Assembly: GCA_000955795.1 (NCBI GenBank)
Contig: JYOB01000007.1
Location: 62,001-126,000, forward strand
DNA: 64,000 nt
DNA from: Burkholderiaceae bacterium 26
GTDB lineage: Bacteria > Pseudomonadota > Gammaproteobacteria > Burkholderiales > Burkholderiaceae
Direction of reading: 5' to 3'
The position numbers and the translations under genes are program-made. Shown here piece after piece: positions 1 through 64,000 of this stretch; positions within the stretch are counted from its first letter, which is position 1; each line of letters opens with the position of its first letter. The notes under the pieces are model-generated. The model ran no database searches. It was not told the origin of the DNA and worked only from the letters and a program-made list of their open reading frames with translations.

Positions 1-2
1 CC

Positions 3-947
<945 letters not shown>

Positions 948-1537
948 CGCAAGGACGACACGTCCCATCGCTTGGCTGCGGCGCGTTTCAACAGGGCAAG
1001 CCTGCCCAGAGCGCCGCCCCAATGCTGTAGGCCCGTTCAAACTGCATGATCAGTGAGAGGGTCTTGGGTTGTCATGATGCATCGTGCTGGGGAAGTTGGA
1101 ACAGCATTGCTAGATGCGTACGCTGATCGACTTCCTGGTTGACCGGTTCGCAGTACGGCCGCTCAGAAGTGAAAGTGCACAGGCTGGCAAAAGCCAGTGA
1201 GTGGCTGCTTACCGCCAGCGAACACGCTCGCGCGACTTGACGCAGATCAAACAATTCGCTCGCCCTGCTAAGGTTTTCGTTGCTTGCGTCGATTGAAGCA
1301 GGGGCACACCACAAGCACGAGTTGTGGTGCCCGCCACCATGTCGAGGTGCAGGCAGATCTGGCGAAGAATCCATCGAGGGCCCATTCCTCCCCGCAACGG
1401 AAGAACCGCTGGCGCAGTAAATCTAGGCGCCAATCTGCACATCTGACGCAACGCGCGACCCGCGCGTATGAGTGGTGCCAAACCGAAGTCCATCGGGTCC
1501 GCAGTCGGACAGAGCCCTTGAGCAAGAAGCACTACGC
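948..1537. other. Long intergenic region, no convincing gene
   Basis: These 590 bases separate arsA from the diguanylate cyclase gene. Short open frames exist on both strands, but none has a Shine-Dalgarno sequence plus a recognisable protein. The one clear signal is an FNR-type dyad at 1237-1250. No terminator with a U-tract was seen after arsA. The stretch could hold decayed gene remnants at the edge of an ars island; that is inference only. Confidence 0.5.
1237..1250. promoter_or_regulatory. Candidate FNR/ANR/DNR-type binding site
   Basis: The 14 bases TTGACGCAGATCAA match the CRP/FNR-family dyad TTGAT-N4-ATCAA with one mismatch in the fifth position. The site lies about 290 bases upstream of the diguanylate cyclase start. 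If it activates from -41.5, rightward transcription would begin near 1285 and leave a leader of about 250 bases. No -10 element could be fixed with confidence. A chance match remains possible. Confidence 0.4.
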
Positions 1538-4234
1538 ATGATCCGGCCCACTCTCAAATTTCAAGCCGCGTTCTTGGCCACCATCCTCGTGGCGGCCCTG
1601 CTCTGCATCGCTTTCCTGGCCGAACGGACGAAGTTCCGCTCAGACATTCAGGTACTCATCCAGAAGCATCAACAGGCGCTGGTAAAGGATGCCGCGACTG
1701 ACCTCAGGCAGCGCATGGACGATTACCTCGACATCGTTCAACGCACTGCGGCTCAGACCCGCACGGTTCACTTCGGGTCTCCGCAAGACGCTCGCCGATA
1801 CTTTGCGTCCATAGCGCCGACTGCCGGAATGTTTGACAGCGTGTTCCTTGTTGGCATGGACGGCAAAGTCACGGCCGTCTCCCCGTACGTAGAACAGGTG
1901 GTCGGCGTCGACGTTCATGACCGCGACTACTTCAAGCAAGTCGTAGTGGTAGGACAGGCCGCCGTCTCAGCGCCGTTGCGTAACCGTATCGGCGGCGCGC
2001 CAAACATCGTGTTCGCGGCACCGGTCTCTGACGACGCAGGCCACATGGTCGGCGTGCTCTGCGCATCGTTGGGCCTGCTTCGCCCGAACTTCCTTGGCGA
2101 CATGCGGACCACCCGTATCGGTGAGCACGGTTATCTATTCGTCGTCCAGCGCGGCAATGCCCCGGTATTCGTCATTCACCCGGATGACGCAAAACTCTTG
2201 GCCAATACCAGTGCGGAGCCGGACATCGAAAAGGCGCTTGCCGGACAGCCACCGGACGAGACAGCCCCGATGATCACGCTGGAGAACGTCATTTCCACGG
2301 GGTGGACGCTGGGTTCGGTCATCCCGAGAAACGAAGTCGATGCCCCCTTCGCCGTGATGCGGCATCGACTGGGATGGGCCTCGCTGTTCCTGATTGCCCT
2401 GGTCGCATGTTCCGTCTGGGGTGGCATGCAGTTGCTGCTGCGTCCATTGCATCGGCTGCACGTGGCTTTGCGTCGGGCCGATCACTGCGAATGGGATGGG
2501 CTCACCACGCTCGACGTCGGACATGCATCCCCTGAAATCGACTCTATCGTGCGCAGCCTGCGCGCCCTCATGGGACAGGTCGTACAGCAGCGGGCGGAAC
2601 TCGAAGCCGTCAACGACGCGTCCCCGCTTGGATTTTTCCGAACACGCAACGATGGCCGCACGACATACGTCAACAATGCGTACTGCAGCATCCTGGGCCT
2701 GTCCAAGGAAGACGCGCTTGCAGACTCATGGCGTGACAGGCTCGCTCCAGAAGACAAAGAGCGGGCAGAGCGCGCATGGGATGCTTCCAGGGAAGCCGGC
2801 CTCGTCTTTCGCGACCTGCAGCGCTTCTCCATACCGGGCGAGCCAGAGCGCCAGATATCGGTGACAGCTGCACCTGTTGTGGTTGACGGGGCAGCCCAAG
2901 GATATGTCGGGGTCATCGAAGACATCACACAACGTGTACGTGCCGAACAAGCAATCGGCGCACTGATGTCGATCCTGGAAGCCACGCCGGACTTCATCGC
3001 CCAAACAGACCGTTACGGGCAGCTGACCTACATCAACCCCGCTGGGCGGGCCTTCGCAGGCATACCGGCCGACAAGGCCATCAGCGAAACAACCATTACC
3101 GACTACCACCCGCCAGAAACAGTACAGTTCCTGAAGGACGTCGTGGTTCCGACCGCCCTGAGATCCGGCATGTGGATGGGGGAAACGCTTGCATACAACG
3201 CCAAGCGTGAAGTGGTTCCCGTGGCCCACACCGTCATCGTTCATCGAGACTCCGCCGGCAAGCTAGACCACTACTCCGCCCTCATGCGGGACATTCGTGC
3301 CGAAAAAGCGGCGAAAGAAGCCGTCCAACGCAACGCGGAGACTTTGCAGACCGTCACAGACGCAATGCCGGGGCAAGTGCTGTTCGTGGGCGCTGACGGT
3401 CGATACGAGTTTGTGAACGCCGCCTATGCGAGCGAGATGGGCATGTCACGTTCGAGTCTTGTCGGTAAGACCGTTGCCGAGGTCGTGGGCCTGGCCGCGT
3501 ACGAGCGCCTGCGCGAGCCATTGGAAAAGGCGCTGGCGGGTAACCCTCAAAGATTCGAGCGCGAGGAGCGCATCGGTTCCTCGCTCACGTACCGGGAGGT
3601 TCAGTATGTTCCACAGTTCCGGGCCGACGGCACTGTCATCGGCGTGCACATCCTTGTCACGGACATCACCGCCCGCAAAGAGAAAGAGGTCCGCCTGAAA
3701 GCCCTGTCGATGACGGACCACCTCACGGGTCTGCTGAACCGCGCCGGCTTTGACAACCAGATGGAGAAAGCACTTTCTTCCGACAACCGCCGCGAACTGG
3801 GCGCCCTGCTCCTCATCGACCTCGACGGGTTCAAGCGCGTCAACGACACTTACGGGCACGCAACAGGCGACGAGGTGCTGCGTGCATTTGCCGATCGCCT
3901 GCGCACCGTTACACGTCCGTCCGATTTTGTTGCACGCTTCGGCGGCGACGAATTTGCCGTCATCGTCGGGCCGGTGAACGACGACGCGTTACATAAGCTC
4001 GCCGGCCGAATCGTTTCAATTGGCGCACGGCCCTACAAGTTTGGCGAGGTCGTCATTGAACTCGGCTGCAGCGTTGGCGTGGCACGGCTGAGCCACAACG
4101 TCGATGGGGCCGTGGTGTTTTCGGCCGCAGATGACGCGCTCTATCGCGCGAAGGGCCACGGCAAGGGTCGTTACGAATTCTCCGACGACGTTGCTGTCAC
4201 GGAAACCGCATCAGAGAGCAGCGAGGCTCCATAG
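1538..4234 (+). CDS. Membrane sensor diguanylate cyclase (dCache-like, 3 PAS, GGDEF)
   Basis: An 898-residue c-di-GMP synthase. A transmembrane helix at about residues 9-28 is followed by a periplasmic sensor region of the dCache type to about 275, then a second helix at about 278-301. Three PAS domains follow at roughly 352-473, 475-595 and 598-721. The C-terminal GGDEF domain spans about 722-888. The active-site motif GGDEF is at 802-806, and RPSD five residues before it fits the inhibitory I-site, so product feedback is likely. There is no EAL domain. The ATG at 1538 is preferred because it directly precedes the first hydrophobic helix; an upstream in-frame ATG at 1472 adds 22 residues without family character. 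It appears monocistronic. The ligand is unknown. Confidence 0.9.
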   Translation: MIRPTLKFQAAFLATILVAALLCIAFLAERTKFRSDIQVLIQKHQQALVKDAATDLRQRMDDYLDIVQRTAAQTRTVHFGSPQDARRYFASIAPTAGMFDSVFLVGMDGKVTAVSPYVEQVVGVDVHDRDYFKQVVVVGQAAVSAPLRNRIGGAPNIVFAAPVSDDAGHMVGVLCASLGLLRPNFLGDMRTTRIGEHGYLFVVQRGNAPVFVIHPDDAKLLANTSAEPDIEKALAGQPPDETAPMITLENVISTGWTLGSVIPRNEVDAPFAVMRHRLGWASLFLIALVACSVWGGMQLLLRPLHRLHVALRRADHCEWDGLTTLDVGHASPEIDSIVRSLRALMGQVVQQRAELEAVNDASPLGFFRTRNDGRTTYVNNAYCSILGLSKEDALADSWRDRLAPEDKERAERAWDASREAGLVFRDLQRFSIPGEPERQISVTAAPVVVDGAAQGYVGVIEDITQRVRAEQAIGALMSILEATPDFIAQTDRYGQLTYINPAGRAFAGIPADKAISETTITDYHPPETVQFLKDVVVPTALRSGMWMGETLAYNAKREVVPVAHTVIVHRDSAGKLDHYSALMRDIRAEKAAKEAVQRNAETLQTVTDAMPGQVLFVGADGRYEFVNAAYASEMGMSRSSLVGKTVAEVVGLAAYERLREPLEKALAGNPQRFEREERIGSSLTYREVQYVPQFRADGTVIGVHILVTDITARKEKEVRLKALSMTDHLTGLLNRAGFDNQMEKALSSDNRRELGALLLIDLDGFKRVNDTYGHATGDEVLRAFADRLRTVTRPSDFVARFGGDEFAVIVGPVNDDALHKLAGRIVSIGARPYKFGEVVIELGCSVGVARLSHNVDGAVVFSAADDALYRAKGHGKGRYEFSDDVAVTETASESSEAP

Positions 4235-4379
4235 CAACGGCGAATCTGGGTTTTTACCGCAGTCACGTGCTTCCGCTGGTGGGAAAAAATTGCCCTGCCA
4301 ACGCCTGGAAAAAGCGATTCAACCTGCACGGTGGACACGGCTGCAATGACAAAGCCGGTATCGCCCTCCAATCGCGCCA

Positions 4380-4766
4380 TCAGGACCGCTGTAGATCAAC
4401 GCTCGGACGAAAGATGCCTCCCGGTACAAGCGCGCAGATATCGAAGCCCATATCGTTGTCGCCAGTCTCTTCTGCGCCCTCGAGCGCCCAGTTCGCCCAA
4501 TCCTTCAATCGCCCGCAGGTACTTGCTCGAGCGTCGCTGGACTGGTGAAAGTAGACCTGCAACATCAACTCCGTCAGGTGAAATGAAAATGAATTGACCT
4601 GCTTGTCGCCTCGCGGGCCTTCTACTATCCACCACGCGTGTACATCTATTCCGCCCAGTTCGTCGCCTTCAAGCCGCAAGACGGCCCGACGAGGCAGCGT
4701 TTCTGTTAGCGCATCTTGGAGTTCACGTAGACAAGTCCTTTCGGCTTCGTTGATCCGCTCGCGCAT
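4380..4766 (-). CDS. Small protein of unknown family, paralogue A
   Basis: A 128-residue soluble protein that I do not recognise. The start at 4766 is chosen because GGAGG lies four bases upstream; an upstream ATG at 4799 lacks this. It is clearly related to the next gene on the same strand (4922-5374). Shared positions include LRELQ/LWELE near the N-terminus, LPRxAL/V, GGxDVxAxW, RGxxQ, a central aromatic block, RxxxW, and DxGxDxxxxVP near the C-terminus. No signal peptide, transmembrane helix or catalytic signature is visible. The 155-base gap to its paralogue could hold a separate promoter. A tandem duplication followed by strong divergence is inferred. Confidence 0.6.
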   Translation of the reverse strand: MRERINEAERTCLRELQDALTETLPRRAVLRLEGDELGGIDVHAWWIVEGPRGDKQVNSFSFHLTELMLQVYFHQSSDARASTCGRLKDWANWALEGAEETGDNDMGFDICALVPGGIFRPSVDLQRS

Positions 4767-4921
4767 AAGGCCTCCGCATTTCCGCGCGCCCACACTCACG
4801 GGCCGCTATTCGAAGGTAGCCGCTGCGCGCTCCTATGCCTTGACGGCGCACAATCAACCGGCGTTTAGAAAGCCGATCGGTGGACAGACACACCTCAAAA
4901 ACCTGTCGATAGAACTGCCGC

Positions 4922-5374
4922 TCAAGTCAACGGCGGCAGGGATGCGCCCCGATGGAGGGAAAAATCGTGTTCTCGGTCCTGCCGCCCCACACGAATGGCG
5001 TCTCTCTCATCAAGAAAGAAGGCATTTGGCACGGTGAGCACCAGGTCGTAGCCCGTGTCTGCGCACTGTTCTCCGCCCTGGAATTCCAACTGGACGGACA
5101 GCCATTCGCTGACCCGCCGACAGATCTCTTCCCGTCTGGGATGATTCAGTCGGCAGTACGCCTTGGCCTCAGCCACACCGAAATGCACCGCTAACGTGCA
5201 TTCCTGCCGATTGCCACGGACTGTCGACATCGTCCACTTCGCTGCCACATCGTAGCCACCGCAATTGGCACGAGCCGAATTGACGAGCGCCCCTCTGGGT
5301 AATGCACGGGACACTGAGGACTCCAGTTCCCAAAGCGTGGCGGCGACCACTTCGTCTGGTTGTTGTTCAAGCAT
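4922..5374 (-). CDS. Small protein of unknown family, paralogue B
   Basis: A 150-residue soluble protein, tandem to and related to the 128-residue product of 4380-4766. The shared framework is LxELxxxxxxxLPRxAL, GGxDVxAxW, RGxxQ, RxxxW and DxGYDxxxxVP. This copy has a charged C-terminal tail of about 30 residues rich in Asp, Arg and His that the other lacks. The start ATG at 5374 follows a GGGGAAA element at suitable spacing. Function is unknown. Its conservation with a neighbour is the main evidence that both are real genes and not chance frames. Confidence 0.6.
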   Translation of the reverse strand: MLEQQPDEVVAATLWELESSVSRALPRGALVNSARANCGGYDVAAKWTMSTVRGNRQECTLAVHFGVAEAKAYCRLNHPRREEICRRVSEWLSVQLEFQGGEQCADTGYDLVLTVPNAFFLDERDAIRVGRQDREHDFSLHRGASLPPLT

Positions 5375-5668
5375 GACGTTTCCCCGTTTTCAGCCTATTG
5401 GATGGCTTTTTCTAATAGCCCTCCACGGTAAGCCGATGCGGCCCTTCGCTGGCTGATACAGATCAACCTCTAAATCTGTCGCGCAGCACGTGAGAAATGA
5501 CGCTCACGGGTTTTCCAGCGCTCCAAGGCCGCCGATCGTCCTTTTTTCCCCCTCCATTGAAGAAATGGCCAACCGCCGCCGCTGCCTGGCAGCCAACCGC
5601 TCCGCGCCACCGGCGATGACCCTGGCATGCCGGCTGCTTCCGCCCACGGAGCGCAACGGAGGCCACGC
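5375..5668. other. Intergenic region between divergent genes
   Basis: These 294 bases lie between the leftward paralogue B and the rightward small exported protein, and presumably hold both promoters. An inverted repeat ACAGAT-N10-ATCTGT is at about 5458-5479. No small RNA or additional gene was recognised. Confidence 0.4.
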
Positions 5669-6019
5669 ATGCATCACGCATTACGAGTGACAAAGCGAAC
5701 TGCAGCAGGTTGGCTGTTCTTCCTGGCATCGACGGGCGGCAGCGGACTTTCGCTTGCGCAGCCTACTGAGCCGCGCCCGGCATCGCCAGACGTCGCTCCA
5801 GCGGCCCTAGCGAAGACCGCAAAACGCTCCTTGTCGCGATATCCGGACACCATGCAGGCCTCCGCGCCTGATCTGTCTACGCCGCAGGCCGCGTCTCCTT
5901 CCCCAGGATCGGGCGGGGCTGCGGGCATCGCTGAGCCTTCGGGCAACAGTGCCGCCGCAGGCCCCGGCGGCCCGGCCAACATGCGTGGCGAGCCTGCGCA
6001 TAAGCAGCCATTGCGTTAA
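5669..6019 (+). CDS. Small exported Pro/Ala/Gly-rich protein
   Basis: A 116-residue hypothetical protein. The start at 5669 has GGAGG six bases upstream. The N-terminus reads as a Sec signal peptide: basic residues, a hydrophobic stretch (GWLFFLAS) and small residues ending around SLAQ. The mature part is low-complexity, rich in Ala, Pro, Ser and Gly, with no cysteine or catalytic motif, and looks disordered. It lies 44 bases upstream of the DNA repair operon on the same strand and could share a transcript, but a periplasmic protein has no obvious link to that function. An upstream in-frame ATG at 5627 would mask the signal peptide. Confidence 0.55.
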   Translation: MHHALRVTKRTAAGWLFFLASTGGSGLSLAQPTEPRPASPDVAPAALAKTAKRSLSRYPDTMQASAPDLSTPQAASPSPGSGGAAGIAEPSGNSAAAGPGGPANMRGEPAHKQPLR

Positions 6020-6063
6020 TGTTGTCGCCAAAACCTGATAGGGGTCTCGAATGAGAGCGAGTG

Positions 6064-7110
6064 ATGACCAGCGCAGCAGAACTGATCGTGACAACGCCCA
6101 AAGGCCTGTACTGCCCAGTAGGCGACTTCTACATTGACCCTTGGCGGCCGGTTGACCGAGCCGTCATCACGCACGCCCACAGTGACCACGCCCGCATCGG
6201 GCACCAGCATTACCTCGCTGCCGCCCCTGGTGCGGGTGTGCTGCGTGCGCGCCTGGGTGACGACATCCCCCTGCAGACGCTGCCGTACGGGGAATCCATC
6301 GTCCATCACGGCGTCCGGTTGAGCTTTCATCCGGCGGGGCATGTACTCGGGTCCGCGCAGGTGCGGCTGGAATACGGCGGCGACGTGTGGGTCGTGTCCG
6401 GCGACTACAAGGTCGAGGCGGATCGCACCTGCACGCCGTTCGAGCCGGTGCGCTGCAACACATTCATCACTGAATCCACATTCGGACTGCCGATCTACCA
6501 CTGGCGGCCACAGACCGAGATCTTTGCGCAGCTCAACGCATGGTGGCGCGGCAATGCCGAAGCTGGCCGCGCGAGCGTCGTGTTCTGCTATGCGTTCGGC
6601 AAGGCCCAGCGCATTCTGTCGGGGATCGATACCGGCATCGGGCCAATTGTTTCGCACGGCGCCATGCTGCAGTTAGACGCCGCCTATCGGCACGCGGGCG
6701 TGGCGCTCCCACCCACGCAACTGGCGACCGACGTGCCCCGCACTGAATTGCGACGCGCGCTCGTGCTGGCGCCACCCTCCGCCCAACGCACGCCGTGGAT
6801 GCGCCGTTTTGGCGACTATGCCGATGCCTTTGCCAGCGGCTGGATGCAGCTTCGCGGGGCACGCCGGCGGCGCGGCGTCGACCGCGGTATCGTGCTGTCC
6901 GATCACGCAGACTGGCCTGGCTTGCAGCAAGCCATTGATGCCACGGGCGCCACGCGGGTCTATGTCACGCACGGGCAGGTGGCGCCGATGGTGCGCTGGC
7001 TGTGCGAGCGCGGCCTGGATGCGCGCGCATTCGCCACCGAGTATGGCGACGAAGGCGAAGAAGCCGATGCAGCCGAAGCAGTCGAACCAGCGGACCCGCC
7101 CGCGCCATGA
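6064..7110 (+). CDS. Ligase-associated DNA exonuclease (metallo-beta-lactamase/beta-CASP type)
   Basis: A 348-residue cytoplasmic nuclease of the family encoded beside ATP-dependent DNA ligases. The metal-binding motif THAHSDHAR (HxHxDH) is near residues 37-45. Further expected elements are PAGHVLGSAQ, SGDYK and a late LSDHADW. The start may be this ATG or the GTG immediately before it. The gene ends in ATGA, overlapping the ligase start by four bases, so the two are translationally coupled. By its family it should process DNA ends in a repair pathway with the following ligase, helicase and endonuclease. RNA-processing relatives share the fold, but the neighbourhood favours DNA. Confidence 0.88.
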   Translation: MTSAAELIVTTPKGLYCPVGDFYIDPWRPVDRAVITHAHSDHARIGHQHYLAAAPGAGVLRARLGDDIPLQTLPYGESIVHHGVRLSFHPAGHVLGSAQVRLEYGGDVWVVSGDYKVEADRTCTPFEPVRCNTFITESTFGLPIYHWRPQTEIFAQLNAWWRGNAEAGRASVVFCYAFGKAQRILSGIDTGIGPIVSHGAMLQLDAAYRHAGVALPPTQLATDVPRTELRRALVLAPPSAQRTPWMRRFGDYADAFASGWMQLRGARRRRGVDRGIVLSDHADWPGLQQAIDATGATRVYVTHGQVAPMVRWLCERGLDARAFATEYGDEGEEADAAEAVEPADPPAP

Positions 7111-8753
7111 AAGCCTTTGCCGATCTGTACGCGCAGCTCGACGCCACCACATCGAGCAACGGCAAGTTGGCCGCACTGGTGGCCTACCTGCGCACCGCGC
7201 CCGATGCCGATGCCGCCTGGGCGGTCTACTTCCTGGCCGGCGGCAAGCCCCGCCAGTTGGTGCCCGTGCGTGTGCTCGCCAGCTTTGCCCAGACCACATC
7301 CGGCTTGCCCGAATGGCTGTTTGACGAGTGCTACCAAGCCGTCGGCGACCTGGCCGAGACGATCGCCCTGGTCCTGCCCGATGCGGATCATGCAGACGAC
7401 GCCACCCTGGCCGAGTGGATGGAAACGCGCCTGCTGCCATTGCGTGGTCAGCCGCCCGAGCTGGTACTGCCTCGCCTTGCCGAACTGTGCCGGGGCCTTC
7501 CGCTGCAAGCGCGGCTGGTGTTGATGAAGTTGATGACCGGGGCGTTTCGTGTGGGGGTGTCAAAACTGCTCGTCACGCGCGCGCTGGCCGAAGTGGGCGG
7601 CACCGACCCCAAGCACGTCGCGCAACGGCTGATGGGCTATACCGACATCGGCCAGGCACCCACCCCCGAGCGCTATCGCGCGCTGCTGGCCGATGCCAGT
7701 GCCGATGGCCATGCGCTCGATACCGGGCACCCGTATCCGTTCTTTCTTGCGCATCCGCTGCAGGCCGACGCGCAAGCCTTCGACACACTGCTTGGCTCAC
7801 CCACTGAATGGCAAATCGAATGGAAGTGGGATGGCATCCGCGCGCAACTCGTGCGCCGCGCCGACAGCGCATGGCTGTGGTCGCGTGGCGAGGAACTCAT
7901 CACCGACCGATTTCCCGAACTGTCCACCATGGCGGGGGTATTGCCCTCGGGCACCGTGCTCGATGGCGAGATCGTGGTGTGGCAAGCGGGCCGCGTGCAG
8001 CCCTTTGCGCTGCTTCAGCAACGCATCGGCCGCAAAACGCTGAACGCGCGCGTGCTGCGAGAAGCGCCGGCCGTGCTGCTGGCGTATGACCTCCTCGAAT
8101 GGCAGGGGCAGGATTTGCGCGAGCGCACGCAGAGCGAGCGGCGCGTGCAACTCGAACGTGTGATTGCCGAATACATTCATCCGGCGCTGGAGCTGTCTCC
8201 GTTGCTTCAAGGCGACGACTGGCAGCATCTTGCGCACCAGCGCGAAGCCTCCCGCGAGCTTGGCGTGGAGGGGCTGATGCTCAAGCGGCGCGACGCACGC
8301 TACGGCGTGGGGCGCACCAAGGATGTGGGCGTGTGGTGGAAGTGGAAGATCGATCCGTTCTCGGTCGATGCCGTCCTCATCTATGCGCAGCGCGGCCACG
8401 GCCGGCGCGCGAGCCTGTATACCGACTACACCTTTGCCGTATGGGATGCGCCGCCCGAGGTGCCCGAGCGCAAGCTGGTGCCCTTTGCGAAGGCGTACTC
8501 CGGCCTGAGCGACGCGGAGATCCGGCAGGTCGACGCGCTCATCCGCAAGACCACGGTTGAAAGTTTTGGCCCCGTGCGCAGCGTGACCCCGACGCTGGTG
8601 TTCGAACTCGGCTTTGAAGGCATTGCACGCAGCGCGCGCCACAAGAGCGGCATCGCTGTGCGGTTTCCGCGCATGCTGCGCTGGCGCCATGACAAGCCCG
8701 TTGCCGAAGCTGATACCTTGCAGACGCTGGAAAGCCTGCTGCCGCCGTCATGA
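7107..8753 (+). CDS. ATP-dependent DNA ligase, repair-operon type
   Basis: A 548-residue ATP-dependent ligase. It has an N-terminal DNA-binding region, a nucleotidyltransferase core and a C-terminal OB-fold. Motif I is [10 protein letters not shown] with the adenylated lysine at about residue 240. Later motifs include DGEIV, EGLMLK and WWKWK. There are no LigD polymerase or phosphoesterase domains. The start at 7107 is set by the four-base ATGA overlap with the exonuclease; longer upstream translation is arginine-rich and unlike the family. It also overlaps the helicase start by four bases. It probably seals nicks or breaks prepared by its operon partners. Confidence 0.92.
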
Positions 8754-11365
8754 ACGAACCCGCAATGCCCGATCTTGATGCATGGTTTGCCGCGCGCGGC
8801 TGGGAGCCAATGCCGTTCCAGCGCGCCGTGTGGTCGGCCATGGCGCGCGGCGAATCGGGCCTGCTGCACGCCACCACGGGGGCGGGGAAAACCTATGCGG
8901 TGTGGCTCGGCGCGCTGCAGCGGTTGGCGCAAGTGCGCGGGCGCGGCGGCGCGCCGCCTTTGTCCGTGCTGTGGCTCACGCCCATGCGTGCGCTGGCGGC
9001 CGACACCACGCGCGCATTGAACGAAGCTGCACAGGCGCTGGCACCGCACTGGACTCTGGGCTTGCGCACCGGCGACACCGGCAGCACCGAGCGTGCCGCG
9101 CAATCGCGCCGTTTGCCCACCGCCCTGGTGACAACGCCCGAAAGCCTGTCGTTGCTACTCGCGCGTGCTGACGCCCGTGAAGCGCTTGGCTCGGTGCGCG
9201 TGGTCATCGTGGATGAATGGCACGAACTGGTCGGCAACAAGCGTGGCGTGCAGGTGCAATTGGCGCTGGCACGATTGCGCGCGTGGTCGCCGGGGCTCGT
9301 CGTGTGGGGGCTCTCCGCCACGCTGGGCGACCTGGCGGAAGCCATGGATGCGCTCAGCGATGCCGGGAACCCCGCCACCGGAACGCTGGTGCAAGGCCAC
9401 CTGCCCAAGCGCATGGAGATTGATACGTTGCTGCCGGATGGTGTAGGCCGGTTTCCATGGGCCGGACACCTGGGCATGGCGATGCTGCCCCACGTGCTTG
9501 ATGAGTTGGAAAGTGCCCGCACCGCACTGGTGTTTCTCAATACGCGCTCGCAGGCGGAGCTGTGGTACCAGGCCGTCATCAATGCGCGGCCGGAATGGGC
9601 GGGGCTGATCGCGTTGCATCACGGCTCACTGGACCGCTCAACGCGCGACTGGGTCGAGACCGGGCTCAAGCAAGGCATGCTCAAGGCGGTGTTCTGCACG
9701 TCAAGCCTGGATTTGGGCGTCGACTTTCTGCCGGTGGAACGCGTCCTGCAGATCGGCTCACCCAAGGGCGTGGCGCGGCTGTTGCAGCGTGCAGGGCGAT
9801 CGGGCCACGCGCCGGGCCGGCCCTCTCGCGTAACGGTGGTGCCCACGCACAGCCTTGAACTCGTGGAAGGCGCGGCCGCGCGCGCTGCCGCCATGTCGGG
9901 CCACGTGGAAGCCCGCACCTCGCCGCACAAGCCGCTCGATGTGCTGGTCCAGCATCTGGTGACGGTGGCGCTGGGCGGCGGCTTCGTGCCCAACGCGCTT
10001 CTGGAAGAAGTGCGCCGCGCCTGGGCCTACCGAGACTTGCGCGACGACGAGTGGCAATGGGCGCTCGACTTCGTGCGACAAGGCGGCCACTCGCTCACCG
10101 CATATCCCGACTACCACCGCGTCACACCAGACGAGCACGGGGTCTGGCGCGTGCCCGATGCTCGGCTCGCGCGGCGGCACCGCATGAGCATCGGCACCAT
10201 CGTCAGCGATGCAACGATGACCGTGCGCTGGTGGCGTGCTTCCGGCGGCGGTGCCCTGGGGTCGATCGAGGAAGGTTTCATTGCCCGGCTGCGCCCTGGC
10301 GACAACTTCCTGTTTGCGGGCCGCTTGCTGGAGCTGGTGCGCGTGCAGGACATGACGGCCTATGCGCGGCGTGCCACCGGCAAACGTGCTGCCGTGCCCC
10401 GCTGGAACGGTGGTCGCATGCCGCTTTCCACCGAGCTGGCGCACGCGGTGGTGGCGCAGCTTGATGCGGCGGCACATGCGCGTTTCGATAGCCCCGAAAT
10501 GGAGGCCGCGCGCCCGCTGCTGGAGCTGCAGGCGCGCTGGTCTGCGCTGCCCACCACCGCAACGCTGGTGGCCGAAACCCTGCACTCCCGCGAGGGCTGG
10601 CATCTCTTTCTCTACCCGTTTGCCGGGCGGCATGCCCACCTGGGGCTGGCAAGCTTGCTGGGCTGGCGCGCCGCCAATCGCACGCCGGCCACGTTTTCCC
10701 TGGCGTTCAACGACTACGGCCTCGAACTCCTGTCGGCCACGCCCATCGACTGGCCCGCGTTGCTGGCCAGCGGCGAACTCTTTTCCACCCACACTCTCAT
10801 GCAGGATGTGCTGGCCAGCCTCAACGCTGGAGAACTCGCACAACGCCGCTTTCGGGAGATCGCACGCGTATCGGGGCTGGTGTTCCAGGGCTACCCCGGC
10901 GCGCACAAGAGCACGCGCCAGTTGCAGGCTTCATCCGGCCTGTTCTATGAAGTCTTCCGGCGCCACGACCCGGGCAACCTGCTGCTCTCGCAAGCGGAAA
11001 CCGAAGTGCTGCGCCAGGAGCTGGACCTCGACCGCATTGAATCCGCCCTCATCCGCATGCGCGGTTTGCGGCTTGAACTGTGCGCGCTGACCCGGCCTTC
11101 GCCGTTCGGCTTTCCGTTGATGGTGGAGCGTTTTCGCGAACAGCTCTCGACCGAGAAACTGGCGGATCGGATCGCACGCATGCTGGCCGAAGCCGAGCGC
11201 GCCGCAGGCCCCGAGCCGACCGATCCGGATGCCGCAACACGGCCAGAAATCGAGACAGACGTACAGGCCGCGTTGCGCTTGACTGAATCGCCCGACACAG
11301 CGGGCAAATCCAGCCGCCGCACGCGCCGGCCACGCAAGACATCGAAGCCACTCCCACTGCTATGA
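8750..11365 (+). CDS. Ligase-associated DEXH-box helicase (Lhr-Core-like)
   Basis: An 871-residue superfamily 2 helicase. Walker A ATTGAGKT is near residues 42-49 and the DEWH box near 155-158. Other helicase elements include [16 protein letters not shown] and QRAGRSGH (motif VI). About 450 C-terminal residues correspond to the winged-helix and Lhr-specific domains. Pseudomonas Lhr-Core proteins are 3'-to-5' ATP-dependent translocases and helicases. It is coupled to the ligase before it and to PdeM after it by four-base overlaps. The last roughly 60 residues are basic and low in complexity. Confidence 0.92.
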
Positions 11366-12021
11366 GCGCTCCCCAAAACCTCGTCATCCAGTGCGCGGGC
11401 GAGACCGTATGGCTTCTGCCCGAACGCGCGCTCTGGTGGCCCGCGCAACGCATGCTGATGGTGGCCGATGCGCACTTCGGCAAGGCGGCGACGTTCCGCG
11501 CGCGCGGCGTTCCGGTGCCTACCGGAAGCACAGTCCAGGCTATCGCCCGCCTGGATGCCATGGTGGCGCGACTGCCCGTCGGACATATAGCGTGGCTGGG
11601 CGACCTTCTCCACGCGCGCGAGGCACAGGGTGCAATCGACGCGCTCGTCGCCTGGCGCATACGGCACGCCGACATAGCCTGCACGCTGGTCCGCGGCAAC
11701 CACGACCGCCACGCGGGCGACCCGCCTGCTGGCCTGCACTTCAACGTGGTGGAAGAGCCTTGGGCAATTGGCCCATTCGCGCTATGCCATGAGCCGCAAG
11801 TGGTGTCCGAGCGCTACGTCATTGCCGGCCACGTGCACCCGGGCGTTGTCATCAGCGGACGCGGAAAGGACCGGCTCCGGCTACCGTGCTTCCGCTTTGG
11901 GCAAAGCGGCGCGCTGCTACCCGCATTCGGCGAGTTCACAGGGTTGTGGACCGCACCTGTTGCGCCGGGCGAAGCGCTCTATGGGGTGGCTGACGACCGG
12001 GTCTGGCCACTGCTCAGCTAG
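11362..12021 (+). CDS. pdeM: Ligase-associated endonuclease PdeM (calcineurin-like phosphoesterase)
   Basis: A 219-residue binuclear metallophosphoesterase. The metal-binding motifs appear in order: ADAHFGK, GDLLH, RGNHDRH and AGHVHPG. The Pseudomonas putida homologue (MPE), from the same kind of cluster, is a manganese-dependent single-strand DNA endonuclease. It is the last gene of the four-gene repair operon and overlaps the helicase by four bases. The next genes are convergent. The family assignment is strong because sequence and context agree. Confidence 0.9.
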
Positions 12022-12063
12022 ACGACGTAATTTGGCTGTAGGCCCCGCGCCCAGACCCACAAC

Positions 12064-12306
12064 TCAAGGCCGGTCATGCGTGGGCAGCAGGCGGGCCTGT
12101 TCCATGCCGTCGCGAATGGCCTCGCCTTCGGTATGCCAGCCGCGCCACGTCTAGGATATTTCCCGGATTTGGAACTGCCGCTTGCCGTTTGCGACAGCAA
12201 TGCGCGGCACCCACACGCCCTGCGCGTCCTGCTCCGCGCTGACTGTGACGGTATGGCCGGCACACTCGAACCGCTCCTCTCCTTCGTGCGCTGTATTACT
12301 CGTCAT
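12064..12306 (-). pseudogene. Small conserved-looking gene interrupted by in-frame TAG
   Basis: From the ATG at 12306 the frame encodes 51 residues (including FECAGHTVTVSA and GVWVPRIAV) and stops at TAG in 12151-12153. The same frame then continues for 28 more residues, including TWRGWHTEGEAIRDGMEQARLL, to a TGA at 12064-12066. The second part keeps protein-like composition and follows on naturally, so one ancestral gene of about 80 codons with a point nonsense mutation is inferred. GGAAGG lies just upstream of the start. The gene overlaps the end of the preceding small membrane protein (TGA within ATGATG). Alternatives are a truly 51-residue product or a base-calling error. Confidence 0.55.
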
Positions 12307-12476
12307 CATCGCCTTCCGTTCAAGAAAGGATGCGGCGGATTGACGCCCGAATACATCAGCGCGAGTGGTTGCGCGCCTGTCCCGAACACGCCGGCGGGCA
12401 AGCCACGGGCGAGGGAATACATGGCAATCACGGCGAGAGTGAGCGCTGCGATCGCAAGCAGTTCTTGCATATGCAT
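12306..12476 (-). CDS. Small single-pass membrane protein
   Basis: A 56-residue hypothetical protein with one N-terminal transmembrane segment (about residues 6-24, including LLAIAALTLAVIAMYSLA) and a Gly/Pro-rich tail. The start at 12476 is favoured by GGAG six bases upstream; an in-frame ATG at 12488 is possible. Its stop codon overlaps the start of the interrupted gene that follows, so the two were co-translated. Function is unknown. Confidence 0.5.
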   Translation of the reverse strand: MHMQELLAIAALTLAVIAMYSLARGLPAGVFGTGAQPLALMYSGVNPPHPFLNGRR

Positions 12477-12532
12477 GAGCGTCTCCATGTTTGTTCAAGC
12501 TTGAAACGGCCGGTAATTAACGCAGACGCAAT

Positions 12533-12568
12533 GCCCAGGCCCGAGTGACGAAGCACCCGAGCCCGGGC
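12533..12568 (-). terminator. Hairpin downstream of manganese catalase
   Basis: On the minus strand a 15-pair stem with a few G-U pairs closes a six-base loop containing UUCG, seven bases after the catalase stop. There is no strong U-tract, so efficiency is uncertain. It fits transcript ending between the catalase gene and the small membrane protein gene. Confidence 0.4.
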
Positions 12569-12575
12569 GCGGTTG

Positions 12576-13445
12576 TCACGCCTTCTTTTCACCAAGCTCC
12601 GCACCGGTGGTGGGATCGACAGCCGGGTCCGAAGCCAGACGCGTCTTCATGGCTTCGAGCGCTTCCAACTCCGCATCGGTCAAATTGACCGATGCATTGC
12701 CATCGCCACCGTCAACGGGCACCGGAGGGTCCGCGACCAGCTCAAGCCCCGTGCCGCTATTCCACGGTGCCTGCACGATGGGGCCGCCGCGCGACATTTT
12801 GAAATACGCGTCACTGAACTCCGGTACCGGCGGCAGCTTGCCAGGAGGGAAGTTGCCGTTGATGGCGTAGAGCGCCTTCTCGAACGACTTCTGGTGCGAC
12901 ACTTCGCGCGTCATGAGAAAGCCGAGCGCATCGCGCACACCGGGGTCATCGCTCACGTTGATCAACCGTTCGTAGATGATCTTGGCGCGTGCTTCGGCGG
13001 CAATGTTCGAGCGCAGATCGGCCGTGGGCTCGCCTAGCGAATCGATGTAGGCCGCCGTCCACGGCACGCCCGCCGAGTTCGTCAACGACGGGCCGCCGCC
13101 ATAGAGCACCTGCGTCACATGGCTGTCATTACCGGCGCCATTGAGCTTTCGATACAACTCCGCCTGCTCGTCCACCGCTTCCGCCAATTCTCCTTTCGCA
13201 CCGCGATTGAGCATGGCGACGATGGTGCCGATGATCTCAAGGTGGCTCAGTTCCTCCGTCGCGATGTCGTAGAGCATGTCCTTGCGGCCTGCATCTTCTT
13301 CTGCCACGGCTTGCGTGAAGTAGCGCATGGCGGCAGCAAGCTCGCCTTGCGGGCCACCGAACTGTTCCAGCAACAGGTTGGCCAAGCCTGGATCGGTTTC
13401 GCTAACCCGAACGGTGTACTGCAATCGCTTGTTGTGCATGAACAT
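12576..13445 (-). CDS. Manganese catalase family protein
   Basis: A 289-residue non-haem catalase that disproportionates hydrogen peroxide at a dimanganese centre. Ligand-bearing segments of the four-helix bundle are visible: QGELAAAMRY, EELSHLE, AEARAKIIYE and TREVSHQ. The start at 13445 has GGAGA upstream at good spacing; longer versions lack family character. The C-terminal 50 residues are acidic and probably flexible. The gene is divergent from an Nramp-type metal transporter across 142 bases, which suggests joint control of manganese uptake and the manganese enzyme. It is longer than the smallest family members but within range. Confidence 0.88.
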   Translation of the reverse strand: MFMHNKRLQYTVRVSETDPGLANLLLEQFGGPQGELAAAMRYFTQAVAEEDAGRKDMLYDIATEELSHLEIIGTIVAMLNRGAKGELAEAVDEQAELYRKLNGAGNDSHVTQVLYGGGPSLTNSAGVPWTAAYIDSLGEPTADLRSNIAAEARAKIIYERLINVSDDPGVRDALGFLMTREVSHQKSFEKALYAINGNFPPGKLPPVPEFSDAYFKMSRGGPIVQAPWNSGTGLELVADPPVPVDGGDGNASVNLTDAELEALEAMKTRLASDPAVDPTTGAELGEKKA

Positions 13446-13587
13446 GGGTGTTCTCCGGGAATGGGTGGGTGCCTTCATGGCGCGTCCCTTCTCCGCAACA
13501 CCCGTTCCATCGCACGCCGCACGCTTGCCCTGCGCGATCAGGTACGCGCGTTGCGAAGGGCCCTGCGCCACCTATCCGGGAGATTCC
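13446..13587. promoter_or_regulatory. Divergent promoter region, Mn catalase / Nramp
   Basis: These 142 bases must contain the promoters for both the leftward catalase and the rightward transporter gene. I could not fix -10/-35 elements or a clear OxyR, MntR or Fur dyad by eye. The assignment rests on gene orientation only. Confidence 0.4.
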
Positions 13588-14883
13588 ATGGACGACAGTC
13601 TCGCGCTGGAACGCGACACCTCTTCTGCATCGCGATGCGTCGTCGCCCACGCGCGCGAAGCGCTGGAAGGCCGGCGACGTGGCTGGCGCACGTTCATCCC
13701 GTTTGTCGGGCCGGCTGTGGTGGTTTCAGTCGCGTATACCGACCCGGGCAACATCGCCACCGGCATTGAAGCTGGTGCGCGATACGGGTATCAGTTGCTC
13801 TGGGTTGTGCTCGCATCCAGCGTGGTGGCGATGCTGTTCCAGATGCTCTCTGCACGGGTGGGCATTGTGACGGGCCAGAATCTGGCGCAGCTCTGTCGCA
13901 CGCATTTGCCGGCACCTGCCGGCCTTGGCATGTGGCTGATCAGCGAGCTTGCAGCCATGGCGACCGACCTTGCGGAGTTCGTCGGTGCCGCGGTCGGCAT
14001 CGCGCTCCTGACGGGAATGCCGTTGCCGCACGCCATGGTTATCGCCGGTGTGCTGGCCTATCTGCTGCTGACGTTGCAGGCGCGCGGGTTCCGCCATGTC
14101 GAGCTGATGATCGGCGCGCTGGTGGCCGTGATCGGTATCTCTTACATCATCCAAGTGTGGATCTTGCCTGTTTCGTGGACGGCCGCGCTCCGGCAAACCC
14201 TGGTGCCTACTGCGCTGCCGCCCGATGCGTTCATGTTGGCGGCAGGCATTGTCGGGGCCACGGTGATGCCGCACGCGCTCTTTCTGCACTCGGGGCTGGT
14301 CAATGCGCGTGTGCGCCCGCGCTGTGCGTCGGAGACGTCGCAACTGCTTCGGTATTCCAACCGCGAGGTGGTGGCCGCGCTAGCCGCTGCCGGCTGCATC
14401 AACCTTGCCATGGTGGTGGTATCAGCAGGCGCGTTTCACGGCACACATGCGGAGGTGGCCGGCATTGAGGATGCCTATGTCACGTTGGCGCCGCTGTTCG
14501 GGGCATCGGCCGGGCTGGTGTTTCTGGTCGGGCTGATCGCGTCGGGGTTGTCCAGCTCAGTGGTCGGCACACTGGCAGGGCAGATGGTGCTGCAGGGTTT
14601 CCTGCGTGTGCGCTTGCCGGTGTGGATGCGCCGGCTGATCACCATGGTGCCTGCGTTCATCGTTATCGGGGCGGGTATGGATGTCACGCGCGCCCTTGTG
14701 CTCAGCCAAGTCATTCTGAGCATGGTGGTGCCGTTTCCCATGGCTGCGCTGATCTGGTTAGCGCGCCGGCCCGACTTGATGGGACAGCATGCAGCCGGTC
14801 ACGGTCTGGTTGTGCTGGCTACGGTAGGCGCCGCGCTGGTGGCGGGGTTGAACCTTGCGCTTCTCGCCCATCTCGTCGCATAG
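13588..14883 (+). CDS. mntH: Nramp-family divalent metal (Mn2+) transporter
   Basis: A 431-residue inner-membrane protein with about eleven transmembrane helices. The first helix has the metal-binding DPGN and the sixth has MPH, both hallmarks of Nramp proton-coupled Mn2+/Fe2+ importers. AMATDLAEF in the third helix resembles E. coli MntH. The start at 13588 follows GGGAGA. A longer in-frame extension would overlap the divergent catalase gene and is rejected. The neighbouring manganese catalase supports manganese as substrate. A second Nramp gene lies at 62469-63788. Confidence 0.9.
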   Translation: MDDSLALERDTSSASRCVVAHAREALEGRRRGWRTFIPFVGPAVVVSVAYTDPGNIATGIEAGARYGYQLLWVVLASSVVAMLFQMLSARVGIVTGQNLAQLCRTHLPAPAGLGMWLISELAAMATDLAEFVGAAVGIALLTGMPLPHAMVIAGVLAYLLLTLQARGFRHVELMIGALVAVIGISYIIQVWILPVSWTAALRQTLVPTALPPDAFMLAAGIVGATVMPHALFLHSGLVNARVRPRCASETSQLLRYSNREVVAALAAAGCINLAMVVVSAGAFHGTHAEVAGIEDAYVTLAPLFGASAGLVFLVGLIASGLSSSVVGTLAGQMVLQGFLRVRLPVWMRRLITMVPAFIVIGAGMDVTRALVLSQVILSMVVPFPMAALIWLARRPDLMGQHAAGHGLVVLATVGAALVAGLNLALLAHLVA

Positions 14884-14916
14884 CAATGTGCGACGGTGCT
14901 CATTTCGGCGGCCTGA

Positions 14917-15786
14917 TCACGCGTGCGCCGCCTGCACTGCCGCCGCTGCAATGAAATCTGCCAACGAGACATGGCCGCGCACAACGTCACCCGACATGTC
15001 GAAACCCTCGTCCAGAGTCACGGCGGTCATCCGTACGTAGGCGCGGGCAGCTTCATCGGAGAAGCCGAGCCCTTTGTAGATCGCGTCCCAACGGTCGCGC
15101 GGTGCAACCTCCACCGCCACGCCACGGCCAAGTGTGCGCGCCATGGCCTGTGCAACATCCCGCGGCGTGTAGCGCTGCGGGCCCTCCACATAGCGCACAC
15201 CTGCGTCGTCAACTGGTGTCAGGAGCCGCGCCGCCGCTGCCTCGCCCAGGTCGATCGGGGCCACCATTGGCATCGGCATGTCTGCGGGGAACATGCTCGG
15301 CAGCTTGCCCGTCTGCGCAACTGTCTGAAGCAGGCCGGCCCAGTTGGTCATGTAATAGGCGCCGCGATTGATTGCGGCCGGAATTGACTGGCGACGCAAG
15401 CCCTCCTCCAACTCCCACAGCGTCGTCAGATCGCCGATGCCCTGCCCGGGGCGCGCGCCATAGGTTGACGCGGCCACCACCTTCTCCAGCCCTGAATCCT
15501 CCAGCGCGGCGAGGATGTTGGCGATCGACCGGCGCTCCGTCGCGTCGGTGTCGCCGGCAACATCCGCGGGTGGGTTGAGCAGAAATGCGCGCTGCCCGCG
15601 CCGGAATGCCGCCCTTAACGAATCGACGTCCTCCACGTCGGCCACCGCGACCCCCGCGCCTTTTTCCCGCCAGTGATCTGCGCGCTCCGGCCGCCGGGTC
15701 AGGATCGTCACCTGCTCCCCTCTCGCCAGCAGCGTTTGCGCAACGGCGGCCCCCACGTGTCCGGTTGCACCCATTACCACGTACAT
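14917..15786 (-). CDS. NmrA-like NAD(P)-binding oxidoreductase
   Basis: A 289-residue protein of the atypical short-chain dehydrogenase (NmrA/QOR2) group. The N-terminal nucleotide-binding motif is GATGHVGAAVA with TRRPER after the second strand, which suggests NADP(H). The catalytic YxxxK pair is not obvious. The start at 15786 is preceded by AAGGAGA. It is convergent with the Nramp gene, 33 bases away. The substrate is unknown; relatives act as quinone reductases or redox sensors. Confidence 0.8.
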   Translation of the reverse strand: MYVVMGATGHVGAAVAQTLLARGEQVTILTRRPERADHWREKGAGVAVADVEDVDSLRAAFRRGQRAFLLNPPADVAGDTDATERRSIANILAALEDSGLEKVVAASTYGARPGQGIGDLTTLWELEEGLRRQSIPAAINRGAYYMTNWAGLLQTVAQTGKLPSMFPADMPMPMVAPIDLGEAAAARLLTPVDDAGVRYVEGPQRYTPRDVAQAMARTLGRGVAVEVAPRDRWDAIYKGLGFSDEAARAYVRMTAVTLDEGFDMSGDVVRGHVSLADFIAAAAVQAAHA

Positions 15787-15911
15787 CGCGCGTCTCCTTG
15801 AAGTCTTGGCTGCGTACCGGAGCAGCCCATTGCCATCGATAACTTGCGATGGCCTGAATGCGTCGCCAGCAGCGTTTGTGCCTGCCAATGGATGCGTGGC
15901 AGCAAATCAGA

Positions 15912-17114
15912 TCAATTAGCCCAAGCGCGACAGTGCTCAAGATACTGGCGCTCGTGCAACCCAAGCAGGTCGACGATCGAAGACCACAGCCAGAACGGCG
16001 CATTGATGGACCGTCCGTGACGCGCCTTCAGCTCACGGTGCCAGGCCATGGCGATATCCCTCGGCATCTGGCTGCCGTGTGCGAGGCCCACGATGTTGCC
16101 CAGATAAGCAGCCAATACCGTGGCGTCCTTGTGCTCCAGCTTGTCGACAGACAGCTTCATATCTTGCGGTTGAAGCTCGCGCATGAAAAAGCTGCTGCCC
16201 AGCATGCGTCCCCATGCCATGCGATCGCCCAGGTCGGGAGAGAGACGCCGCGCACCTGTGACCACGCGCTCGCCGTTGATCCGGGGCATATCGCCTGCGG
16301 AGGCACTGGGCGCTGCGGCTTTTCCCGCCTCCTTGATATCAATCAGCCGATACCGTGGCCCGCGATCCTGGTCGACCGCAAGCAAGACGGCATAACGCCG
16401 CTGCCCGAGCGAGCTGCAACCTTTAACCCAGTAGGCCGCATCCACGATGCTGACCGAGGCTTCCCCAGGCATCTCGTAAAGGCGCGCCACCAGGGCAAGC
16501 ACTTCGTGCTGGCCCACGAGTTGTTTCAGTTCGCGCCGTTCCTCGCGAGAGAGCGGCCAGAAATGGCGCCCGAGAGGAATGGTGGGGGACGTGCCGTCGA
16601 GCCGGTCCTTGGCCAGCTCTTTCCAAGTGCGCGCTGTCGCCGCCTTCATGGCGGTGCGCACGGATGCGGGGCGCGGCGGCAGGTGCTGCGCCGCATCCGG
16701 ATCGATGCCGTGCAGGTAGCCCGCCATCAGCGCTTCCACCATTCGTGCGGTCACGATGCCCGGCAGGTCGGATCCGCGAGCGGCCGTCGCCAGTGACACG
16801 CCAAGCCGGATCAGATCGTGTGCGGGATTGCCCAGTACCGTCTGGTCCAGATCCCGGATTTGTATGCGCGTGGCGCCGGAGGCATCGCCGATGGGGCCGA
16901 GGTTACCGACATGGCAATCGCCGCAAATCCAGATGACGGGCCCCTCGGGGAGCGTGTGCGGCTGCACCTCGCTCAGCCACTCGTAAAACTTCACGGTGCT
17001 GCCGCGAACGTACGCATGGGTCGAGCGCGTCATCTTGGATTGACGCAGCCGGGCGAGCACGGGCGCGCGGTTTTTGGGGCTCACCACGCTCCGCGACGAT
17101 TTTCGTTGGGTCAT
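15912..17114 (-). CDS. DUF2252 family protein
   Basis: A 400-residue cytoplasmic protein. The family core is visible: KMTRSTHAYVRG near the N-terminus, GDCHVGNLG, IRDLDQT and DLIRLGVSLA. These resemble the catalytic loop of aminoglycoside phosphotransferase/HipA-like kinases, but the biochemical role of DUF2252 is not established. The start at 17114 matches the family N-terminus, although its Shine-Dalgarno is weak; an in-frame extension to 17213 looks non-coding. The gene is divergent from the HU-like gene. Confidence 0.8.
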   Translation of the reverse strand: MTQRKSSRSVVSPKNRAPVLARLRQSKMTRSTHAYVRGSTVKFYEWLSEVQPHTLPEGPVIWICGDCHVGNLGPIGDASGATRIQIRDLDQTVLGNPAHDLIRLGVSLATAARGSDLPGIVTARMVEALMAGYLHGIDPDAAQHLPPRPASVRTAMKAATARTWKELAKDRLDGTSPTIPLGRHFWPLSREERRELKQLVGQHEVLALVARLYEMPGEASVSIVDAAYWVKGCSSLGQRRYAVLLAVDQDRGPRYRLIDIKEAGKAAAPSASAGDMPRINGERVVTGARRLSPDLGDRMAWGRMLGSSFFMRELQPQDMKLSVDKLEHKDATVLAAYLGNIVGLAHGSQMPRDIAMAWHRELKARHGRSINAPFWLWSSIVDLLGLHERQYLEHCRAWAN

Positions 17115-17304
17115 GCTTGTGCCGACTTGGAGTGTCTCAACTGGTTGATGAACGACCAAACCGCATGCAATAAGCATTCCCTGGCCCCCGAACAGGCGAG
17201 ATAACGCCTCCACGGTGCTGAACCTTTGCTATGCTTGCTCGAAGCGCGCTGCACAGCGTTGCTTCCATTGAATGGTCAACTTTACTCAACCATCTATTCT
17301 CACT

Positions 17305-17730
17305 ATGGCCACCAAAACCAAGACCGCTGCCAAGACCGCTGCAAAGAAGGCCTCGCCGGCTAAGAAGGCCGCTCCGGCTAAGAAGCCTGCCGCAACGACG
17401 CCGACCCTCAAGCCTTTGAAGGACACGTTCACCAAGGCGAGCCTGGTGAGCCATCTGGCTGAACAAGCTGCCGTCGACGCCAAGGCGGTGAAGGCGGTGC
17501 TGCTCCATCTGGAGAACACCATCGTGGCTTCGCTGCACAAGAAGGGCGCCGGTGAATTCACGCTGCCGGGCCTGTTCAAGGTGACGTCGGTCAAGGTGCC
17601 GGCAACCAAGCGCCGCTTCGGCAAGAACCCCTTTACCGGCGTCGACCAGTGGTTCGAAGCCAAACCGGCAACCGTGCGTGTCAAGGTCCGCGCCCTGAAG
17701 AAGGTCAAGGACGCAGCGGTCAACAGCTAA
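17305..17730 (+). CDS. HU-family DNA-binding protein with lysine-rich (H1-like) N-terminal tail
   Basis: A 141-residue nucleoid protein. Residues 1-35 are an Ala/Lys/Pro tail with repeated AAKK and PAKK, like the C-terminal domain of histone H1. Residues about 45-135 form an HU/IHF fold, including GEFTLPGLFKV and KRRFGKNPFTG, the latter corresponding to the DNA-clamping arm. It probably bends and compacts DNA, the tail adding non-specific affinity. This arrangement is known in Burkholderiaceae. The start at 17305 is the usual family start; an alternative ATG at 17272 adds 11 residues. A strong terminator follows. Confidence 0.9.
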   Translation: MATKTKTAAKTAAKKASPAKKAAPAKKPAATTPTLKPLKDTFTKASLVSHLAEQAAVDAKAVKAVLLHLENTIVASLHKKGAGEFTLPGLFKVTSVKVPATKRRFGKNPFTGVDQWFEAKPATVRVKVRALKKVKDAAVNS

Positions 17731-17745
17731 TAGCCCGCCGCAAAG

Positions 17746-17772
17746 AAAAAGGGAGCCTTGGCTCCCTTTTTT
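17746..17772. terminator. Bidirectional rho-independent terminator
   Basis: A stem of about 12 pairs (core GGGAGCC / GGCTCCC, two-base loop) is flanked by A5 on one side and T6 on the other, so U-tracts follow the hairpin on both strands. It lies 16 bases after the HU-like gene and about 70 bases after the last gene of the leftward motor operon, and should end both transcripts. Confidence 0.88.
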
Positions 17773-17844
17773 GCGTGCCTGCTGGTCAAAAGAACCAGCA
17801 GTGATATCGATGTCACATCTCCGACTGATTGACCGCTGGAACTC

Positions 17845-18477
17845 CTAGCGCGCCTTACCCCGCGCCTTTCCGCCACTGCGAGCAGCCTCGTGGCCGCCAG
17901 CAGCCCCGTCCCCGCTCATGCGTTCGAGCCACGAAAGCGCGTCCACATACGCCAAAAACTGCCGCAGATAATCGGGTGACACCTCGCGCATCAATAGCAG
18001 TGACCGACGCACCAGACTGCTCGAATTCAGCGGACCGGCATTCACCGGCACCTTGTCCAACGCGTCGCGCAGCTGTTTCTCGGCGCTCACGCGGGACCAG
18101 GTGTCCCGCATGTCCTCAAGAATCTTCAGCTCTGGCAATGCTTGCAGATGACGTGCAGAACGGCCTTCTGCAACACTGCCGACATTCGTGCGTTCACGGC
18201 TGGCGATGTCACGCAGCAGTTCGGCCAGCGCGCTGCCGGCAGGCGCGTCTGAGTCGGTCGCATCGGCGGTCGCCGCCGCCCGGTCGACGTCTTCTGCATA
18301 GGCAGCGACCAGCTTGACCAACCGCGCTTCAAGCATGCGCCGCGCCTCGCCGGTTTGATCGGCCGTGCGCCGATGCAGCGCCTCGATAAAGAAAAAGCGC
18401 ACGCGGTCCAGCCGGTCCGCGCCGCTTGCGCGCCAACTGTCGAGCGTGGCTTGCGTGGGCAAATCAGTGCGGCTCAC
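17845..18477 (-). CDS. DUF2894-type protein, last gene of motor operon
   Basis: A protein of about 210 residues, soluble and largely helical, rich in Ala, Arg and Glu. An N-terminal block with SGADRLDRVRFFFIEAL and RRMLEARL fits my recollection of DUF2894 proteins that accompany DUF802 and OmpA genes in Burkholderiaceae. All candidate starts are GTG (18528, 18486, 18477). The last is chosen because GGTGGA precedes it and the resulting N-terminus resembles the family. It then overlaps the end of the OmpA-type gene by 14 bases. The C-terminus ends in a short basic Gly/Lys/Arg tail. Function is unknown; a cytoplasmic role tied to the membrane motor is inferred from context. Confidence 0.7.
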   Translation of the reverse strand: MSRTDLPTQATLDSWRASGADRLDRVRFFFIEALHRRTADQTGEARRMLEARLVKLVAAYAEDVDRAAATADATDSDAPAGSALAELLRDIASRERTNVGSVAEGRSARHLQALPELKILEDMRDTWSRVSAEKQLRDALDKVPVNAGPLNSSSLVRRSLLLMREVSPDYLRQFLAYVDALSWLERMSGDGAAGGHEAARSGGKARGKAR

Positions 18478-19135
18478 GGCGTCCACCGTTGGAAGCGGCC
18501 TGCCTTGGAACTGGCGCGATCTCCACACGCCGATTCTTCGCGCGGCCGACGTCGTCCGCGTTGGAACTCACGGGCTGCTGCGAGCCAAACGCTGCTGCAA
18601 ACACGCTGGACGCGGGAATGCCTTCGTCAATCAGCGCGCGCGTGACGGTCAAGGCGCGCTTGGCGGACAGCTCCCAGTTATCTGCAAACAGGCGGTTGCC
18701 GGCACGCACCTGCTGATCGTCGGAGAACCCGCTCACCATCAGGATCTCTTCACGCGATGTGAGATACGCGGCCAGCGGCCCCGCCAGGCTCTTCATCAGC
18801 GCACGGCCCTCGGGTTGCAACTGGTCGGAATTGATCGCGAACAGCACATTGCCATTGATGCCGATGCGCCCGTTGACAAGCGTCACGCGCCCGGCCGCCA
18901 GCGGGCCAGCAAGCGCCTGCTCCAGCGTCTTGCGGCGCTGCGCCTCGGCCTCGCGCTGCTTGACCTCGCTCTCCAGCTTGGACGACAGCTCCAGCTGCAC
19001 GCCGATCACGCCCACCAGAATCAGCACGAACGCGCCCAGCAACACCGACATCAGGTCACCAAACGCGGCCCAAACCGGTGCGGCGGCCTCAATGCCACCT
19101 GCGCCATCTACGCCACCGTCAATCTCGTCGCTCAT
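18464..19135 (-). CDS. MotB/ZorB-like stator protein with OmpA-type C-terminus
   Basis: A 223-residue single-pass inner-membrane protein. The N-terminal helix at about 23-45 begins WAAFGDLMSVLL. Asp27 sits where MotB and ZorB carry their ion-binding aspartate. A charged coiled segment at about 50-75 leads to an OmpA/Pal-like periplasmic domain at about 80-210, with NWELSAKRA and AKNRRVEI as in peptidoglycan-binding OmpA domains. It overlaps the preceding DUF802 gene by four bases (ATGA) and is probably its stoichiometric partner. No flagellar, Tol-Pal or Exb genes are nearby. Role as an ion-driven motor subunit is inferred from sequence pattern. Confidence 0.82.
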   Translation of the reverse strand: MSDEIDGGVDGAGGIEAAAPVWAAFGDLMSVLLGAFVLILVGVIGVQLELSSKLESEVKQREAEAQRRKTLEQALAGPLAAGRVTLVNGRIGINGNVLFAINSDQLQPEGRALMKSLAGPLAAYLTSREEILMVSGFSDDQQVRAGNRLFADNWELSAKRALTVTRALIDEGIPASSVFAAAFGSQQPVSSNADDVGRAKNRRVEIAPVPRQAASNGGRREPH

Positions 19136-21438
19136 GCCGCGTCGGCCCCGGCCAGTGCGCGCTGGTCACCCAGCCGTTGCAGGTCTTCCAGGATCTGCTT
19201 CTGAGACAGCATGCTCAGGTCGATCACCTCGCGCGCCTGCGCCACGTAGTAGGCAAGCTGTTCGTCGCTGCGCGTGAGCGACTTGTCCAGCGCGGCTTCA
19301 ATGCGCTGCAACTGGGCAGCAAGCTTGTCGTTCGATTCGCCAAACAGCTGCACAGCCGCACCAAAGGCCTCGCCCAGGCTCGCCACCTCGACCGCGCTGC
19401 CGGTCACCTGCGCGGCCACCGCGCCGAGCTTGCCGGTCTCGGCCTCCACCCGATCGGTAAATCGCACGCCCACGCGCTCCAGCAGATCCGCCGACGTTGC
19501 CACCAGCGCATCGACCGCCGTGCGCTGCTCGGTCGATGCATGGTTGACGGCGTCGAGCAGCGTTTCGAGCGTGCCCAGCAGGCGCGCACGCTCGTCCAGC
19601 ATGGCGGTATCGCGCACCATGCTGTCGGACAGCTTCTGGCGCAGCTCGGCCACCACTTCCGCTGCCGCCTTGGGCGCTTCCGATGCGGCCTGCACCAGGC
19701 GAGAAATCTCGCTGATCGTGTTGTTGGCGTGCGCCTGCGTTTGCGCGGAGATGTCGCGCGCGGTTTGCGCCAGCGCATCGCAAATCTGTTGCTGACGGCT
19801 CGCGGTATCGGTGCCTGTTTTCTCCCACGCCTCGCTCAGCTTGGCGGCCATCGTGCCGAGCGCATCGGTCCAGGCCGCCAGACGCTGCGCGTCGCGCGCT
19901 TCCAGCGCAGCTTGCAGCGTGGCATGCGATTGGCGCGACGCCTCCTGCTGCGAAGCGATATCGCGCGCGGTCTGCGCCAGCGCATTGCAGATGTCTTGCT
20001 GGCGATTTGCCGTATCGGCGCCCGCTTTCTCCCAGGCTTGGCTCAGCTTCTCACCCGTGGCGCCGAGCGCCTCGGTCCAGGCAGCGAGACGTTGCGCGTC
20101 TCGTGCTTCCAGCGCAGCTTGCAGCGCGGTATGCGACTGGCGCGACGCGTCTTGCAACGACACGGCGTGTTGCTCGAACGTGGCGGCAGCGGCCTCCAGC
20201 GCGCGCTGGTTCTGGACGGCCAGTTCGGCGTGTGCCTGTTCTTGGCGGGCAAGCGCATCGCGCCAAGCTGCGGCCAAGCCGCCTACCGTGGCGTCCAGTC
20301 GGTCGGTAACGCCATCGAGCAACCGCGCCGAGCGTTGCTCGAATGTTTCAGCAAACCGGTCGAGCGAGGTGCCGACCTGGCCAACCAGGGCTTCGCTGGA
20401 ACGTTGATGCGCCGACAGGGCGTTGTTCCAGATGCCGGAAACCGTCTCGGCCGTGGCTTCAAAGCGGGTCGACAGGCCATCCAGCTGACGCTGCACCGCG
20501 TGCGTGACCGTTTCCTGCAGCGCAGCCGATTCGCGCGCGAGCCCAGCCATCGTCGTTTCCACCACAGGCTGCAGCGCGGCGCTGGCAACGCGTGCGCTCT
20601 CCGCTGCGCTGTCCTTCAACGACTGGCCCACGGAAGAAGCAAGCTGGCTGTAGGCGGCCTCCGTCTTGTCGAGAAATGCCTGCTGGGCGGCGATCTGCCG
20701 CTCGCTGCTGGCTGCGCCCTGCTGCTCCAGCGACGCCATCATCGCCTGCAACCGGTCAACCAGCGCGGGCATCACATCGGATTGCCGCTGCAGAAGCTTG
20801 AACGTCTCTTCACGCTGATGCGCGTGCGAATAGATGCGCAGCGTGGTCGCGATCTTTGCGTCGAGCGCCTGCACGGCCTGCAGCCGCTCGCGCCGGCACA
20901 GCGCCGAGAGCAACCCCAGCATGGCGGACGTCGCCACACCGGCAATCGACGTCCCGAACGAGAACCCCAACCCCTTGATCGGGGCAGCAAGCGATGCGCG
21001 GATCGCCTGCAAATCCGTCGCGCTCTCCAGCGCCGCGCCCGTGCCCTTGAGCGTCACCACCATGCCAAGCAGCGTGCCCAGCATGCCGAGCAGCACCAGC
21101 AGGCCCACCAGATACGGCGTCAGCGCGGGCGCAGGCAGCGCGACGCGCTCGCCTTCCACGCGCAGGCGCACGGCATTGCGCAGGCTCGGGTGCAGTTGTT
21201 CGAGCCAGGCGGCCAGATTGGTGGGTGCCTCGGACAGTCCTGCCGCGGCCTGCGTGACCGTGCCCGTGGCGTGGCGATAGCGGCGCAATTCCAGCGCGCC
21301 GGCCACGTAGGCGGCACCAATCACCAGCGTGACAGCCAGCGCGAGCAAGTTGCCACCAACGAGGTAACCGCCGGCAATCCACCCCAAGGCCGCGAGCCCG
21401 ACAAAGAAAACGATGAGATTCAGGTGAAGTCTGGACAT
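19132..21438 (-). CDS. DUF802-type MotA/ZorA-like membrane protein with long coiled-coil tail
   Basis: A 768-residue inner-membrane protein. Helices lie at about 8-27 and 30-50, then at 108-130 and 158-178. The latter pair reads as the MotA/TolQ/ExbB core, with GMLGTLLGMV, IKGLGFSFGTSIAG and SAMLGLLSAL. About 580 residues of predicted cytoplasmic coiled coil follow, poor in Pro and Gly and rich in Ala, Gln, Glu and Leu. The tail includes two adjacent 69-residue repeats. This layout, motor core plus long intracellular tail, resembles ZorA of the Zorya defence system, but no ZorC, ZorD or ZorE is present. It overlaps the OmpA-type gene by four bases. The biological role of DUF802 proteins is unknown to me. 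Confidence 0.82.
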   Translation of the reverse strand: MSRLHLNLIVFFVGLAALGWIAGGYLVGGNLLALAVTLVIGAAYVAGALELRRYRHATGTVTQAAAGLSEAPTNLAAWLEQLHPSLRNAVRLRVEGERVALPAPALTPYLVGLLVLLGMLGTLLGMVVTLKGTGAALESATDLQAIRASLAAPIKGLGFSFGTSIAGVATSAMLGLLSALCRRERLQAVQALDAKIATTLRIYSHAHQREETFKLLQRQSDVMPALVDRLQAMMASLEQQGAASSERQIAAQQAFLDKTEAAYSQLASSVGQSLKDSAAESARVASAALQPVVETTMAGLARESAALQETVTHAVQRQLDGLSTRFEATAETVSGIWNNALSAHQRSSEALVGQVGTSLDRFAETFEQRSARLLDGVTDRLDATVGGLAAAWRDALARQEQAHAELAVQNQRALEAAAATFEQHAVSLQDASRQSHTALQAALEARDAQRLAAWTEALGATGEKLSQAWEKAGADTANRQQDICNALAQTARDIASQQEASRQSHATLQAALEARDAQRLAAWTDALGTMAAKLSEAWEKTGTDTASRQQQICDALAQTARDISAQTQAHANNTISEISRLVQAASEAPKAAAEVVAELRQKLSDSMVRDTAMLDERARLLGTLETLLDAVNHASTEQRTAVDALVATSADLLERVGVRFTDRVEAETGKLGAVAAQVTGSAVEVASLGEAFGAAVQLFGESNDKLAAQLQRIEAALDKSLTRSDEQLAYYVAQAREVIDLSMLSQKQILEDLQRLGDQRALAGADAA
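19735..20148 (-). repeat. Tandem 207-bp (69-codon) repeat inside the DUF802 gene
   Basis: Two adjacent copies (19942-20148 and 19735-19941) encode units that each begin ASRQSH, continue LQAALEARDAQRLAAWT and end near LAQTARDI. They are about 80% identical at protein level by eye and strongly similar in DNA. The period is a whole number of codons, so copy-number change would lengthen or shorten the coiled-coil tail without a frameshift. Confidence 0.85.
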
Positions 21439-21456
21439 GAATGGTGTCTGTCCCGC

Positions 21457-22191
21457 TTAGCGGGGGCGAAGGGCTGCAAGCAACCCGTCGACCGGTTGAA
21501 AACGAACATCGAGCTCGGCCAGGAGCACGCTCTGCATATCTTTGCGGAACGCATCCAGCCAGGCGCGGGATGTGGATTGGGTGGCCTGGCCCTCTGCGGG
21601 CAACTGGGCCTGCCGCTGCTGCTCGGCCGCGCGCAAGCGCTCGAAGTACGGCCCCAGCATCGACGGAATGGCCCCCAGCAACGAACGTTCGCGGCCTGCG
21701 AGCGCTTGCTCCATGCTGGCGTCCAATACCGCAAGTCGCGCGAGGTCGGGCGTCCTGGCAGCCAGTAGGCGTCGCAGGCGGCCACGCAGGTCGCCAATTT
21801 CCAGCTCCATCGTCTGCTGCATCAGCACGTAGCGCTGCCGGAAATCGGCATAGTCGACCACCAGCGGCGCCGAAGGGCTCTGGATCGGCGCGCGTGGGCC
21901 CGTCCTGGCATCAGGCGCACAGCTGGACGCGATGGATTTCGCCAGCGCTGCACGGACACGGCTACCGATCGTCTCGGCGTCCGGGCCAACGGGCCGCGTG
22001 CTGGAGGCAATGGCGGGCGGCGTCGCGCTCAGTGCCGACGAAAGCGTGATGGCATCCGTCCAACTGAGCCATTGGCTCAACCGGTCGGAAAGTGGCTGCG
22101 CGGATGCGGAAACGTCAACGTCCGTCAGGCGAGCAAGAATGCGGATCAGCGCAGGGCCGCTGAGCGCCCTGCGTTGCTGGACGTGCGCCAT
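21457..22191 (-). CDS. DUF3348-type protein, first gene of motor operon
   Basis: A 244-residue soluble, mostly helical protein. The N-terminus (SGPALIRILARLTD, then LSQWLSWTDAI) fits DUF3348 proteins as I remember them. A Gln/Arg/Leu-rich helical region follows at about 115-200. It lies 18 bases upstream of the DUF802 gene and heads a four-gene operon. No catalytic motif, signal peptide or membrane helix is visible. There is no clear Shine-Dalgarno before the ATG at 22191. A terminator-like hairpin ends 14 bases upstream. A scaffold or regulatory role for the motor is speculation. Confidence 0.75.
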   Translation of the reverse strand: MAHVQQRRALSGPALIRILARLTDVDVSASAQPLSDRLSQWLSWTDAITLSSALSATPPAIASSTRPVGPDAETIGSRVRAALAKSIASSCAPDARTGPRAPIQSPSAPLVVDYADFRQRYVLMQQTMELEIGDLRGRLRRLLAARTPDLARLAVLDASMEQALAGRERSLLGAIPSMLGPYFERLRAAEQQRQAQLPAEGQATQSTSRAWLDAFRKDMQSVLLAELDVRFQPVDGLLAALRPR

Positions 22192-22204
22192 GCTACGAGT
22201 GCCG

Positions 22205-22233
22205 AAAAAAGGCTGGAGTTTACACTGCCAGCC
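22205..22233 (-). terminator. Rho-independent terminator-like hairpin in the motor operon leader
   Basis: On the minus strand GGCTGG pairs with CCAGCC around an 11-base loop, and T6 follows directly. The element ends 14 bases before the start codon of the DUF3348-type gene, on the coding strand of the operon. It may end a short upstream transcript or act as an attenuator. On the plus strand there is no U-tract. Confidence 0.6.
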
Positions 22234-22490
22234 TCGTCGGAAAGCCGTCTTCGGGTGGCATAAGCATCACTTCTCAAGAAGAATCGCAGCGATCAGTCGG
22301 CTCGCCGGCGATACAGGGCCGCATCCTCCAGCGCATAGCGCGGCATTGGGCCTTTCCTGACATGGGTCTCCGCCGAAACCGCGTCAGTCCAGCGCTGCTC
22401 CGGTCACCGGTCCGCATTTGTGCGATCACGCCGACAGCGGTATCGTGTCGCCCACTACCGCACCCTCCCCCGCATTCCTCCCATATCCCC

Positions 22491-23636
22491 GTGACCGATC
22501 ACCCTACCCTCACCTGGACCGACGACCGCCCTGACGCCACCAGCGACGCCGTCCATACCGCCGTCTGGCACTCCGAGGCCGGCAATCCGCCGCCCAAGCG
22601 CGTGGTCGTTGCGGACGATCGCACCACCGCCGATGCCGCCTACCGCCTCGCCTGCGAGGGCACGGCACTGCTCTGGCAGGGCGATTTCCAGAACGCGCGC
22701 CAACTGCTGCAGGCCATGTCCCGCCGCACAGACCGCAAACCACGCAAGGAAGCCACCTCGCCCATCGATGCGTTCAACCTGCACCGGCAAGCGCAATCGC
22801 AGCGCGCACGCACGCTCGGCATGCTGCTGATTCCGCTGGATGCGGATTACGCCATCCCGCTGCGCCGCGCGCCCGACATGCGCGAAGCCTGCACGGAGGC
22901 TTACGGCACGAGCAGCGTCGCTTCCGTCGTCTCGCTGCGTGAGCTGCTCGGCCTGATCGGCGCGCATGAGTGGCGCAAGAAAGGTGTCGAGATTCCCGCG
23001 CTCGGCGGTGAGCGCATTCACCCGCACTACGGCGTGTTCTCGCCGGTGCGTGGCGAATACGTCGATCTGGTGGCGAAGGTGCCGTTGCCTTCAAAAGCGC
23101 TGGCATTCGACATTGGCACGGGCACGGGCGTGCTCGCGGCGGTGCTGGCCAAACGCGGCGTGAAGCGCGTCATCGGCACGGATCAGGACCCGCGTGCCCT
23201 GGCCTGCGCCCGTGAGAACGTGGCGCGCCTTGGGCTGCAAACCCAGGTCGATATTGTTGAGGCCGATCTGTTTCCCGAAGGCCGTGCGCCGCTGATCGTG
23301 TGCAACCCGCCGTGGCTGCCGGCACGGCCAAGTTCGCCCATCGAGCGCGCTGTTTTCGACCCAGACAGCCGCATGCTGCGCGGCTTTCTGGATGGGCTGG
23401 CTGCGCACCTGGAGCCCAACGGCGAAGGCTGGTTGATCCTCTCAGACTTTGCCGAGCATCTGGGCCTGCGCACGCGCGATGCGCTACTGGCGATGATCGA
23501 CTCCGCCGGCCTGCAGGTCGCGAGCCGTGAAGACATCAAGCCGAAGCACCCGAAGGCGAGCGATGAAAACGACCCGCTCTATCAGGCCCGCGTTGCCGAA
23601 GTGACGTCGTTGTGGCGCCTGAAGGCGCGCCAATAG
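22491..23636 (+). CDS. Class I SAM-dependent methyltransferase (NPPW-type)
   Basis: A 381-residue methyltransferase. The SAM-binding motif I DIGTGTGVLAAVLA is at about residues 208-221, an acidic residue (GTDQD) ends the second strand, and motif IV is VCNPPWLP. NPPY/NPPW marks N-methylation of an amide or base nitrogen, as in HemK/PrmB/RsmC-like enzymes. About 180 N-terminal residues precede the catalytic domain, possibly for substrate binding. The GTG at 22491 is chosen because upstream translation looks non-coding, but no clear Shine-Dalgarno supports it. The substrate is unknown. The gene is convergent with the flavoprotein gene, nine bases away. Confidence 0.8.
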   Translation: MTDHPTLTWTDDRPDATSDAVHTAVWHSEAGNPPPKRVVVADDRTTADAAYRLACEGTALLWQGDFQNARQLLQAMSRRTDRKPRKEATSPIDAFNLHRQAQSQRARTLGMLLIPLDADYAIPLRRAPDMREACTEAYGTSSVASVVSLRELLGLIGAHEWRKKGVEIPALGGERIHPHYGVFSPVRGEYVDLVAKVPLPSKALAFDIGTGTGVLAAVLAKRGVKRVIGTDQDPRALACARENVARLGLQTQVDIVEADLFPEGRAPLIVCNPPWLPARPSSPIERAVFDPDSRMLRGFLDGLAAHLEPNGEGWLILSDFAEHLGLRTRDALLAMIDSAGLQVASREDIKPKHPKASDENDPLYQARVAEVTSLWRLKARQ

Positions 23637-23645
23637 GCCAGCAAT

Positions 23646-24908
23646 TCAGCGCGCCATCGTCGCCAGGTAGTCGAGCGCGCCCTGCCCCGCAGCGGCGCCG
23701 CTCGCAAAGCACGCCGTCAGCAGATAGCCGCCCGTCGGCGCTTCCCAATCGAGCATCTCGCCCGCGCAGAACACGCCGGGCAGACGCTCGATCATCAGCT
23801 TCGCATCCAACGCTTCAAACGCGACGCCGCCTGCGGTGCTGATCGCCTCGTCAATGGGTCGGGTGCGTGTGAGCCGTAACGGCAGCGCCTTGATGGCTTT
23901 GGCCAACTGGGCAAGATCGGCAAATGCTTCCTTGCTCAGGCACTCGCGCAGCAACCCGAGTTTCACGCCCGTGATGTTCAGCTTGCTTTGCAGATGGCTC
24001 GACATCGAACGCGCGCCGCGCGGGCGCATCAGTTCATCGGTCACGCGTTGCGCGCTCCAGCCCGGCGCAAGGTCAAGCCAGATCGTCGCGCCGCCATCTG
24101 CAGCCACAGCATCGCGGATGGGCGCTGACAACGCATAGACGAGACTGCCTTCAATGCCCGTCTGCGTGACCACAAACTCACCCTGGCGGAATTGCAGCGC
24201 CCCGTCAGCGCCCGACGGCAAGCCGATGGCGACCGACTTGACCGGCTGCCCCGCAAATCGCTCCTGGAAATGCGCGCTCCAATCAGCATCGAACCCGCAG
24301 TTGGCGGGCTGCAATGGCTGCACCTGCACACCGCGCGCCCGCAGCAAAGGCACCCAGGCGCCGTCGGAGCCCAGGCGCGGCCAACTGCCGCCGCCCATGG
24401 CCAGCACCACGGCATCGGCTTGCACGAGGCGTTCAACATCGGTGGTTGCAAAACGCAGCACCTGCGCGTGATCCGACGGCTCCGCCCACCCCACCCAGCG
24501 ATGCCGCATGTGCAACTGCACGCCTGCGTCGCGCAGCCGGTGCAGCCATGCGCGCAGCAAGGGCGCGGCCTTCATCTCGGTCGGAAACACACGGCCCGAG
24601 CTGCCGACAAACGTGTCGATGCCCAGCCCGTGAATCCATGCGCGCAGCGCGTCCGGGCTGAAGCGGCCAATGAACGGCGCCAGCGCATCGCGCCGCGTGC
24701 GATAGCGGCCGAGAAACGCGTCGATCGGCTCGGAATGCGTGATGTTCATCCCGCCAATGCCCGCGAGCAGGAATTTGCGCCCGGCCGAAGGCATGGCATC
24801 GAACACCTCCACACGCACACCGTTGCGCGACAGGACTTCAGCGGCCATCAGCCCGGCAGGGCCGGCGCCGATGACGGCAACGAGAGGGGCGTTAGGTGTT
24901 TCAGACAT
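23646..24908 (-). CDS. BaiN/HI0933-like FAD flavoprotein
   Basis: A 420-residue NAD(P)/FAD-dependent oxidoreductase-like protein. The N-terminal dinucleotide motif is GAGPAGLMAAEVL, followed by GRKFLLAGIGGMN, typical of the HI0933/BaiN family. The late FAD motif is CAGEMLDWEAPTGGY, near residues 373-387. Substrate and physiological role are not established for most members. It stands alone on the minus strand between two methyltransferase genes that run the other way. The start at 24908 gives the canonical short N-terminus before the FAD motif. Confidence 0.85.
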   Translation of the reverse strand: MSETPNAPLVAVIGAGPAGLMAAEVLSRNGVRVEVFDAMPSAGRKFLLAGIGGMNITHSEPIDAFLGRYRTRRDALAPFIGRFSPDALRAWIHGLGIDTFVGSSGRVFPTEMKAAPLLRAWLHRLRDAGVQLHMRHRWVGWAEPSDHAQVLRFATTDVERLVQADAVVLAMGGGSWPRLGSDGAWVPLLRARGVQVQPLQPANCGFDADWSAHFQERFAGQPVKSVAIGLPSGADGALQFRQGEFVVTQTGIEGSLVYALSAPIRDAVAADGGATIWLDLAPGWSAQRVTDELMRPRGARSMSSHLQSKLNITGVKLGLLRECLSKEAFADLAQLAKAIKALPLRLTRTRPIDEAISTAGGVAFEALDAKLMIERLPGVFCAGEMLDWEAPTGGYLLTACFASGAAAGQGALDYLATMAR

Positions 24909-25125
24909 GCGGGGTGGATGGGTTCATGCGGGGCGGACAAGCGGGGCGCTATTGTCACATCCTGACTGGGCGCGGGCAAACGAGGTCATGCATGACGCCC
25001 CTTTAGGGTGCGCTTGCCGTCGCCCGCCCCGCTTTTCGGTAAACTGACGCCCTCTTTCCGCTTTTTCTCCGCGCCGCCGCACCGAATCCCATTCCGTGCG
25101 ACATGTCGCCCAGGCTGTCCTGACG

Positions 25126-25968
25126 ATGTCCAACAAGACCCACGAAATCCGCCCCAACCAGTCGATCGAACTGCTCAAGGAACTGCACATCCTGACGCGC
25201 GACGGCAAGATGAACCAGGACAGCCGGCGCAAGCTCAAGCAGGTCTATCACCTGTTCCAGTTCATCGAGCCGCTGATGGCCGACGTGCAGCAAGCCAAGG
25301 GGCATGTCACGCTGGTCGACCACGGCGCGGGCAAGTCTTACCTCGGCTTCATCCTGTATGACCTGTTCTGCAAAGAGCAGCCGGGCGACGGCACCTCGCA
25401 CATCTATGGCATCGAAACGCGCGAAGAGCTGGTCGCCAAGTCGACCGAGCTTGCCGCGCGCCTGGGCTTCGAGGGGATGTCGTTCCTGAACCTGTCGGTG
25501 GCCGAGTCGATCACGTCTGACCGGCTGCCGGCGACCATCGACATCGTGACCGCACTGCATGCGTGCAATACCGCCACGGACGATGCAATCCGCTTTGCGC
25601 TCGAAAAGCATGCGCAGTACATCGTGCTTGTGCCGTGTTGCCAGGCGGAGGTGGCCGGCGTGCTGCGCAAGAACAAGGGCAAGTCGCTCGGCAATGCGCT
25701 CACGGAAATCTGGCGCCACCCGCTGCACACGCGCGAATTCGGCAGCCAGGTCACCAACGTGCTGCGCTGCCTGCAGCTTGAGGCGCACGGCTATCAGGTG
25801 AGCGTGACGGAACTCGTCGGGTGGGAACACTCGATGAAGAACGAGCTGATCATCGCGCAGTACAAAGACCTGCCGCGCCGCCGCCCGACCGAGCGGCTGA
25901 ACGAGGTGATCAGCACGCTGGGGCTGGGGGAACTGCACGAACGGTTTTTTGCGCCGGCTGACTTCTGA
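25126..25968 (+). CDS. SAM-dependent methyltransferase (Methyltransf_32-like)
   Basis: A 280-residue cytoplasmic protein. The SAM-binding region VDHGAGKSYLGF is at about residues 65-76, and TALHACNTATDDAI corresponds to the later conserved block. CC pairs and a basic KKNKG loop follow. This pattern occurs in the methyltransferase domain family that includes the GSTCD C-terminal domain. The target is unknown; RNA is plausible. The ATG at 25126 is preferred over a GTG 30 bases upstream because the protein there begins with the polar helix. It is convergent with the second diguanylate cyclase gene. Confidence 0.75.
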   Translation: MSNKTHEIRPNQSIELLKELHILTRDGKMNQDSRRKLKQVYHLFQFIEPLMADVQQAKGHVTLVDHGAGKSYLGFILYDLFCKEQPGDGTSHIYGIETREELVAKSTELAARLGFEGMSFLNLSVAESITSDRLPATIDIVTALHACNTATDDAIRFALEKHAQYIVLVPCCQAEVAGVLRKNKGKSLGNALTEIWRHPLHTREFGSQVTNVLRCLQLEAHGYQVSVTELVGWEHSMKNELIIAQYKDLPRRRPTERLNEVISTLGLGELHERFFAPADF

Positions 25969-26029
25969 AGAAAGGCGGCAGAAGCGCAGTCTGTCAGTAC
26001 ATCGGCGCCGGGGCCAGATCCCGTGGCGG

Positions 26030-27502
26030 TTATGCCGGGCGTCTGCCTTCGTGCTGCACCCGCTTGTCTTCGTACATGGCGACATCGGCTTCGCGCAGCG
26101 TTTCTTCCAGGCGCCCGCCTTCGTGGCAGGTGGCGCAGCCCATCGAAAAGCCGAGCACCGCGCCCGGATAGAACTGGTTGTTGAGTTCGACCAGCTTACG
26201 CAGGCTTTCCACCAGCGCCGCACCAGCCTGTGCGTCGGCGCCGGGCAGCAGCACGGCAAACTCATCGCCGCCAATGCGCGCGGCGTGTGCGGGCTTGTCG
26301 ATGGCCTTGCTGAGCACTTCGCCGGCGCGGCGCAGTAGCGCGTCGCCGGCGGCGTGGCCGAGCTGGTCGTTCACGCGCTTCAAGTCGTTCAGGTCGATCA
26401 TGATGACCGTGACCGGGAAAGGGCCCTTGCGCTCCAGCCGGTTGATCTCGTCTACGTAGAACGAGCGGTTCTTCAGCTTGGTCAGCACGTCGTGCTTGCC
26501 GAGATATTCGAGGTACGACTCAGCCTTCTTGCGCGCGGTGATGTCGGTGAGCGCCAGCAGCACCATGTCCCAATCCTTCTCGCGCCCGGGGAAGACGGAG
26601 AACTGCAGGTGGATGTTCAGCGTGTTGCCATCGAGCCCATAGTTGATGACCTCGCGCTGCTGGAAGAGCCTGCCGTCCCACAGGTCAATCAATTGCTCGC
26701 GAAAGTGCGAGCGCATGTCGTCGCGAAAGATTTCCGGCAAACGGGCAAGCAAGTCGTTGCGGTTGCGTGCCTTGAACATCTCCAGCGTGAAGCCGTTGAC
26801 GTCGAGCACCTGGATCTCCTGCATACAGCGCTCGACAAACTCGGGATGCACGTCGGTAAAGGTCCGGAAATCGGTGATGCCCTGCATGCGCACTTCGTCC
26901 AGCAACATCTTGATGGTGCTGAAGTTCTCCACCCACAGCGACACCGGCGCGTGCTCGAACACGCCGCGCGCATAGAGCTGGCTGGCCGCGGCACGGCGGC
27001 GGGCATCTTCGAGTTCGGTGATGTCGTCCACGGCCACAAGCACGCGGTCCCATGGCTGATCGTGATCGGGCAGGACGACGCCCTTGAGCAGGATGTCGAG
27101 GCGGCGGCCGTCGAGCGTGTAGTTGACGCTGCGGCTCTCGAACGACGGCTCGCCAGACCAGAGCTGAACGAGTTCGCCCACGTGGGCTTCGAGCATGTCG
27201 TCGCGCAGCACGTCGGCCAGGCGCGCGGTCAGGGTTTCGGCATCCGGGGCGGCGTACATGGACAACGTGCGCCGGTTCACGCGCAGCACCTTGATGCAGG
27301 CGGAACACGCCGCCACGCGTGATGCGTCCTCTTCCAGAAAGCGCTGCAGATCGGTCACGCCGGCGGCGCGCCATTGGGCAAAGAGGCGGTGCAGGTCGCT
27401 GTAATCCTCCAGCCACAATGACGTGGGGGTGACATCGAAGAAATCGATCAGGTTGACACCCACAGCCGCCGGGCTGCTGACGCTATCGGACGCGGATTGC
27501 AT
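26030..27502 (-). CDS. Cytoplasmic PAS-PAS-GGDEF diguanylate cyclase
   Basis: A 490-residue c-di-GMP synthase without transmembrane helices. Two related PAS domains occupy about residues 15-160 and 180-310. Each contains a similar SLWxE(D/N)(Y/F)S opening and an (L/F)RDDM motif, so they probably arose by duplication. The GGDEF domain spans about 320-480, with GGDEF at 411-415. The position of the I-site reads KPAH, not RxxD, so product inhibition is probably lost, unlike the larger cyclase at 1538-4234. The start at 27502 has GAGCGA upstream and yields MQSASD; a 29-residue extension is rejected. The gene is followed by a long divergent spacer. Confidence 0.88.
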   Translation of the reverse strand: MQSASDSVSSPAAVGVNLIDFFDVTPTSLWLEDYSDLHRLFAQWRAAGVTDLQRFLEEDASRVAACSACIKVLRVNRRTLSMYAAPDAETLTARLADVLRDDMLEAHVGELVQLWSGEPSFESRSVNYTLDGRRLDILLKGVVLPDHDQPWDRVLVAVDDITELEDARRRAAASQLYARGVFEHAPVSLWVENFSTIKMLLDEVRMQGITDFRTFTDVHPEFVERCMQEIQVLDVNGFTLEMFKARNRNDLLARLPEIFRDDMRSHFREQLIDLWDGRLFQQREVINYGLDGNTLNIHLQFSVFPGREKDWDMVLLALTDITARKKAESYLEYLGKHDVLTKLKNRSFYVDEINRLERKGPFPVTVIMIDLNDLKRVNDQLGHAAGDALLRRAGEVLSKAIDKPAHAARIGGDEFAVLLPGADAQAGAALVESLRKLVELNNQFYPGAVLGFSMGCATCHEGGRLEETLREADVAMYEDKRVQHEGRRPA

Positions 27503-28069
27503 GAATCGCTCTACGGAAAACAGAAAACACTTTGCAAACCTTGCAAGCGTAACGGCTTTGTGTAACACCGCGCACAGCACCGGCCTCATCCGGAAGGATT
27601 ACCCCCAGGCAGGCGATCCTCATTCAACTGCTGCAGCGCAATACCTTGCCGAATACCGAGAAAGTTCCCGTGCGGGATTTTCCAATCCCGCCCCGTATTT
27701 AGTTTTGCTTTATCTGACGTTGTAAAAATAGCCGCTTCAATTTTTAAGAAATTTTCACGAAGAGAGAAACGCATTTCATTTTTTCAACGCGCTTTGCAGA
27801 AGTCACCCAGCGCCCCGGGAAGTAGCCGCAGCTTTGCGCATGCGCATGCCAAAAACTGCAAATTCTCCGGCATCTTCCCTTGCACGTGATTTAAAAAACT
27901 TCGTCTCGATTCGCAGGCCGTTTCCTCCAGAATCCGTGCATCCCGTGCGCGGGTTGTGATTTGCACCGCGCAAGAAACGGGTAATTCCTTGTCCCGATTC
28001 TGCGGCCTGCCCCCACATTTTCTTTTGAGCCCTGGGCCGCCGATTCGTTTCCACCTCAGGAGAAATGCA
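27503..28069. other. Long AT-richer divergent intergenic region
   Basis: These 567 bases separate the leftward diguanylate cyclase from the rightward aminopeptidase. Bases about 27690-27790 are markedly AT-richer than the surroundings, as expected for promoters. A perfect 8-bp inverted repeat with a four-base loop lies at 27672-27691. No open frame with gene-like features was found. Confidence 0.45.
27672..27691. promoter_or_regulatory. Perfect inverted repeat, possible operator or RNA hairpin
   Basis: GCGGGATT and AATCCCGC flank TTCC. It is followed on the plus strand by a weak T-rich stretch, so a regulatory RNA end or an operator are both possible. It sits about 380 bases before the aminopeptidase start and 170 bases before the cyclase start. 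Confidence 0.35.
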
Positions 28070-30310
28070 ATGCGGGATTCGACAACCCACCGTCGTACGG
28101 CCACGACACACGCCGGAAGCGCCCACGGCGCCCGGACACGTCGCTCGTTCAAGCTGGCACTTGTGGCCCAGGCTGCGGCCGCGCTGATTCTGGCCGCGTG
28201 CGGCGGCGGCGGAGATGACGCGCTCACCCCGTCCGGCGGCAAGCTGGACGCAAACGGCTCGCAGCAGCAGGGCAATACCAATACGGGCAACACCAACGCG
28301 CCGGCGCCCGCCGTGGATGCAACGGTGCCGCCGGTGGAACTGCCGGACTACATCAGGCCCGTCAACTACAAGCTGTGGTTCCGCCCGAGCGCAGACCTGA
28401 ACAGCTTCTCGGGCCGGGCCGACGTGGAGATCAAGGTCACCAAGCAGACCGGCGCCGTGACGCTGGCCGTGCGCGACCTGAAGCTCGACGCCTCGCGCCT
28501 GACGCTCACGCCCACCTCGGGTAACGGGGCATCGCGCGTGCTGGTGCCGATTCCGCAATCGCAAGGCGCGTTCTACGATCTGCGCGACCCGACCGGCGAC
28601 ATCAAGCCCGGCAACTACGTGCTCCACATGGAATGGACGGGCACGATCAACTTCACCAAGGCTGAAGGCATCTTCAAGCTGGGCCTGCAGGCCGCAACGG
28701 GCGAGAGCTCTGACGCCATCGTCACGCAGGGCGAATCGAACTTCGCGCGCGAATGGTTCCCGAGCTGGGATGAGCCGGCCTTCCGCAACACGTTCGAGGT
28801 GACGGCGGAAATTCCGGGCGACTGGAAGGCCGTGGCCAACGGCAGGCAGACCGGCGCGACCAAACTTCCGGATGGCTATCAGCAGGTGTCGTTTGCCAAG
28901 ACGCCGTCGATGCCGGCATACCTGCTGTTCTTCGGCGGCGGCAAGTTCGACATCCTGGAAGACCAGTTCACCAACCCGCTCGATGGCAGCAGCATGCGCC
29001 TGCGCTGGTGGGTACCGCCTGGCGAGGCGCACTCGGCGGTGGCCGGCATGCAGTTTACGAAGGAAGCGCTGAACCACTATTACAACTACTTCCAGATCCC
29101 GCTGCCGTTCGACAAGATGGACACCATCGTCGCCAACGACAGCTACGACAACAAGAATGCCGGCTTTGGCGGCATGGAGAACTGGGGCGCCATCTTCGAG
29201 TTTGCCGACCAGGTGCTGGTGCCGCCCGATGGCGCGCCGACGACCGTCCACTCGATGGGCAAGGCGCGCTCGTTCGTTGTCGTGTCACATGAACTGGCGC
29301 ACCAATGGTTTGGCGACCTCGTCACGCTGGACTGGTGGGACGACATCTGGCTGAACGAATCCTTCGCCAACTGGTTCGAGAACGTCACCAAGATCACGCT
29401 GCATCCTGAGTTCCAGGGCAACACGTGGGCCAACTACGCGGCGGTCAAGCAACGCGTGATGACGCTGGACCTGCAGCCGACGGCCGTGCCCGTTCAGCAC
29501 AACCTGAGTGACAACGGGTCGATGGACTTCCTCGACAGCTTTGCCTACAACAAGGGCGGCCATGTCTTGCAGATGATCGAGAACTACGTCGGCAAGGACG
29601 CCATGCGCAAGGGCCTGCAGAGCTACCTGAACAAGTACAAGTTCGGTAACGGCACGCCGCCGCGCCTGTGGGCAGAGCTGGAAGCGGCCAGCGGCAAACC
29701 GGTGGGCAAGGTTGGCGACAGCTTCGTGCGCCAGACCGGCATGCCACTCGTGACCATCGATGCACAGTGCAATCCGGCCACAAACCAGAACGTGCTGACG
29801 ATCACGCAGAAGGCCTTCCCGAACAAGAACGTCTATTCGGGCTACCAGTGGAACGTGCCGCTCACGCTGGCCTATGGCGACAACTTCGGGCAGACGCAGA
29901 CCATCGTGCTCGACCAGCAGACCGCGCAGGTCACTCTGCCGACGTGCTCGGCCGTGCTGGCCAACCCGTCGGGCCTGGACTACTACGTGACCAACTACAG
30001 CCCGACGCTGTGGAGCACGCTGCTGGCGCAGGCCGGTGCCATCAACAACGACGCCGCCAAGACCAACATCGCGGGCGATGCCACGCAACTGTATAACGCG
30101 CAGCTCATCACCAAGGCGCAGTACGACCAGATCGTCGGCATCAAGAACTTCCAGCCTGCGGTGGCAACACTGGCCGCCCAGTCTGTGAAGCCGACCGGCT
30201 CGCTGCGTCCGCAAGCGGTGCAGTTGCAGGAAATGCAGTCGATGGATCGCCCAATCCACAAGTTCCGCTACGAAGGTCTCATGAAGCATCTGACCGACAT
30301 CAAGCGGTAA
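28070..30310 (+). CDS. M1-family zinc aminopeptidase, predicted lipoprotein
   Basis: A 746-residue exported metallopeptidase. A basic N-terminus and hydrophobic stretch end in LILAAC at about residue 44, a lipobox, then GGGG and a Ser/Thr/Asn/Gln-rich linker. The M1 fold follows: the exopeptidase motif GGMENWG (GAMEN equivalent) and the zinc site HELAHQWFGD with the third ligand in NESFA. It should trim N-terminal residues from peptides outside the cytoplasm, whereas the usual PepN is cytoplasmic. AGGAG lies upstream of the ATG at 28070. Two hairpins follow the gene, the second a good terminator. Membrane anchoring is inferred from the lipobox alone. Confidence 0.88.
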   Translation: MRDSTTHRRTATTHAGSAHGARTRRSFKLALVAQAAAALILAACGGGGDDALTPSGGKLDANGSQQQGNTNTGNTNAPAPAVDATVPPVELPDYIRPVNYKLWFRPSADLNSFSGRADVEIKVTKQTGAVTLAVRDLKLDASRLTLTPTSGNGASRVLVPIPQSQGAFYDLRDPTGDIKPGNYVLHMEWTGTINFTKAEGIFKLGLQAATGESSDAIVTQGESNFAREWFPSWDEPAFRNTFEVTAEIPGDWKAVANGRQTGATKLPDGYQQVSFAKTPSMPAYLLFFGGGKFDILEDQFTNPLDGSSMRLRWWVPPGEAHSAVAGMQFTKEALNHYYNYFQIPLPFDKMDTIVANDSYDNKNAGFGGMENWGAIFEFADQVLVPPDGAPTTVHSMGKARSFVVVSHELAHQWFGDLVTLDWWDDIWLNESFANWFENVTKITLHPEFQGNTWANYAAVKQRVMTLDLQPTAVPVQHNLSDNGSMDFLDSFAYNKGGHVLQMIENYVGKDAMRKGLQSYLNKYKFGNGTPPRLWAELEAASGKPVGKVGDSFVRQTGMPLVTIDAQCNPATNQNVLTITQKAFPNKNVYSGYQWNVPLTLAYGDNFGQTQTIVLDQQTAQVTLPTCSAVLANPSGLDYYVTNYSPTLWSTLLAQAGAINNDAAKTNIAGDATQLYNAQLITKAQYDQIVGIKNFQPAVATLAAQSVKPTGSLRPQAVQLQEMQSMDRPIHKFRYEGLMKHLTDIKR

Positions 30311-30321
30311 GCGCCAAAGCA

Positions 30322-30360
30322 AACGGGCCGCTTCCCGTGTCTGTTGGGAAGCAGCCCGTT
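30322..30360. terminator. Imperfect hairpin between convergent genes
   Basis: A 15-base stem with one mismatch (AACGGGC/GCCCGTT outer part) and a nine-base loop lies 11 bases after the aminopeptidase stop. There is no U-tract rightward; leftward the hairpin is followed by TTTGCTTT, so it may serve the leftward PII-like/czc operon. Confidence 0.5.
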
Positions 30361-30381
30361 GCATCGTTGGCTCCTGATTTC

Positions 30382-30405
30382 CGGCGGACAGAGTCCGCCG
30401 TTTTT
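30382..30405 (+). terminator. Rho-independent terminator
   Basis: CGGCGGA pairs with TCCGCCG around a five-base loop, followed by T5. It is oriented to end the aminopeptidase transcript. Confidence 0.8.
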
Positions 30406-30426
30406 CATGCGCGCGTTACACGATTC

Positions 30427-30750
30427 TCAACCGGTGCGATGCAGGAAAGTGGCCTGAATCACGTCGGTCATCCAGATCGCGCTGTCGCCGGTTTGGCCGT
30501 GCTCCAGCACCTTGACGGCGCTCTCGAACAGCACGCTGGCGAGCGCGTCCGACGCAACGATATCGATGCGCACGCGCGGCACGAACTCCGTCAGGTCTTC
30601 CTTGATGGAATGCGCGCCCGCCTGGGAAGCCGCCGGTGGATAGGCGTTCACCTCGCCCACCGTCATGCCCGGAAAGCCCGGGCAACTGCGCAGCGCTTCA
30701 TGCATGCGTTCCAGCAGTTGCGGGCGCACTACGATGCGAATTTCCTTCAT
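30427..30750 (-). CDS. PII-like protein encoded with HME-RND pump
   Basis: A 107-residue protein with the ferredoxin-like PII outline: the first strand KEIRIVVRP, then MTVGEVNAY, FVPRVRIDIV and GDSAIWMTDV. The usual T-loop sequence with the uridylylated tyrosine and the ATP-binding RTGEIGDG motif are degenerate (GQTGDSA), so it is unlikely to be a normal nitrogen-signalling GlnB. Its start overlaps the pump gene by four bases, making it the last gene of the efflux operon. PII-like proteins beside CzcA/CusA pumps are known in this group. A role in sensing or tuning metal efflux is inferred. Confidence 0.75.
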   Translation of the reverse strand: MKEIRIVVRPQLLERMHEALRSCPGFPGMTVGEVNAYPPAASQAGAHSIKEDLTEFVPRVRIDIVASDALASVLFESAVKVLEHGQTGDSAIWMTDVIQATFLHRTG

Positions 30751-33700
30751 GCCTTCGACTCCTCATCAAACCATTTGTACAGCGTGGGCAGCATCACCAG
30801 CGTGAGCAGCGTGCAGGTCAGCAGACCGCCGATCACGACGATGGCCAGCGGCCGTTGCACTTCAGAGCCAGGCCCCGTGGCGAACAGGAACGGGATCAAA
30901 CCCAGCATGGCCACAGTGGCCGTCATCATCACGGGGCGGAAGCGCATGCGAGAGCCCAGCCGCACGGATTCCTCCACCGACATGCCCTGCTCGCGCAAGC
31001 TGCGGATCGTGCTGACCAGCACCACGCCGTTGAGCACCGCGATGCCCCATAGCGCCACAAAGCCGACCGATGCCGGCACGGACAGGTATTCACCCGTGAC
31101 AAACAGGCCGATGATCCCGCCCACCGAGGCGAAAGGCAGCACCAGGATGATCAGCGTGGCGTAGCGCACTGAGTTGAACAACAGGAAGAGCAGGAAGAAG
31201 ATGGCGGCCACCGTAATCGGCACGATCACCTTCAGGTGGCCCATGGCGCGTTCCATGTTCTGGAACTGGCCGCCCCACTCCAGGTAATAACCCTCGGGCA
31301 GCTTGACCTTCTGCGCCACCGCAGACTGCAGCTCGGCCACGAAGCCACCCAGATCGCGGTCACGCACGTTCACGCCCACCACCACGCGGCGCTTGCCCAG
31401 TTCGCGGCTGATCTGCGCGGGGCCGTCGGTCACATCAATGCGGGCGATGCTTTCCAACGGCACCTGCGCCCCGTTGGGTGCAGCCACGATCAGGTTGCGG
31501 ATGGCCTCCACGCTGCCGCGATATGTCTCCGGCAGGCGCACCACCGCGCTGAAGCGGCGCTCGCCTTCAAAGATTTCCGTGGCTTCCTTGCCGCCGATGG
31601 CGGTCTCGATCACGTTGTGCACGTCGGCCGCGTTCAGGCCGTGACGCGCAATCGCCTGGCGGTCGATTGCGATCTGCAGATACTGCTGGCCGGTAATGCG
31701 CTCGACACGCATGTCCTGCGCGCCCTGGATGCCCTGCGCCACCTTGGCAATCGCCTCGGCCTTTTCGCGCAGCATGTTCAGATCGTCGCCAAACACCTTG
31801 ATGGCCACATCCGAACGCACGCCGGTCACCATCTCATCCACGCGGTCGGAGATCGGCTGCGCCATGACGATCTGCACGCCGGGCAGCACCTGCAGCGCCT
31901 TGCGCATCGCTTCGGCAATGTCGTCCTGGTTCCAACCCTTGGGCCACTCGTCGCGCGGTTTCAATGACACGATCGGCGTCGATTCGTTCTGGCCCTGTGG
32001 ATCGGCGGGCGATTCGCCACGGCCCACGCCCGAGACCGCCGACTTCACGCCCGGCACCTGCATCACCAGGCGCATGGCTTCCATCTCCATGCGAATCGAC
32101 TCTTCCAGCGAGATATTCGGCGCGCGGTTGATGCCAGGCACCACCGAGCCTTCCTTCATCTCCGGAATGAACGCCGTGCCCAGGAATGGCATCAGCGCGC
32201 CGGTAGCGAGAAACACCGCCACAGCCACGATGACAGTCTTGCGGCCGTTATTCAGGCTCAGTTCCAGCAACCGCAGATACGGCTTTTTCATCTTCCGAAT
32301 CAGCCACGTATCGTGTGCATCGTGCTCGGCGTGCGGGTCATCGCTGTGTTCGCCCTCTACGTGTTTGTGCGCCTTGGGCTTGAGCAGATACGACGACAGC
32401 ACCGGCGTCAGCGTCAGCGACAGCACCAGCGAGAAGAACAGCGCAATCGCAATCGTGAAGGCCAGGGGCGCAAACATCTTGCCCTCCATGCCCTCCAGCG
32501 TCATCAACGGCAGGAACACCAGGATGATGATGCCCACGCCAAAGATCACGGGCGTCGCCACTTCCGTCACAGCATGCAGGATGATGCGCGCGCGGCTCTC
32601 GTTCGGATCACGCGGCTTGGCGAGGTGGGCGAACGCGTTTTCCACCACCACCACGGAGCCGTCCACCATCAAGCCAATCGCGATGGCCAGCCCGCCCAAT
32701 GACATCAAATTGGCCGAGATGCCGAGCTTGTTCATTGCGATGAACGTCAGCAGCGGCGTGAGGATCAGCGTGCCGACCACGATGAGCGACGAACGGATAT
32801 CACCGAGGAACAGCAGCAGCACGATCACCACCAGCACCACGCCTTCGGCCAGCACCTTGATGACGGTCTGCAATGCCGAATCCACCAAGTCCGAGCGCTC
32901 GTAGTACGGCACGATCTTCAGCCCATCGGGCAACATGCCGTCGTTGTTGATCGCCTTGACGCGATCCTGGATGCGAGCGACGACTTCCTTGGCGTTGCCG
33001 CCACGCATCATCATCACGACGCCGCCAACAGATTCCGTCACGCCGTTCTTGACCACCGCCCCCGCGCGCACCGCCGTGCCGATCTTCACCTCTGCCACAT
33101 CGCGGATCGTCAGCGGCGTGCCGTTGACCTCCTTGAGCACAATGGCGCCGATGTCGTTGGTGTCACGCACCAGGCCCACGCCGCGGATCAGATATTGCTC
33201 GGCAAAGTGCGGCAACACACCGCCGCCCGAGTTGGCGTTGTTGGCGGCCAGCGCCTCGAACACCTGCTTGACCGTTACGTTGTGGTGGCGCAGGCGCTCC
33301 GGGTTGACGAGCACCTGGTACTGCTTCTCGTAGCCGCCCTGCGAGTTGATCTCGGCCACGCCCGGAATCGAGCGCAGCAGCGGGCGCACCACCCAGTCCT
33401 GTGCGATGCGGCGCTGGGTGAGTTCTTCGACCGAGAGTTCCTTGTCGCCGTCATCGGGCTTGTCGAGCGTGTACTGATACACCTCGCCCAGGCCCGTAGA
33501 CACCGGGCCGAGCACCGGCGTCACGCCTGCAGGCATGCGGGACTGCACCTCGATCAGCCGCTCCATCACAAGCTGGCGCGCGAAGTACACGTCGGTCTCA
33601 TCGGTAAAGACGAGCGTGATGAGCGACAGGCCCGGCTTGTTGAGCGAGCGCATCTCAGTAAGCGCCGGCAAGCCGGTCATGGCCATTTCCACCGGCACGG

Positions 33701-33896
33701 TCACAAAGCGTTCAACCTCTTCCGGCGAGCGCCCCGGCGCCTCCGTGGCGATCTGCACCTGCACGTTGGTCACGTCCGGAAACGCGTCAAGCGAGAGCTT
33801 GCGTGCGGCGTCAAGCCCGAAGAACAGCAGCACGGCAGCGATCACCGCCACCACGAGCCGCTGCTTGAGCGCGCCGCGAATCAATGCGTCAATCAT
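30747..33896 (-). CDS. HME-RND heavy-metal efflux pump (CzcA/CusA family)
   Basis: A 1049-residue inner-membrane RND transporter with twelve helices and two large periplasmic loops, exporting metal cations with proton antiport. The fourth-helix motif reads AIG at 406-408, then D412-G-S and E419-N. CzcA-type pumps have DFG first, whereas CusA-type have AIG but then DAA, so this is intermediate. The methionines expected for a Cus-type site are not evident in the porter loop. Metal specificity is therefore uncertain: divalent cations are favoured by the overall CzcA likeness. It overlaps the adaptor gene and the PII-like gene by four bases each. Confidence 0.9.
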   Translation of the reverse strand: MIDALIRGALKQRLVVAVIAAVLLFFGLDAARKLSLDAFPDVTNVQVQIATEAPGRSPEEVERFVTVPVEMAMTGLPALTEMRSLNKPGLSLITLVFTDETDVYFARQLVMERLIEVQSRMPAGVTPVLGPVSTGLGEVYQYTLDKPDDGDKELSVEELTQRRIAQDWVVRPLLRSIPGVAEINSQGGYEKQYQVLVNPERLRHHNVTVKQVFEALAANNANSGGGVLPHFAEQYLIRGVGLVRDTNDIGAIVLKEVNGTPLTIRDVAEVKIGTAVRAGAVVKNGVTESVGGVVMMMRGGNAKEVVARIQDRVKAINNDGMLPDGLKIVPYYERSDLVDSALQTVIKVLAEGVVLVVIVLLLFLGDIRSSLIVVGTLILTPLLTFIAMNKLGISANLMSLGGLAIAIGLMVDGSVVVVENAFAHLAKPRDPNESRARIILHAVTEVATPVIFGVGIIILVFLPLMTLEGMEGKMFAPLAFTIAIALFFSLVLSLTLTPVLSSYLLKPKAHKHVEGEHSDDPHAEHDAHDTWLIRKMKKPYLRLLELSLNNGRKTVIVAVAVFLATGALMPFLGTAFIPEMKEGSVVPGINRAPNISLEESIRMEMEAMRLVMQVPGVKSAVSGVGRGESPADPQGQNESTPIVSLKPRDEWPKGWNQDDIAEAMRKALQVLPGVQIVMAQPISDRVDEMVTGVRSDVAIKVFGDDLNMLREKAEAIAKVAQGIQGAQDMRVERITGQQYLQIAIDRQAIARHGLNAADVHNVIETAIGGKEATEIFEGERRFSAVVRLPETYRGSVEAIRNLIVAAPNGAQVPLESIARIDVTDGPAQISRELGKRRVVVGVNVRDRDLGGFVAELQSAVAQKVKLPEGYYLEWGGQFQNMERAMGHLKVIVPITVAAIFFLLFLLFNSVRYATLIILVLPFASVGGIIGLFVTGEYLSVPASVGFVALWGIAVLNGVVLVSTIRSLREQGMSVEESVRLGSRMRFRPVMMTATVAMLGLIPFLFATGPGSEVQRPLAIVVIGGLLTCTLLTLVMLPTLYKWFDEESKA

Positions 33897-35113
33897 GCGC
33901 CCTCCATCTCGGCGCGCTTGCGCTCGTTGTTCAGATGGAAGCCGCCTTCAACGACGATGGGCTGGCCGGCCTGCACGCCGGAAACGACCGGACGCACACC
34001 GTTCGATTCATCGCCCAGCTTGACCGGCGTGAGCTGGTAGTTCGTATCGCTGGTGCGCACGAACACGTAGTCGCGGTTGTCTTCGCGCACCACGGCGGAG
34101 GTCGGCACCACCACGCGTTCTTCCGGGCGCGACTGGATGATCAGCGTGGCCAGCATCGACGGCTTGAGCGCGCGCTCTGCGTTGTCGACTTCGGTGCGCA
34201 CCGTGACCGTACGCGTTTGCGGGTCAACAATGTCCGACACCCAGATCAGCTTGCCGACAATGCGCTCGCCCGCGCCGGTGTCGATCTCCACGGCCTGGCC
34301 CGCACGCACGCCGGCGGCAGCGTTCTCAGGCACTTCACCCACCACCCACACGCGCGACAAGTCGGCCACGGTAAATAGCTCGTCGGCCGGCTGCACCACC
34401 TGGCCGCGCGTCACCTTGCGCTCCACCACCGTGCCGCTAATGCTCGCCACCACGGGCGAGATCGATGACATGCCGCCCGTGCGCATCTTCGCAAGCGTGC
34501 CGGGCGACACACCCATCACGCGCAGTTGGTCGACTGCTGCGCGCACTTCGGCATCGGCCATCGCCAGTTCGCTCTGGCGCTTCTGCAGCTCGGCCGAGCC
34601 GATCACGTCGGCGGCCAGCAGCAGCTTGGCGCGTTCCAGCGCGCGGGCCTGCAAATCACGCTGCGCAGCGGCCTTCTGATAGGCGAGCTGCGCGGCGCCC
34701 AGCTCGGTGCTGTGCAGCTGCGCCAGGATGTCGCCCGCCTTGACGCTCTGGCCCGGCGTGGCAACCAGCTCGGTCACGCGGCCCGTGACGGTGGCGCCAA
34801 TGCGGGCAACGCGTTGTTCGTCAAATGCGATCTGCCCCGGCACCCGCAGGCGTTCCGCAATCGGATGCTTGCCGACCGGCGCCACCTTCAGGCGCTGCAC
34901 CAGCGTGGGTTGTGCAACCACGAGATTCGGATCGACGGCCTGTTGCGCGGCCTTGGCATCGTTGCCGGCGTCTTTGCCGCAGGCGCCAAGCAACAGCATC
35001 GCCGCCAGGGCAACGCCGGCCAGCCGGATCGAAGATGAGAAGGAAGAAGGTGCGTTCATGGTGAGGCTGGATTCGTGGGTTCGGGAGGCAACGCGGTGGC
35101 TCGGGCGTGTCAT
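33893..35113 (-). CDS. RND periplasmic adaptor (CzcB-like), predicted lipoprotein
   Basis: A 406-residue membrane-fusion protein linking pump and outer-membrane channel. A hydrophobic segment ends in LLLGAC, a lipobox. The barrel and lipoyl parts follow (GRVTELVATPGQSVKAGDIL), then a hairpin of coiled coil at about 150-210 and a beta-barrel with RVWVVGEVPE. The start at 35113 is chosen because GGAGG precedes it and it overlaps the upstream stop codon (ATGA). An ATG at 35059 gives a more usual signal peptide but has no Shine-Dalgarno. There is no His-rich N-terminal metal site. Confidence 0.88.
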   Translation of the reverse strand: MTRPSHRVASRTHESSLTMNAPSSFSSSIRLAGVALAAMLLLGACGKDAGNDAKAAQQAVDPNLVVAQPTLVQRLKVAPVGKHPIAERLRVPGQIAFDEQRVARIGATVTGRVTELVATPGQSVKAGDILAQLHSTELGAAQLAYQKAAAQRDLQARALERAKLLLAADVIGSAELQKRQSELAMADAEVRAAVDQLRVMGVSPGTLAKMRTGGMSSISPVVASISGTVVERKVTRGQVVQPADELFTVADLSRVWVVGEVPENAAAGVRAGQAVEIDTGAGERIVGKLIWVSDIVDPQTRTVTVRTEVDNAERALKPSMLATLIIQSRPEERVVVPTSAVVREDNRDYVFVRTSDTNYQLTPVKLGDESNGVRPVVSGVQAGQPIVVEGGFHLNNERKRAEMEGA

Positions 35114-36456
35114 TGGGCCTCCGGCCGCAGGCGGTCAAGTTCGACAGCGGCGGTGCGCAGGTCTGCGCGTGCGGCAATCAGGTCGTTACGTGCCTGGCGA
35201 AAAACGCGCTGGGCATCGAGGTAATCGAGAATCCCGCGCTCGCCGTGGCGGTATGCGGCTTCGGCCACGCGCAGCGCCGATTCAGCCTGCTTGATCACGC
35301 CAGATTCGAGCGCGCTGACTTGCGACTCTGCAATCTCGTATTGGCGATAAGCGGACTCCACCGCCTGGCGCACACGCAACTCGCGGTCGCGCAACATGGC
35401 GCGAGCGCGTTCACGGGCGGCCACGGCTTCGCCCACCGGGCCTTCACGTCGGTCGAAGAGCGGAATCGACATCACCAGGCCCACGCGGCTGTCCTGCAGA
35501 TCGGGCTGGCGATCGACCGACCCGCGCAATGCGAGTGATGGCCAACGCTGGCTGCGCTCGTGCGCCAGCCGGGCTTCGGCCTCGCGCACGGCGGCGCGGT
35601 CGGCTTCCAGCTCCGGATGCGTGGAGAGGACCGTACTGACCAAGTCGGCCAGAGGCGGCAGATGCGCCACGGAGGGCGTCTCCGCTCCGGCATCGACATC
35701 GAACGTCAACGGCAGATCGGCACCCACGGCGCGGCGCAGTTCTGCCAGCGCCTGTTGCACACGCAGTGCGGCGGCCTGTTCATTGCGCTGCGCGTTGAGC
35801 AGCTCCGCGTCGCCACGGATGAGTTCATAGCGCGGGGCTTCGCCGGTTTCCACACGCACGGCCACACCACGGCGAATCTGCTCGACCAGCGTGACGTCTT
35901 CGCGCGCGTTGCGTTGTTCGGCTTCGCGGCGCACCACGTCGTAGAAACGCAGCTTGAGATCGGCCTCCACGTCGCGCGCCTGCGATCGGGCGGTCGCCTG
36001 CGATGCCTCGTACGCAGCATCGGCGGCTTGCGTACGAGCGGCGCGCTGCCACGGCAAATCGAGCTTTTGCGTGATCGACACGCTATTGGTGCGGCCTTCC
36101 GCCGCACCCGGCATGCGGGCACGCTGGCGGCCGGCCATCGCTTCCACCTCGGGGTTGGGCCAAGCGCGCGCAGTGGCAATGCCCGCCTGCGCCGCCTGCA
36201 CCTGGGCCTGCGAAGCGGCGAGCGCCGGGTGGTTGGCGCGGGCCAGCTCCAGCAACTGCGGCAAGGTGTAGCGCGGCTGCGGGAGCGCCTCGTCAGCGCG
36301 GGCAGTGGCGGTCTGCGCACCACGTGGCGAAGGTGCCGGGGGCGCGGCGTTGGCGTGGACGGCAATTGCTGCCAGCACAGCAGAAAGAACAGCACGTCGC
36401 GACACGCGCGCACCCGCTGCGGGGCGCGGGGTGGCCGCATCCTGATTGGACAACAT
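35110..36456 (-). CDS. TolC-family outer-membrane efflux protein (CzcC-like)
   Basis: A 448-residue outer-membrane channel subunit. An N-terminal signal peptide (AVLSAVLAAIAVHANA) is followed by two OEP repeats, each beginning with a LxxLxxxARxxHPxL-like helix (TLPQLLELARANHPAL and LADLVSTVLSTHPEL), as in CzcC. It is the first gene of the efflux operon proper, with AGGAT upstream of the start, and overlaps the adaptor gene by four bases. Together the three proteins should span the envelope and expel metal ions. Confidence 0.88.
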   Translation of the reverse strand: MLSNQDAATPRPAAGARVSRRAVLSAVLAAIAVHANAAPPAPSPRGAQTATARADEALPQPRYTLPQLLELARANHPALAASQAQVQAAQAGIATARAWPNPEVEAMAGRQRARMPGAAEGRTNSVSITQKLDLPWQRAARTQAADAAYEASQATARSQARDVEADLKLRFYDVVRREAEQRNAREDVTLVEQIRRGVAVRVETGEAPRYELIRGDAELLNAQRNEQAAALRVQQALAELRRAVGADLPLTFDVDAGAETPSVAHLPPLADLVSTVLSTHPELEADRAAVREAEARLAHERSQRWPSLALRGSVDRQPDLQDSRVGLVMSIPLFDRREGPVGEAVAARERARAMLRDRELRVRQAVESAYRQYEIAESQVSALESGVIKQAESALRVAEAAYRHGERGILDYLDAQRVFRQARNDLIAARADLRTAAVELDRLRPEAQ

Positions 36457-36569
36457 CCGAAATCATCCTGAAAAAGAAGAACAGGCAAGCGCGAACGTCC
36501 AGCCGGTCAACAGACCGATTGGCGCAGCACTAGCAACTCAAAGGGATGGTTTCCGGCGAATGCCGGAGA

Positions 36570-37097
36570 TCAGGCGCGTGCGGGCGGACGCAGCATGGGG
36601 ACCGGCGTGGGGCCAGCCTGGAACGGAGGAAGAGAAACGCGAACGCGCGCGACACGCAGGCCGGGCATCAACGCCATGGGAGGCGGCGGCAGCCAGAGTT
36701 CTGGCGCGTCGCTGGGGTGATCAGGGGCAGCGGCACCGGTCGTGGGCAGGTCGGGCACATCGGACGCATGCGCAACCCAATGTTCAACGCTGAAGCATTG
36801 GCCGGGCTGCTTGACCGCCTTGCCGAGCGCGACCTTGATGGCGCGCTCGAAACCCTTGTTGGATTTGGCTGCCGGCAGTGCATCGCCCGGGATGTCGTCG
36901 ACCACGGCTTCGATGGCTTCCAGCGCGTCGTCCGCAGCCTGGCCATCAGGGAAATGCGTGGCCGAAAACACCGAGACCGTAAACAGCAGGCACCAGATCG
37001 TGACGATCCAACGTACGCCGCGCACGCGCGACAGCACGCCCCGCGCGGTGGCGCGAGACAACGTCGGCAAGGCGGTGGAAAGATTCGTCACAAACAT
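36570..37097 (-). CDS. Unknown small membrane or exported protein upstream of efflux operon
   Basis: A 175-residue protein with a hydrophobic segment at about residues 29-45 after a basic N-terminus, which could be a signal anchor. A polar middle with acidic AADDALEAIEAVVDD is followed by a Pro-rich C-terminus. It lies 113 bases upstream of the CzcC-like gene on the same strand. That is where small periplasmic metal-sensing proteins such as CzcI or CnrX often sit, but I see no clear sequence match. It contains few His or Cys residues. Function is unknown; a link to metal efflux rests on position only. Confidence 0.5.
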   Translation of the reverse strand: MFVTNLSTALPTLSRATARGVLSRVRGVRWIVTIWCLLFTVSVFSATHFPDGQAADDALEAIEAVVDDIPGDALPAAKSNKGFERAIKVALGKAVKQPGQCFSVEHWVAHASDVPDLPTTGAAAPDHPSDAPELWLPPPPMALMPGLRVARVRVSLPPFQAGPTPVPMLRPPARA

Positions 37098-37161
37098 GGG
37101 CCCCGAATACTATCGGAAAAATGCTGCATCCGCACACAACGTCCGTCAGATCGCGCAGATG

Positions 37162-37563
37162 TCAATCGGAATCGACCTGACTTTTTCGAATCCGTTCCAT
37201 TTCGGGCCAATGCGCGCGCACCCAATCGTCCAGGCCGACGAGCGTGCGGTTGAGCGACTCGCCTAGCGGGCTGAGCCGGTATTCCACGTGCGGCGGCACG
37301 CTGTCGTAGATCGTGCGCAGGATGAGGCCGTTGGCTTCCAGCTCGCGCAGCGTTTGCGTGAGCATTTTTTGCGAGATGCCCTCGCCCACGCGGCGCAGGA
37401 GTTCGTTGTTGCGCACGGGGCCGTTTTCCAGCGCGGGGAAGATGCGCAGCGCCCATTTGCCGGCCACCAGTTCCAGCGCGCGCGTGGACGGGCAAGCGCC
37501 AACGGTGCTTTCAGGGTGGCCTTCCGGCGATGGAGATGAGGACGGGGCCATGTTGTCGGCCAT
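37162..37563 (-). CDS. HxlR-family transcriptional regulator
   Basis: A 133-residue winged-helix DNA-binding protein. Conserved features are CPSTRALELVAGKWALRIF, the recognition region GISQKMLTQTLRELEANGL and the wing YRLSPLGESL. A single cysteine in the CPS motif could serve redox or aldehyde sensing as in other HxlR proteins. GGAGG lies three bases before the ATG at 37563. The dehydrogenase gene next to it reads the same way and ends 76 bases upstream of the regulator start, so the target promoter is unclear. Confidence 0.88.
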   Translation of the reverse strand: MADNMAPSSSPSPEGHPESTVGACPSTRALELVAGKWALRIFPALENGPVRNNELLRRVGEGISQKMLTQTLRELEANGLILRTIYDSVPPHVEYRLSPLGESLNRTLVGLDDWVRAHWPEMERIRKSQVDSD

Positions 37564-37639
37564 GGGGCCTCCGGGGCACGATTGGGATACGCGTGACCGT
37601 ACCGCCAATCGTGGTGGCCTGCAACGCGCCCTGGTCAGG

Positions 37640-39109
37640 TCAGTCGAGCTGGCCCTGGCAGACGTACTTGGTGTGAAGGTAATCGTCCAGCCCGTGGACG
37701 GAGCCTTCCCGGCCGTAGCCGGATTCCTTCACGCCGCCAAACGGCGCGGCCTCGGCAGCCAGCGCGCCTTCATTGATGCCGACGATGCCGGTCTCCAGCG
37801 CTTCAGCCACGCGCCAGATGCGACGCACGTCTTGGCTATAGAAGTAAGCGGCCAGCCCAAACGGCGTGTCGTTGGCGGCGGCAATCACCTCCTCTTCGGT
37901 GGCGAAGCGCGTGAGCGGCGCTACGGGGCCGAAGGTTTCTTCGCACGCGCAGGCCATGGTGGCGTCCGCGTTGACCAGCACCGTCGGTGCGTAATAGTTG
38001 GCACCAAGCGCGGTCAGGCGTGCGCCGCCGGTCAGGACCTTGCCCCCCCTGGCGACGGCGTCCTGCACGTGCCGGTCGATCTTGTCGACCGCGCGCGCGT
38101 TGATCATCGGGCCAATCTGCGAAGTCGGGTCTGTGGCCGGCCCGACGTTGAGCGCGGCAACGCGTGCGGCCAACTTGGTGGCAAACGCATCGTGCACGGC
38201 GTCGTGCACGAACACGCGGTTCGGGGACACGCAGGTCTGACCGCCGTTGCGGAACTTGGCTGACATGAAGCCTTCGACAGCGGCATCGATATCAGCATCT
38301 TCGAACACGATAAAGGGCGCATTGCCGCCAAGTTCGAGCGAGAGCTTCTTGAGCGTGTCGGCACTGCGGCGCGCCAGATGCTTGCCGACCGGCGTGGAAC
38401 CCGTGAAGGTGATCTTGCGCACGCGGGCATCGTCCAGCCAAACGTCCACCACTTCAGGCGTTCGCTCGCGCGAGGCGGTCACGATATTGAGCACGCCCGG
38501 CGGAACGCCGGCTTCCTGTGCCAGCCGCACCAGGGCGAGTGAAGTCAGCGGCGTATCTTCCGCGGGCTTGCAGACAACGGTGCACCCCACAGCCAACGCA
38601 GGCGCGATCTTGCGCGCGATCATCGCCGCCGGAAAGTTCCACGGTGTGATGGCCGCCACCACGCCCACCGGTTGCTTGAGCGCAAACATGCGCCTGCCCG
38701 GCACGGGTGTGGGAATGACTTCGCCGTTCATGCGCGTGGCCTCTTCGCCAAACCATTCGATGTAGCTCGCGGCGTAGGCCACTTCGCCCTTGCCCTCGGC
38801 AAGCGGCTTGCCCTGCTCCAGCGAAATCAGCTTGCCGAGATCATCCTGATGCACGAGCACCAGATCGTTCCATCGCTTGATGATCTGCGCACGCTGTTTG
38901 GCGGGGACCTTGCGCCAGGCCGGAAAAGCGGCATGCGCGGCATCCAATGCAGCACGCGCCTCGGTTGCGCCCGAATCTGGCACGCGGGCGATAACGTTGC
39001 CGGTGGCGGGATCGGTCACATCCAGCAGCGGGCCGGCGGCAGCGGTCCATTCGCCGGCGATGTAGTTGGCGTTGCGAATCAGGTCGGTGCGGGTCAGCGT
39101 GAGAGACAT
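37640..39109 (-). CDS. gabD: Succinate-semialdehyde dehydrogenase (GabD-like)
   Basis: A 489-residue NAD(P)-dependent aldehyde dehydrogenase, of usual family length. The catalytic glutamate is in LSLELGGNAPF and the nucleophilic cysteine in GGQTCVSPNR, close to GabD consensus. The cofactor-binding stretch ITPWNFPAAMI is also present. It oxidises succinate semialdehyde to succinate, the last step of GABA and many polyamine routes. It follows the isocitrate/malate-type dehydrogenase gene by 26 bases and likely belongs to a long leftward operon with an ABC importer. Glutarate semialdehyde is an alternative substrate. Confidence 0.88.
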   Translation of the reverse strand: MSLTLTRTDLIRNANYIAGEWTAAAGPLLDVTDPATGNVIARVPDSGATEARAALDAAHAAFPAWRKVPAKQRAQIIKRWNDLVLVHQDDLGKLISLEQGKPLAEGKGEVAYAASYIEWFGEEATRMNGEVIPTPVPGRRMFALKQPVGVVAAITPWNFPAAMIARKIAPALAVGCTVVCKPAEDTPLTSLALVRLAQEAGVPPGVLNIVTASRERTPEVVDVWLDDARVRKITFTGSTPVGKHLARRSADTLKKLSLELGGNAPFIVFEDADIDAAVEGFMSAKFRNGGQTCVSPNRVFVHDAVHDAFATKLAARVAALNVGPATDPTSQIGPMINARAVDKIDRHVQDAVARGGKVLTGGARLTALGANYYAPTVLVNADATMACACEETFGPVAPLTRFATEEEVIAAANDTPFGLAAYFYSQDVRRIWRVAEALETGIVGINEGALAAEAAPFGGVKESGYGREGSVHGLDDYLHTKYVCQGQLD

Positions 39110-39135
39110 GGTTCAGATAGAGGGAATGTCGGCGA

Positions 39136-40224
39136 TCAGGCAGCAGCAACCAAAGAGGCAATTGCCTCGCCCACTTGCGTGGTGTTGGCGGTGCCCCCCA
39201 GGTCTGGTGTGCGCGGGCCTTCCTTCAACACGGCTTCGATGGCCGCGACAATGGCGTCGTGCGCGGCGCGTCCGGCACCCTGCCCTTGCGTCAGGAAATC
39301 CAGCATCAGCGCACCCGACCAGATCATCGCGATCGGGTTGGCGATGTTCTTGCCATAGATGTCCGGCGCCGAGCCGTGCACCGGCTCGAACAGTGACGGA
39401 AACGTGCGATCGGGGTTCAGGTTGGCCGACGGCGCCAGGCCAATCGTGCCGGTGGTGGCGGGGCCAAGATCGGACAGAATGTCGCCGAACAGGTTGGTGG
39501 CGGCAACCACATCAAAGCGACCCGGCTGCAGCACGAAGCGCGCGGTCAGGATGTCGATGTGCTGTTTGTCCAGCGTGACATCGGGGTAGCTTTGCGCGAC
39601 TTCATCCGCGCGCTTGTCCCACCACGGCATGCTGATGGCGATGCCGTTGCTCTTGGTGGCAAGCGTCACATGCTTGCGCTCGCGGCTCTGTGCAAGGTCG
39701 AAGGCGAACTTCAGCAGCCGCTCTGCGCCCTTGCGCGAATAGACCGATTCCTGGATCACGATCTCGCGGTCGGTGCCTTCGTACATGATGCCGCCGAGCG
39801 ACGTGTATTCGCCCTCGGTGTTCTCGCGCACGACGTAGTAATCGATGTCGCCGGGCTTGCGATTGGCGAGCGGGCACGGCACGCCTTCAAACAGGCGCAC
39901 GGGGCGCAGGTTGATGTATTGATCGAACTCGCGGCGGAACTTGAGCAGCGAACCCCACAGCGAGACGTGATCGGGCACTTCGGCAGGCCAGCCGACGGCG
40001 CCGAAGAAAATCGCATCCATGCCCTTGAGCTGCGCCTTCCAATCGTCGGGCATCATCTGGCCGTGCTGCTGGTAGTAATCACAGCTGGCCCATTCGATGG
40101 TGTGACACTCCAGCTCGAAGCCAAAGCGCTCTGCCGCCGCCTGGATGACGCGCAGGCCTTCGGGCATGACCTCCTTGCCAATGCCGTCTCCGGGGATGAT
40201 CGCGATGCGGAATGCGGGAATCAT
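39136..40224 (-). CDS. Tartrate / D-malate dehydrogenase family (beta-decarboxylating)
   Basis: A 362-residue enzyme of the isopropylmalate/isocitrate dehydrogenase superfamily. IIPGDGIGKEV at the N-terminus, YYVVRENTEGEY, FDVVAATNLFGDILSDLG and FEPVHGSAPDIYGKN are present. GAVGWPAEVPDHVSLW identifies the tartrate/D-malate dehydrogenase branch (TtuC/DmlA) better than LeuB. It oxidises and decarboxylates 2-hydroxy diacids with NAD. It lies between the ABC importer genes and gabD with short gaps, which suggests one operon. TtuC and DmlA cannot be told apart here. Confidence 0.85.
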   Translation of the reverse strand: MIPAFRIAIIPGDGIGKEVMPEGLRVIQAAAERFGFELECHTIEWASCDYYQQHGQMMPDDWKAQLKGMDAIFFGAVGWPAEVPDHVSLWGSLLKFRREFDQYINLRPVRLFEGVPCPLANRKPGDIDYYVVRENTEGEYTSLGGIMYEGTDREIVIQESVYSRKGAERLLKFAFDLAQSRERKHVTLATKSNGIAISMPWWDKRADEVAQSYPDVTLDKQHIDILTARFVLQPGRFDVVAATNLFGDILSDLGPATTGTIGLAPSANLNPDRTFPSLFEPVHGSAPDIYGKNIANPIAMIWSGALMLDFLTQGQGAGRAAHDAIVAAIEAVLKEGPRTPDLGGTANTTQVGEAIASLVAAA

Positions 40225-40241
40225 GTCGTTCCTTTCTTTTG

Positions 40242-41885
40242 TTAGACGGAGACCGCCACGGACTGAGCCGTCGTACGGTCTCGCTCATCAAGCCAGCCCT
40301 GGCGCAGTTCGGGCACCGAGTTGGCAAGTTGCACGTAGTACGGATGGTGCGGGCCGCGATCGAAATCGGCACGCGCCACCTGCGTGAGCTTGCGGCCGTG
40401 CTGCATGACGACGATCTCGTCGCACACCGCGCGCACCGTGTGCAGATCGTGGCTGATGAAGAGATACGACACGCCCAGGTCGCGCCGCAGGTCGGCCATG
40501 AGGTTGAGCACGGCCGCCCCCACCACGGTGTCGAGCGCGGAAGTCACCTCGTCGCAGAGGATCAGATCGGGCTCGGCCGCGAGGGCACGCGCAAGGTTCA
40601 CGCGCTGCTTCTGACCGCCCGAGAGCCCGCCCGGCAGCCGCTGGGCCACGCTGTGCGGCAAGCGGACGAGATCCAGCAGCTCGCGAATCCGCCGCTGCAG
40701 CGCGTCGCCCTTCAACCCCTTATAGAACTGCAGCGGCCGCGCCAGAATGCGCTCGATGGTGTGTGACGGGTTGAGCGCCGTGTCGGCCATCTGAAAGACG
40801 ATCTGGATGCGGCGTAACGCGTCGGGCGAACGTTTTGCCAGCAATGGTTCAAGCGCCTTCCCGTGGAACGTCATGCTGCCCTCGCACGGCGCAATCAACC
40901 CAGCAATGGCACGCGCCAGCGTGGTCTTGCCCGAGCCCGATTCACCGATCACGCCGATGGCCTGCCCGCGATAGAGCTTGAAGCTGATGTCGTCAAGGAT
41001 CCGCGTGGCGGGTTGGCCCTTCGCATCGAGCGGGCCATAGCCGGCGCTGAGGCCATCCACGTCGAGCAGCAATTCGCCTTCGCCCATGCAGTGCTCTGCC
41101 GGGCGCGCCTTGGGACGCGCCGCCGCCAGCAAGCTCTTGGTGTAGTCTTGATCGGGCGTGGAGAGAATGCGCGCGGTCGGGTTGATCTCCTGCATCTGGC
41201 CGTCACGCAGCACCAGGATGTGGTCGGCCATCTGTGCCACCACGGCCAGGTCATGGCTCACGTAGACGGCCGTGGCGCGGCGCTCGCGCACGACACGACG
41301 AAACGCGCGCAGCACTTCGATCTGCGTGGTCACGTCCAGCGCGGTGGTCGGCTCATCCAGAATTACCAGATCCGGATCGATGATGAGCGCCATGGCGGCC
41401 ATGAGCCGCTGCAACTGCCCGCCTGACACCTGATGCGGATAGCGCTCGCCAATGCTCTCGGGGTCGGGCAACGCCAACTCACGGAACAACTCCACGGCCT
41501 TGGCCTCGGCTTGCGCGCGAGACATCGTGCCGTGAATGCGCGCGGGCTCCACCACCTGATCCAGAATCGTGCGCGATGGGTTGAACGACGCCGCTGCACT
41601 CTGCGCGATATAGGCGACGGTGCGCCCGCGCAACGCACGTTGTTCAGCGGCTGACAGGTGCAGCACGTCAATGTCTCCGATGCGCACGCTGCCCGATGCA
41701 ATTTCACAACCCCGGCGCGCATAGCCCATCAGCGCCAGCGCGGTGGTGGTCTTGCCGGAGCCCGACTCGCCGATCAGGGCGAGCACTTCGCCAGGCTGAA
41801 TGGCAAAGCTGAGATTGTCTACGAGGGTCTGTTCGCCTGCGGTGATGCGCAGGCCTTCCACGACGACGGACGCGCCCATGTTCAA
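40242..41885 (-). CDS. Peptide-type ABC importer, fused ATPase (two ABC domains)
   Basis: A 547-residue protein holding two complete ATPase domains in tandem (DppD-DppF-like fusion). Each has Walker A GESGSGKTT, a signature (VSGGQLQR in the first, LSGGQKQR in the second) and Walker B (LVILDEPT in the first, LILCDEVT in the second). The domains occupy about residues 5-255 and 275-530. The signature of the second has Walker B ending in EVT, so both glutamates are present and both sites may be active. It overlaps the DppC-like permease gene by four bases. It powers uptake by the permeases and binding protein encoded upstream. Confidence 0.9.
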   Translation of the reverse strand: MNMGASVVVEGLRITAGEQTLVDNLSFAIQPGEVLALIGESGSGKTTTALALMGYARRGCEIASGSVRIGDIDVLHLSAAEQRALRGRTVAYIAQSAAASFNPSRTILDQVVEPARIHGTMSRAQAEAKAVELFRELALPDPESIGERYPHQVSGGQLQRLMAAMALIIDPDLVILDEPTTALDVTTQIEVLRAFRRVVRERRATAVYVSHDLAVVAQMADHILVLRDGQMQEINPTARILSTPDQDYTKSLLAAARPKARPAEHCMGEGELLLDVDGLSAGYGPLDAKGQPATRILDDISFKLYRGQAIGVIGESGSGKTTLARAIAGLIAPCEGSMTFHGKALEPLLAKRSPDALRRIQIVFQMADTALNPSHTIERILARPLQFYKGLKGDALQRRIRELLDLVRLPHSVAQRLPGGLSGGQKQRVNLARALAAEPDLILCDEVTSALDTVVGAAVLNLMADLRRDLGVSYLFISHDLHTVRAVCDEIVVMQHGRKLTQVARADFDRGPHHPYYVQLANSVPELRQGWLDERDRTTAQSVAVSV

Positions 41886-42814
41886 CGCCCTCCGCGTTGG
41901 CGGGCCCAGGAACGATCCCGGCCCGGCAGGTTGTCGATGACGATGTTGACGGCGATGGTCAGGCTTGCAATGGCCAGCGCCGGCACGATGACGGAAGCGC
42001 CCGCATCAGGAAGCGCGCCGATGTTCTCGCGCACGAGTGAGCCCCAGTCGGCCGACGGTGGCTGAATGCCGAGGCCGAGGAAGCTCAGGCTGGCCAACAG
42101 CAGCACGACGTACACAAAACGCAGGCCCAGATCGGCCAGCATGGGCCCGAGGATGTTCGGCAGAATCTCGCGCAGCATGATGTACAGCGTGCCCTCGCCG
42201 CGCGTGCGCGCCACGGTCACGTAGTCCAGAGCGTTGATGTTGACCGCCAGGGAGCGTGCAATGCGATACGCCCCCGGCACGTAAATGATCGCAGCTGTCA
42301 TCACCAGCATCGTCACCGAAGAACCGAAACCAGCCACCATGAGCAGCGCAAACATCTTGCTGGGGATGGCGGTCAGCGTATCGAGCACGCGGCTCAGCGT
42401 GGCATCGACTAGCCCACCCATGGCCGCGGCAAACAGCGCGAGCACCGTGCCCGTTCCGCTGGCCAGCACGGTCGCCACGAGCGCGACGCCCACCGTGTAG
42501 CGAGCGCCTTCCACCACGCGGACGAACATGTCGCGGCCGAGGTAGTCGGTGCCAAACCAGTGGGCCGCGCTCATGGGCCCGAACACGTCGCCGTTGCCGT
42601 CACCGCTGGTGATCAGATGCGCGGGCAGCAGTGTCGGGCCGACTGCGGCCGCGAGCAGCCAGAACACCAGCACCGCCAGGCCGATAAGGCCCGTGACACC
42701 GAAGCCGCCCAGCAGGCGCCGTATGGAGTGGCGCGGCGCGGGCGGCGCAGGAGGCGTTCCGGCGGGCAACGTTGGGGAAGTTGGCGTGGGTTCCATCGTC
42801 AGGCTCTTGTTCAT
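41882..42814 (-). CDS. Peptide-type ABC importer permease (DppC-like)
   Basis: A 310-residue inner-membrane permease with a Pro/Thr-rich cytoplasmic N-terminus, then about six helices. The EAA loop that contacts the ATPase reads around YVTVARTRGEGTLYIMLREILPNI. The start at 42814 lies ten bases after the DppB-like stop; a longer start inside that gene is less likely. It pairs with the DppB-like permease. Confidence 0.86.
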   Translation of the reverse strand: MNKSLTMEPTPTSPTLPAGTPPAPPAPRHSIRRLLGGFGVTGLIGLAVLVFWLLAAAVGPTLLPAHLITSGDGNGDVFGPMSAAHWFGTDYLGRDMFVRVVEGARYTVGVALVATVLASGTGTVLALFAAAMGGLVDATLSRVLDTLTAIPSKMFALLMVAGFGSSVTMLVMTAAIIYVPGAYRIARSLAVNINALDYVTVARTRGEGTLYIMLREILPNILGPMLADLGLRFVYVVLLLASLSFLGLGIQPPSADWGSLVRENIGALPDAGASVIVPALAIASLTIAVNIVIDNLPGRDRSWARQRGGR

Positions 42815-42824
42815 GGGATCAGCA

Positions 42825-43781
42825 TTAGCGATGGCGCAGGCGCGGGTTGGCGACAATGCCCAGCACATCGGCAGTGGTCACGAGCAGCAGATAGCCCGCA
42901 CAGAAGATCATGGCGCAGGCCTGCACCAGGGGCATGTCACGCTGCGATACGCCGTCGACCATCAGCTTGGCGATACCTGGAAAGTTGAAGATCGTCTCGA
43001 TGATGATCACGCCGCCCAGCAGGTACGACAGGGACAGCGCCACCGCATTAGCGATTGGCCCCACCGCGTTGGGCAACGCATGCGCGAGCACCACGCGCAT
43101 CGGCGAAGCGCCTTTCAGGCGGACCATCTCGATGTACGGCGCTTCGAGCTGGTCGATGACCGCAGCGCGGCTCATCCGCATCATCTGCGCGACGATTACG
43201 CAGCACAGGCTGAGCACCGGCATGGCGAAGGCCTGCAGCATCTGGCCGAGCGACTCGATGTCGTTGACATACGACAGCGCGGGCAGCCAGCGCAGCTTGA
43301 CGGCGAACACCAGCACCGCGAGCGTCGCCACCAAAAACTCCGGCACCGACACCACGGCCACAGAGGCAGTGGAGGCCAGCCTGTCGAACCACGAGCCGCG
43401 CCACACCGCCGAGGCAATGCCAAGGCTGAGCGCGATCGGCACCGAGAACAGCGCCGTCACCGCCGCCAGCAGCAGCGAGTTTGGCAAGCGACTTGCCACG
43501 AGTTCGGCCACCGGCATCTGCGTGGTGGTCGATTGCCCGAGGTCGCCGCGCGCAATGCCGGCCAGCCAGTGCACATAGCGCTGCGGTGCCGGCACGTTCA
43601 GGCCCATCTGTGTGCGCAGTGCAGCCAAGGCTTCAGGCGTGGCGTCCTGCCCCAGCTGCTCTTGCGCAGCGTCGCCCGGCAGCACAGCAGTGATCGAGAA
43701 GACGATGACCGACACCGCCAGCAACGACAGCAGCGCCAGCAGGACACGCCGCATCAGCAGCTTGAGGATGACTCGATTCAT
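42825..43781 (-). CDS. Peptide-type ABC importer permease (DppB-like)
   Basis: A 318-residue inner-membrane permease with about six helices. The N-terminal region of DppB proteins is present (RRVLLALLSLLAVSVIVFS), as is an EAA-like loop around MVRLKGASPMRVVLAHALPN. It is 42 bases downstream of the substrate-binding protein gene and ten bases upstream of the partner permease. Confidence 0.87.
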   Translation of the reverse strand: MNRVILKLLMRRVLLALLSLLAVSVIVFSITAVLPGDAAQEQLGQDATPEALAALRTQMGLNVPAPQRYVHWLAGIARGDLGQSTTTQMPVAELVASRLPNSLLLAAVTALFSVPIALSLGIASAVWRGSWFDRLASTASVAVVSVPEFLVATLAVLVFAVKLRWLPALSYVNDIESLGQMLQAFAMPVLSLCCVIVAQMMRMSRAAVIDQLEAPYIEMVRLKGASPMRVVLAHALPNAVGPIANAVALSLSYLLGGVIIIETIFNFPGIAKLMVDGVSQRDMPLVQACAMIFCAGYLLLVTTADVLGIVANPRLRHR

Positions 43782-43823
43782 GGCAGCACCTTCATCACCT
43801 TGTGCAAGAACGCCGGCACCACG

Positions 43824-45443
43824 TCAGGCTTCAAGCCAGACGTTTTCCGCAAACGAGTAACCCATCAGGCCACCCAGCGGGATCGGCGCCAGGCCCTTGA
43901 GCTTGGTCGTATGCCCGTCGATGCTGGCCAGGAACAGCGGAATGCCGATGCCGGCCTCATCGTGGATCATCGTCTGCATGTCTGCATACATCTGCTTGCG
44001 CTTGGCGACGTCCGTCTCGGCACGGGAAGCCGTGAGCAACTGATCGAACTTTGGGCTCTTCCAGCGTGATTCGTTCCAGGCAGCGTCGGATTTAAAGAAC
44101 TGCGTGAGGATGGTATCGGCGCTCGGGCGCGGGTTGACGTTGCCGAAGCCCACCGGGCTGCTGAGCCAATGGTTGGACCAGTAACCATCGGCCGGCATGC
44201 GCTTGACGTCGAGATCCAGACCGATGCGCTGCCCGGTCTGCTGCAGCACCAGGGCAATCTCCACGGAATACATGGCCGCCGGCGATGCCACAACAGGAAT
44301 CCTGCCGGTCACGCCCGACTTTTGCAGGTGGAACTTCGCCTTCTCGATGTCGAACGCCCGCTGCGGCAGCTCCTTGAAATAGAAGCGGTTGGTCGGGTCG
44401 ATCGGCTGGTCGTTGCCAAGCACCGCGTAGTCCAGCGCGATGGTCTTCTTCATCTGTTCGCGGTCGAACAGGTACTTCATCGCCATCACGAAATCGGGGT
44501 TCGCACCCGGGCCCGTATCCTTGCGCATGATCAGGTCAGAGTATTGGCCCGATTGCGTCGCGAAGATCGCGTAACCCGGCGTGCTCTTGACGCGCGCCAC
44601 GGCACGCGGGTTGACGGAGGCCACCAGGTCCATCCCGCCCGATAGCAGCGCGTTGACCCGCGCGCTTTCGTCTCCGATGCCGACGAACTCGATTTCATCG
44701 AGATACGGTTTGCCCGGTTTCCAGTACCCCTCGTTGCGTACGACGACCGTACGGACGCCGGGCTTGAACTCCTTGAGCTTGTAAGGCCCGGTGCCGATGC
44801 CGGCGTTGAAATCGGTCGTGCCGTCCTTGACGATATGGAAGTGGAAAGTGCCCAGGATCACCGGCAAATCGGCGTTCGGGGCGGTCAACACCACCGTGAC
44901 TTCGTTCGGGCCGGTTGCCTTGACGCTCTCGATCTGGTCGGCCAGCACCTTGGCCTTCGAGGCGGTGGCCGGATCTTTGTGGCGCATGACGGAATACACC
45001 ACGTCCGCCGGGGCCAGCGCCTTGCCATCATGGAAGGTCACGCCCTTGCGCAGCGTCAGCACCCACGTCTTGGCATCCGCCGTGTGGTACGACTCGGCCA
45101 GCGCAGGGCGCGGCGTCAGGCTGCCGTCGAGCACGAACAGGCTGTTGTAGACCATGTTGCAGCGCACGTAGTCGTTCTGGTTCGACTGCTTGGCCGGGTC
45201 AAGCGTGTCGCTAGCTGCAGCCGTGGCCGCCGCCACGCGGATGCGCCCACCACGGCGCGGCGTCTGTGCATACGCGCTCACAGCTGTGCCCGCCAAACTG
45301 CCGGCCAGCGTGGCCTGCATGCCGCCTGCCATCAGCATCTTCAACACGTCGCGTCGCGAGGCACCGCGCTTGAGCGACTCCATCACGCGCAGGCTTTCGG
45401 CGGGACCGACAAGGTTCTCGAACTCGTTACGGCTGTCGCTCAT
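43824..45443 (-). CDS. ABC importer substrate-binding protein (SBP_bac_5), possible Tat export
   Basis: A 539-residue family 5 extracellular solute-binding protein. The N-terminus has about 28 polar residues, then SRRDVLKMLMAGG and a hydrophobic stretch ending in SAYAQ, which fits a twin-arginine signal (RR followed by a hydrophobic core and AxA). The mature protein includes LRKGVTFHDGKALAPADVVYS, typical of peptide and opine binding proteins. The start at 45443 follows AGGAG. It opens the dpp-like operon, 77 bases downstream of the FAD oxidoreductase gene. The ligand is unknown; amines, opines or short peptides are candidates given the catabolic neighbours. Confidence 0.85.
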   Translation of the reverse strand: MSDSRNEFENLVGPAESLRVMESLKRGASRRDVLKMLMAGGMQATLAGSLAGTAVSAYAQTPRRGGRIRVAAATAAASDTLDPAKQSNQNDYVRCNMVYNSLFVLDGSLTPRPALAESYHTADAKTWVLTLRKGVTFHDGKALAPADVVYSVMRHKDPATASKAKVLADQIESVKATGPNEVTVVLTAPNADLPVILGTFHFHIVKDGTTDFNAGIGTGPYKLKEFKPGVRTVVVRNEGYWKPGKPYLDEIEFVGIGDESARVNALLSGGMDLVASVNPRAVARVKSTPGYAIFATQSGQYSDLIMRKDTGPGANPDFVMAMKYLFDREQMKKTIALDYAVLGNDQPIDPTNRFYFKELPQRAFDIEKAKFHLQKSGVTGRIPVVASPAAMYSVEIALVLQQTGQRIGLDLDVKRMPADGYWSNHWLSSPVGFGNVNPRPSADTILTQFFKSDAAWNESRWKSPKFDQLLTASRAETDVAKRKQMYADMQTMIHDEAGIGIPLFLASIDGHTTKLKGLAPIPLGGLMGYSFAENVWLEA

Positions 45444-45520
45444 GGTGGGGCTCCTGATGAATCTGAAGGGATGGCGTTGCGATCGTTGGAAACAGCGGAA
45501 GACTGCGTTTGCTGCGTAGC

Positions 45521-46819
45521 TCAGGCAAATCGGTCCTTGAGCTGGTAATACATGCCCACCGCCGGCAAAAACCACGGCGGGCCAAAGTGACCAGGAATGG
45601 CGCTCCACGTGCGATCTCGCCATGGGTTGGCGGCAGCGTCGCCGGCCATGACCGCAGCCATGCGCTCGCCCATGTGTACGGACATCTGCGTGCCGTGGCC
45701 GCTATAGCCCATCGAGTAGAACAGGCCTTCGTGCTCACCGGCGTGCGGTAGCCGGTCTTGTGTCATGTCGACGAGGCCACCCCAACAGTAATCCAGGCGC
45801 ACATCGCGCAACTGCGGGAAGGTTTCCGTCAAGCCGGCGCGCAGGATTTCCCCACTCACCGCGTCCTGTTGCGGGCTCGACACTGCAAAGCGCGCGCGAC
45901 CGCCGAAGACCAGCCGGTGATCTGGCGTGAGCCGGAAGTAGTGGTGGATATTGGCCACCGTCACGTAGGTGCGGCGCGCGGCCAGCAACGCATGCGCACG
46001 CTCCGCACCCAGCGGCTCGGTGGTGACGATAAAGCTGCCGATTGGCACGATGCGCCGGCGCAACCAGCCGAACGTGCCGTAACCGCCATGACGCGACGCG
46101 CCGGTCGCGAGCAACACTTGCTTGGCCTCGATCGTGCCACGCGTGGTGTGGAGGCGATGCATCTGCCCCTGCACGCGCTCGATGCGCTGCACACAGGTGC
46201 GCGTATGGACTTGCGCGCCCTGGCGTTGTGCCGCAATGGCCAAGCCCTGCGCAAAGCGGCCCATGTGCATCTGTCCGCTGCGCTTGTAAAGCAGGCCGCC
46301 ATGAAAGCGATCGCTCTGCACTTCAGCACGCACGCGGGCGGCATCGAGAATCTCCACGTCCGCATCCACACGATCTGCGATCAAGCGATCGGCACTACGC
46401 TGCAGTGCATCCATCTGATGCAGCCTGGTGGCAAGTTTCAATTTGCCGTTGCGTTGAAAATCGCAGGCAATGCCCTCGTCACGCACAATGCGTTCGACCG
46501 TATCCACGGCTGCATCGTAAGCGTGATACCAGGCGCGGGCGCGGTCTACGCCCACCTTGGCAGCCAGGTCGGCGTAGTCCACCGCCAGGCCGTTGTTCAC
46601 GTGGCCGCCGTTGCGGCCCGACGCCTCGGGTGCCACCCTCTCGCCCGCTTCCAGCACGACCACACTGGCGCCGCGTCGCGCCAGCGCCAGCGCTGCCGAC
46701 AACCCCGTGAAACCACCGCCGACGATCACCACGTCTGCCTGCGCGGGCAGATCGCGCACGTCCAGCACCAGCGCGGGCACCGAGTCGTTCCAGTAGGAGT
46801 CGAGTTTCATGGAGGTCAT
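45521..46819 (-). CDS. DAO-family FAD oxidoreductase (PuuB-like)
   Basis: A 432-residue flavoprotein. The N-terminal WND motif, then VVIVGGGFTGLSAALALA and EASGRNGGHVNNG, resemble gamma-glutamylputrescine oxidase and related amine oxidases. The C-terminus has GYSGHGTQMS for FAD contact. It likely oxidises an amine or amino-acid derivative to an aldehyde or keto acid. It lies in the leftward cluster with a HAD hydrolase and an aldehyde dehydrogenase, which fits amine catabolism. A run of ten C residues ends two bases before the ATG, leaving no Shine-Dalgarno. Confidence 0.85.
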   Translation of the reverse strand: MTSMKLDSYWNDSVPALVLDVRDLPAQADVVIVGGGFTGLSAALALARRGASVVVLEAGERVAPEASGRNGGHVNNGLAVDYADLAAKVGVDRARAWYHAYDAAVDTVERIVRDEGIACDFQRNGKLKLATRLHQMDALQRSADRLIADRVDADVEILDAARVRAEVQSDRFHGGLLYKRSGQMHMGRFAQGLAIAAQRQGAQVHTRTCVQRIERVQGQMHRLHTTRGTIEAKQVLLATGASRHGGYGTFGWLRRRIVPIGSFIVTTEPLGAERAHALLAARRTYVTVANIHHYFRLTPDHRLVFGGRARFAVSSPQQDAVSGEILRAGLTETFPQLRDVRLDYCWGGLVDMTQDRLPHAGEHEGLFYSMGYSGHGTQMSVHMGERMAAVMAGDAAANPWRDRTWSAIPGHFGPPWFLPAVGMYYQLKDRFA

Positions 46820-46821
46820 GT

Positions 46822-46831
46822 GGGGGGGGGG
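46822..46831. repeat. Homopolymer G10/C10 at a start codon
   Basis: Ten G on the plus strand (C on the coding strand) occupy positions -12 to -3 relative to the ATG of the FAD oxidoreductase, exactly where a ribosome-binding site and spacer should be. Length changes by slippage could alter translation. Confidence 0.8.
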
Positions 46832-46846
46832 CGATGGAGACTCTGC

Positions 46847-47512
46847 TTAGAGGCCGACAACACCGGGTAGACCGCTGATGTCCTGAATCTCGGTGTAACG
46901 GTACGCCGGGTTGCCCGGGCCGTGGCCGCGGTTGACGAACACCTTGTTGACGATACCGAGATCGTCGGCCGACATCAGGTCGTAGCGCAGGCTGGACGAC
47001 ACGTGCAGCACGTCTTCCGGGTTGCAGCCCAGTGAATCGAACATGTATTCGAAGGCCTTGAGGCGCGGCTTGTAGGCCTGGGCCTGCTGCGCGGTGTACA
47101 CGCGGTGGAACGGCGCACCGAGCATCGCCACGTTCTTCTGGATCTGCGCGTCGTCTGCGTTGGACAGGATCACCAGCGGGATTTCCTTGGCGACCTTGGC
47201 AAGACCTGCCGGCACGTCAGCATGCGGGTCCCAAGTCGGCACGGCGTCGTAATAGGCCTGGCCGTCGGTGTCGAAGTACTGGATCTTCCATTTCTTGCAC
47301 AGGCGGCGCACGGCGTTCTTCAGCACCACCTCGTACGGTTGCCAGTCGCCCAGCACCTCGTCAAAGCGGTAAGCCGTGAAGTCGGCAATGAACTGCTCCA
47401 TCTGCTCGGCCGGAATGCGATCGGCAAACAGCTCGCGCGTCATCTCGCCCATGCGAAACCGCGTGAGCGTGCCATAGCAGTCAAAGGTGATGTACTTGGG
47501 GCGGAAAGTCAT
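46847..47512 (-). CDS. Type II haloacid-dehalogenase-like HAD hydrolase
   Basis: A 221-residue HAD protein. Motif I is TFDCYGTL; DxYGT marks the L-2-haloacid dehalogenase branch. Motif II is LSNAD, motif III has KPRLKAFEY, and motif IV lies around SSSLRYDL. The nucleophilic aspartate is Asp10. It is encoded 27 bases upstream of the FAD oxidoreductase gene. True dehalogenase activity is not implied by family; such genes often accompany amine oxidases. A second HAD of the same type lies at 56808-57506. Confidence 0.85.
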   Translation of the reverse strand: MTFRPKYITFDCYGTLTRFRMGEMTRELFADRIPAEQMEQFIADFTAYRFDEVLGDWQPYEVVLKNAVRRLCKKWKIQYFDTDGQAYYDAVPTWDPHADVPAGLAKVAKEIPLVILSNADDAQIQKNVAMLGAPFHRVYTAQQAQAYKPRLKAFEYMFDSLGCNPEDVLHVSSSLRYDLMSADDLGIVNKVFVNRGHGPGNPAYRYTEIQDISGLPGVVGL

Positions 47513-47716
47513 GGTCTGAAGTCCTAAGGTCCTGAAGGTCGCTGCATTTATGCAGTCTTTGCAGCACGGTTATGACGAAATCATTGAAGCACGCAGACTC
47601 GCAACGGTTGTAGGGAAATGCGCCGTCTCACGTGAGAAAGCTGCTGTTTCCGATGGCACTCGCGGCATGCCATGCGGTCTGCACCGCCGGCGTGCCGCAC
47701 GCACCGCCAAGGCACG

Positions 47717-49198
47717 CTAGTGCGTCGCAGCAAAATCGATCAGCACACTTTTGAAGCGCAGGTTGGCCTCCACGGCTTGCCGGCCCAGATCCTTGCCGAT
47801 ACCGGATTGGTGATAGCCGCCCGTGGGGATCACGAAATCTGCGCTGCGCCCATAGCGGTTGATCCAGACCGTGCCCGCCGCGATGCCACGCATGGCTCGC
47901 AGCGCGCGTCCGATGTCTGCGGTGTGTACCCCGGCGGCCAGGCCGTAGTGTTCGTGCGCCGCGAGTGCCAGGCCTTCCTCTTCATCGTCGAAGGTCTGCA
48001 CCGTCAGCACCGGGCCGAAGATTTCTTCCTGCACGGCCGGGCTGTCGGCGCGCACGCCTTCGAGCAGCGTGGGCTGGAAATATGCCCCGCCAGGCCCGTC
48101 GCCAAACAGGCCGCCGCCGCAACGCACTTGCGCGCCGGCATCGCGCGCACGCTCCACGATGTCGAGAATGCGCGCCGCCTGGGCTTGCGAGATGATCGGC
48201 GGCAGCGTGGCCGTGTCATCCCAGGTGGCGCCAGGCCGCAGCGCGGCAAAGCGTGCGGTAATGCGCTCGATCAATGCCTGGGCAATGTGCCGTTGCACGA
48301 TCAGGCGCGAGCCAGCCACGCACACTTGTCCAGCGTTGCCGGTGATGGCGCCCGCGACAATGCCTGCCAGCCGGTCGATATCGGGCGCGTCGTCAAACAC
48401 GAGTTGCGGGCTCTTGCCGCCCAACTCCAGCGTGACGGGCTTTGGACCATGCGACGCACAGGTCGCCATGATGGCTGCGCCCGTGCGTGTTGAGCCTGTA
48501 AAGGTCATCTTGGAGATCAGCGGATGGCGCGTGAGCGCGTCGCCGGTAGTGCGGCCATCGCCCTGCACCACGTTGAACAGCCCCGGCGGCACGCCGGCTT
48601 CGATGGCCAGTTCTGCAAGTCGGATGGCGGAATACGGCGTCAGCTCGGATGGTTTGAGCACGACAGCGTTGCCGGCTGCCAGCGCCGCACCGACCTTCCA
48701 CGAGACCATCACCAGCGGGAAATTCCACGGTGTGATCGCGCCGACCACGCCGTAGGGCTCGGCCACCACCATCCCCAGGTTGTCGTGCCGCGTGGCCGCC
48801 ACGTCGCCGCCGAGCTTGTCGGCGTATTCGGCAAAGAAACGCAGGCCTTCGGCGGTGAATGGCACGTCCCAAGCTGCGGCATCGCGTAGCGGCCGGGTCG
48901 AGCACACCGCTTCAAGCGGCGCCATGTGCGCCACGTCGGCGTCGATCAGATCGGCCCAGCGGCGCAGCACACGCGCCCGGTCACGCGGGGCGCGGCGCGC
49001 CCAGTCAGTCGTACGCCAGGCATGCCAGGCGTCTTGCACGGCAGCATCCACTGTGGAGGCGTCAGCCAGTGGCAATTCTGCATGCACTGCGTTGTCGGAC
49101 GGGCGACGCACGGTAATGCGGTCCGCATCGGGCACAAGCCTGCCGCCGATGAAATGGCCCGAGGGTACGCGGATGGTATCTGGATCAAATTTGGCCAC
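47717..49198 (-). CDS. Aldehyde dehydrogenase (PuuC/betaine-aldehyde type)
   Basis: A 493-residue NAD(P)-dependent aldehyde dehydrogenase. ITPWNFPLVM, the catalytic glutamate in TLELGGKSPQ and the cysteine in GQVCVAGSR are present. The start is uncertain: no ATG lies near the family N-terminus. The GTG at 49198 is chosen because the protein then begins VAKFDPDTIRVPSGHFIGG, as relatives do. A C7 run lies just upstream. Much longer extension to 50308 runs antisense through another gene and is rejected. It probably oxidises the aldehyde made by an amine oxidase such as the neighbouring PuuB-like enzyme. It is divergent from the GNAT gene. Confidence 0.83.
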   Translation of the reverse strand: MAKFDPDTIRVPSGHFIGGRLVPDADRITVRRPSDNAVHAELPLADASTVDAAVQDAWHAWRTTDWARRAPRDRARVLRRWADLIDADVAHMAPLEAVCSTRPLRDAAAWDVPFTAEGLRFFAEYADKLGGDVAATRHDNLGMVVAEPYGVVGAITPWNFPLVMVSWKVGAALAAGNAVVLKPSELTPYSAIRLAELAIEAGVPPGLFNVVQGDGRTTGDALTRHPLISKMTFTGSTRTGAAIMATCASHGPKPVTLELGGKSPQLVFDDAPDIDRLAGIVAGAITGNAGQVCVAGSRLIVQRHIAQALIERITARFAALRPGATWDDTATLPPIISQAQAARILDIVERARDAGAQVRCGGGLFGDGPGGAYFQPTLLEGVRADSPAVQEEIFGPVLTVQTFDDEEEGLALAAHEHYGLAAGVHTADIGRALRAMRGIAAGTVWINRYGRSADFVIPTGGYHQSGIGKDLGRQAVEANLRFKSVLIDFAATH

Positions 49199-49442
49199 GA
49201 AATTGGGGGGGCGCCGAAAGTCCTGCACCCATATCGAAATGAGGTCATTGATGCTAGGCAGGAAGGCTCGGCATTTGGTTTCGTAACGGGGTGCGCTACC
49301 GCATCGAATTGCGAAACCGACACCCCCGACAGACGATGCTTGCAAATTGCGGGCAAACCCCAATTCGATCTGGCTCCGCGCTGCGATGTCGTCCAAGATA
49401 AGTGCCGGTGCCACCTTCATCCTTCGCCGGAAGGAACCTCCC

Positions 49443-50330
49443 ATGTCTTCCTCGTCCGTACCTGCCCAGAACCTGCCCGCCGACGACGGCGTGGTGCTGC
49501 GCCCCATGACTGCCGACGATCTGCCCCAGGCGCATGCCCTGTCGGAAGAGCAGCGCTGGCCGCACCGCCCGGCCGACTGGGCGCAGAGTTTTGCGCATGC
49601 CGAAGGCATCGTCGCCGAGCGCGACGGCGAGATCATCGCCACTGCACAACGTTGGCGCTGGGGGCCGCGCCATGCCAGCATCGGGCTGGTCATCGTGACG
49701 CCCGCATGCCAGGGCAGACGCATCGGCCATCGGCTGATGAGCGCGCTGCTCGATGGCCTGGACAACCACACCGTGCTGTTGCACGCCACCGCCGAAGGGC
49801 GTGGCTTGTACGAACGACTGGGCTTCGTGCGCACCGGCGAGATCCGCCAGCACCAGGGCATTGCGCAACCCACGCCGCTGATCGCCCTGCCCGCCGGCTG
49901 GCGCCTGCGCCCCGCCGGGCTCAATGAATCTGAGGATTTGCGCCGGCTCGACGCCCAGGCGCGGGGCATGCCGCGCGATGCATTGATCGACGATCTGCTC
50001 GCCAGCGCAGATGCCTGCGTCGTGCTGGACGACGACGGCGAGGCGCGCGGCTTCGCAATGCTGCGCCGATTCGGTCGCGGCCATGTCATCGGCCCGGTGA
50101 TCGCCCCGGATGCCGAAAGCGCCAAAGCGCTGATCGCGCATCTGGCGGGTGTCAATGCCGGCCATTTCACACGCATCGACATCGATTTCGACAGCGGCTT
50201 GGCCGAATGGCTGGAAAGCATCGGCCTGCTGCGCGTGGATGCGCCCACTACCATGGTGCGCGGCGAGCCGCTGACCACACCGCCCGGTGCGCCCGCGCTG
50301 TTTGCCATCGTGACCCAGGCAATGGGTTAA
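49443..50330 (+). CDS. Tandem GNAT N-acetyltransferase
   Basis: A 295-residue protein with two GNAT-like halves. The first (about 17-145) carries the acetyl-CoA-binding motif VTPACQGRRIGHRLM and LYERLGFVRTGE. The second (about 160-290) is more degenerate and may be structural or bind substrate. The start at 49443 lies just after AAGGAACC. It is 28 bases upstream of the GhrA-like gene, so the two may be co-transcribed. The substrate could be an amine, given the neighbours, but this is inference. Confidence 0.83.
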   Translation: MSSSSVPAQNLPADDGVVLRPMTADDLPQAHALSEEQRWPHRPADWAQSFAHAEGIVAERDGEIIATAQRWRWGPRHASIGLVIVTPACQGRRIGHRLMSALLDGLDNHTVLLHATAEGRGLYERLGFVRTGEIRQHQGIAQPTPLIALPAGWRLRPAGLNESEDLRRLDAQARGMPRDALIDDLLASADACVVLDDDGEARGFAMLRRFGRGHVIGPVIAPDAESAKALIAHLAGVNAGHFTRIDIDFDSGLAEWLESIGLLRVDAPTTMVRGEPLTTPPGAPALFAIVTQAMG

Positions 50331-50358
50331 CCCCCGAACACTGCGCCGACCGCTCATC

Positions 50359-51291
50359 TTGAAGACCACGTTCCTCTACAAGTCCGACCCTGTTCGCGGC
50401 CGGCAATGGGCGGAGGTGTTCCGCCAGCACGCGCCGGACATCGACTTTCGCATCTGGCCCGACATTGGTGACCCGCTTCGGGTGCGCTTTCTTGCGGCTT
50501 GGGAGCCGCCCGCCGATATCACTTCGCACTTCCCGCATCTGGAGGTGCTGTTCTCCTCAGGCGCGGGGGTCGACCAATTCAACTTTGCAGCGCTGCCGCC
50601 CTCGCTGCCCGTGGTGCGCATGGTGGAGCCCGGCATCGTGCGCGGCATGGTCGAGTACGTCATACATGCCGTGCTGAGCCTGCATCGCGACATTCCCGCG
50701 TACCGGCGCCAGCAGCAGGCGGAGCAGTGGCATCCGCTGCCGGTGCGGCCAGCCAATGAACGCCGCATTGGTGTGCTGGGGCTCGGTTCGCTGGGGCAGG
50801 CCGTGCTCACCCAGTTGCAAGGGTTCGGCTTTGATTGCGCGGGCTGGAGCCGGTCGCGCCATGCAATTGACGGCGTGCACTGCTTTGCCGGGCATGAGGA
50901 ACTGACGGCGTTCCTGGCGCGCACCGATATCCTCATATGCCTGATGCCGTTGACCGATGCCACTCGCGGCGTTCTCAACGCAGCGCTGTTCGCACAGCTC
51001 CCACAAGGGGCCGCGCTGGTGCATGTCGGCCGCGGTCCGCAGCTAATGAACGACGACTTGATCGCGGCGCTTGATAGCGGGCAGCTCAGCGAAGCCATGC
51101 TGGACGTGACCGACCCCGAGCCGTTGCCCGCCGGCCATGTGTTGTGGCACCACCCACGCATCCACATCACGCCGCACATTGCCAGCATGACGCAACCGCT
51201 TTCCGCGGCAGCGGTTGTGATCGACAACCTGCGCCGCTTCGCTGCGGGCAAACCCATGGTCGGGCTGGTGGACCGCTCGCGCGGCTACTGA
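50359..51291 (+). CDS. ghrA: Glyoxylate/hydroxypyruvate reductase A-like dehydrogenase
   Basis: A 310-residue NAD(P)-dependent 2-hydroxyacid dehydrogenase, close to the 312 residues of E. coli GhrA. SSGAGVDQF, the dinucleotide motif GVLGLGSLGQAVL, LVHVGRG (the catalytic Arg region is diverged in position) and LWHHPRIHITPHIAS with the catalytic His are present. The start is TTG at 50359. It probably reduces glyoxylate or hydroxypyruvate, or a keto acid produced by the adjacent aminotransferase. Confidence 0.85.
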   Translation: MKTTFLYKSDPVRGRQWAEVFRQHAPDIDFRIWPDIGDPLRVRFLAAWEPPADITSHFPHLEVLFSSGAGVDQFNFAALPPSLPVVRMVEPGIVRGMVEYVIHAVLSLHRDIPAYRRQQQAEQWHPLPVRPANERRIGVLGLGSLGQAVLTQLQGFGFDCAGWSRSRHAIDGVHCFAGHEELTAFLARTDILICLMPLTDATRGVLNAALFAQLPQGAALVHVGRGPQLMNDDLIAALDSGQLSEAMLDVTDPEPLPAGHVLWHHPRIHITPHIASMTQPLSAAAVVIDNLRRFAAGKPMVGLVDRSRGY

Positions 51292-51447
51292 AACCGCAGG
51301 TAAAACGTCGCGCCGCACGATCTGCTGCTGCGCGCCGAACAACAGCAGCCCGCTGCGTTCTGCCCGCGCAAAGCAGCACCAAGGCAGGGTTCGCTCGGCC
51401 TACTCTTGAGTCCATTGATTGCCTTCATTGCCCGTACGGACTCTGCC

Positions 51448-52848
51448 ATGACCCAGCTCACCGATCTGCCGCAGCTTGCCTCGCTTGACGCCATCGACCG
51501 CGCACACCTGATCCACCCGGTCGCATCGTGGCGCACCCACGAGCAACGCGGGCCGACCGTGCTGACATCCGGGCGCGGTTCATGGCTGACCGACGCGCAT
51601 GGCAACGAATTGCTCGATGCCTTTGCGGGCCTCTGGTGCGTCAACGTCGGCTATGGCCAGGAGAGCGTGGTGCAGGCTGCCGCCGAACAGATGCGCCGCC
51701 TGCCCTACGCCACGGGCTATTTTCATTTCAGCAGCGAGCCCGCCATCCGCCTGGCCGACAAGCTCGTGGAGATCACGCCGCGCTCGCTCAATCACGTCTA
51801 TCTCACGCTCGGTGGCTCGGAGGCGGTGGACGCGGCGGTGCGTTTTATCGTCCAGTACTTCAACGCTGTCGGCAAGCCGACGAAGAAGCATTTCATTTCG
51901 CTGGAGCGCGGGTACCACGGCTCTTCGTCCACGGGCGCGGGGCTGACGGCACTGCCGGCGTTCCATCGCGATTTCGACTTGCCACTGCCGACGCAGCACT
52001 ACATCCCGTCGCCCAACCCATACCGTGCGGCCAACCCGGCGGATGCGCAGGGCATCATCGCCGCGTCGGTGGCGGCGTTGCGTGCCAAGGTGGCAGACCT
52101 CGGCGCAGACAACGTCGCCGCGTTCTTCTGCGAGCCGATCCAGGGCTCTGGCGGCGTGATCGTGCCACCCAAGGGCTGGCTCAAAGCCATGCGCGACGCC
52201 GCCCGCGAGCTGGATATTCTGTTCGTGGTGGATGAGGTCATCACCGGTTTTGGCCGCACCGGCCCGATGTTTGCCTGCGATGCCGAAGGCGTCGACCCCG
52301 ACATCATGACGATGGCAAAGGGGCTCACGGCGGGCTATGTGCCGATGGGTGCGACGCTGATTTCCGACCAGATTTACGCGGGCATTGCCGACGGCGCACC
52401 CGCCGGCGTGCCTATCGGCCACGGCGCCACATACTCGGCCCATCCGGTCAGCGCGGCGGTGGCGCTGGAAGTGCTGCGCCTGTACGAAGAAGGCGGCATC
52501 CTCGCCAATGGCCAGCGCGGCGCGGCCACTTTTGCGGCCGGGCTGGACGGTCTGCTTGCGCACCCGCTGGTAGGCGACTCACGCCATCGTGGCCTGTTGG
52601 GGGCGCTGGAACTCGTGAGCGACAAGGCCTCCAAGCGAGGCTTTGACGCTGCGCTTGGCCTGCCCAATCTTATTGCCTCGGCTGCCTATGGCAACGGCCT
52701 CGTGTTCCGGGCGTTTGGCGACAACATCCTGGGCTTTGCGCCCGCGCTGACCTACACCGAAGACGAGTTCGCGCAGCTCTTCACGCGCCTGAAAAAGACG
52801 CTCGACGATGTGTTGGCCATTCCGGCCGTGCGCGCCACGCTCGCCTGA
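51448..52848 (+). CDS. Class III PLP aminotransferase (omega-transaminase, SpuC-like)
   Basis: A 466-residue aminotransferase. The PLP pocket features ERGYHGSS, VVDEVITGFGRTG and MTMAKGLTAGYVPMGA, where the lysine forms the Schiff base. It resembles polyamine and beta-alanine:pyruvate transaminases. ATG 51448 is chosen over an upstream in-frame start at 51406 because the latter gives non-family residues. The downstream Lrp/AsnC gene probably encodes its regulator. With the aldehyde dehydrogenases in this region it would convert a primary amine to an aldehyde, then an acid. Substrate is not fixed by sequence. Confidence 0.88.
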   Translation: MTQLTDLPQLASLDAIDRAHLIHPVASWRTHEQRGPTVLTSGRGSWLTDAHGNELLDAFAGLWCVNVGYGQESVVQAAAEQMRRLPYATGYFHFSSEPAIRLADKLVEITPRSLNHVYLTLGGSEAVDAAVRFIVQYFNAVGKPTKKHFISLERGYHGSSSTGAGLTALPAFHRDFDLPLPTQHYIPSPNPYRAANPADAQGIIAASVAALRAKVADLGADNVAAFFCEPIQGSGGVIVPPKGWLKAMRDAARELDILFVVDEVITGFGRTGPMFACDAEGVDPDIMTMAKGLTAGYVPMGATLISDQIYAGIADGAPAGVPIGHGATYSAHPVSAAVALEVLRLYEEGGILANGQRGAATFAAGLDGLLAHPLVGDSRHRGLLGALELVSDKASKRGFDAALGLPNLIASAAYGNGLVFRAFGDNILGFAPALTYTEDEFAQLFTRLKKTLDDVLAIPAVRATLA

Positions 52849-52939
52849 TGCAACCGGTGGCAACCCGCCGCAACAAGCTGACACAAGACACGCTGGCTGC
52901 CGCAGAATCGGATCTATCTTCCACGCCTTCGCCCCTGCC

Positions 52940-53434
52940 ATGACCGAAGCCCTCAAGATCGATCGTCTAGACCTGCGCATCCTCGCCCAACTGCAGAAGA
53001 ACGGACGCATGACCAACGTGGACCTGGCCGATGCCGTGGGCCTGTCGCCCAGCCCGTGCCTGATCCGTGTCAAGCGCCTGGAGCAGGCGGGTTACATCTC
53101 CGGCTATGGCGCGCACATCCGCCTCGAAAAGCTGGGCGATACGCTGACTGTGTTCACCGAGGTCACGCTGTCCGACCACCACCGCGAAACCTTCGTGCGT
53201 TTCGAAGCGGCCATCCGTGAGGTGGACGAGGTGCTGGAATGCCACCTGCTCTCGGGCGGCTACGACTATCTGCTGCGCTTCATCACCCGGGGCGTCAATC
53301 ACTACCAGGAAGTGATTGAAGACCTGCTGGAGCGCAACATCGGCATTGCCAAGTACTTCAGCTACATCGTTATCAAATCGCCATTCATCAAAACGCACTG
53401 CCCGATCGAACGGCTCTTTCCCAACCAACGCTGA
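52940..53434 (+). CDS. Lrp/AsnC-family transcriptional regulator
   Basis: A 164-residue regulator with an N-terminal helix-turn-helix (LDLRILAQLQKNGRMTNVDLADAVGLSPSPCLIRVKRLE) described here only by region (about residues 10-50), and a C-terminal RAM domain that binds amino acids (about 70-150). The family motif GYDYLLRF is present. It lies 91 bases after the aminotransferase gene and 70 bases before the cupin gene. It probably controls this amino-acid or amine catabolic cluster in response to its substrate. Confidence 0.88.
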   Translation: MTEALKIDRLDLRILAQLQKNGRMTNVDLADAVGLSPSPCLIRVKRLEQAGYISGYGAHIRLEKLGDTLTVFTEVTLSDHHRETFVRFEAAIREVDEVLECHLLSGGYDYLLRFITRGVNHYQEVIEDLLERNIGIAKYFSYIVIKSPFIKTHCPIERLFPNQR

Positions 53435-53504
53435 CGCTACCCCGTACCTGAGGCTGCCGCCGCTCGAAACCACGGCCGCTTCGATACGGTAAGAAGCCAC
53501 CCGC

Positions 53505-54233
53505 ATGACGACTGCTCTGATGCTGCACCGCGCCGATGGCGCTCCTCTCTCGACCACGTTCCGGCCAGCCGCCCTGAGCCCCGACGATCCCTTCGCGCAA
53601 GAACGGGAAATCGCCTGGGAAGGGCCAAACGCCATGAGCGCCGGCCGAGCGAGCTTTGTTGGCGAACGGGATGTCGCACGCTTTCCGCATACCGAGACGC
53701 TGGCCGTCGTCGATGGCGAGCTAACGCTCACGTCACCGGGCTCGGCACCGCACGTGATCGGCCCGGGCTCCGGCGCGGTCATCACATCCGGCACGGCCGT
53801 GCGCATCGAGGCCGCCGCTGGCGTTCGATTCGTGTTCTGCGCCGCGGCCTGCAATACGTCTACAACGCCCACAACGCCGGCACTCATCCCGCTGCACGCG
53901 GATGCGGACTTCAAGCCGTCGGGCAGTCCGGCCCCCGAGGTTCTGGTTGGGCCTGCCCCGCAGTGCCGTAGCGACAACGTCTTCACCGACGAGCAAACGC
54001 AGTACCGCGCAGGCACCTGGGATTCGACGCCCTACCACCGCATCGTTCGCGCACATCCAGTGAACGAGTTCATGTACGTGCTGGATGGCGGCGTGCAGTT
54101 CGCTGGCCCGGATGGCAGCGTGCTATCCGTGAGCACCGGCGATGCCATCTTCGTGCCGCAGGGCGCCTCCATCGGATGGCAGAGTACCGAGCGCGTCGCC
54201 AAGTTCTACGTGGTGCAGAACGCGCAGGCCTGA
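53505..54233 (+). CDS. Bicupin protein
   Basis: A 242-residue protein with two cupin folds at about 45-115 and 150-235. The second has HPVNEFMYVLDGGVQF and GDAIFVPQGASIGW, matching cupin motifs but with some metal-binding His replaced. The first is less conserved. Catalytic and binding-only roles are both possible. It is 20 bases upstream of the FAD oxidoreductase gene, so the two are probably co-expressed. Such pairs occur with amine or amino-acid oxidation genes. Confidence 0.78.
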   Translation: MTTALMLHRADGAPLSTTFRPAALSPDDPFAQEREIAWEGPNAMSAGRASFVGERDVARFPHTETLAVVDGELTLTSPGSAPHVIGPGSGAVITSGTAVRIEAAAGVRFVFCAAACNTSTTPTTPALIPLHADADFKPSGSPAPEVLVGPAPQCRSDNVFTDEQTQYRAGTWDSTPYHRIVRAHPVNEFMYVLDGGVQFAGPDGSVLSVSTGDAIFVPQGASIGWQSTERVAKFYVVQNAQA

Positions 54234-54253
54234 ACGAACGAGGAAAACGATCC

Positions 54254-55579
54254 ATGTCCCAGCCGTTGCGCCTCATCGAGAGCGCCTCCTCCCTTCCAGC
54301 GCAAGCCGACGTCGTCGTGATTGGCGGCGGCATCATCGGCGTCTTTGCTGCCTACTACCTGGCCAGACGCGGCGTTTCGGTGGCCGTGGTCGAAAAGGGC
54401 CGCATCGGGGCCGAACAGTCGAGCCGAAATTGGGGCTGGTGCCGACAGCAAAACCGCGATGCGCGTGAACTGCCGATGGCCACCCGAAGCCTCGAGCTAT
54501 GGGAGCGGTTTGCCGCAGACACGGGGGAAGACACAGGTTTCCGCCGGTGCGGCTTGCTCTACCTCAGCAACGACGAAGACGAACTTGCTCGCTGGACGAA
54601 GTGGCGCGATTTCGCGAGAACGGCCGGCGTGACCACACACATGCTGAGCAGCCGTGATGCCTCCGAGCGTGGCCGCCTCACCGGTCGCACGTGGAAGGGC
54701 GGCGTGTTCTCACCGAGCGACGGCACGGCGGACCCCGCCAAGGCGGCGCCGTCCGTGGCGGCTGCGCTCATGAAGCTCGGCGGCACCGTGCACCAGAACT
54801 GCGCCGCACGGGGCATTGAAGTCGAGGGCGGTCGCGTGAGCGGCGTCGTCACCGAAGCCGGAACCATCAAGACCCGCACCGTGGTATTTGCAGGCGGTGC
54901 CTGGGCCTCGTCGTTCTGTCGCCAATTGGGCGTTCGTTTTCCGCAGGCGACCGTTCGCCAATCCATCGTGCGTGTCACGGGGGTGACCGAGCCAGTGCCT
55001 GACGCCTTGCACACCGCACGTGTGTCCATCACGCGCCGCAGCGATGGCAGCTACAACCTTGCCATCAGCGGGCGCGGACGCGTGGACCCGACCGCACAGC
55101 TGCTGCGCTTCGCGCCGCAGTTTCTGCCGATGTTCGCGAAGCGCTGGCGCAACGTGTTCCCCGGCGGGTTGGAAGGCATTCGCGCGGGCCACGAAACACT
55201 TGCTCGGTGGCGGCTCGATGCACCCACGCCCATGGAGCGCATGCGCATACTCGATCCACGGCCGGATGCGGCGGCTGTCAGGCAAACCTATGACCGCGCC
55301 GTCGAACTGCTGCCGGTGCTGGGTCAAGCGGGCATCGCCAACGCCTGGGCCGGTTTCGTGGACAACACGCCGGACGGCGTGCCCGGCATCGGAGAAGTGC
55401 CGGAGATTCCCGGATTCATCCTGGCCGCGGGCTTCTCAGGCCACGGGTTCGGCATCGGCCCCGGCGCCGGCCATCTGATCGCCGATCTGGTGACGGGTGA
55501 AAAACCGATCTTCGACCCTGCTCCCTACAACCCGGCGCGCTTCAAGCACTCGGCCTGGGGCAAGGTGGCGGATTTCTAA
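54254..55579 (+). CDS. DAO-family FAD oxidoreductase (DadA-like)
   Basis: A 441-residue flavoprotein. VVVIGGGIIGVFAAYYLARRGVSVAVVEKG is at about residues 20-49 (FAD site, region only), and EQSSRNWGWCRQQNRD follows. The C-terminus has ILAAGFSGHGFGIGPGAG, typical of DAO enzymes. It probably oxidises the C-N bond of an amino acid or secondary amine. GAGGAAA lies upstream of ATG 54254. It is a distant relative of the PuuB-like enzyme at 45521-46819, so this region carries two such oxidases. Confidence 0.85.
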   Translation: MSQPLRLIESASSLPAQADVVVIGGGIIGVFAAYYLARRGVSVAVVEKGRIGAEQSSRNWGWCRQQNRDARELPMATRSLELWERFAADTGEDTGFRRCGLLYLSNDEDELARWTKWRDFARTAGVTTHMLSSRDASERGRLTGRTWKGGVFSPSDGTADPAKAAPSVAAALMKLGGTVHQNCAARGIEVEGGRVSGVVTEAGTIKTRTVVFAGGAWASSFCRQLGVRFPQATVRQSIVRVTGVTEPVPDALHTARVSITRRSDGSYNLAISGRGRVDPTAQLLRFAPQFLPMFAKRWRNVFPGGLEGIRAGHETLARWRLDAPTPMERMRILDPRPDAAAVRQTYDRAVELLPVLGQAGIANAWAGFVDNTPDGVPGIGEVPEIPGFILAAGFSGHGFGIGPGAGHLIADLVTGEKPIFDPAPYNPARFKHSAWGKVADF

Positions 55580-55608
55580 GGCTGCAATACCGGGAGCGTG
55601 ACACGCAT

Positions 55609-55642
55609 GGCCGCGGTTCAAGAAGCAGATGGAACCGCGGCC
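55609..55642. terminator. Strong hairpin between convergent genes
   Basis: GGCCGCGGTTC and GAACCGCGGCC form a perfect 11-bp stem with a 12-base loop. It overlaps the last codons of the leftward amidohydrolase gene and follows the rightward oxidoreductase. No U-tract accompanies it, so it may block RNA decay or transcription only partly. Confidence 0.45.
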
Positions 55643-56811
55643 AACGCGCGGCGGGCAACTTCGCAGAACCAGCGCACGCCCAGCGGCAGCGCGTCGTCGT
55701 TGAAGTCGTAGCACGGGTGGTGCAGCGGGTATTCGCCATCGGGGCCGGCATCCGCACGGCCTTGACCGAGCCAGAGATAGGCGCCGGGCTTGCGCTGCAG
55801 CATGAACGCGAAGTCTTCGGAGGTGAATGCAGCGTGTGGCGCCTCTGCAGCCTCCAGGCCGATCGCCTGCGCCGCGTCCAACGCGAGCATCGATTCGGCT
55901 GGCGTGTTGATGGTGGCCGGATAATAGCGGCGGTAATCCACCGCCACCTGCGTGCCGCTGCCCAGCGCGATGCCATTGGCCGTGTCGCGCAGTGCCGCCT
56001 CGATGCGATCCTGCGATACAGCATCAAAGCTGCGCACGGTGCCGGTGATGCGTACTTCGGGCGGCAGCACGTTATGGCTGTGACCGCCTTCGATGCGCGT
56101 GACGGACAACACCGCCGATTCGCTCGGATCAATGCGGCGCGACACGATGGTGTGCAGTTGCGCCACAAGCTGGCTGGCGGCGAGGATGGCGTCCGGCGTG
56201 TGGTGCGGTTGGGCCGCATGCCCGCCACGCCCGCGCACGGTGATATCGAACCGATCTGCCGCCGCCATGATCGGGCCCGGCCGCGTCTGCGCATGTCCGA
56301 GCGGCAGATCCGGCCAGTTGTGCAGCGCATAGACGGCATCGCATGGAAAACGCTCGAACAGGCCATCTTCAATCATCCGGCGCGCACCGGCCTGGCCCTC
56401 TTCGGCAGGCTGGAAGATGAAGTGGACGGTGCCGTCGACGCCCGTGCGCGCAAGCTGGCGCGCCGCGCCAATCAGCATGCTGGTGTGCCCATCATGCCCG
56501 CAGCCGTGATGCTTGCCCTGTGAGCGGCTCGCGTGCGGTGATCGGCCCAGTTCCACCATCGGCAGCGCATCCATGTCGGCGCGCAGCGCGACACTGCGGG
56601 TGCCGCGCCCGCCGCGCAGCGTGCCGACCACGCCGGTACCGCCAATGCCCTCTTCCACCGCCAGACCCAACACCCGCAGCGACTGCGCGACGATGCCTGC
56701 CGTCCGATGTTCTTCGTAGGCGAGTTCCGGATTCGCATGCAGGTCGCGGCGCAGTGCCACGAGGTCTGGCAGCAGATCGGCGACCGGTTCCGCAATGGCG
56801 TCGCGCTTCAC
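55618..56811 (-). CDS. M20-family amidohydrolase/deacylase
   Basis: A 397-residue metal-dependent hydrolase of the M20D group (hippurate hydrolase, N-acyl amino acid amidohydrolase). The metal-binding HGCGHDGHTSML, EEGQAGARRMI and a C-terminal HAAFTSEDFAFM are present. It removes an acyl group from an N-acylated amino acid or amine. The start overlaps the upstream HAD gene by four bases, so the two are coupled. It complements the GNAT protein in the same region: one acylates, one deacylates, if substrates match. That link is inference. Confidence 0.88.
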   Translation of the reverse strand: MKRDAIAEPVADLLPDLVALRRDLHANPELAYEEHRTAGIVAQSLRVLGLAVEEGIGGTGVVGTLRGGRGTRSVALRADMDALPMVELGRSPHASRSQGKHHGCGHDGHTSMLIGAARQLARTGVDGTVHFIFQPAEEGQAGARRMIEDGLFERFPCDAVYALHNWPDLPLGHAQTRPGPIMAAADRFDITVRGRGGHAAQPHHTPDAILAASQLVAQLHTIVSRRIDPSESAVLSVTRIEGGHSHNVLPPEVRITGTVRSFDAVSQDRIEAALRDTANGIALGSGTQVAVDYRRYYPATINTPAESMLALDAAQAIGLEAAEAPHAAFTSEDFAFMLQRKPGAYLWLGQGRADAGPDGEYPLHHPCYDFNDDALPLGVRWFCEVARRALAAVPSAS

Positions 56812-57506
56812 TCGCCGGCCTCGACCGCGTCGGCCAGCTGGGCCAGCGTATGGAAGTGGTAATCGGGCACGGTGTGCTCCGACTCGATGGTTCCGCCCGA
56901 GTCCTTCATGCCGTGTCGGCGTTCGATCCAGCAGGTGGTGATGCCCAGGCGTTTGGAGATACCGATGTCGTGGTACTGGCTCTGCGCCACGTGCAGGTTG
57001 TCGGCTTGCTTGAAGCCCCAGGCGCCTTCATAGCGGCCGCGTGCATAGGCAAAATACTGCGCATCGGGCTTCTCGCAGAGGGCATCGTCGCAGCTGAGCA
57101 GCAGGTCGAACGGTGCGCCCAGCGTCCGCTGGAAATGTTCGAGCGCCCACGACTGCGCGTTGGTCATGGTGACGAGCTTGAAGCGCTTGCTCAATCGCTG
57201 CAGCGCCTCCACCGAGTCGGGAAACGCAGGCCATTCGGCCACCGAATCGCGAAAACCTTGCGCCAGCGCGTCGCTATTGGGCAGGCCAAGCTGTTGCGCC
57301 ACGATGTGCCAGCACGGCACGAGATCGTCGGGATACCACTCGGTCTGGCCGCGTTTGCGCGCTGCCCGATACGCGCCCAGAAAATCCTCGTCGGTGACCC
57401 TGCTGTCGGGCACCGCACGACGCAGGTAGGCAAGCATGCCCCCCTCGAAGTCGATCAACGTTCCGACGACATCGAAAGTGAGCACTTTGAAATCCCGAAG
57501 GGCCAT
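56808..57506 (-). CDS. Type II HAD hydrolase, second copy
   Basis: A 232-residue HAD protein. Motif I is TFDVVGTL, motif II MTNAQ, motif III EKPDAQYF and motif IV HDIGISKRLG. The tyrosine of DxYGT found in the first copy is valine here. AGGAG precedes the ATG at 57506; a 19-residue extension is unlikely. It is coupled to the M20 gene by four bases. The two HAD proteins in this region share fold and class but not close sequence. Confidence 0.82.
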   Translation of the reverse strand: MALRDFKVLTFDVVGTLIDFEGGMLAYLRRAVPDSRVTDEDFLGAYRAARKRGQTEWYPDDLVPCWHIVAQQLGLPNSDALAQGFRDSVAEWPAFPDSVEALQRLSKRFKLVTMTNAQSWALEHFQRTLGAPFDLLLSCDDALCEKPDAQYFAYARGRYEGAWGFKQADNLHVAQSQYHDIGISKRLGITTCWIERRHGMKDSGGTIESEHTVPDYHFHTLAQLADAVEAGE

Positions 57507-57818
57507 GACAACGCTCCTGAATGGTTGGACGCCAGAATGAATCCAAGGGTGGCGACAAGCCACCTTGCATGGCGTCTAGCTTAGGAGCAGCGGCGCCAAC
57601 GATGATGCCGATCGCGCGCCGCGGCACGGCAGCGAATTGCGTATTTGCCAACTTGGCGCGCAGATCGTTTGGTGGGCTGGCCTGGGGCGCTGATACCCGC
57701 ATCGTGCCTGGTGGTTACCTCCAGGTGCGTACTTGTTGCCGCGTCGTCCCATCCCTACTCTGGCCGCATCGCAACGCATCTGCTTGCCAACCGGACAACG
57801 AACATTCCTGGAGGCTTC
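57507..57818. other. Divergent intergenic region
   Basis: These 312 bases lie between the leftward HAD gene and the rightward SMR exporter gene. A short inverted repeat (CCTGG...CCAGG) lies near 57708-57726. I looked for a guanidine riboswitch, as often found before SugE-type exporters, and did not recognise the conserved loops of the ykkC or mini-ykkC classes by eye. Confidence 0.4.
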
Positions 57819-58148
57819 ATGCTTCAAACCGCTTGGCTCTGGCTGCTGGCAGCCGGCGCTGTGGAGATCGCCATGGCGATCTCGCTCAAGTTTGCGCAGG
57901 GGTGGACGCGCCCCATCCCCAGCGCGCTTGGCATCGTGACGGCGCTCGCCAGCGTCTTCCTGCTCACGCATGCCATGCGCGGCCTGCCCGCCGGCACGGC
58001 CTACGCCATCTGGACGGGCATCGGCTCCGTGGGGGTAACCGTGCTCGGCATCGTGCTGTTTGGCGAGAGCATGCAGCCCGCGCGCCTGGCCTGCATCGGG
58101 CTGGTGATTGCCGGCACCGTCGGCCTCAATTTCTTCAACGCAGCCTAA
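57819..58148 (+). CDS. SMR-family exporter, SugE/Gdx-like
   Basis: A 109-residue inner-membrane protein with four helices. The essential glutamate lies in the first helix (AVEIAMAI). LPAGTAYAIWTGIGSVG and GESMQPARL are closer to SugE/Gdx guanidinium exporters than to EmrE, whose corresponding motif is AYAIWSGVG. Gdx proteins exchange guanidinium for protons as antiparallel dimers. GGAGG precedes the ATG at 57819. It is 20 bases upstream of azoR, so the two may be one transcript. Confidence 0.87.
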   Translation: MLQTAWLWLLAAGAVEIAMAISLKFAQGWTRPIPSALGIVTALASVFLLTHAMRGLPAGTAYAIWTGIGSVGVTVLGIVLFGESMQPARLACIGLVIAGTVGLNFFNAA

Positions 58149-58168
58149 GACCGCATCAGGAGCCCGTC

Positions 58169-58813
58169 ATGACCCGTCTGTTCTATATCGAAGCCTCTCC
58201 CATGAAAACGCTGTCCCACTCCATCGACGTGGCAAAGCAGTTTCTCGACGCCTACCGCACCGCGCACCCAGGCCATGAGATGGACACGATCGACTTGTGG
58301 AGTAAGGACGTCGACCTGCCTGAATTCGACGCCGACATGATCGGCGCCAAGTTTGCGGTTCTGCGCACCCAGAACGCCACGCCGGAACAGCGTGCGCAAT
58401 GGCAGCGCGCGGTGGCGCTGTCGCAACGCTTCAATGCGGCAGACCACTATCTCTTCTCTGTGCCGATGTGGAATTTTGGGGTGCCCTATCGGCTCAAGCA
58501 CTTCATTGATGTGGTGACCCTGCCGGGGCAGAACTGGAACTGGTCGCCGGCCACCGGCTATCAGGCGCTGCTCTCGGGCAAGAAGGCGGCCCTCATCTAC
58601 GCCAGCGCCGGTGCGTACGCTGCGCACACTGAAGGCGCAAGCGAATCGCCGGACGATTTCCAGAAACCTTATCTGCGCCGCTGGCTGCGCTTCCTGGGCA
58701 TTGAAGACGTGACCGAGATCAGCGCAGCACCCACGCTCACCACGCCCGACGTGCTGGCGACCGCCAAGGCAGATGCCAAAGCACGCGCCGCCGCACTGGC
58801 ATCCGTCTTCTGA
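58169..58813 (+). CDS. azoR: FMN-dependent NADH-azoreductase AzoR-like
   Basis: A 214-residue flavodoxin-fold reductase. The N-terminus (LFYIEASPM) holds the FMN phosphate loop. VPMWNFGVPYRLKHFIDVV is the conserved flavin-binding block (about residues 98-116). It reduces quinones and azo compounds with NADH, and probably limits quinone stress. AGGAG lies upstream of ATG 58169. It is followed by the Rrf2 regulator, whose upstream operator may lie in the azoR 3' region. Confidence 0.9.
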   Translation: MTRLFYIEASPMKTLSHSIDVAKQFLDAYRTAHPGHEMDTIDLWSKDVDLPEFDADMIGAKFAVLRTQNATPEQRAQWQRAVALSQRFNAADHYLFSVPMWNFGVPYRLKHFIDVVTLPGQNWNWSPATGYQALLSGKKAALIYASAGAYAAHTEGASESPDDFQKPYLRRWLRFLGIEDVTEISAAPTLTTPDVLATAKADAKARAAALASVF

Positions 58814-58847
58814 AGTGCTCACCTGCCAACGGGGTTGACCGCGCCTC

Positions 58848-58874
58848 AAAGTGTATCTACCATGGTTACACTTT
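58848..58874. promoter_or_regulatory. 27-bp palindrome upstream of Rrf2 gene, likely autoregulatory operator
   Basis: Outer arms AAAGTGTA and TACACTTT are perfect inverted repeats around 11 bases. The core is TGTA-N11-TACA (58852-58870). It ends 13 bases before the Rrf2 start codon, where a bound repressor would block the gene. The same core and overall length recur at 59359-59385. Confidence 0.7.
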
Positions 58875-58887
58875 TGCGTTCACCACC

Positions 58888-59325
58888 ATGTCTACCAGCA
58901 GCCGCTTCGCCGTCGCCGTGCATATCCTCACCCTGCTTGCCAGCGCAGAGGGGCCGGTGCCGTCGTCGCTGATCGCGGGCAGCGTGGGAACCAACCCAGC
59001 GCTCATTCGGCGTCTGGTGGCGCAACTGGCCGACGCCGGTTTCGTGACCTCGCAGATGGGCGCGACGGGCGGCGCCACGCTGGCACGGCCGGCAGACCGC
59101 ATCACGCTGCTGGACGTCTTTCGTGTGGTGGAATCGCCGGTGCTGATTGCACTGCCGCCCAATGCACCCAACCCAGCGTGCGAGGTCGGCCGCGAGATCA
59201 CCGGCGTGCTCGAACGTGTGACGGAACGCGCGCAAGCCGCGCTGGAAGCCGAGCTTGCCGCGCAAACCATCGCCAGCATCCTCAACGAGGTGGGACACGC
59301 ACAACGCCGCCGCCGTCGAGCCTAG
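58888..59325 (+). CDS. Rrf2-family transcriptional regulator (YwnA-like)
   Basis: A 145-residue winged-helix regulator. The N-terminal region (SRFAVAVHILTLLA), then the recognition helix part (NPALIRRLVAQLADAGFV) and the wing (GATGGATLARP), are typical of Rrf2. It has a single cysteine, near residue 98, so it cannot bind an Fe-S cluster with three Cys like IscR or NsrR. It resembles the cluster-free YwnA type. Palindromes on both sides of the gene suggest autoregulation and control of the next gene, an NAD(P)-binding protein, as in the ywnA-ywnB neighbourhood of Bacillus subtilis. The effector is unknown. Confidence 0.87.
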   Translation: MSTSSRFAVAVHILTLLASAEGPVPSSLIAGSVGTNPALIRRLVAQLADAGFVTSQMGATGGATLARPADRITLLDVFRVVESPVLIALPPNAPNPACEVGREITGVLERVTERAQAALEAELAAQTIASILNEVGHAQRRRRRA

Positions 59326-59358
59326 CTAGGCCGCCACGTCGGCCTATTTTTTTACCCC

Positions 59359-59385
59359 TATATGTAACTGCATTAATTACATATA
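59359..59385. promoter_or_regulatory. 27-bp palindrome upstream of NAD(P)-binding protein gene, likely Rrf2 operator
   Basis: Outer arms TATATGTAA and TTACATATA flank nine bases. The core is TGTA-N11-TACA (59363-59381), identical in spacing to the site at 58848-58874. It lies 40 bases before the next start codon, within a short AT-rich promoter region. Confidence 0.7.
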
Positions 59386-59424
59386 ACGTTTCAACCGCTC
59401 AAACCATTCCATAAGGAGTTGACT

Positions 59425-60036
59425 ATGAAGATCGCAATCATTGGCGCCACGGGGCGCGTGGGCACCCGCCTGATCGACGAAGCACTGCGCCGCGGTCACG
59501 AGGTGACCGCCATTGCGCGCACGGCATCCAAGCTGCCCGCACGTGCCGGCCTGACCGCCAAGGATGTAGATGTCGCCGACCAAGCTGGCCTCGTGGCCGC
59601 ACTCGCGGGCAACGATGTGGCCTACAGCACGGTGCGCTTTCTGCAGGCAAGCGCCGACCAGATCGTTGGTGCGGTGAAGAAGGCGGCCGTGCCGCGCCTG
59701 CTGGTGGTGGGTGGCGCCGGCAGCCTGGAAGTGGCCCCGGGCGTGGCGCTGATCGACACGCCGCAGTTCCCCAAGGAGTACTTTGACGAAGCCTCGGCCG
59801 GCCGCGATTTCCTTAATGCGCTGCGCAAGGAAACCGAGCTGAACTGGACGTTCGTGTCGCCGTCGGCCATCTTCGAGCCGGGCGAGCGCACTGGGCACTT
59901 CCGCGTCGGCAAAGACTCGCTGCTCGTGGATGCCAACGGCAAGCCGTGGATTTCGATGGAAGACTACGCGATCGCCTTCCTCGATGAAACGGAAAAGCCG
60001 GCGCACCCGCGCCAGCGCTTCACGGTCGGCTATTGA
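59425..60036 (+). CDS. NAD(P)-binding oxidoreductase (YwnB/BVR-B-like)
   Basis: A 203-residue protein of the atypical SDR (NAD(P)H-binding) class. IAIIGATGRVGTRLIDEAL forms the nucleotide-binding loop and IARTASKL follows the second strand. WTFVSPSAIFEPGERTG is typical of flavin reductase/biliverdin reductase-B-like members. AAGGAG lies six bases before ATG 59425. The gene carries its own palindromic operator and is probably repressed by the Rrf2 protein and induced by a redox or electrophile signal. Confidence 0.85.
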   Translation: MKIAIIGATGRVGTRLIDEALRRGHEVTAIARTASKLPARAGLTAKDVDVADQAGLVAALAGNDVAYSTVRFLQASADQIVGAVKKAAVPRLLVVGGAGSLEVAPGVALIDTPQFPKEYFDEASAGRDFLNALRKETELNWTFVSPSAIFEPGERTGHFRVGKDSLLVDANGKPWISMEDYAIAFLDETEKPAHPRQRFTVGY

Positions 60037-60073
60037 TCAGCGGCAGGTGGACGGCAGTGCCGGCGCGCGCCAA

Positions 60074-61561
60074 TCAATGGCTGGGCGTGTCGGCCATGCC
60101 GGGAGGCGCATCATCGGGCTCGATCGGCTCGGGCGCGGAATCCAGCGCCGGCAGGCGGATCACAATCGCGCAGCCTCTGCCGTCCGCATGGGCCAGGCCG
60201 TCTTCGATGGCCACCGAGCCATTCCCCAATTCCACGATACGGCGCACGATCGCCAGGCCCAGGCCACTGCCCTGCGACTGGCTGGTGCGCGGGCGGTAGA
60301 AACGCTCGAATACGCGATCGCGCTCGTCAGGCGGAATACCGGGGCCGGAGTCTTCAATGCGCAGCTCGACCATCGGCACGCCCGCCTGCTCGATGCGCTT
60401 GACGGCCAAGCGCACCTCGCCGCCGTTGGGCGTCTCGCGCACGGCGTTGTCGAGCACGTTTTCCACCAGCGTCGCAGCGTCTTCATGCGAAACCGACACC
60501 CACGCCTGGTTGGCGCCGTCGTACGACAGCGTGATGTTGCGACGCTCTGCGCGCGAGGCCTGCTGGATCACGCCGCTGCGTGCACAGCCCGCCAGGTCGG
60601 ACAACGCGCCCTGCGCAAGCTGCGCCTCCACGCGGCGTGCATCCAGCCGCGCAATGGCGAGCAGCTTGGCGAGCGACTGCGTTGCGCGTGAAATGCCGCG
60701 GTCGAACTCGCGCAGCGCGGTAGAACGGTCGTCTTCGCTATCGGAATGCGACACGACATACGCCTGCGCCTGAATGGCCGCCAACGGCGTACGCAGTTCG
60801 TGCGCGGCATCGGCAAAGAAACGGCGGTCCGCCTCGATGCCGCGACGCACACGCGCGAACAGCCCGTTCAAGGCATCGACCAGCGGTTTCAGCTCGGCGT
60901 GTTCGACGCTTTGCACGGGGTCGAGGTCGGCAGAGTCACGCGCCTCAACCTGGCGCGTGAGCGTGCGCAGCGGCTTGAGGCCCTGGTGCGCGGCCCAACC
61001 GACCATCACCATCAATGCGCTCGCCAGGATGGCCAGCGCCACCGCCACCTCCTGGAAGAGATCGCGAATCGCGCGCTCGTACGCGGTCAGGGGCTGCGCC
61101 ACAGTGGCCGAGATCTTGCCGTCGACGCTGTCGACCGTATAACTGCGCCACGGCTTGCCCTCCAGCATGACCTCGACAACGGTGTCGTGCGTCTTGCCGC
61201 ACGGCATGGTGGGTGCACCCGGGAAGGCGGTGATGACGTGGCCGGCGCGATCGCACAGCACGTAGCGGAATTCGCCCGGCAGGATGTTGGGCAGCGATAG
61301 GCCCAGCTTGATGTCGGTGAGGCGGCGCAGGAATTCTTCGCGGCGCGGCACGTCGTCCATGTTGAGCGTGGTGAGGTCCGCATAGGCCTGCGCCGACATG
61401 CGCAGATCGCTCACCACCTGGCGGCTGTTGGTGCGCGAGATTTCCAGATGCGCGATGACGAGCTGCACCAGCAGCATCAACACCAGCGCGAGCAGGATCA
61501 GCACATACAGGCGGAACGACAGCGAGCGAACCCGCAGGATGGCTGGAACCGCCAGCTTCAT
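60074..61561 (-). CDS. Two-component sensor histidine kinase
   Basis: A 495-residue membrane kinase. Helices at about 14-36 and 165-190 bracket a periplasmic sensor region with an acidic/Cys-containing loop. HAMP is at about 190-240. The H-box DAAHELRTPLAAI contains the phosphorylated histidine near residue 253. The ATPase part has ENVLDNAVRETP, DSGPGIPPDE and GSGLGLAIV. Overall it is like QseC/TctE-type kinases. Its start overlaps the regulator gene by four bases. The signal is unknown. It is divergent from a metal transporter, so a metal signal is possible but not shown. Confidence 0.9.
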   Translation of the reverse strand: MKLAVPAILRVRSLSFRLYVLILLALVLMLLVQLVIAHLEISRTNSRQVVSDLRMSAQAYADLTTLNMDDVPRREEFLRRLTDIKLGLSLPNILPGEFRYVLCDRAGHVITAFPGAPTMPCGKTHDTVVEVMLEGKPWRSYTVDSVDGKISATVAQPLTAYERAIRDLFQEVAVALAILASALMVMVGWAAHQGLKPLRTLTRQVEARDSADLDPVQSVEHAELKPLVDALNGLFARVRRGIEADRRFFADAAHELRTPLAAIQAQAYVVSHSDSEDDRSTALREFDRGISRATQSLAKLLAIARLDARRVEAQLAQGALSDLAGCARSGVIQQASRAERRNITLSYDGANQAWVSVSHEDAATLVENVLDNAVRETPNGGEVRLAVKRIEQAGVPMVELRIEDSGPGIPPDERDRVFERFYRPRTSQSQGSGLGLAIVRRIVELGNGSVAIEDGLAHADGRGCAIVIRLPALDSAPEPIEPDDAPPGMADTPSH

Positions 61562-62235
61562 TGGGCGGCCCCGCGGTTGCCACCGATCATGTAGCCGACA
61601 CCGCGAATGGTCTGGATGGTTTCGTTGCCGAGCTTGCGGCGCAGGTGGTGGATGACGACTTCCAGCGCGTTGGCGCTCACGCTGTCGCCCTCACGGTAGA
61701 GCGCGTCCATGAGCGTTTCGCGCGGCACCCAGCGGTGGGCGCGGCGCACAAGTTCAAGCAGCAGTTGGTATTCGCGTGGCGTCAGCTCGATGACCTGGCC
61801 CTCTTGCGTCACGCGCTTCTGCGAGGGCTCCACCACCAGGTTGCCGACGTTCCACTGGTTGGTGCTCTGCCCCGCATGCCGGCGCAGCACGGCGCGCAGG
61901 CGGGCGATGAGTTCATCCACGGGAAACGGCTTGACGAGAAAGTCGTCCGCGCCGGAATCCAGCCCCTTGAGCCGCTCAGACAGCGCATCGCGCGCGCTGG
62001 CAATGATGACGGGCACGTCGCTGTGCGCGGCTCGCAGTTCTTCCAGGAAGGTATGGCCCTCACCATCGGGCAGCCCGAGATCGAGCACGATGGCTTCGAA
62101 GGTGTTGGTGGTGATCCATTTCTGCGCGTCGACCAGGCGGCGCACCCAGGTCGCGTTGTAGCCGGCCTGACGCAGCGCGCGGGCCAGCGCCGTGCCCAAC
62201 GGCAAATCGTCTTCGATAAGGAGGATGGCGTTCAT
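61558..62235 (-). CDS. OmpR/PhoB-family response regulator
   Basis: A 225-residue regulator with an N-terminal receiver domain (about 1-115) and a winged-helix output domain (about 130-220). The phosphorylated aspartate is in IVLDLGLPDGEG, near residue 51. The acidic pair is EDD near the start, and the KPF motif follows. The output part has LTPREYQLLLELV and ALEVVIHHLRRKLG. The start at 62235 is chosen because the receiver begins immediately; a 65-residue extension is unlike the family. It is coupled to the kinase gene by a four-base overlap. Confidence 0.92.
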   Translation of the reverse strand: MNAILLIEDDLPLGTALARALRQAGYNATWVRRLVDAQKWITTNTFEAIVLDLGLPDGEGHTFLEELRAAHSDVPVIIASARDALSERLKGLDSGADDFLVKPFPVDELIARLRAVLRRHAGQSTNQWNVGNLVVEPSQKRVTQEGQVIELTPREYQLLLELVRRAHRWVPRETLMDALYREGDSVSANALEVVIHHLRRKLGNETIQTIRGVGYMIGGNRGAAQ

Positions 62236-62468
62236 GCGCGGGAATCTCGGCGGCGGTAATGACGGTAAACGGACAACCGGCGCGTGGAAAACAGGCGCCG
62301 GCGAAGCTCGAAATCTACCGCAACGGACTGAGCTTTGCCTTAAATGTGTGGAGACACGTGACGAGAAAGTCGCCCCACCAACACATATCGGACGCGGTTT
62401 CAGACGTGCGGCGTGGCGTTTAGCTATCATTCCGAAATTCCGATTGTATTTTCCTTAGCAACACGCGC
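62236..62468. promoter_or_regulatory. Divergent promoter region, two-component system / Nramp transporter
   Basis: These 233 bases should hold both promoters. The last 50 bases before the transporter start are AT-richer. No clear -35/-10 pair, MntR box or Fur box could be assigned by eye. Confidence 0.4.
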
Positions 62469-63788
62469 ATGTTCCGCCTCCCCACGACCGCCACCGCCCC
62501 GTTCTGCCCATCCGAGGTGCGCGGCACCGTTGCCGTGCCGCCAGGCTTGCCGCTGTGGAAGAAGCTGCTGCGTTTTGCGGGACCGGGGCTGCTGGTATCG
62601 GTCGGCTATATGGACCCCGGCAACTGGGCGACTGACATCGAAGCCGGTTCGCGTTACGGCTATGCGTTGCTGTTCGTGGTGGTGCTCTCCAGCTTGGCGG
62701 CCATGGTGCTGCAATGTCTGTCGGCGCGGCTGGGCATCGTCACCGGCATGGATCTGGCGCGCGCCTCCCGCAACCGCTATCAGCCCGGCGCATTGCGGGT
62801 GCAATGGTTGCTGGCAGAGCTGTCCATCATTGCATGCGACCTGGCTGAGGTACTGGGCTGCGCGCTGGCCTTCCACCTGCTGCTGGGCGTGCCGATCCTT
62901 TGGGGCGTGGCACTCACCGCGCTGGACACGCTGATCGTGCTGGGCCTGAAGGGCAAAAACTTCCGCCAGCTGGAAGCCATCGTGCTGGGGCTCATTCTCA
63001 CGATTGGGCTGTGCTACTTCGTTGAACTCGTGCTCATCAAGCCGCACTGGCCTGCGGTAGCGGCCGGGTTGATGCCCTCGTGGCAGGCCGTGAGCCAGCG
63101 CGAGCCGCTGTATCTGGCCATCGGCATCCTCGGCGCCACAGTGATGCCGCACAACCTGTACCTGCACTCATCCATCGTGCAGACGCGCATGACGGCCAAC
63201 ACCGAGGCGGCCAAGCGCGAGGCCATCGGCCTGTCGCGGCTGGACACCATCGCGTCGCTGGGCCTGGCGCTGCTGGTGAACGGCGCAATCCTGATCCTGG
63301 CGGCAGCGGCATTCAACGCGCACGGGCATCAAAACGTGGCCGACATCGAGGACGCCTACCACCTGCTGGAGCCCATTGTCGGAACGGCGCTGGCCGGGCT
63401 GCTGTTTGGCATCGCGTTGCTGGCGGCGGGGCAAAGCTCAACCTTTACCGGCACCATCGCGGGGCAGGTCCTGATGGAGGGCTTCCTCGACTTGCGCATC
63501 CCCTGCTGGCAGCGGCGTTTGATCACGCGGGCACTGGCGCTGGTCCCTGCGTTCATCGGCGTGGCGATGCTGGGTGACCACGCCATCGGCAAACTGCTTG
63601 TCATCAGCCAGGTGGTGCTCGGCCTGCAACTGCCGTTTGCGATGCTTCCGCTGATCCGCATGACGGGCGATCGCACGCTGATGGGCGTGTTTGTTAACAG
63701 CCGGTTAACGTCTTGGCTGGCGTGGGGGCTGTTCATCGTCATCAGCGTTGCCAATGTGTGGCTGGTGTGGCAAGTGCTGGCAGGCTGA
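62469..63788 (+). CDS. mntH: Nramp-family divalent metal transporter, second copy
   Basis: A 439-residue inner-membrane protein of about eleven helices. DPGNWATDIEAG in the first helix and ATVMPHNLYLHSS in the sixth hold the metal-binding residues. The third helix reads IACDLAEVLG and differs from the first copy (AMATDLAEFVG), so the two belong to different MntH branches. It imports Mn2+ or Fe2+ with protons. It is divergent from the two-component genes. No metal-specific regulator gene is adjacent. Confidence 0.9.
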   Translation: MFRLPTTATAPFCPSEVRGTVAVPPGLPLWKKLLRFAGPGLLVSVGYMDPGNWATDIEAGSRYGYALLFVVVLSSLAAMVLQCLSARLGIVTGMDLARASRNRYQPGALRVQWLLAELSIIACDLAEVLGCALAFHLLLGVPILWGVALTALDTLIVLGLKGKNFRQLEAIVLGLILTIGLCYFVELVLIKPHWPAVAAGLMPSWQAVSQREPLYLAIGILGATVMPHNLYLHSSIVQTRMTANTEAAKREAIGLSRLDTIASLGLALLVNGAILILAAAAFNAHGHQNVADIEDAYHLLEPIVGTALAGLLFGIALLAAGQSSTFTGTIAGQVLMEGFLDLRIPCWQRRLITRALALVPAFIGVAMLGDHAIGKLLVISQVVLGLQLPFAMLPLIRMTGDRTLMGVFVNSRLTSWLAWGLFIVISVANVWLVWQVLAG

Positions 63789-64000
63789 GACACACATTGC
63801 GGGATTCCCCCCACTAAAAATCCGCGCACGGGGTTGCCTGCCGCCATTAGAATGCGCGCTTTGTTGCGCAATTCGGCCCCGCCCGCGCCCGCATCATCCC
63901 GTCGCGCCAGAGGGTCTCTCTTGCCCTGCCTTGAGCGCGAACCTGCCTACCGCCTCCGACCTGCCCGACGCACGCACACCCTCGCGTGACTATCAGGCGC
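63789..64000. other. Window end, possible start of another gene
   Basis: A frame without stops runs from about 63898 to the right edge. A TTG at 63931 would start a protein beginning with SANLPTAS, but its Shine-Dalgarno (AGAGGG at 63909) is too far upstream. The sequence before it includes C- and A-rich stretches but no sure promoter. No terminator with a U-tract was seen after the Nramp gene. Confidence 0.3.

Follow-up and report, generated by a model that had tools for sequence, protein, structure and literature searches.

The DNA analysed here, a stretch of 64,000 nucleotides that we call the window, carries four adjacent minus-strand genes that resemble the operon of a membrane motor. 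A preliminary description proposed a separate class of motor in Burkholderiaceae, and the question is whether the operon is such a class or a member of a system that already has a name. The four genes, in order of transcription, are these.

21457..22191, minus strand: DUF3348 gene, 244 aa (ZorG3 in PADLOC-DB)
19132..21438, minus strand: zorA3, encoding a DUF802 protein of 768 aa
18464..19135, minus strand: zorB3, encoding an OmpA-family protein of 223 aa
17845..18528, minus strand: DUF2894 gene, 227 aa by the listed ORF (ZorF3 in PADLOC-DB)

Identity of the operon

The four-gene set is real. All four ORFs are confirmed, and their products match the Pfam families DUF3348 (E=2.9e-86), DUF802 (E=2.4e-30), OmpA (E=4.6e-18) and DUF2894 (E=3.2e-58), in agreement with the DUF3348 and DUF2894 types first given to the partner proteins. 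The operon spans 22191 to 17845. Eighteen bases separate the DUF3348 gene from zorA3, zorA3 and zorB3 overlap by 4 bases, and zorB3 overlaps the DUF2894 gene by 65 bases with the listed GTG start; if DUF2894 began instead with the GTG at 18486, its start would lie closer to those of its relatives.

PADLOC models for Zorya type III match the proteins one by one, as ZorG3 (E=3.1e-93), ZorA3 (up to 1319 bits, best E of 0), ZorB3 (380 bits, E=5e-115) and ZorF3 (E=6.1e-74). The genes are very probably the motor operon of Zorya type III, which was defined in 2021 with 6,401 instances, according to the available text of the publication (PMC8565338). Given the four matches and this publication, the operon is not an unrecognised class of motor. 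Zorya III is an already catalogued system, named and phage-tested in 2021, and the locus in the window is an ordinary member of it. Nor is the system particular to Burkholderiaceae, since type III is also present in Comamonadaceae, Xanthomonadaceae/Lysobacteraceae, Rhodanobacteraceae, Alcaligenaceae and Rhodocyclales. What stands of the preliminary description is a motor pair that resembles ZorAB, has a long tail and two uncharacterised partner proteins, and differs from Zorya I and II; it had missed the operon's published name, and also a canonical Zorya I system elsewhere in the same genome. The 2021 paper calls DUF3348 ZorF and DUF2894 ZorG in its text, and the PADLOC-DB models (PDLC00652-00658) have these two names interchanged.

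The same text reports that Zorya III from S. nitritireducens DSM 12575 reduced plating in E. coli BL21-AI for one or more of the phages tried, and that this copy also protected liquid cultures at a low phage dose. A homologue search recovered the published contig, LDJG01000021 (locus L135), with the same four genes. Identity between the window and this contig is 44% for DUF3348, 59% for ZorA, 71% for ZorB and 42% for DUF2894. Gene content, gene order and family models are the same in both, without a type-defining difference, and ZorA has 768 aa in the window versus ~798 aa in the published copy.

The motor pair and its neighbourhood

Hydropathy, alignment and Pfam locate the following features within zorA3 and zorB3.

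20896..21111, minus strand: ZorA3 membrane helices 3 and 4 (residues 110-181), from hydropathy and alignment
20155..20475, minus strand: two DUF802 repeats in the ZorA3 tail (contig positions 82155-82310 and 82317-82475, offset 62000)
19726..20139, minus strand, limits approximate: two tandem 69-residue units in the ZorA3 tail, from alignment
19055..19057, minus strand: codon of ZorB3 Asp27, presumed ion-binding, from alignment
18530..18844, minus strand: OmpA domain of ZorB3 (residues 98-202), Pfam E=4.6e-18

ZorA3 has four membrane segments by hydropathy, at residues about 9-27, 31-49, 110-128 and 159-181. Hydropathy and alignment place a tail of 587 residues after helix 4, close to the ~580 first estimated for this 768-residue protein, and the tail is probably cytoplasmic. 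Thr122, Thr163 and Ser164 of helices 3 and 4 show no variation among the 17 relatives aligned, and all 129 loci (123 distinct) carry the Thr of the helix-3 GT motif.

ZorB3 has a single membrane segment, residues 28-46, directly after Asp27. It matches NF006547 with 385 bits, as well as MotB and OmpA structures and models, in agreement with the earlier view of a MotB-like protein with Asp27 and an OmpA domain. Asp27 is invariant in the 17 aligned relatives, and each of the 128 loci that have a ZorB keeps this Asp (120 distinct sequences); its loss among homologues, named at the outset as a sign against a motor, was not seen at these loci. The first search pattern found 124 loci each for the ZorB Asp and the ZorA Thr, and the remaining four and five, respectively, were confirmed by eye. 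Four residues of the OmpA domain, Arg160, Asn201, Arg202 and Arg203, are likewise invariant (17/17). When ZorB3 is compared by BLASTP with the type I ZorB of the same genome, the N-terminal parts align Asp on Asp. Asp27 is presumed, from sequence, to be the ion-binding residue, and the OmpA domain would bind peptidoglycan.

The length of the ZorA tail shifts mostly by whole repeat units. The 69-residue type of unit differs in copy number between species, with two copies in the ZorA of the window and one in that of Ralstonia sp. SET104 (L070; 699 aa). Among trimmed ZorA sequences, 33 of 101 (33 of 100 distinct) have 696-701 aa, and longer proteins cluster at 768, 784-788, 796-801, 855, 871-872, 958-959 and 1015 aa, up to a maximum of 1027 aa; some lengths fall between clusters. 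The commonest spacings of the tail motif are 87, 80, 69 or 102 residues, and motif count accounts for only part of the length (r=0.69). These mostly stepwise lengths offer a natural series with which to probe tail function.

A flagellar or Tol/Exb-type motor with lineage-specific partners, rather than Zorya, would fit the MotB and OmpA matches of ZorB3. However, among motor families the ZorA homologues match ZorA models only. NCBIfam ZorA_1 matches 12 of 17 homologues, ZorA_2 nine, ZorA_4 two and ZorA_3 one, while the MotA, TolQ and ExbB models match none of the 17 at E 0.01 and Pfam MotA_ExbB is absent among the families matched at the same threshold. The ZorA of the window itself has two NCBIfam matches, both under the curated cut-offs (best ZorA_2, 28.8 bits versus 100). 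The gene-by-gene agreement with four PADLOC type III models also speaks against this alternative, as does the absence of flagellar, Tol or Ton families from ten neighbours scanned with Pfam (two of which have no Pfam match). We consider it highly improbable. The MotAB flagellar stator was rejected as a separate candidate: ZorA3 is not recognised as MotA, and there are no flagellar neighbours.

PADLOC detects no ZorC, ZorD or ZorE in the ten neighbours of the operon, so the original remark that no such genes, and no flagellar or Tol genes, lie nearby was accurate. The only PADLOC match of any kind among them is a partial one to mad2, so that within these ten genes the operon does not look like part of a defence island. 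This match (64 bits) belongs to a divergent methyltransferase-domain gene at 22362-23636 that adjoins the operon and is present in six of six Ralstonia loci. Just downstream lies a convergent gene for an HU-like DNA-binding protein with a Lys/Ala-rich N-terminus (17272-17730; five of six Ralstonia loci). Genes for a manganese catalase and an Nramp-type metal transporter (12576-14883), whose ORFs overlap on opposite strands as listed, are also kept in five of the six.

Partner proteins and possible outputs

Neither partner protein has a membrane segment by hydropathy. AlphaFold models of both are all-helical, with pLDDT 87.6 and pTM 0.84 for DUF3348, and pLDDT 77.0 and pTM 0.43 for DUF2894, the fold of which is uncertain because of the low pTM. 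Pfam searches with the 60 members of each partner alignment find only the protein's own DUF, apart from one marginal match in one DUF2894 member, and PDB searches by fold and sequence give no clear relative. Models, Pfam and PDB searches thus show no enzyme domain in either protein, and type III therefore has no recognisable counterpart of ZorD or ZorE, although DUF3348 or DUF2894 could be a novel enzyme. Because an enzyme domain was seen in neither, the partners may be regulators or adaptors docked on the ZorA3 tail, a role to which we give about an even chance.

The available text of PMC11890865 describes types I and II as having a ZorA5B2 motor to which the Asp, the tail and binding to peptidoglycan are important, and type III may form the same assembly. 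Five ZorA3 and two ZorB3 subunits would then be expected to make an ion-driven motor in the inner membrane, with the OmpA domain of ZorB3 as an anchor to peptidoglycan and the ZorA3 tail reaching into the cytoplasm. A phage that disturbs the envelope might cause ZorB3 to grip the wall, upon which ions would pass Asp27 and ZorA3 would rotate. The tail could relay this motion, or a change of shape, to DUF3348 and DUF2894, which would stand in for ZorC and ZorD or for ZorE. The output might come from ions leaking through the motor, or from a host factor that is recruited.

Alternatively, still within Zorya, the output could be attack on DNA by a host nuclease that DUF3348 and DUF2894 as a pair recruit to the tail, rather than leakage. 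Zorya II has a nickase, ZorE, as its effector, as PMC11890865 reports in the part available, and ZorD of the type I system in the same genome carries SNF2 and Mrr domains. DUF2894 is also the fastest-changing of the four genes (dN/dS 0.29), as one might expect of a protein with a changing partner or target. Yet the operon itself appears to be without a nuclease, and Payne et al. propose instead that the two partner proteins regulate ZorAB (PMC8565338, available text). Attack on DNA by a recruited nuclease is possible but rather doubtful.

Conservation, position and distribution

In the synteny survey suggested in the preliminary description, 125 of 130 loci have the complete set, in an unchanged order and on a single strand (119 of the 125 distinct by ZorA and ZorB sequence); the other five are cut by contig ends. 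The first 100 loci comprise 20 relatives and 80 named loci, the latter being the best 80 of at least 534 confirmed. The four-gene order is found in 96 of them and the other four are at contig ends; 94 of the 96 show it as printed, and two differ through one over-long ORF. Among 30 further loci, 29 are complete and the remaining one is at a contig end. The four genes are associated more than chance would explain. Laboratory strains with the operon include Paraburkholderia xenovorans LB400 (locus L110) and Cupriavidus metallidurans CH34 (NC_007974.2, near 1,768,076).

In a comparison of seven Ralstonia sequences, all four genes show purifying selection. Median dN/dS, calculated like dS with our own Nei-Gojobori script, is 0.03 for ZorB, 0.10 for ZorA, 0.17 for DUF3348 and 0.29 for DUF2894. 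Median dS is 0.27-0.42 for the operon versus 0.26-0.56 for four neighbours (six sequences for one of them), and this similarity is the expectation of vertical inheritance within Ralstonia.

The position of the operon is well kept only in Ralstonia, and only loosely elsewhere. Three neighbours on one side are common to six of six Ralstonia loci, and 10 of 15 locus pairs have more than one-fifth of their outer flanks in common; the five low-sharing pairs probably all involve one locus (L048). Three other genera were compared over 45 pairs each, of which 10, 11 and 21 exceed one-fifth. By the same test, control flanks of RecA do so in 45 of 45 pairs in each genus, and those of HsdR in 1 and 0 of 45 in two genera. 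This control is uncorrected for replicon: in the complete genomes retrieved, RecA and the operon are mostly on different contigs, and gene order on a second chromosome may be looser. Among the named loci, median within-genus flank sharing is 0 to 0.02 outside Ralstonia, which is represented there by a single pair.

A ZorAB tree was made by a quick method with a midpoint root from 100 rows, including the window; one locus without ZorB (L069) was left out. The 10 Ralstonia rows form one clade, and Variovorax and Xanthomonadales are largely grouped by themselves. However, Xanthomonadales fall among Burkholderiaceae, Cupriavidus is separated from Ralstonia, and neither Paraburkholderia nor Caballeronia stays in one group. 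The loose position and this tree together imply that the history of the operon probably includes old transfers and many relocations. In a metagenome-assembled genome labelled Rhodanobacter denitrificans (L138), ZorAB groups with Stenotrophomonas and falls next to the published copy in the tree, which might reflect transfer or mis-binning.

We used DUF3348 as a proxy for the whole operon in counts across genomes. It is present in 206 of 299 Burkholderiaceae genomes, evenly sampled, with a single match in 199 of the 206. Frequency varies with genome size, from 0/68 below 3 Mb and 14/24 at 3 to 5 Mb to 192/207 at 5 Mb or more (genus and size labels came from a RecA search that listed all 299 genomes, 291 of them with a match). 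The seven largest sampled genera have 40/40, 34/39, 33/38, 32/40, 31/32, 15/16 and 0/40, the last being a genus with 2-Mb genomes. In the window's own genus, Ralstonia as judged by the nearest named rows, DUF3348 is present in 15 of 16 genomes, with one match each, and the negative genome is 88% complete. Type I restriction (HSDR_N), our yardstick for a defence system, was found in 111 of 298 family genomes (108 over the cut-off; this search covered one genome fewer), and in 87 of the 207 genomes of at least 5 Mb. Beyond Burkholderiaceae, DUF3348 occurs in 70 of 198 genomes of a gammaproteobacterial family on the Xanthomonas side (that of G388), and in 20 of 398 genomes of a phylum sample (19 over the cut-off). 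By these counts, DUF3348 resembles a core gene in large Burkholderiaceae genomes and has a patchy occurrence in others.

The phage and plasmid records searched are nearly devoid of this gene. None of 50,697 phage records matches it, and the 27 matches in 72,556 plasmid records are all to plasmids of at least 366 kb, of which 20 are predicted to be non-mobilizable, 7 mobilizable and none conjugative. A plasmid search with ZorA3 returned the same organisms. Across genomes, the distribution of Zorya III is unlike that of a typical defence system. New here are the near-universality in sampled large Burkholderiaceae genomes, the absence from the searched phage and smaller plasmid records, the contrast with Zorya I, and the mostly stepwise tail.

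Such a distribution raises the possibility that the operon serves chiefly as an envelope machine resident in large Burkholderiaceae genomes, acting in wall or membrane upkeep or in stress signalling, and that protection in E. coli is a by-product of the over-expression of a motor that conducts ions. The excess over type I restriction in large genomes, the usual single copy, the near-absence from mobile elements, the Ralstonia dS values resembling those of neighbours and the partners without a visible enzyme domain are all consistent with this idea. So is a result in B. cenocepacia K56-2, in which PADLOC predicts Zorya I and III. On infection by phage Bcep176, transcription changes in the leading one or two genes of each Zorya operon, but in a knockdown screen no predicted defence system altered fitness on this phage, for which the authors offer several possible reasons, such as systems being inactive on Bcep176 (PMC12584637, available text). 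This is the one native test that we found; it is negative, and it counts against the explanation of the operon as a defence motor, as do the distribution unlike that of defence systems and the lack of a significant BLASTP match between ZorA3 and the ZorA1 of the same genome. Weighing against an envelope machine, one copy has measured protection from phage, in liquid culture too (PMC8565338, available text). Further, the loose position outside Ralstonia and the old transfers suggested by the tree are more accessory-like, the operon is dispensable (none of the small genomes has it, and it is missing or went undetected in 15 of the 207 large ones), and family models point to ZorA proteins as its closest relatives among motors. 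On balance, a mainly resident envelope machine seems quite unlikely.

Zorya III could be a core-genome branch of Zorya: a resident envelope motor of large Burkholderiaceae genomes, borne on chromosomes or chromids, with no enzyme of its own, a tail lengthened mostly in whole units and a native role that lies at least partly beyond phage defence. We put this forward tentatively, as a rather unlikely reading. The published evidence for defence that we found concerns one copy in E. coli (PMC8565338, available text). The new quantitative results do not show that defence is not the job of Zorya III; they merit a direct test.

Relation to known motors and Zorya types

ZorA3 and ZorB3 resemble MotAB in their plan of a four-helix protein and a one-helix partner with an Asp at its start. 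TolQR and ExbBD are likewise comparable in membrane plan and Asp. The operon differs from all three in that ZorA3 matches no MotA, TolQ or ExbB model, has a tail of 587 residues and has no corresponding genes among the ten neighbours scanned.

With Zorya II the operon shares a ZorAB motor, and ZorA_2 is the best NCBIfam match of the window's ZorA, although its score is far below the cut-off; unlike in Zorya II, there is no ZorE nearby.

Zorya I can be compared within the same genome. A canonical type I system with ZorA, ZorB, ZorC and ZorD lies on another contig (G000:C2:335000-352000, locus L175, positions 869-9080), next to genes for an AAA_27 ATPase, a phosphoesterase and a DUF4236 protein. 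Both types have a long-tailed ZorA and a ZorB with the Asp, and a profile comparison aligns helices 3-4 of ZorA3 with this ZorA1 at 31% probability. Type I has ZorC and an SNF2-Mrr ZorD where type III has two small helical proteins. The two also differ in distribution: ZorC of this type I system is found in two of 16 Ralstonia genomes, including the window's own, versus 15 of 16 for DUF3348. Type I ZorC matches 24 plasmid records, 20 of them from Klebsiella and three conjugative; the 17 Klebsiella plasmids among the matches listed are 41-196 kb long and match over 67% coverage at 27% identity. A Zorya III that is near-universal in the sampled large Burkholderiaceae genomes, beside a Zorya I that is rare in the same genus, raises the question of whether motors of this kind were ordinary cell machinery from the start or turned into it later.
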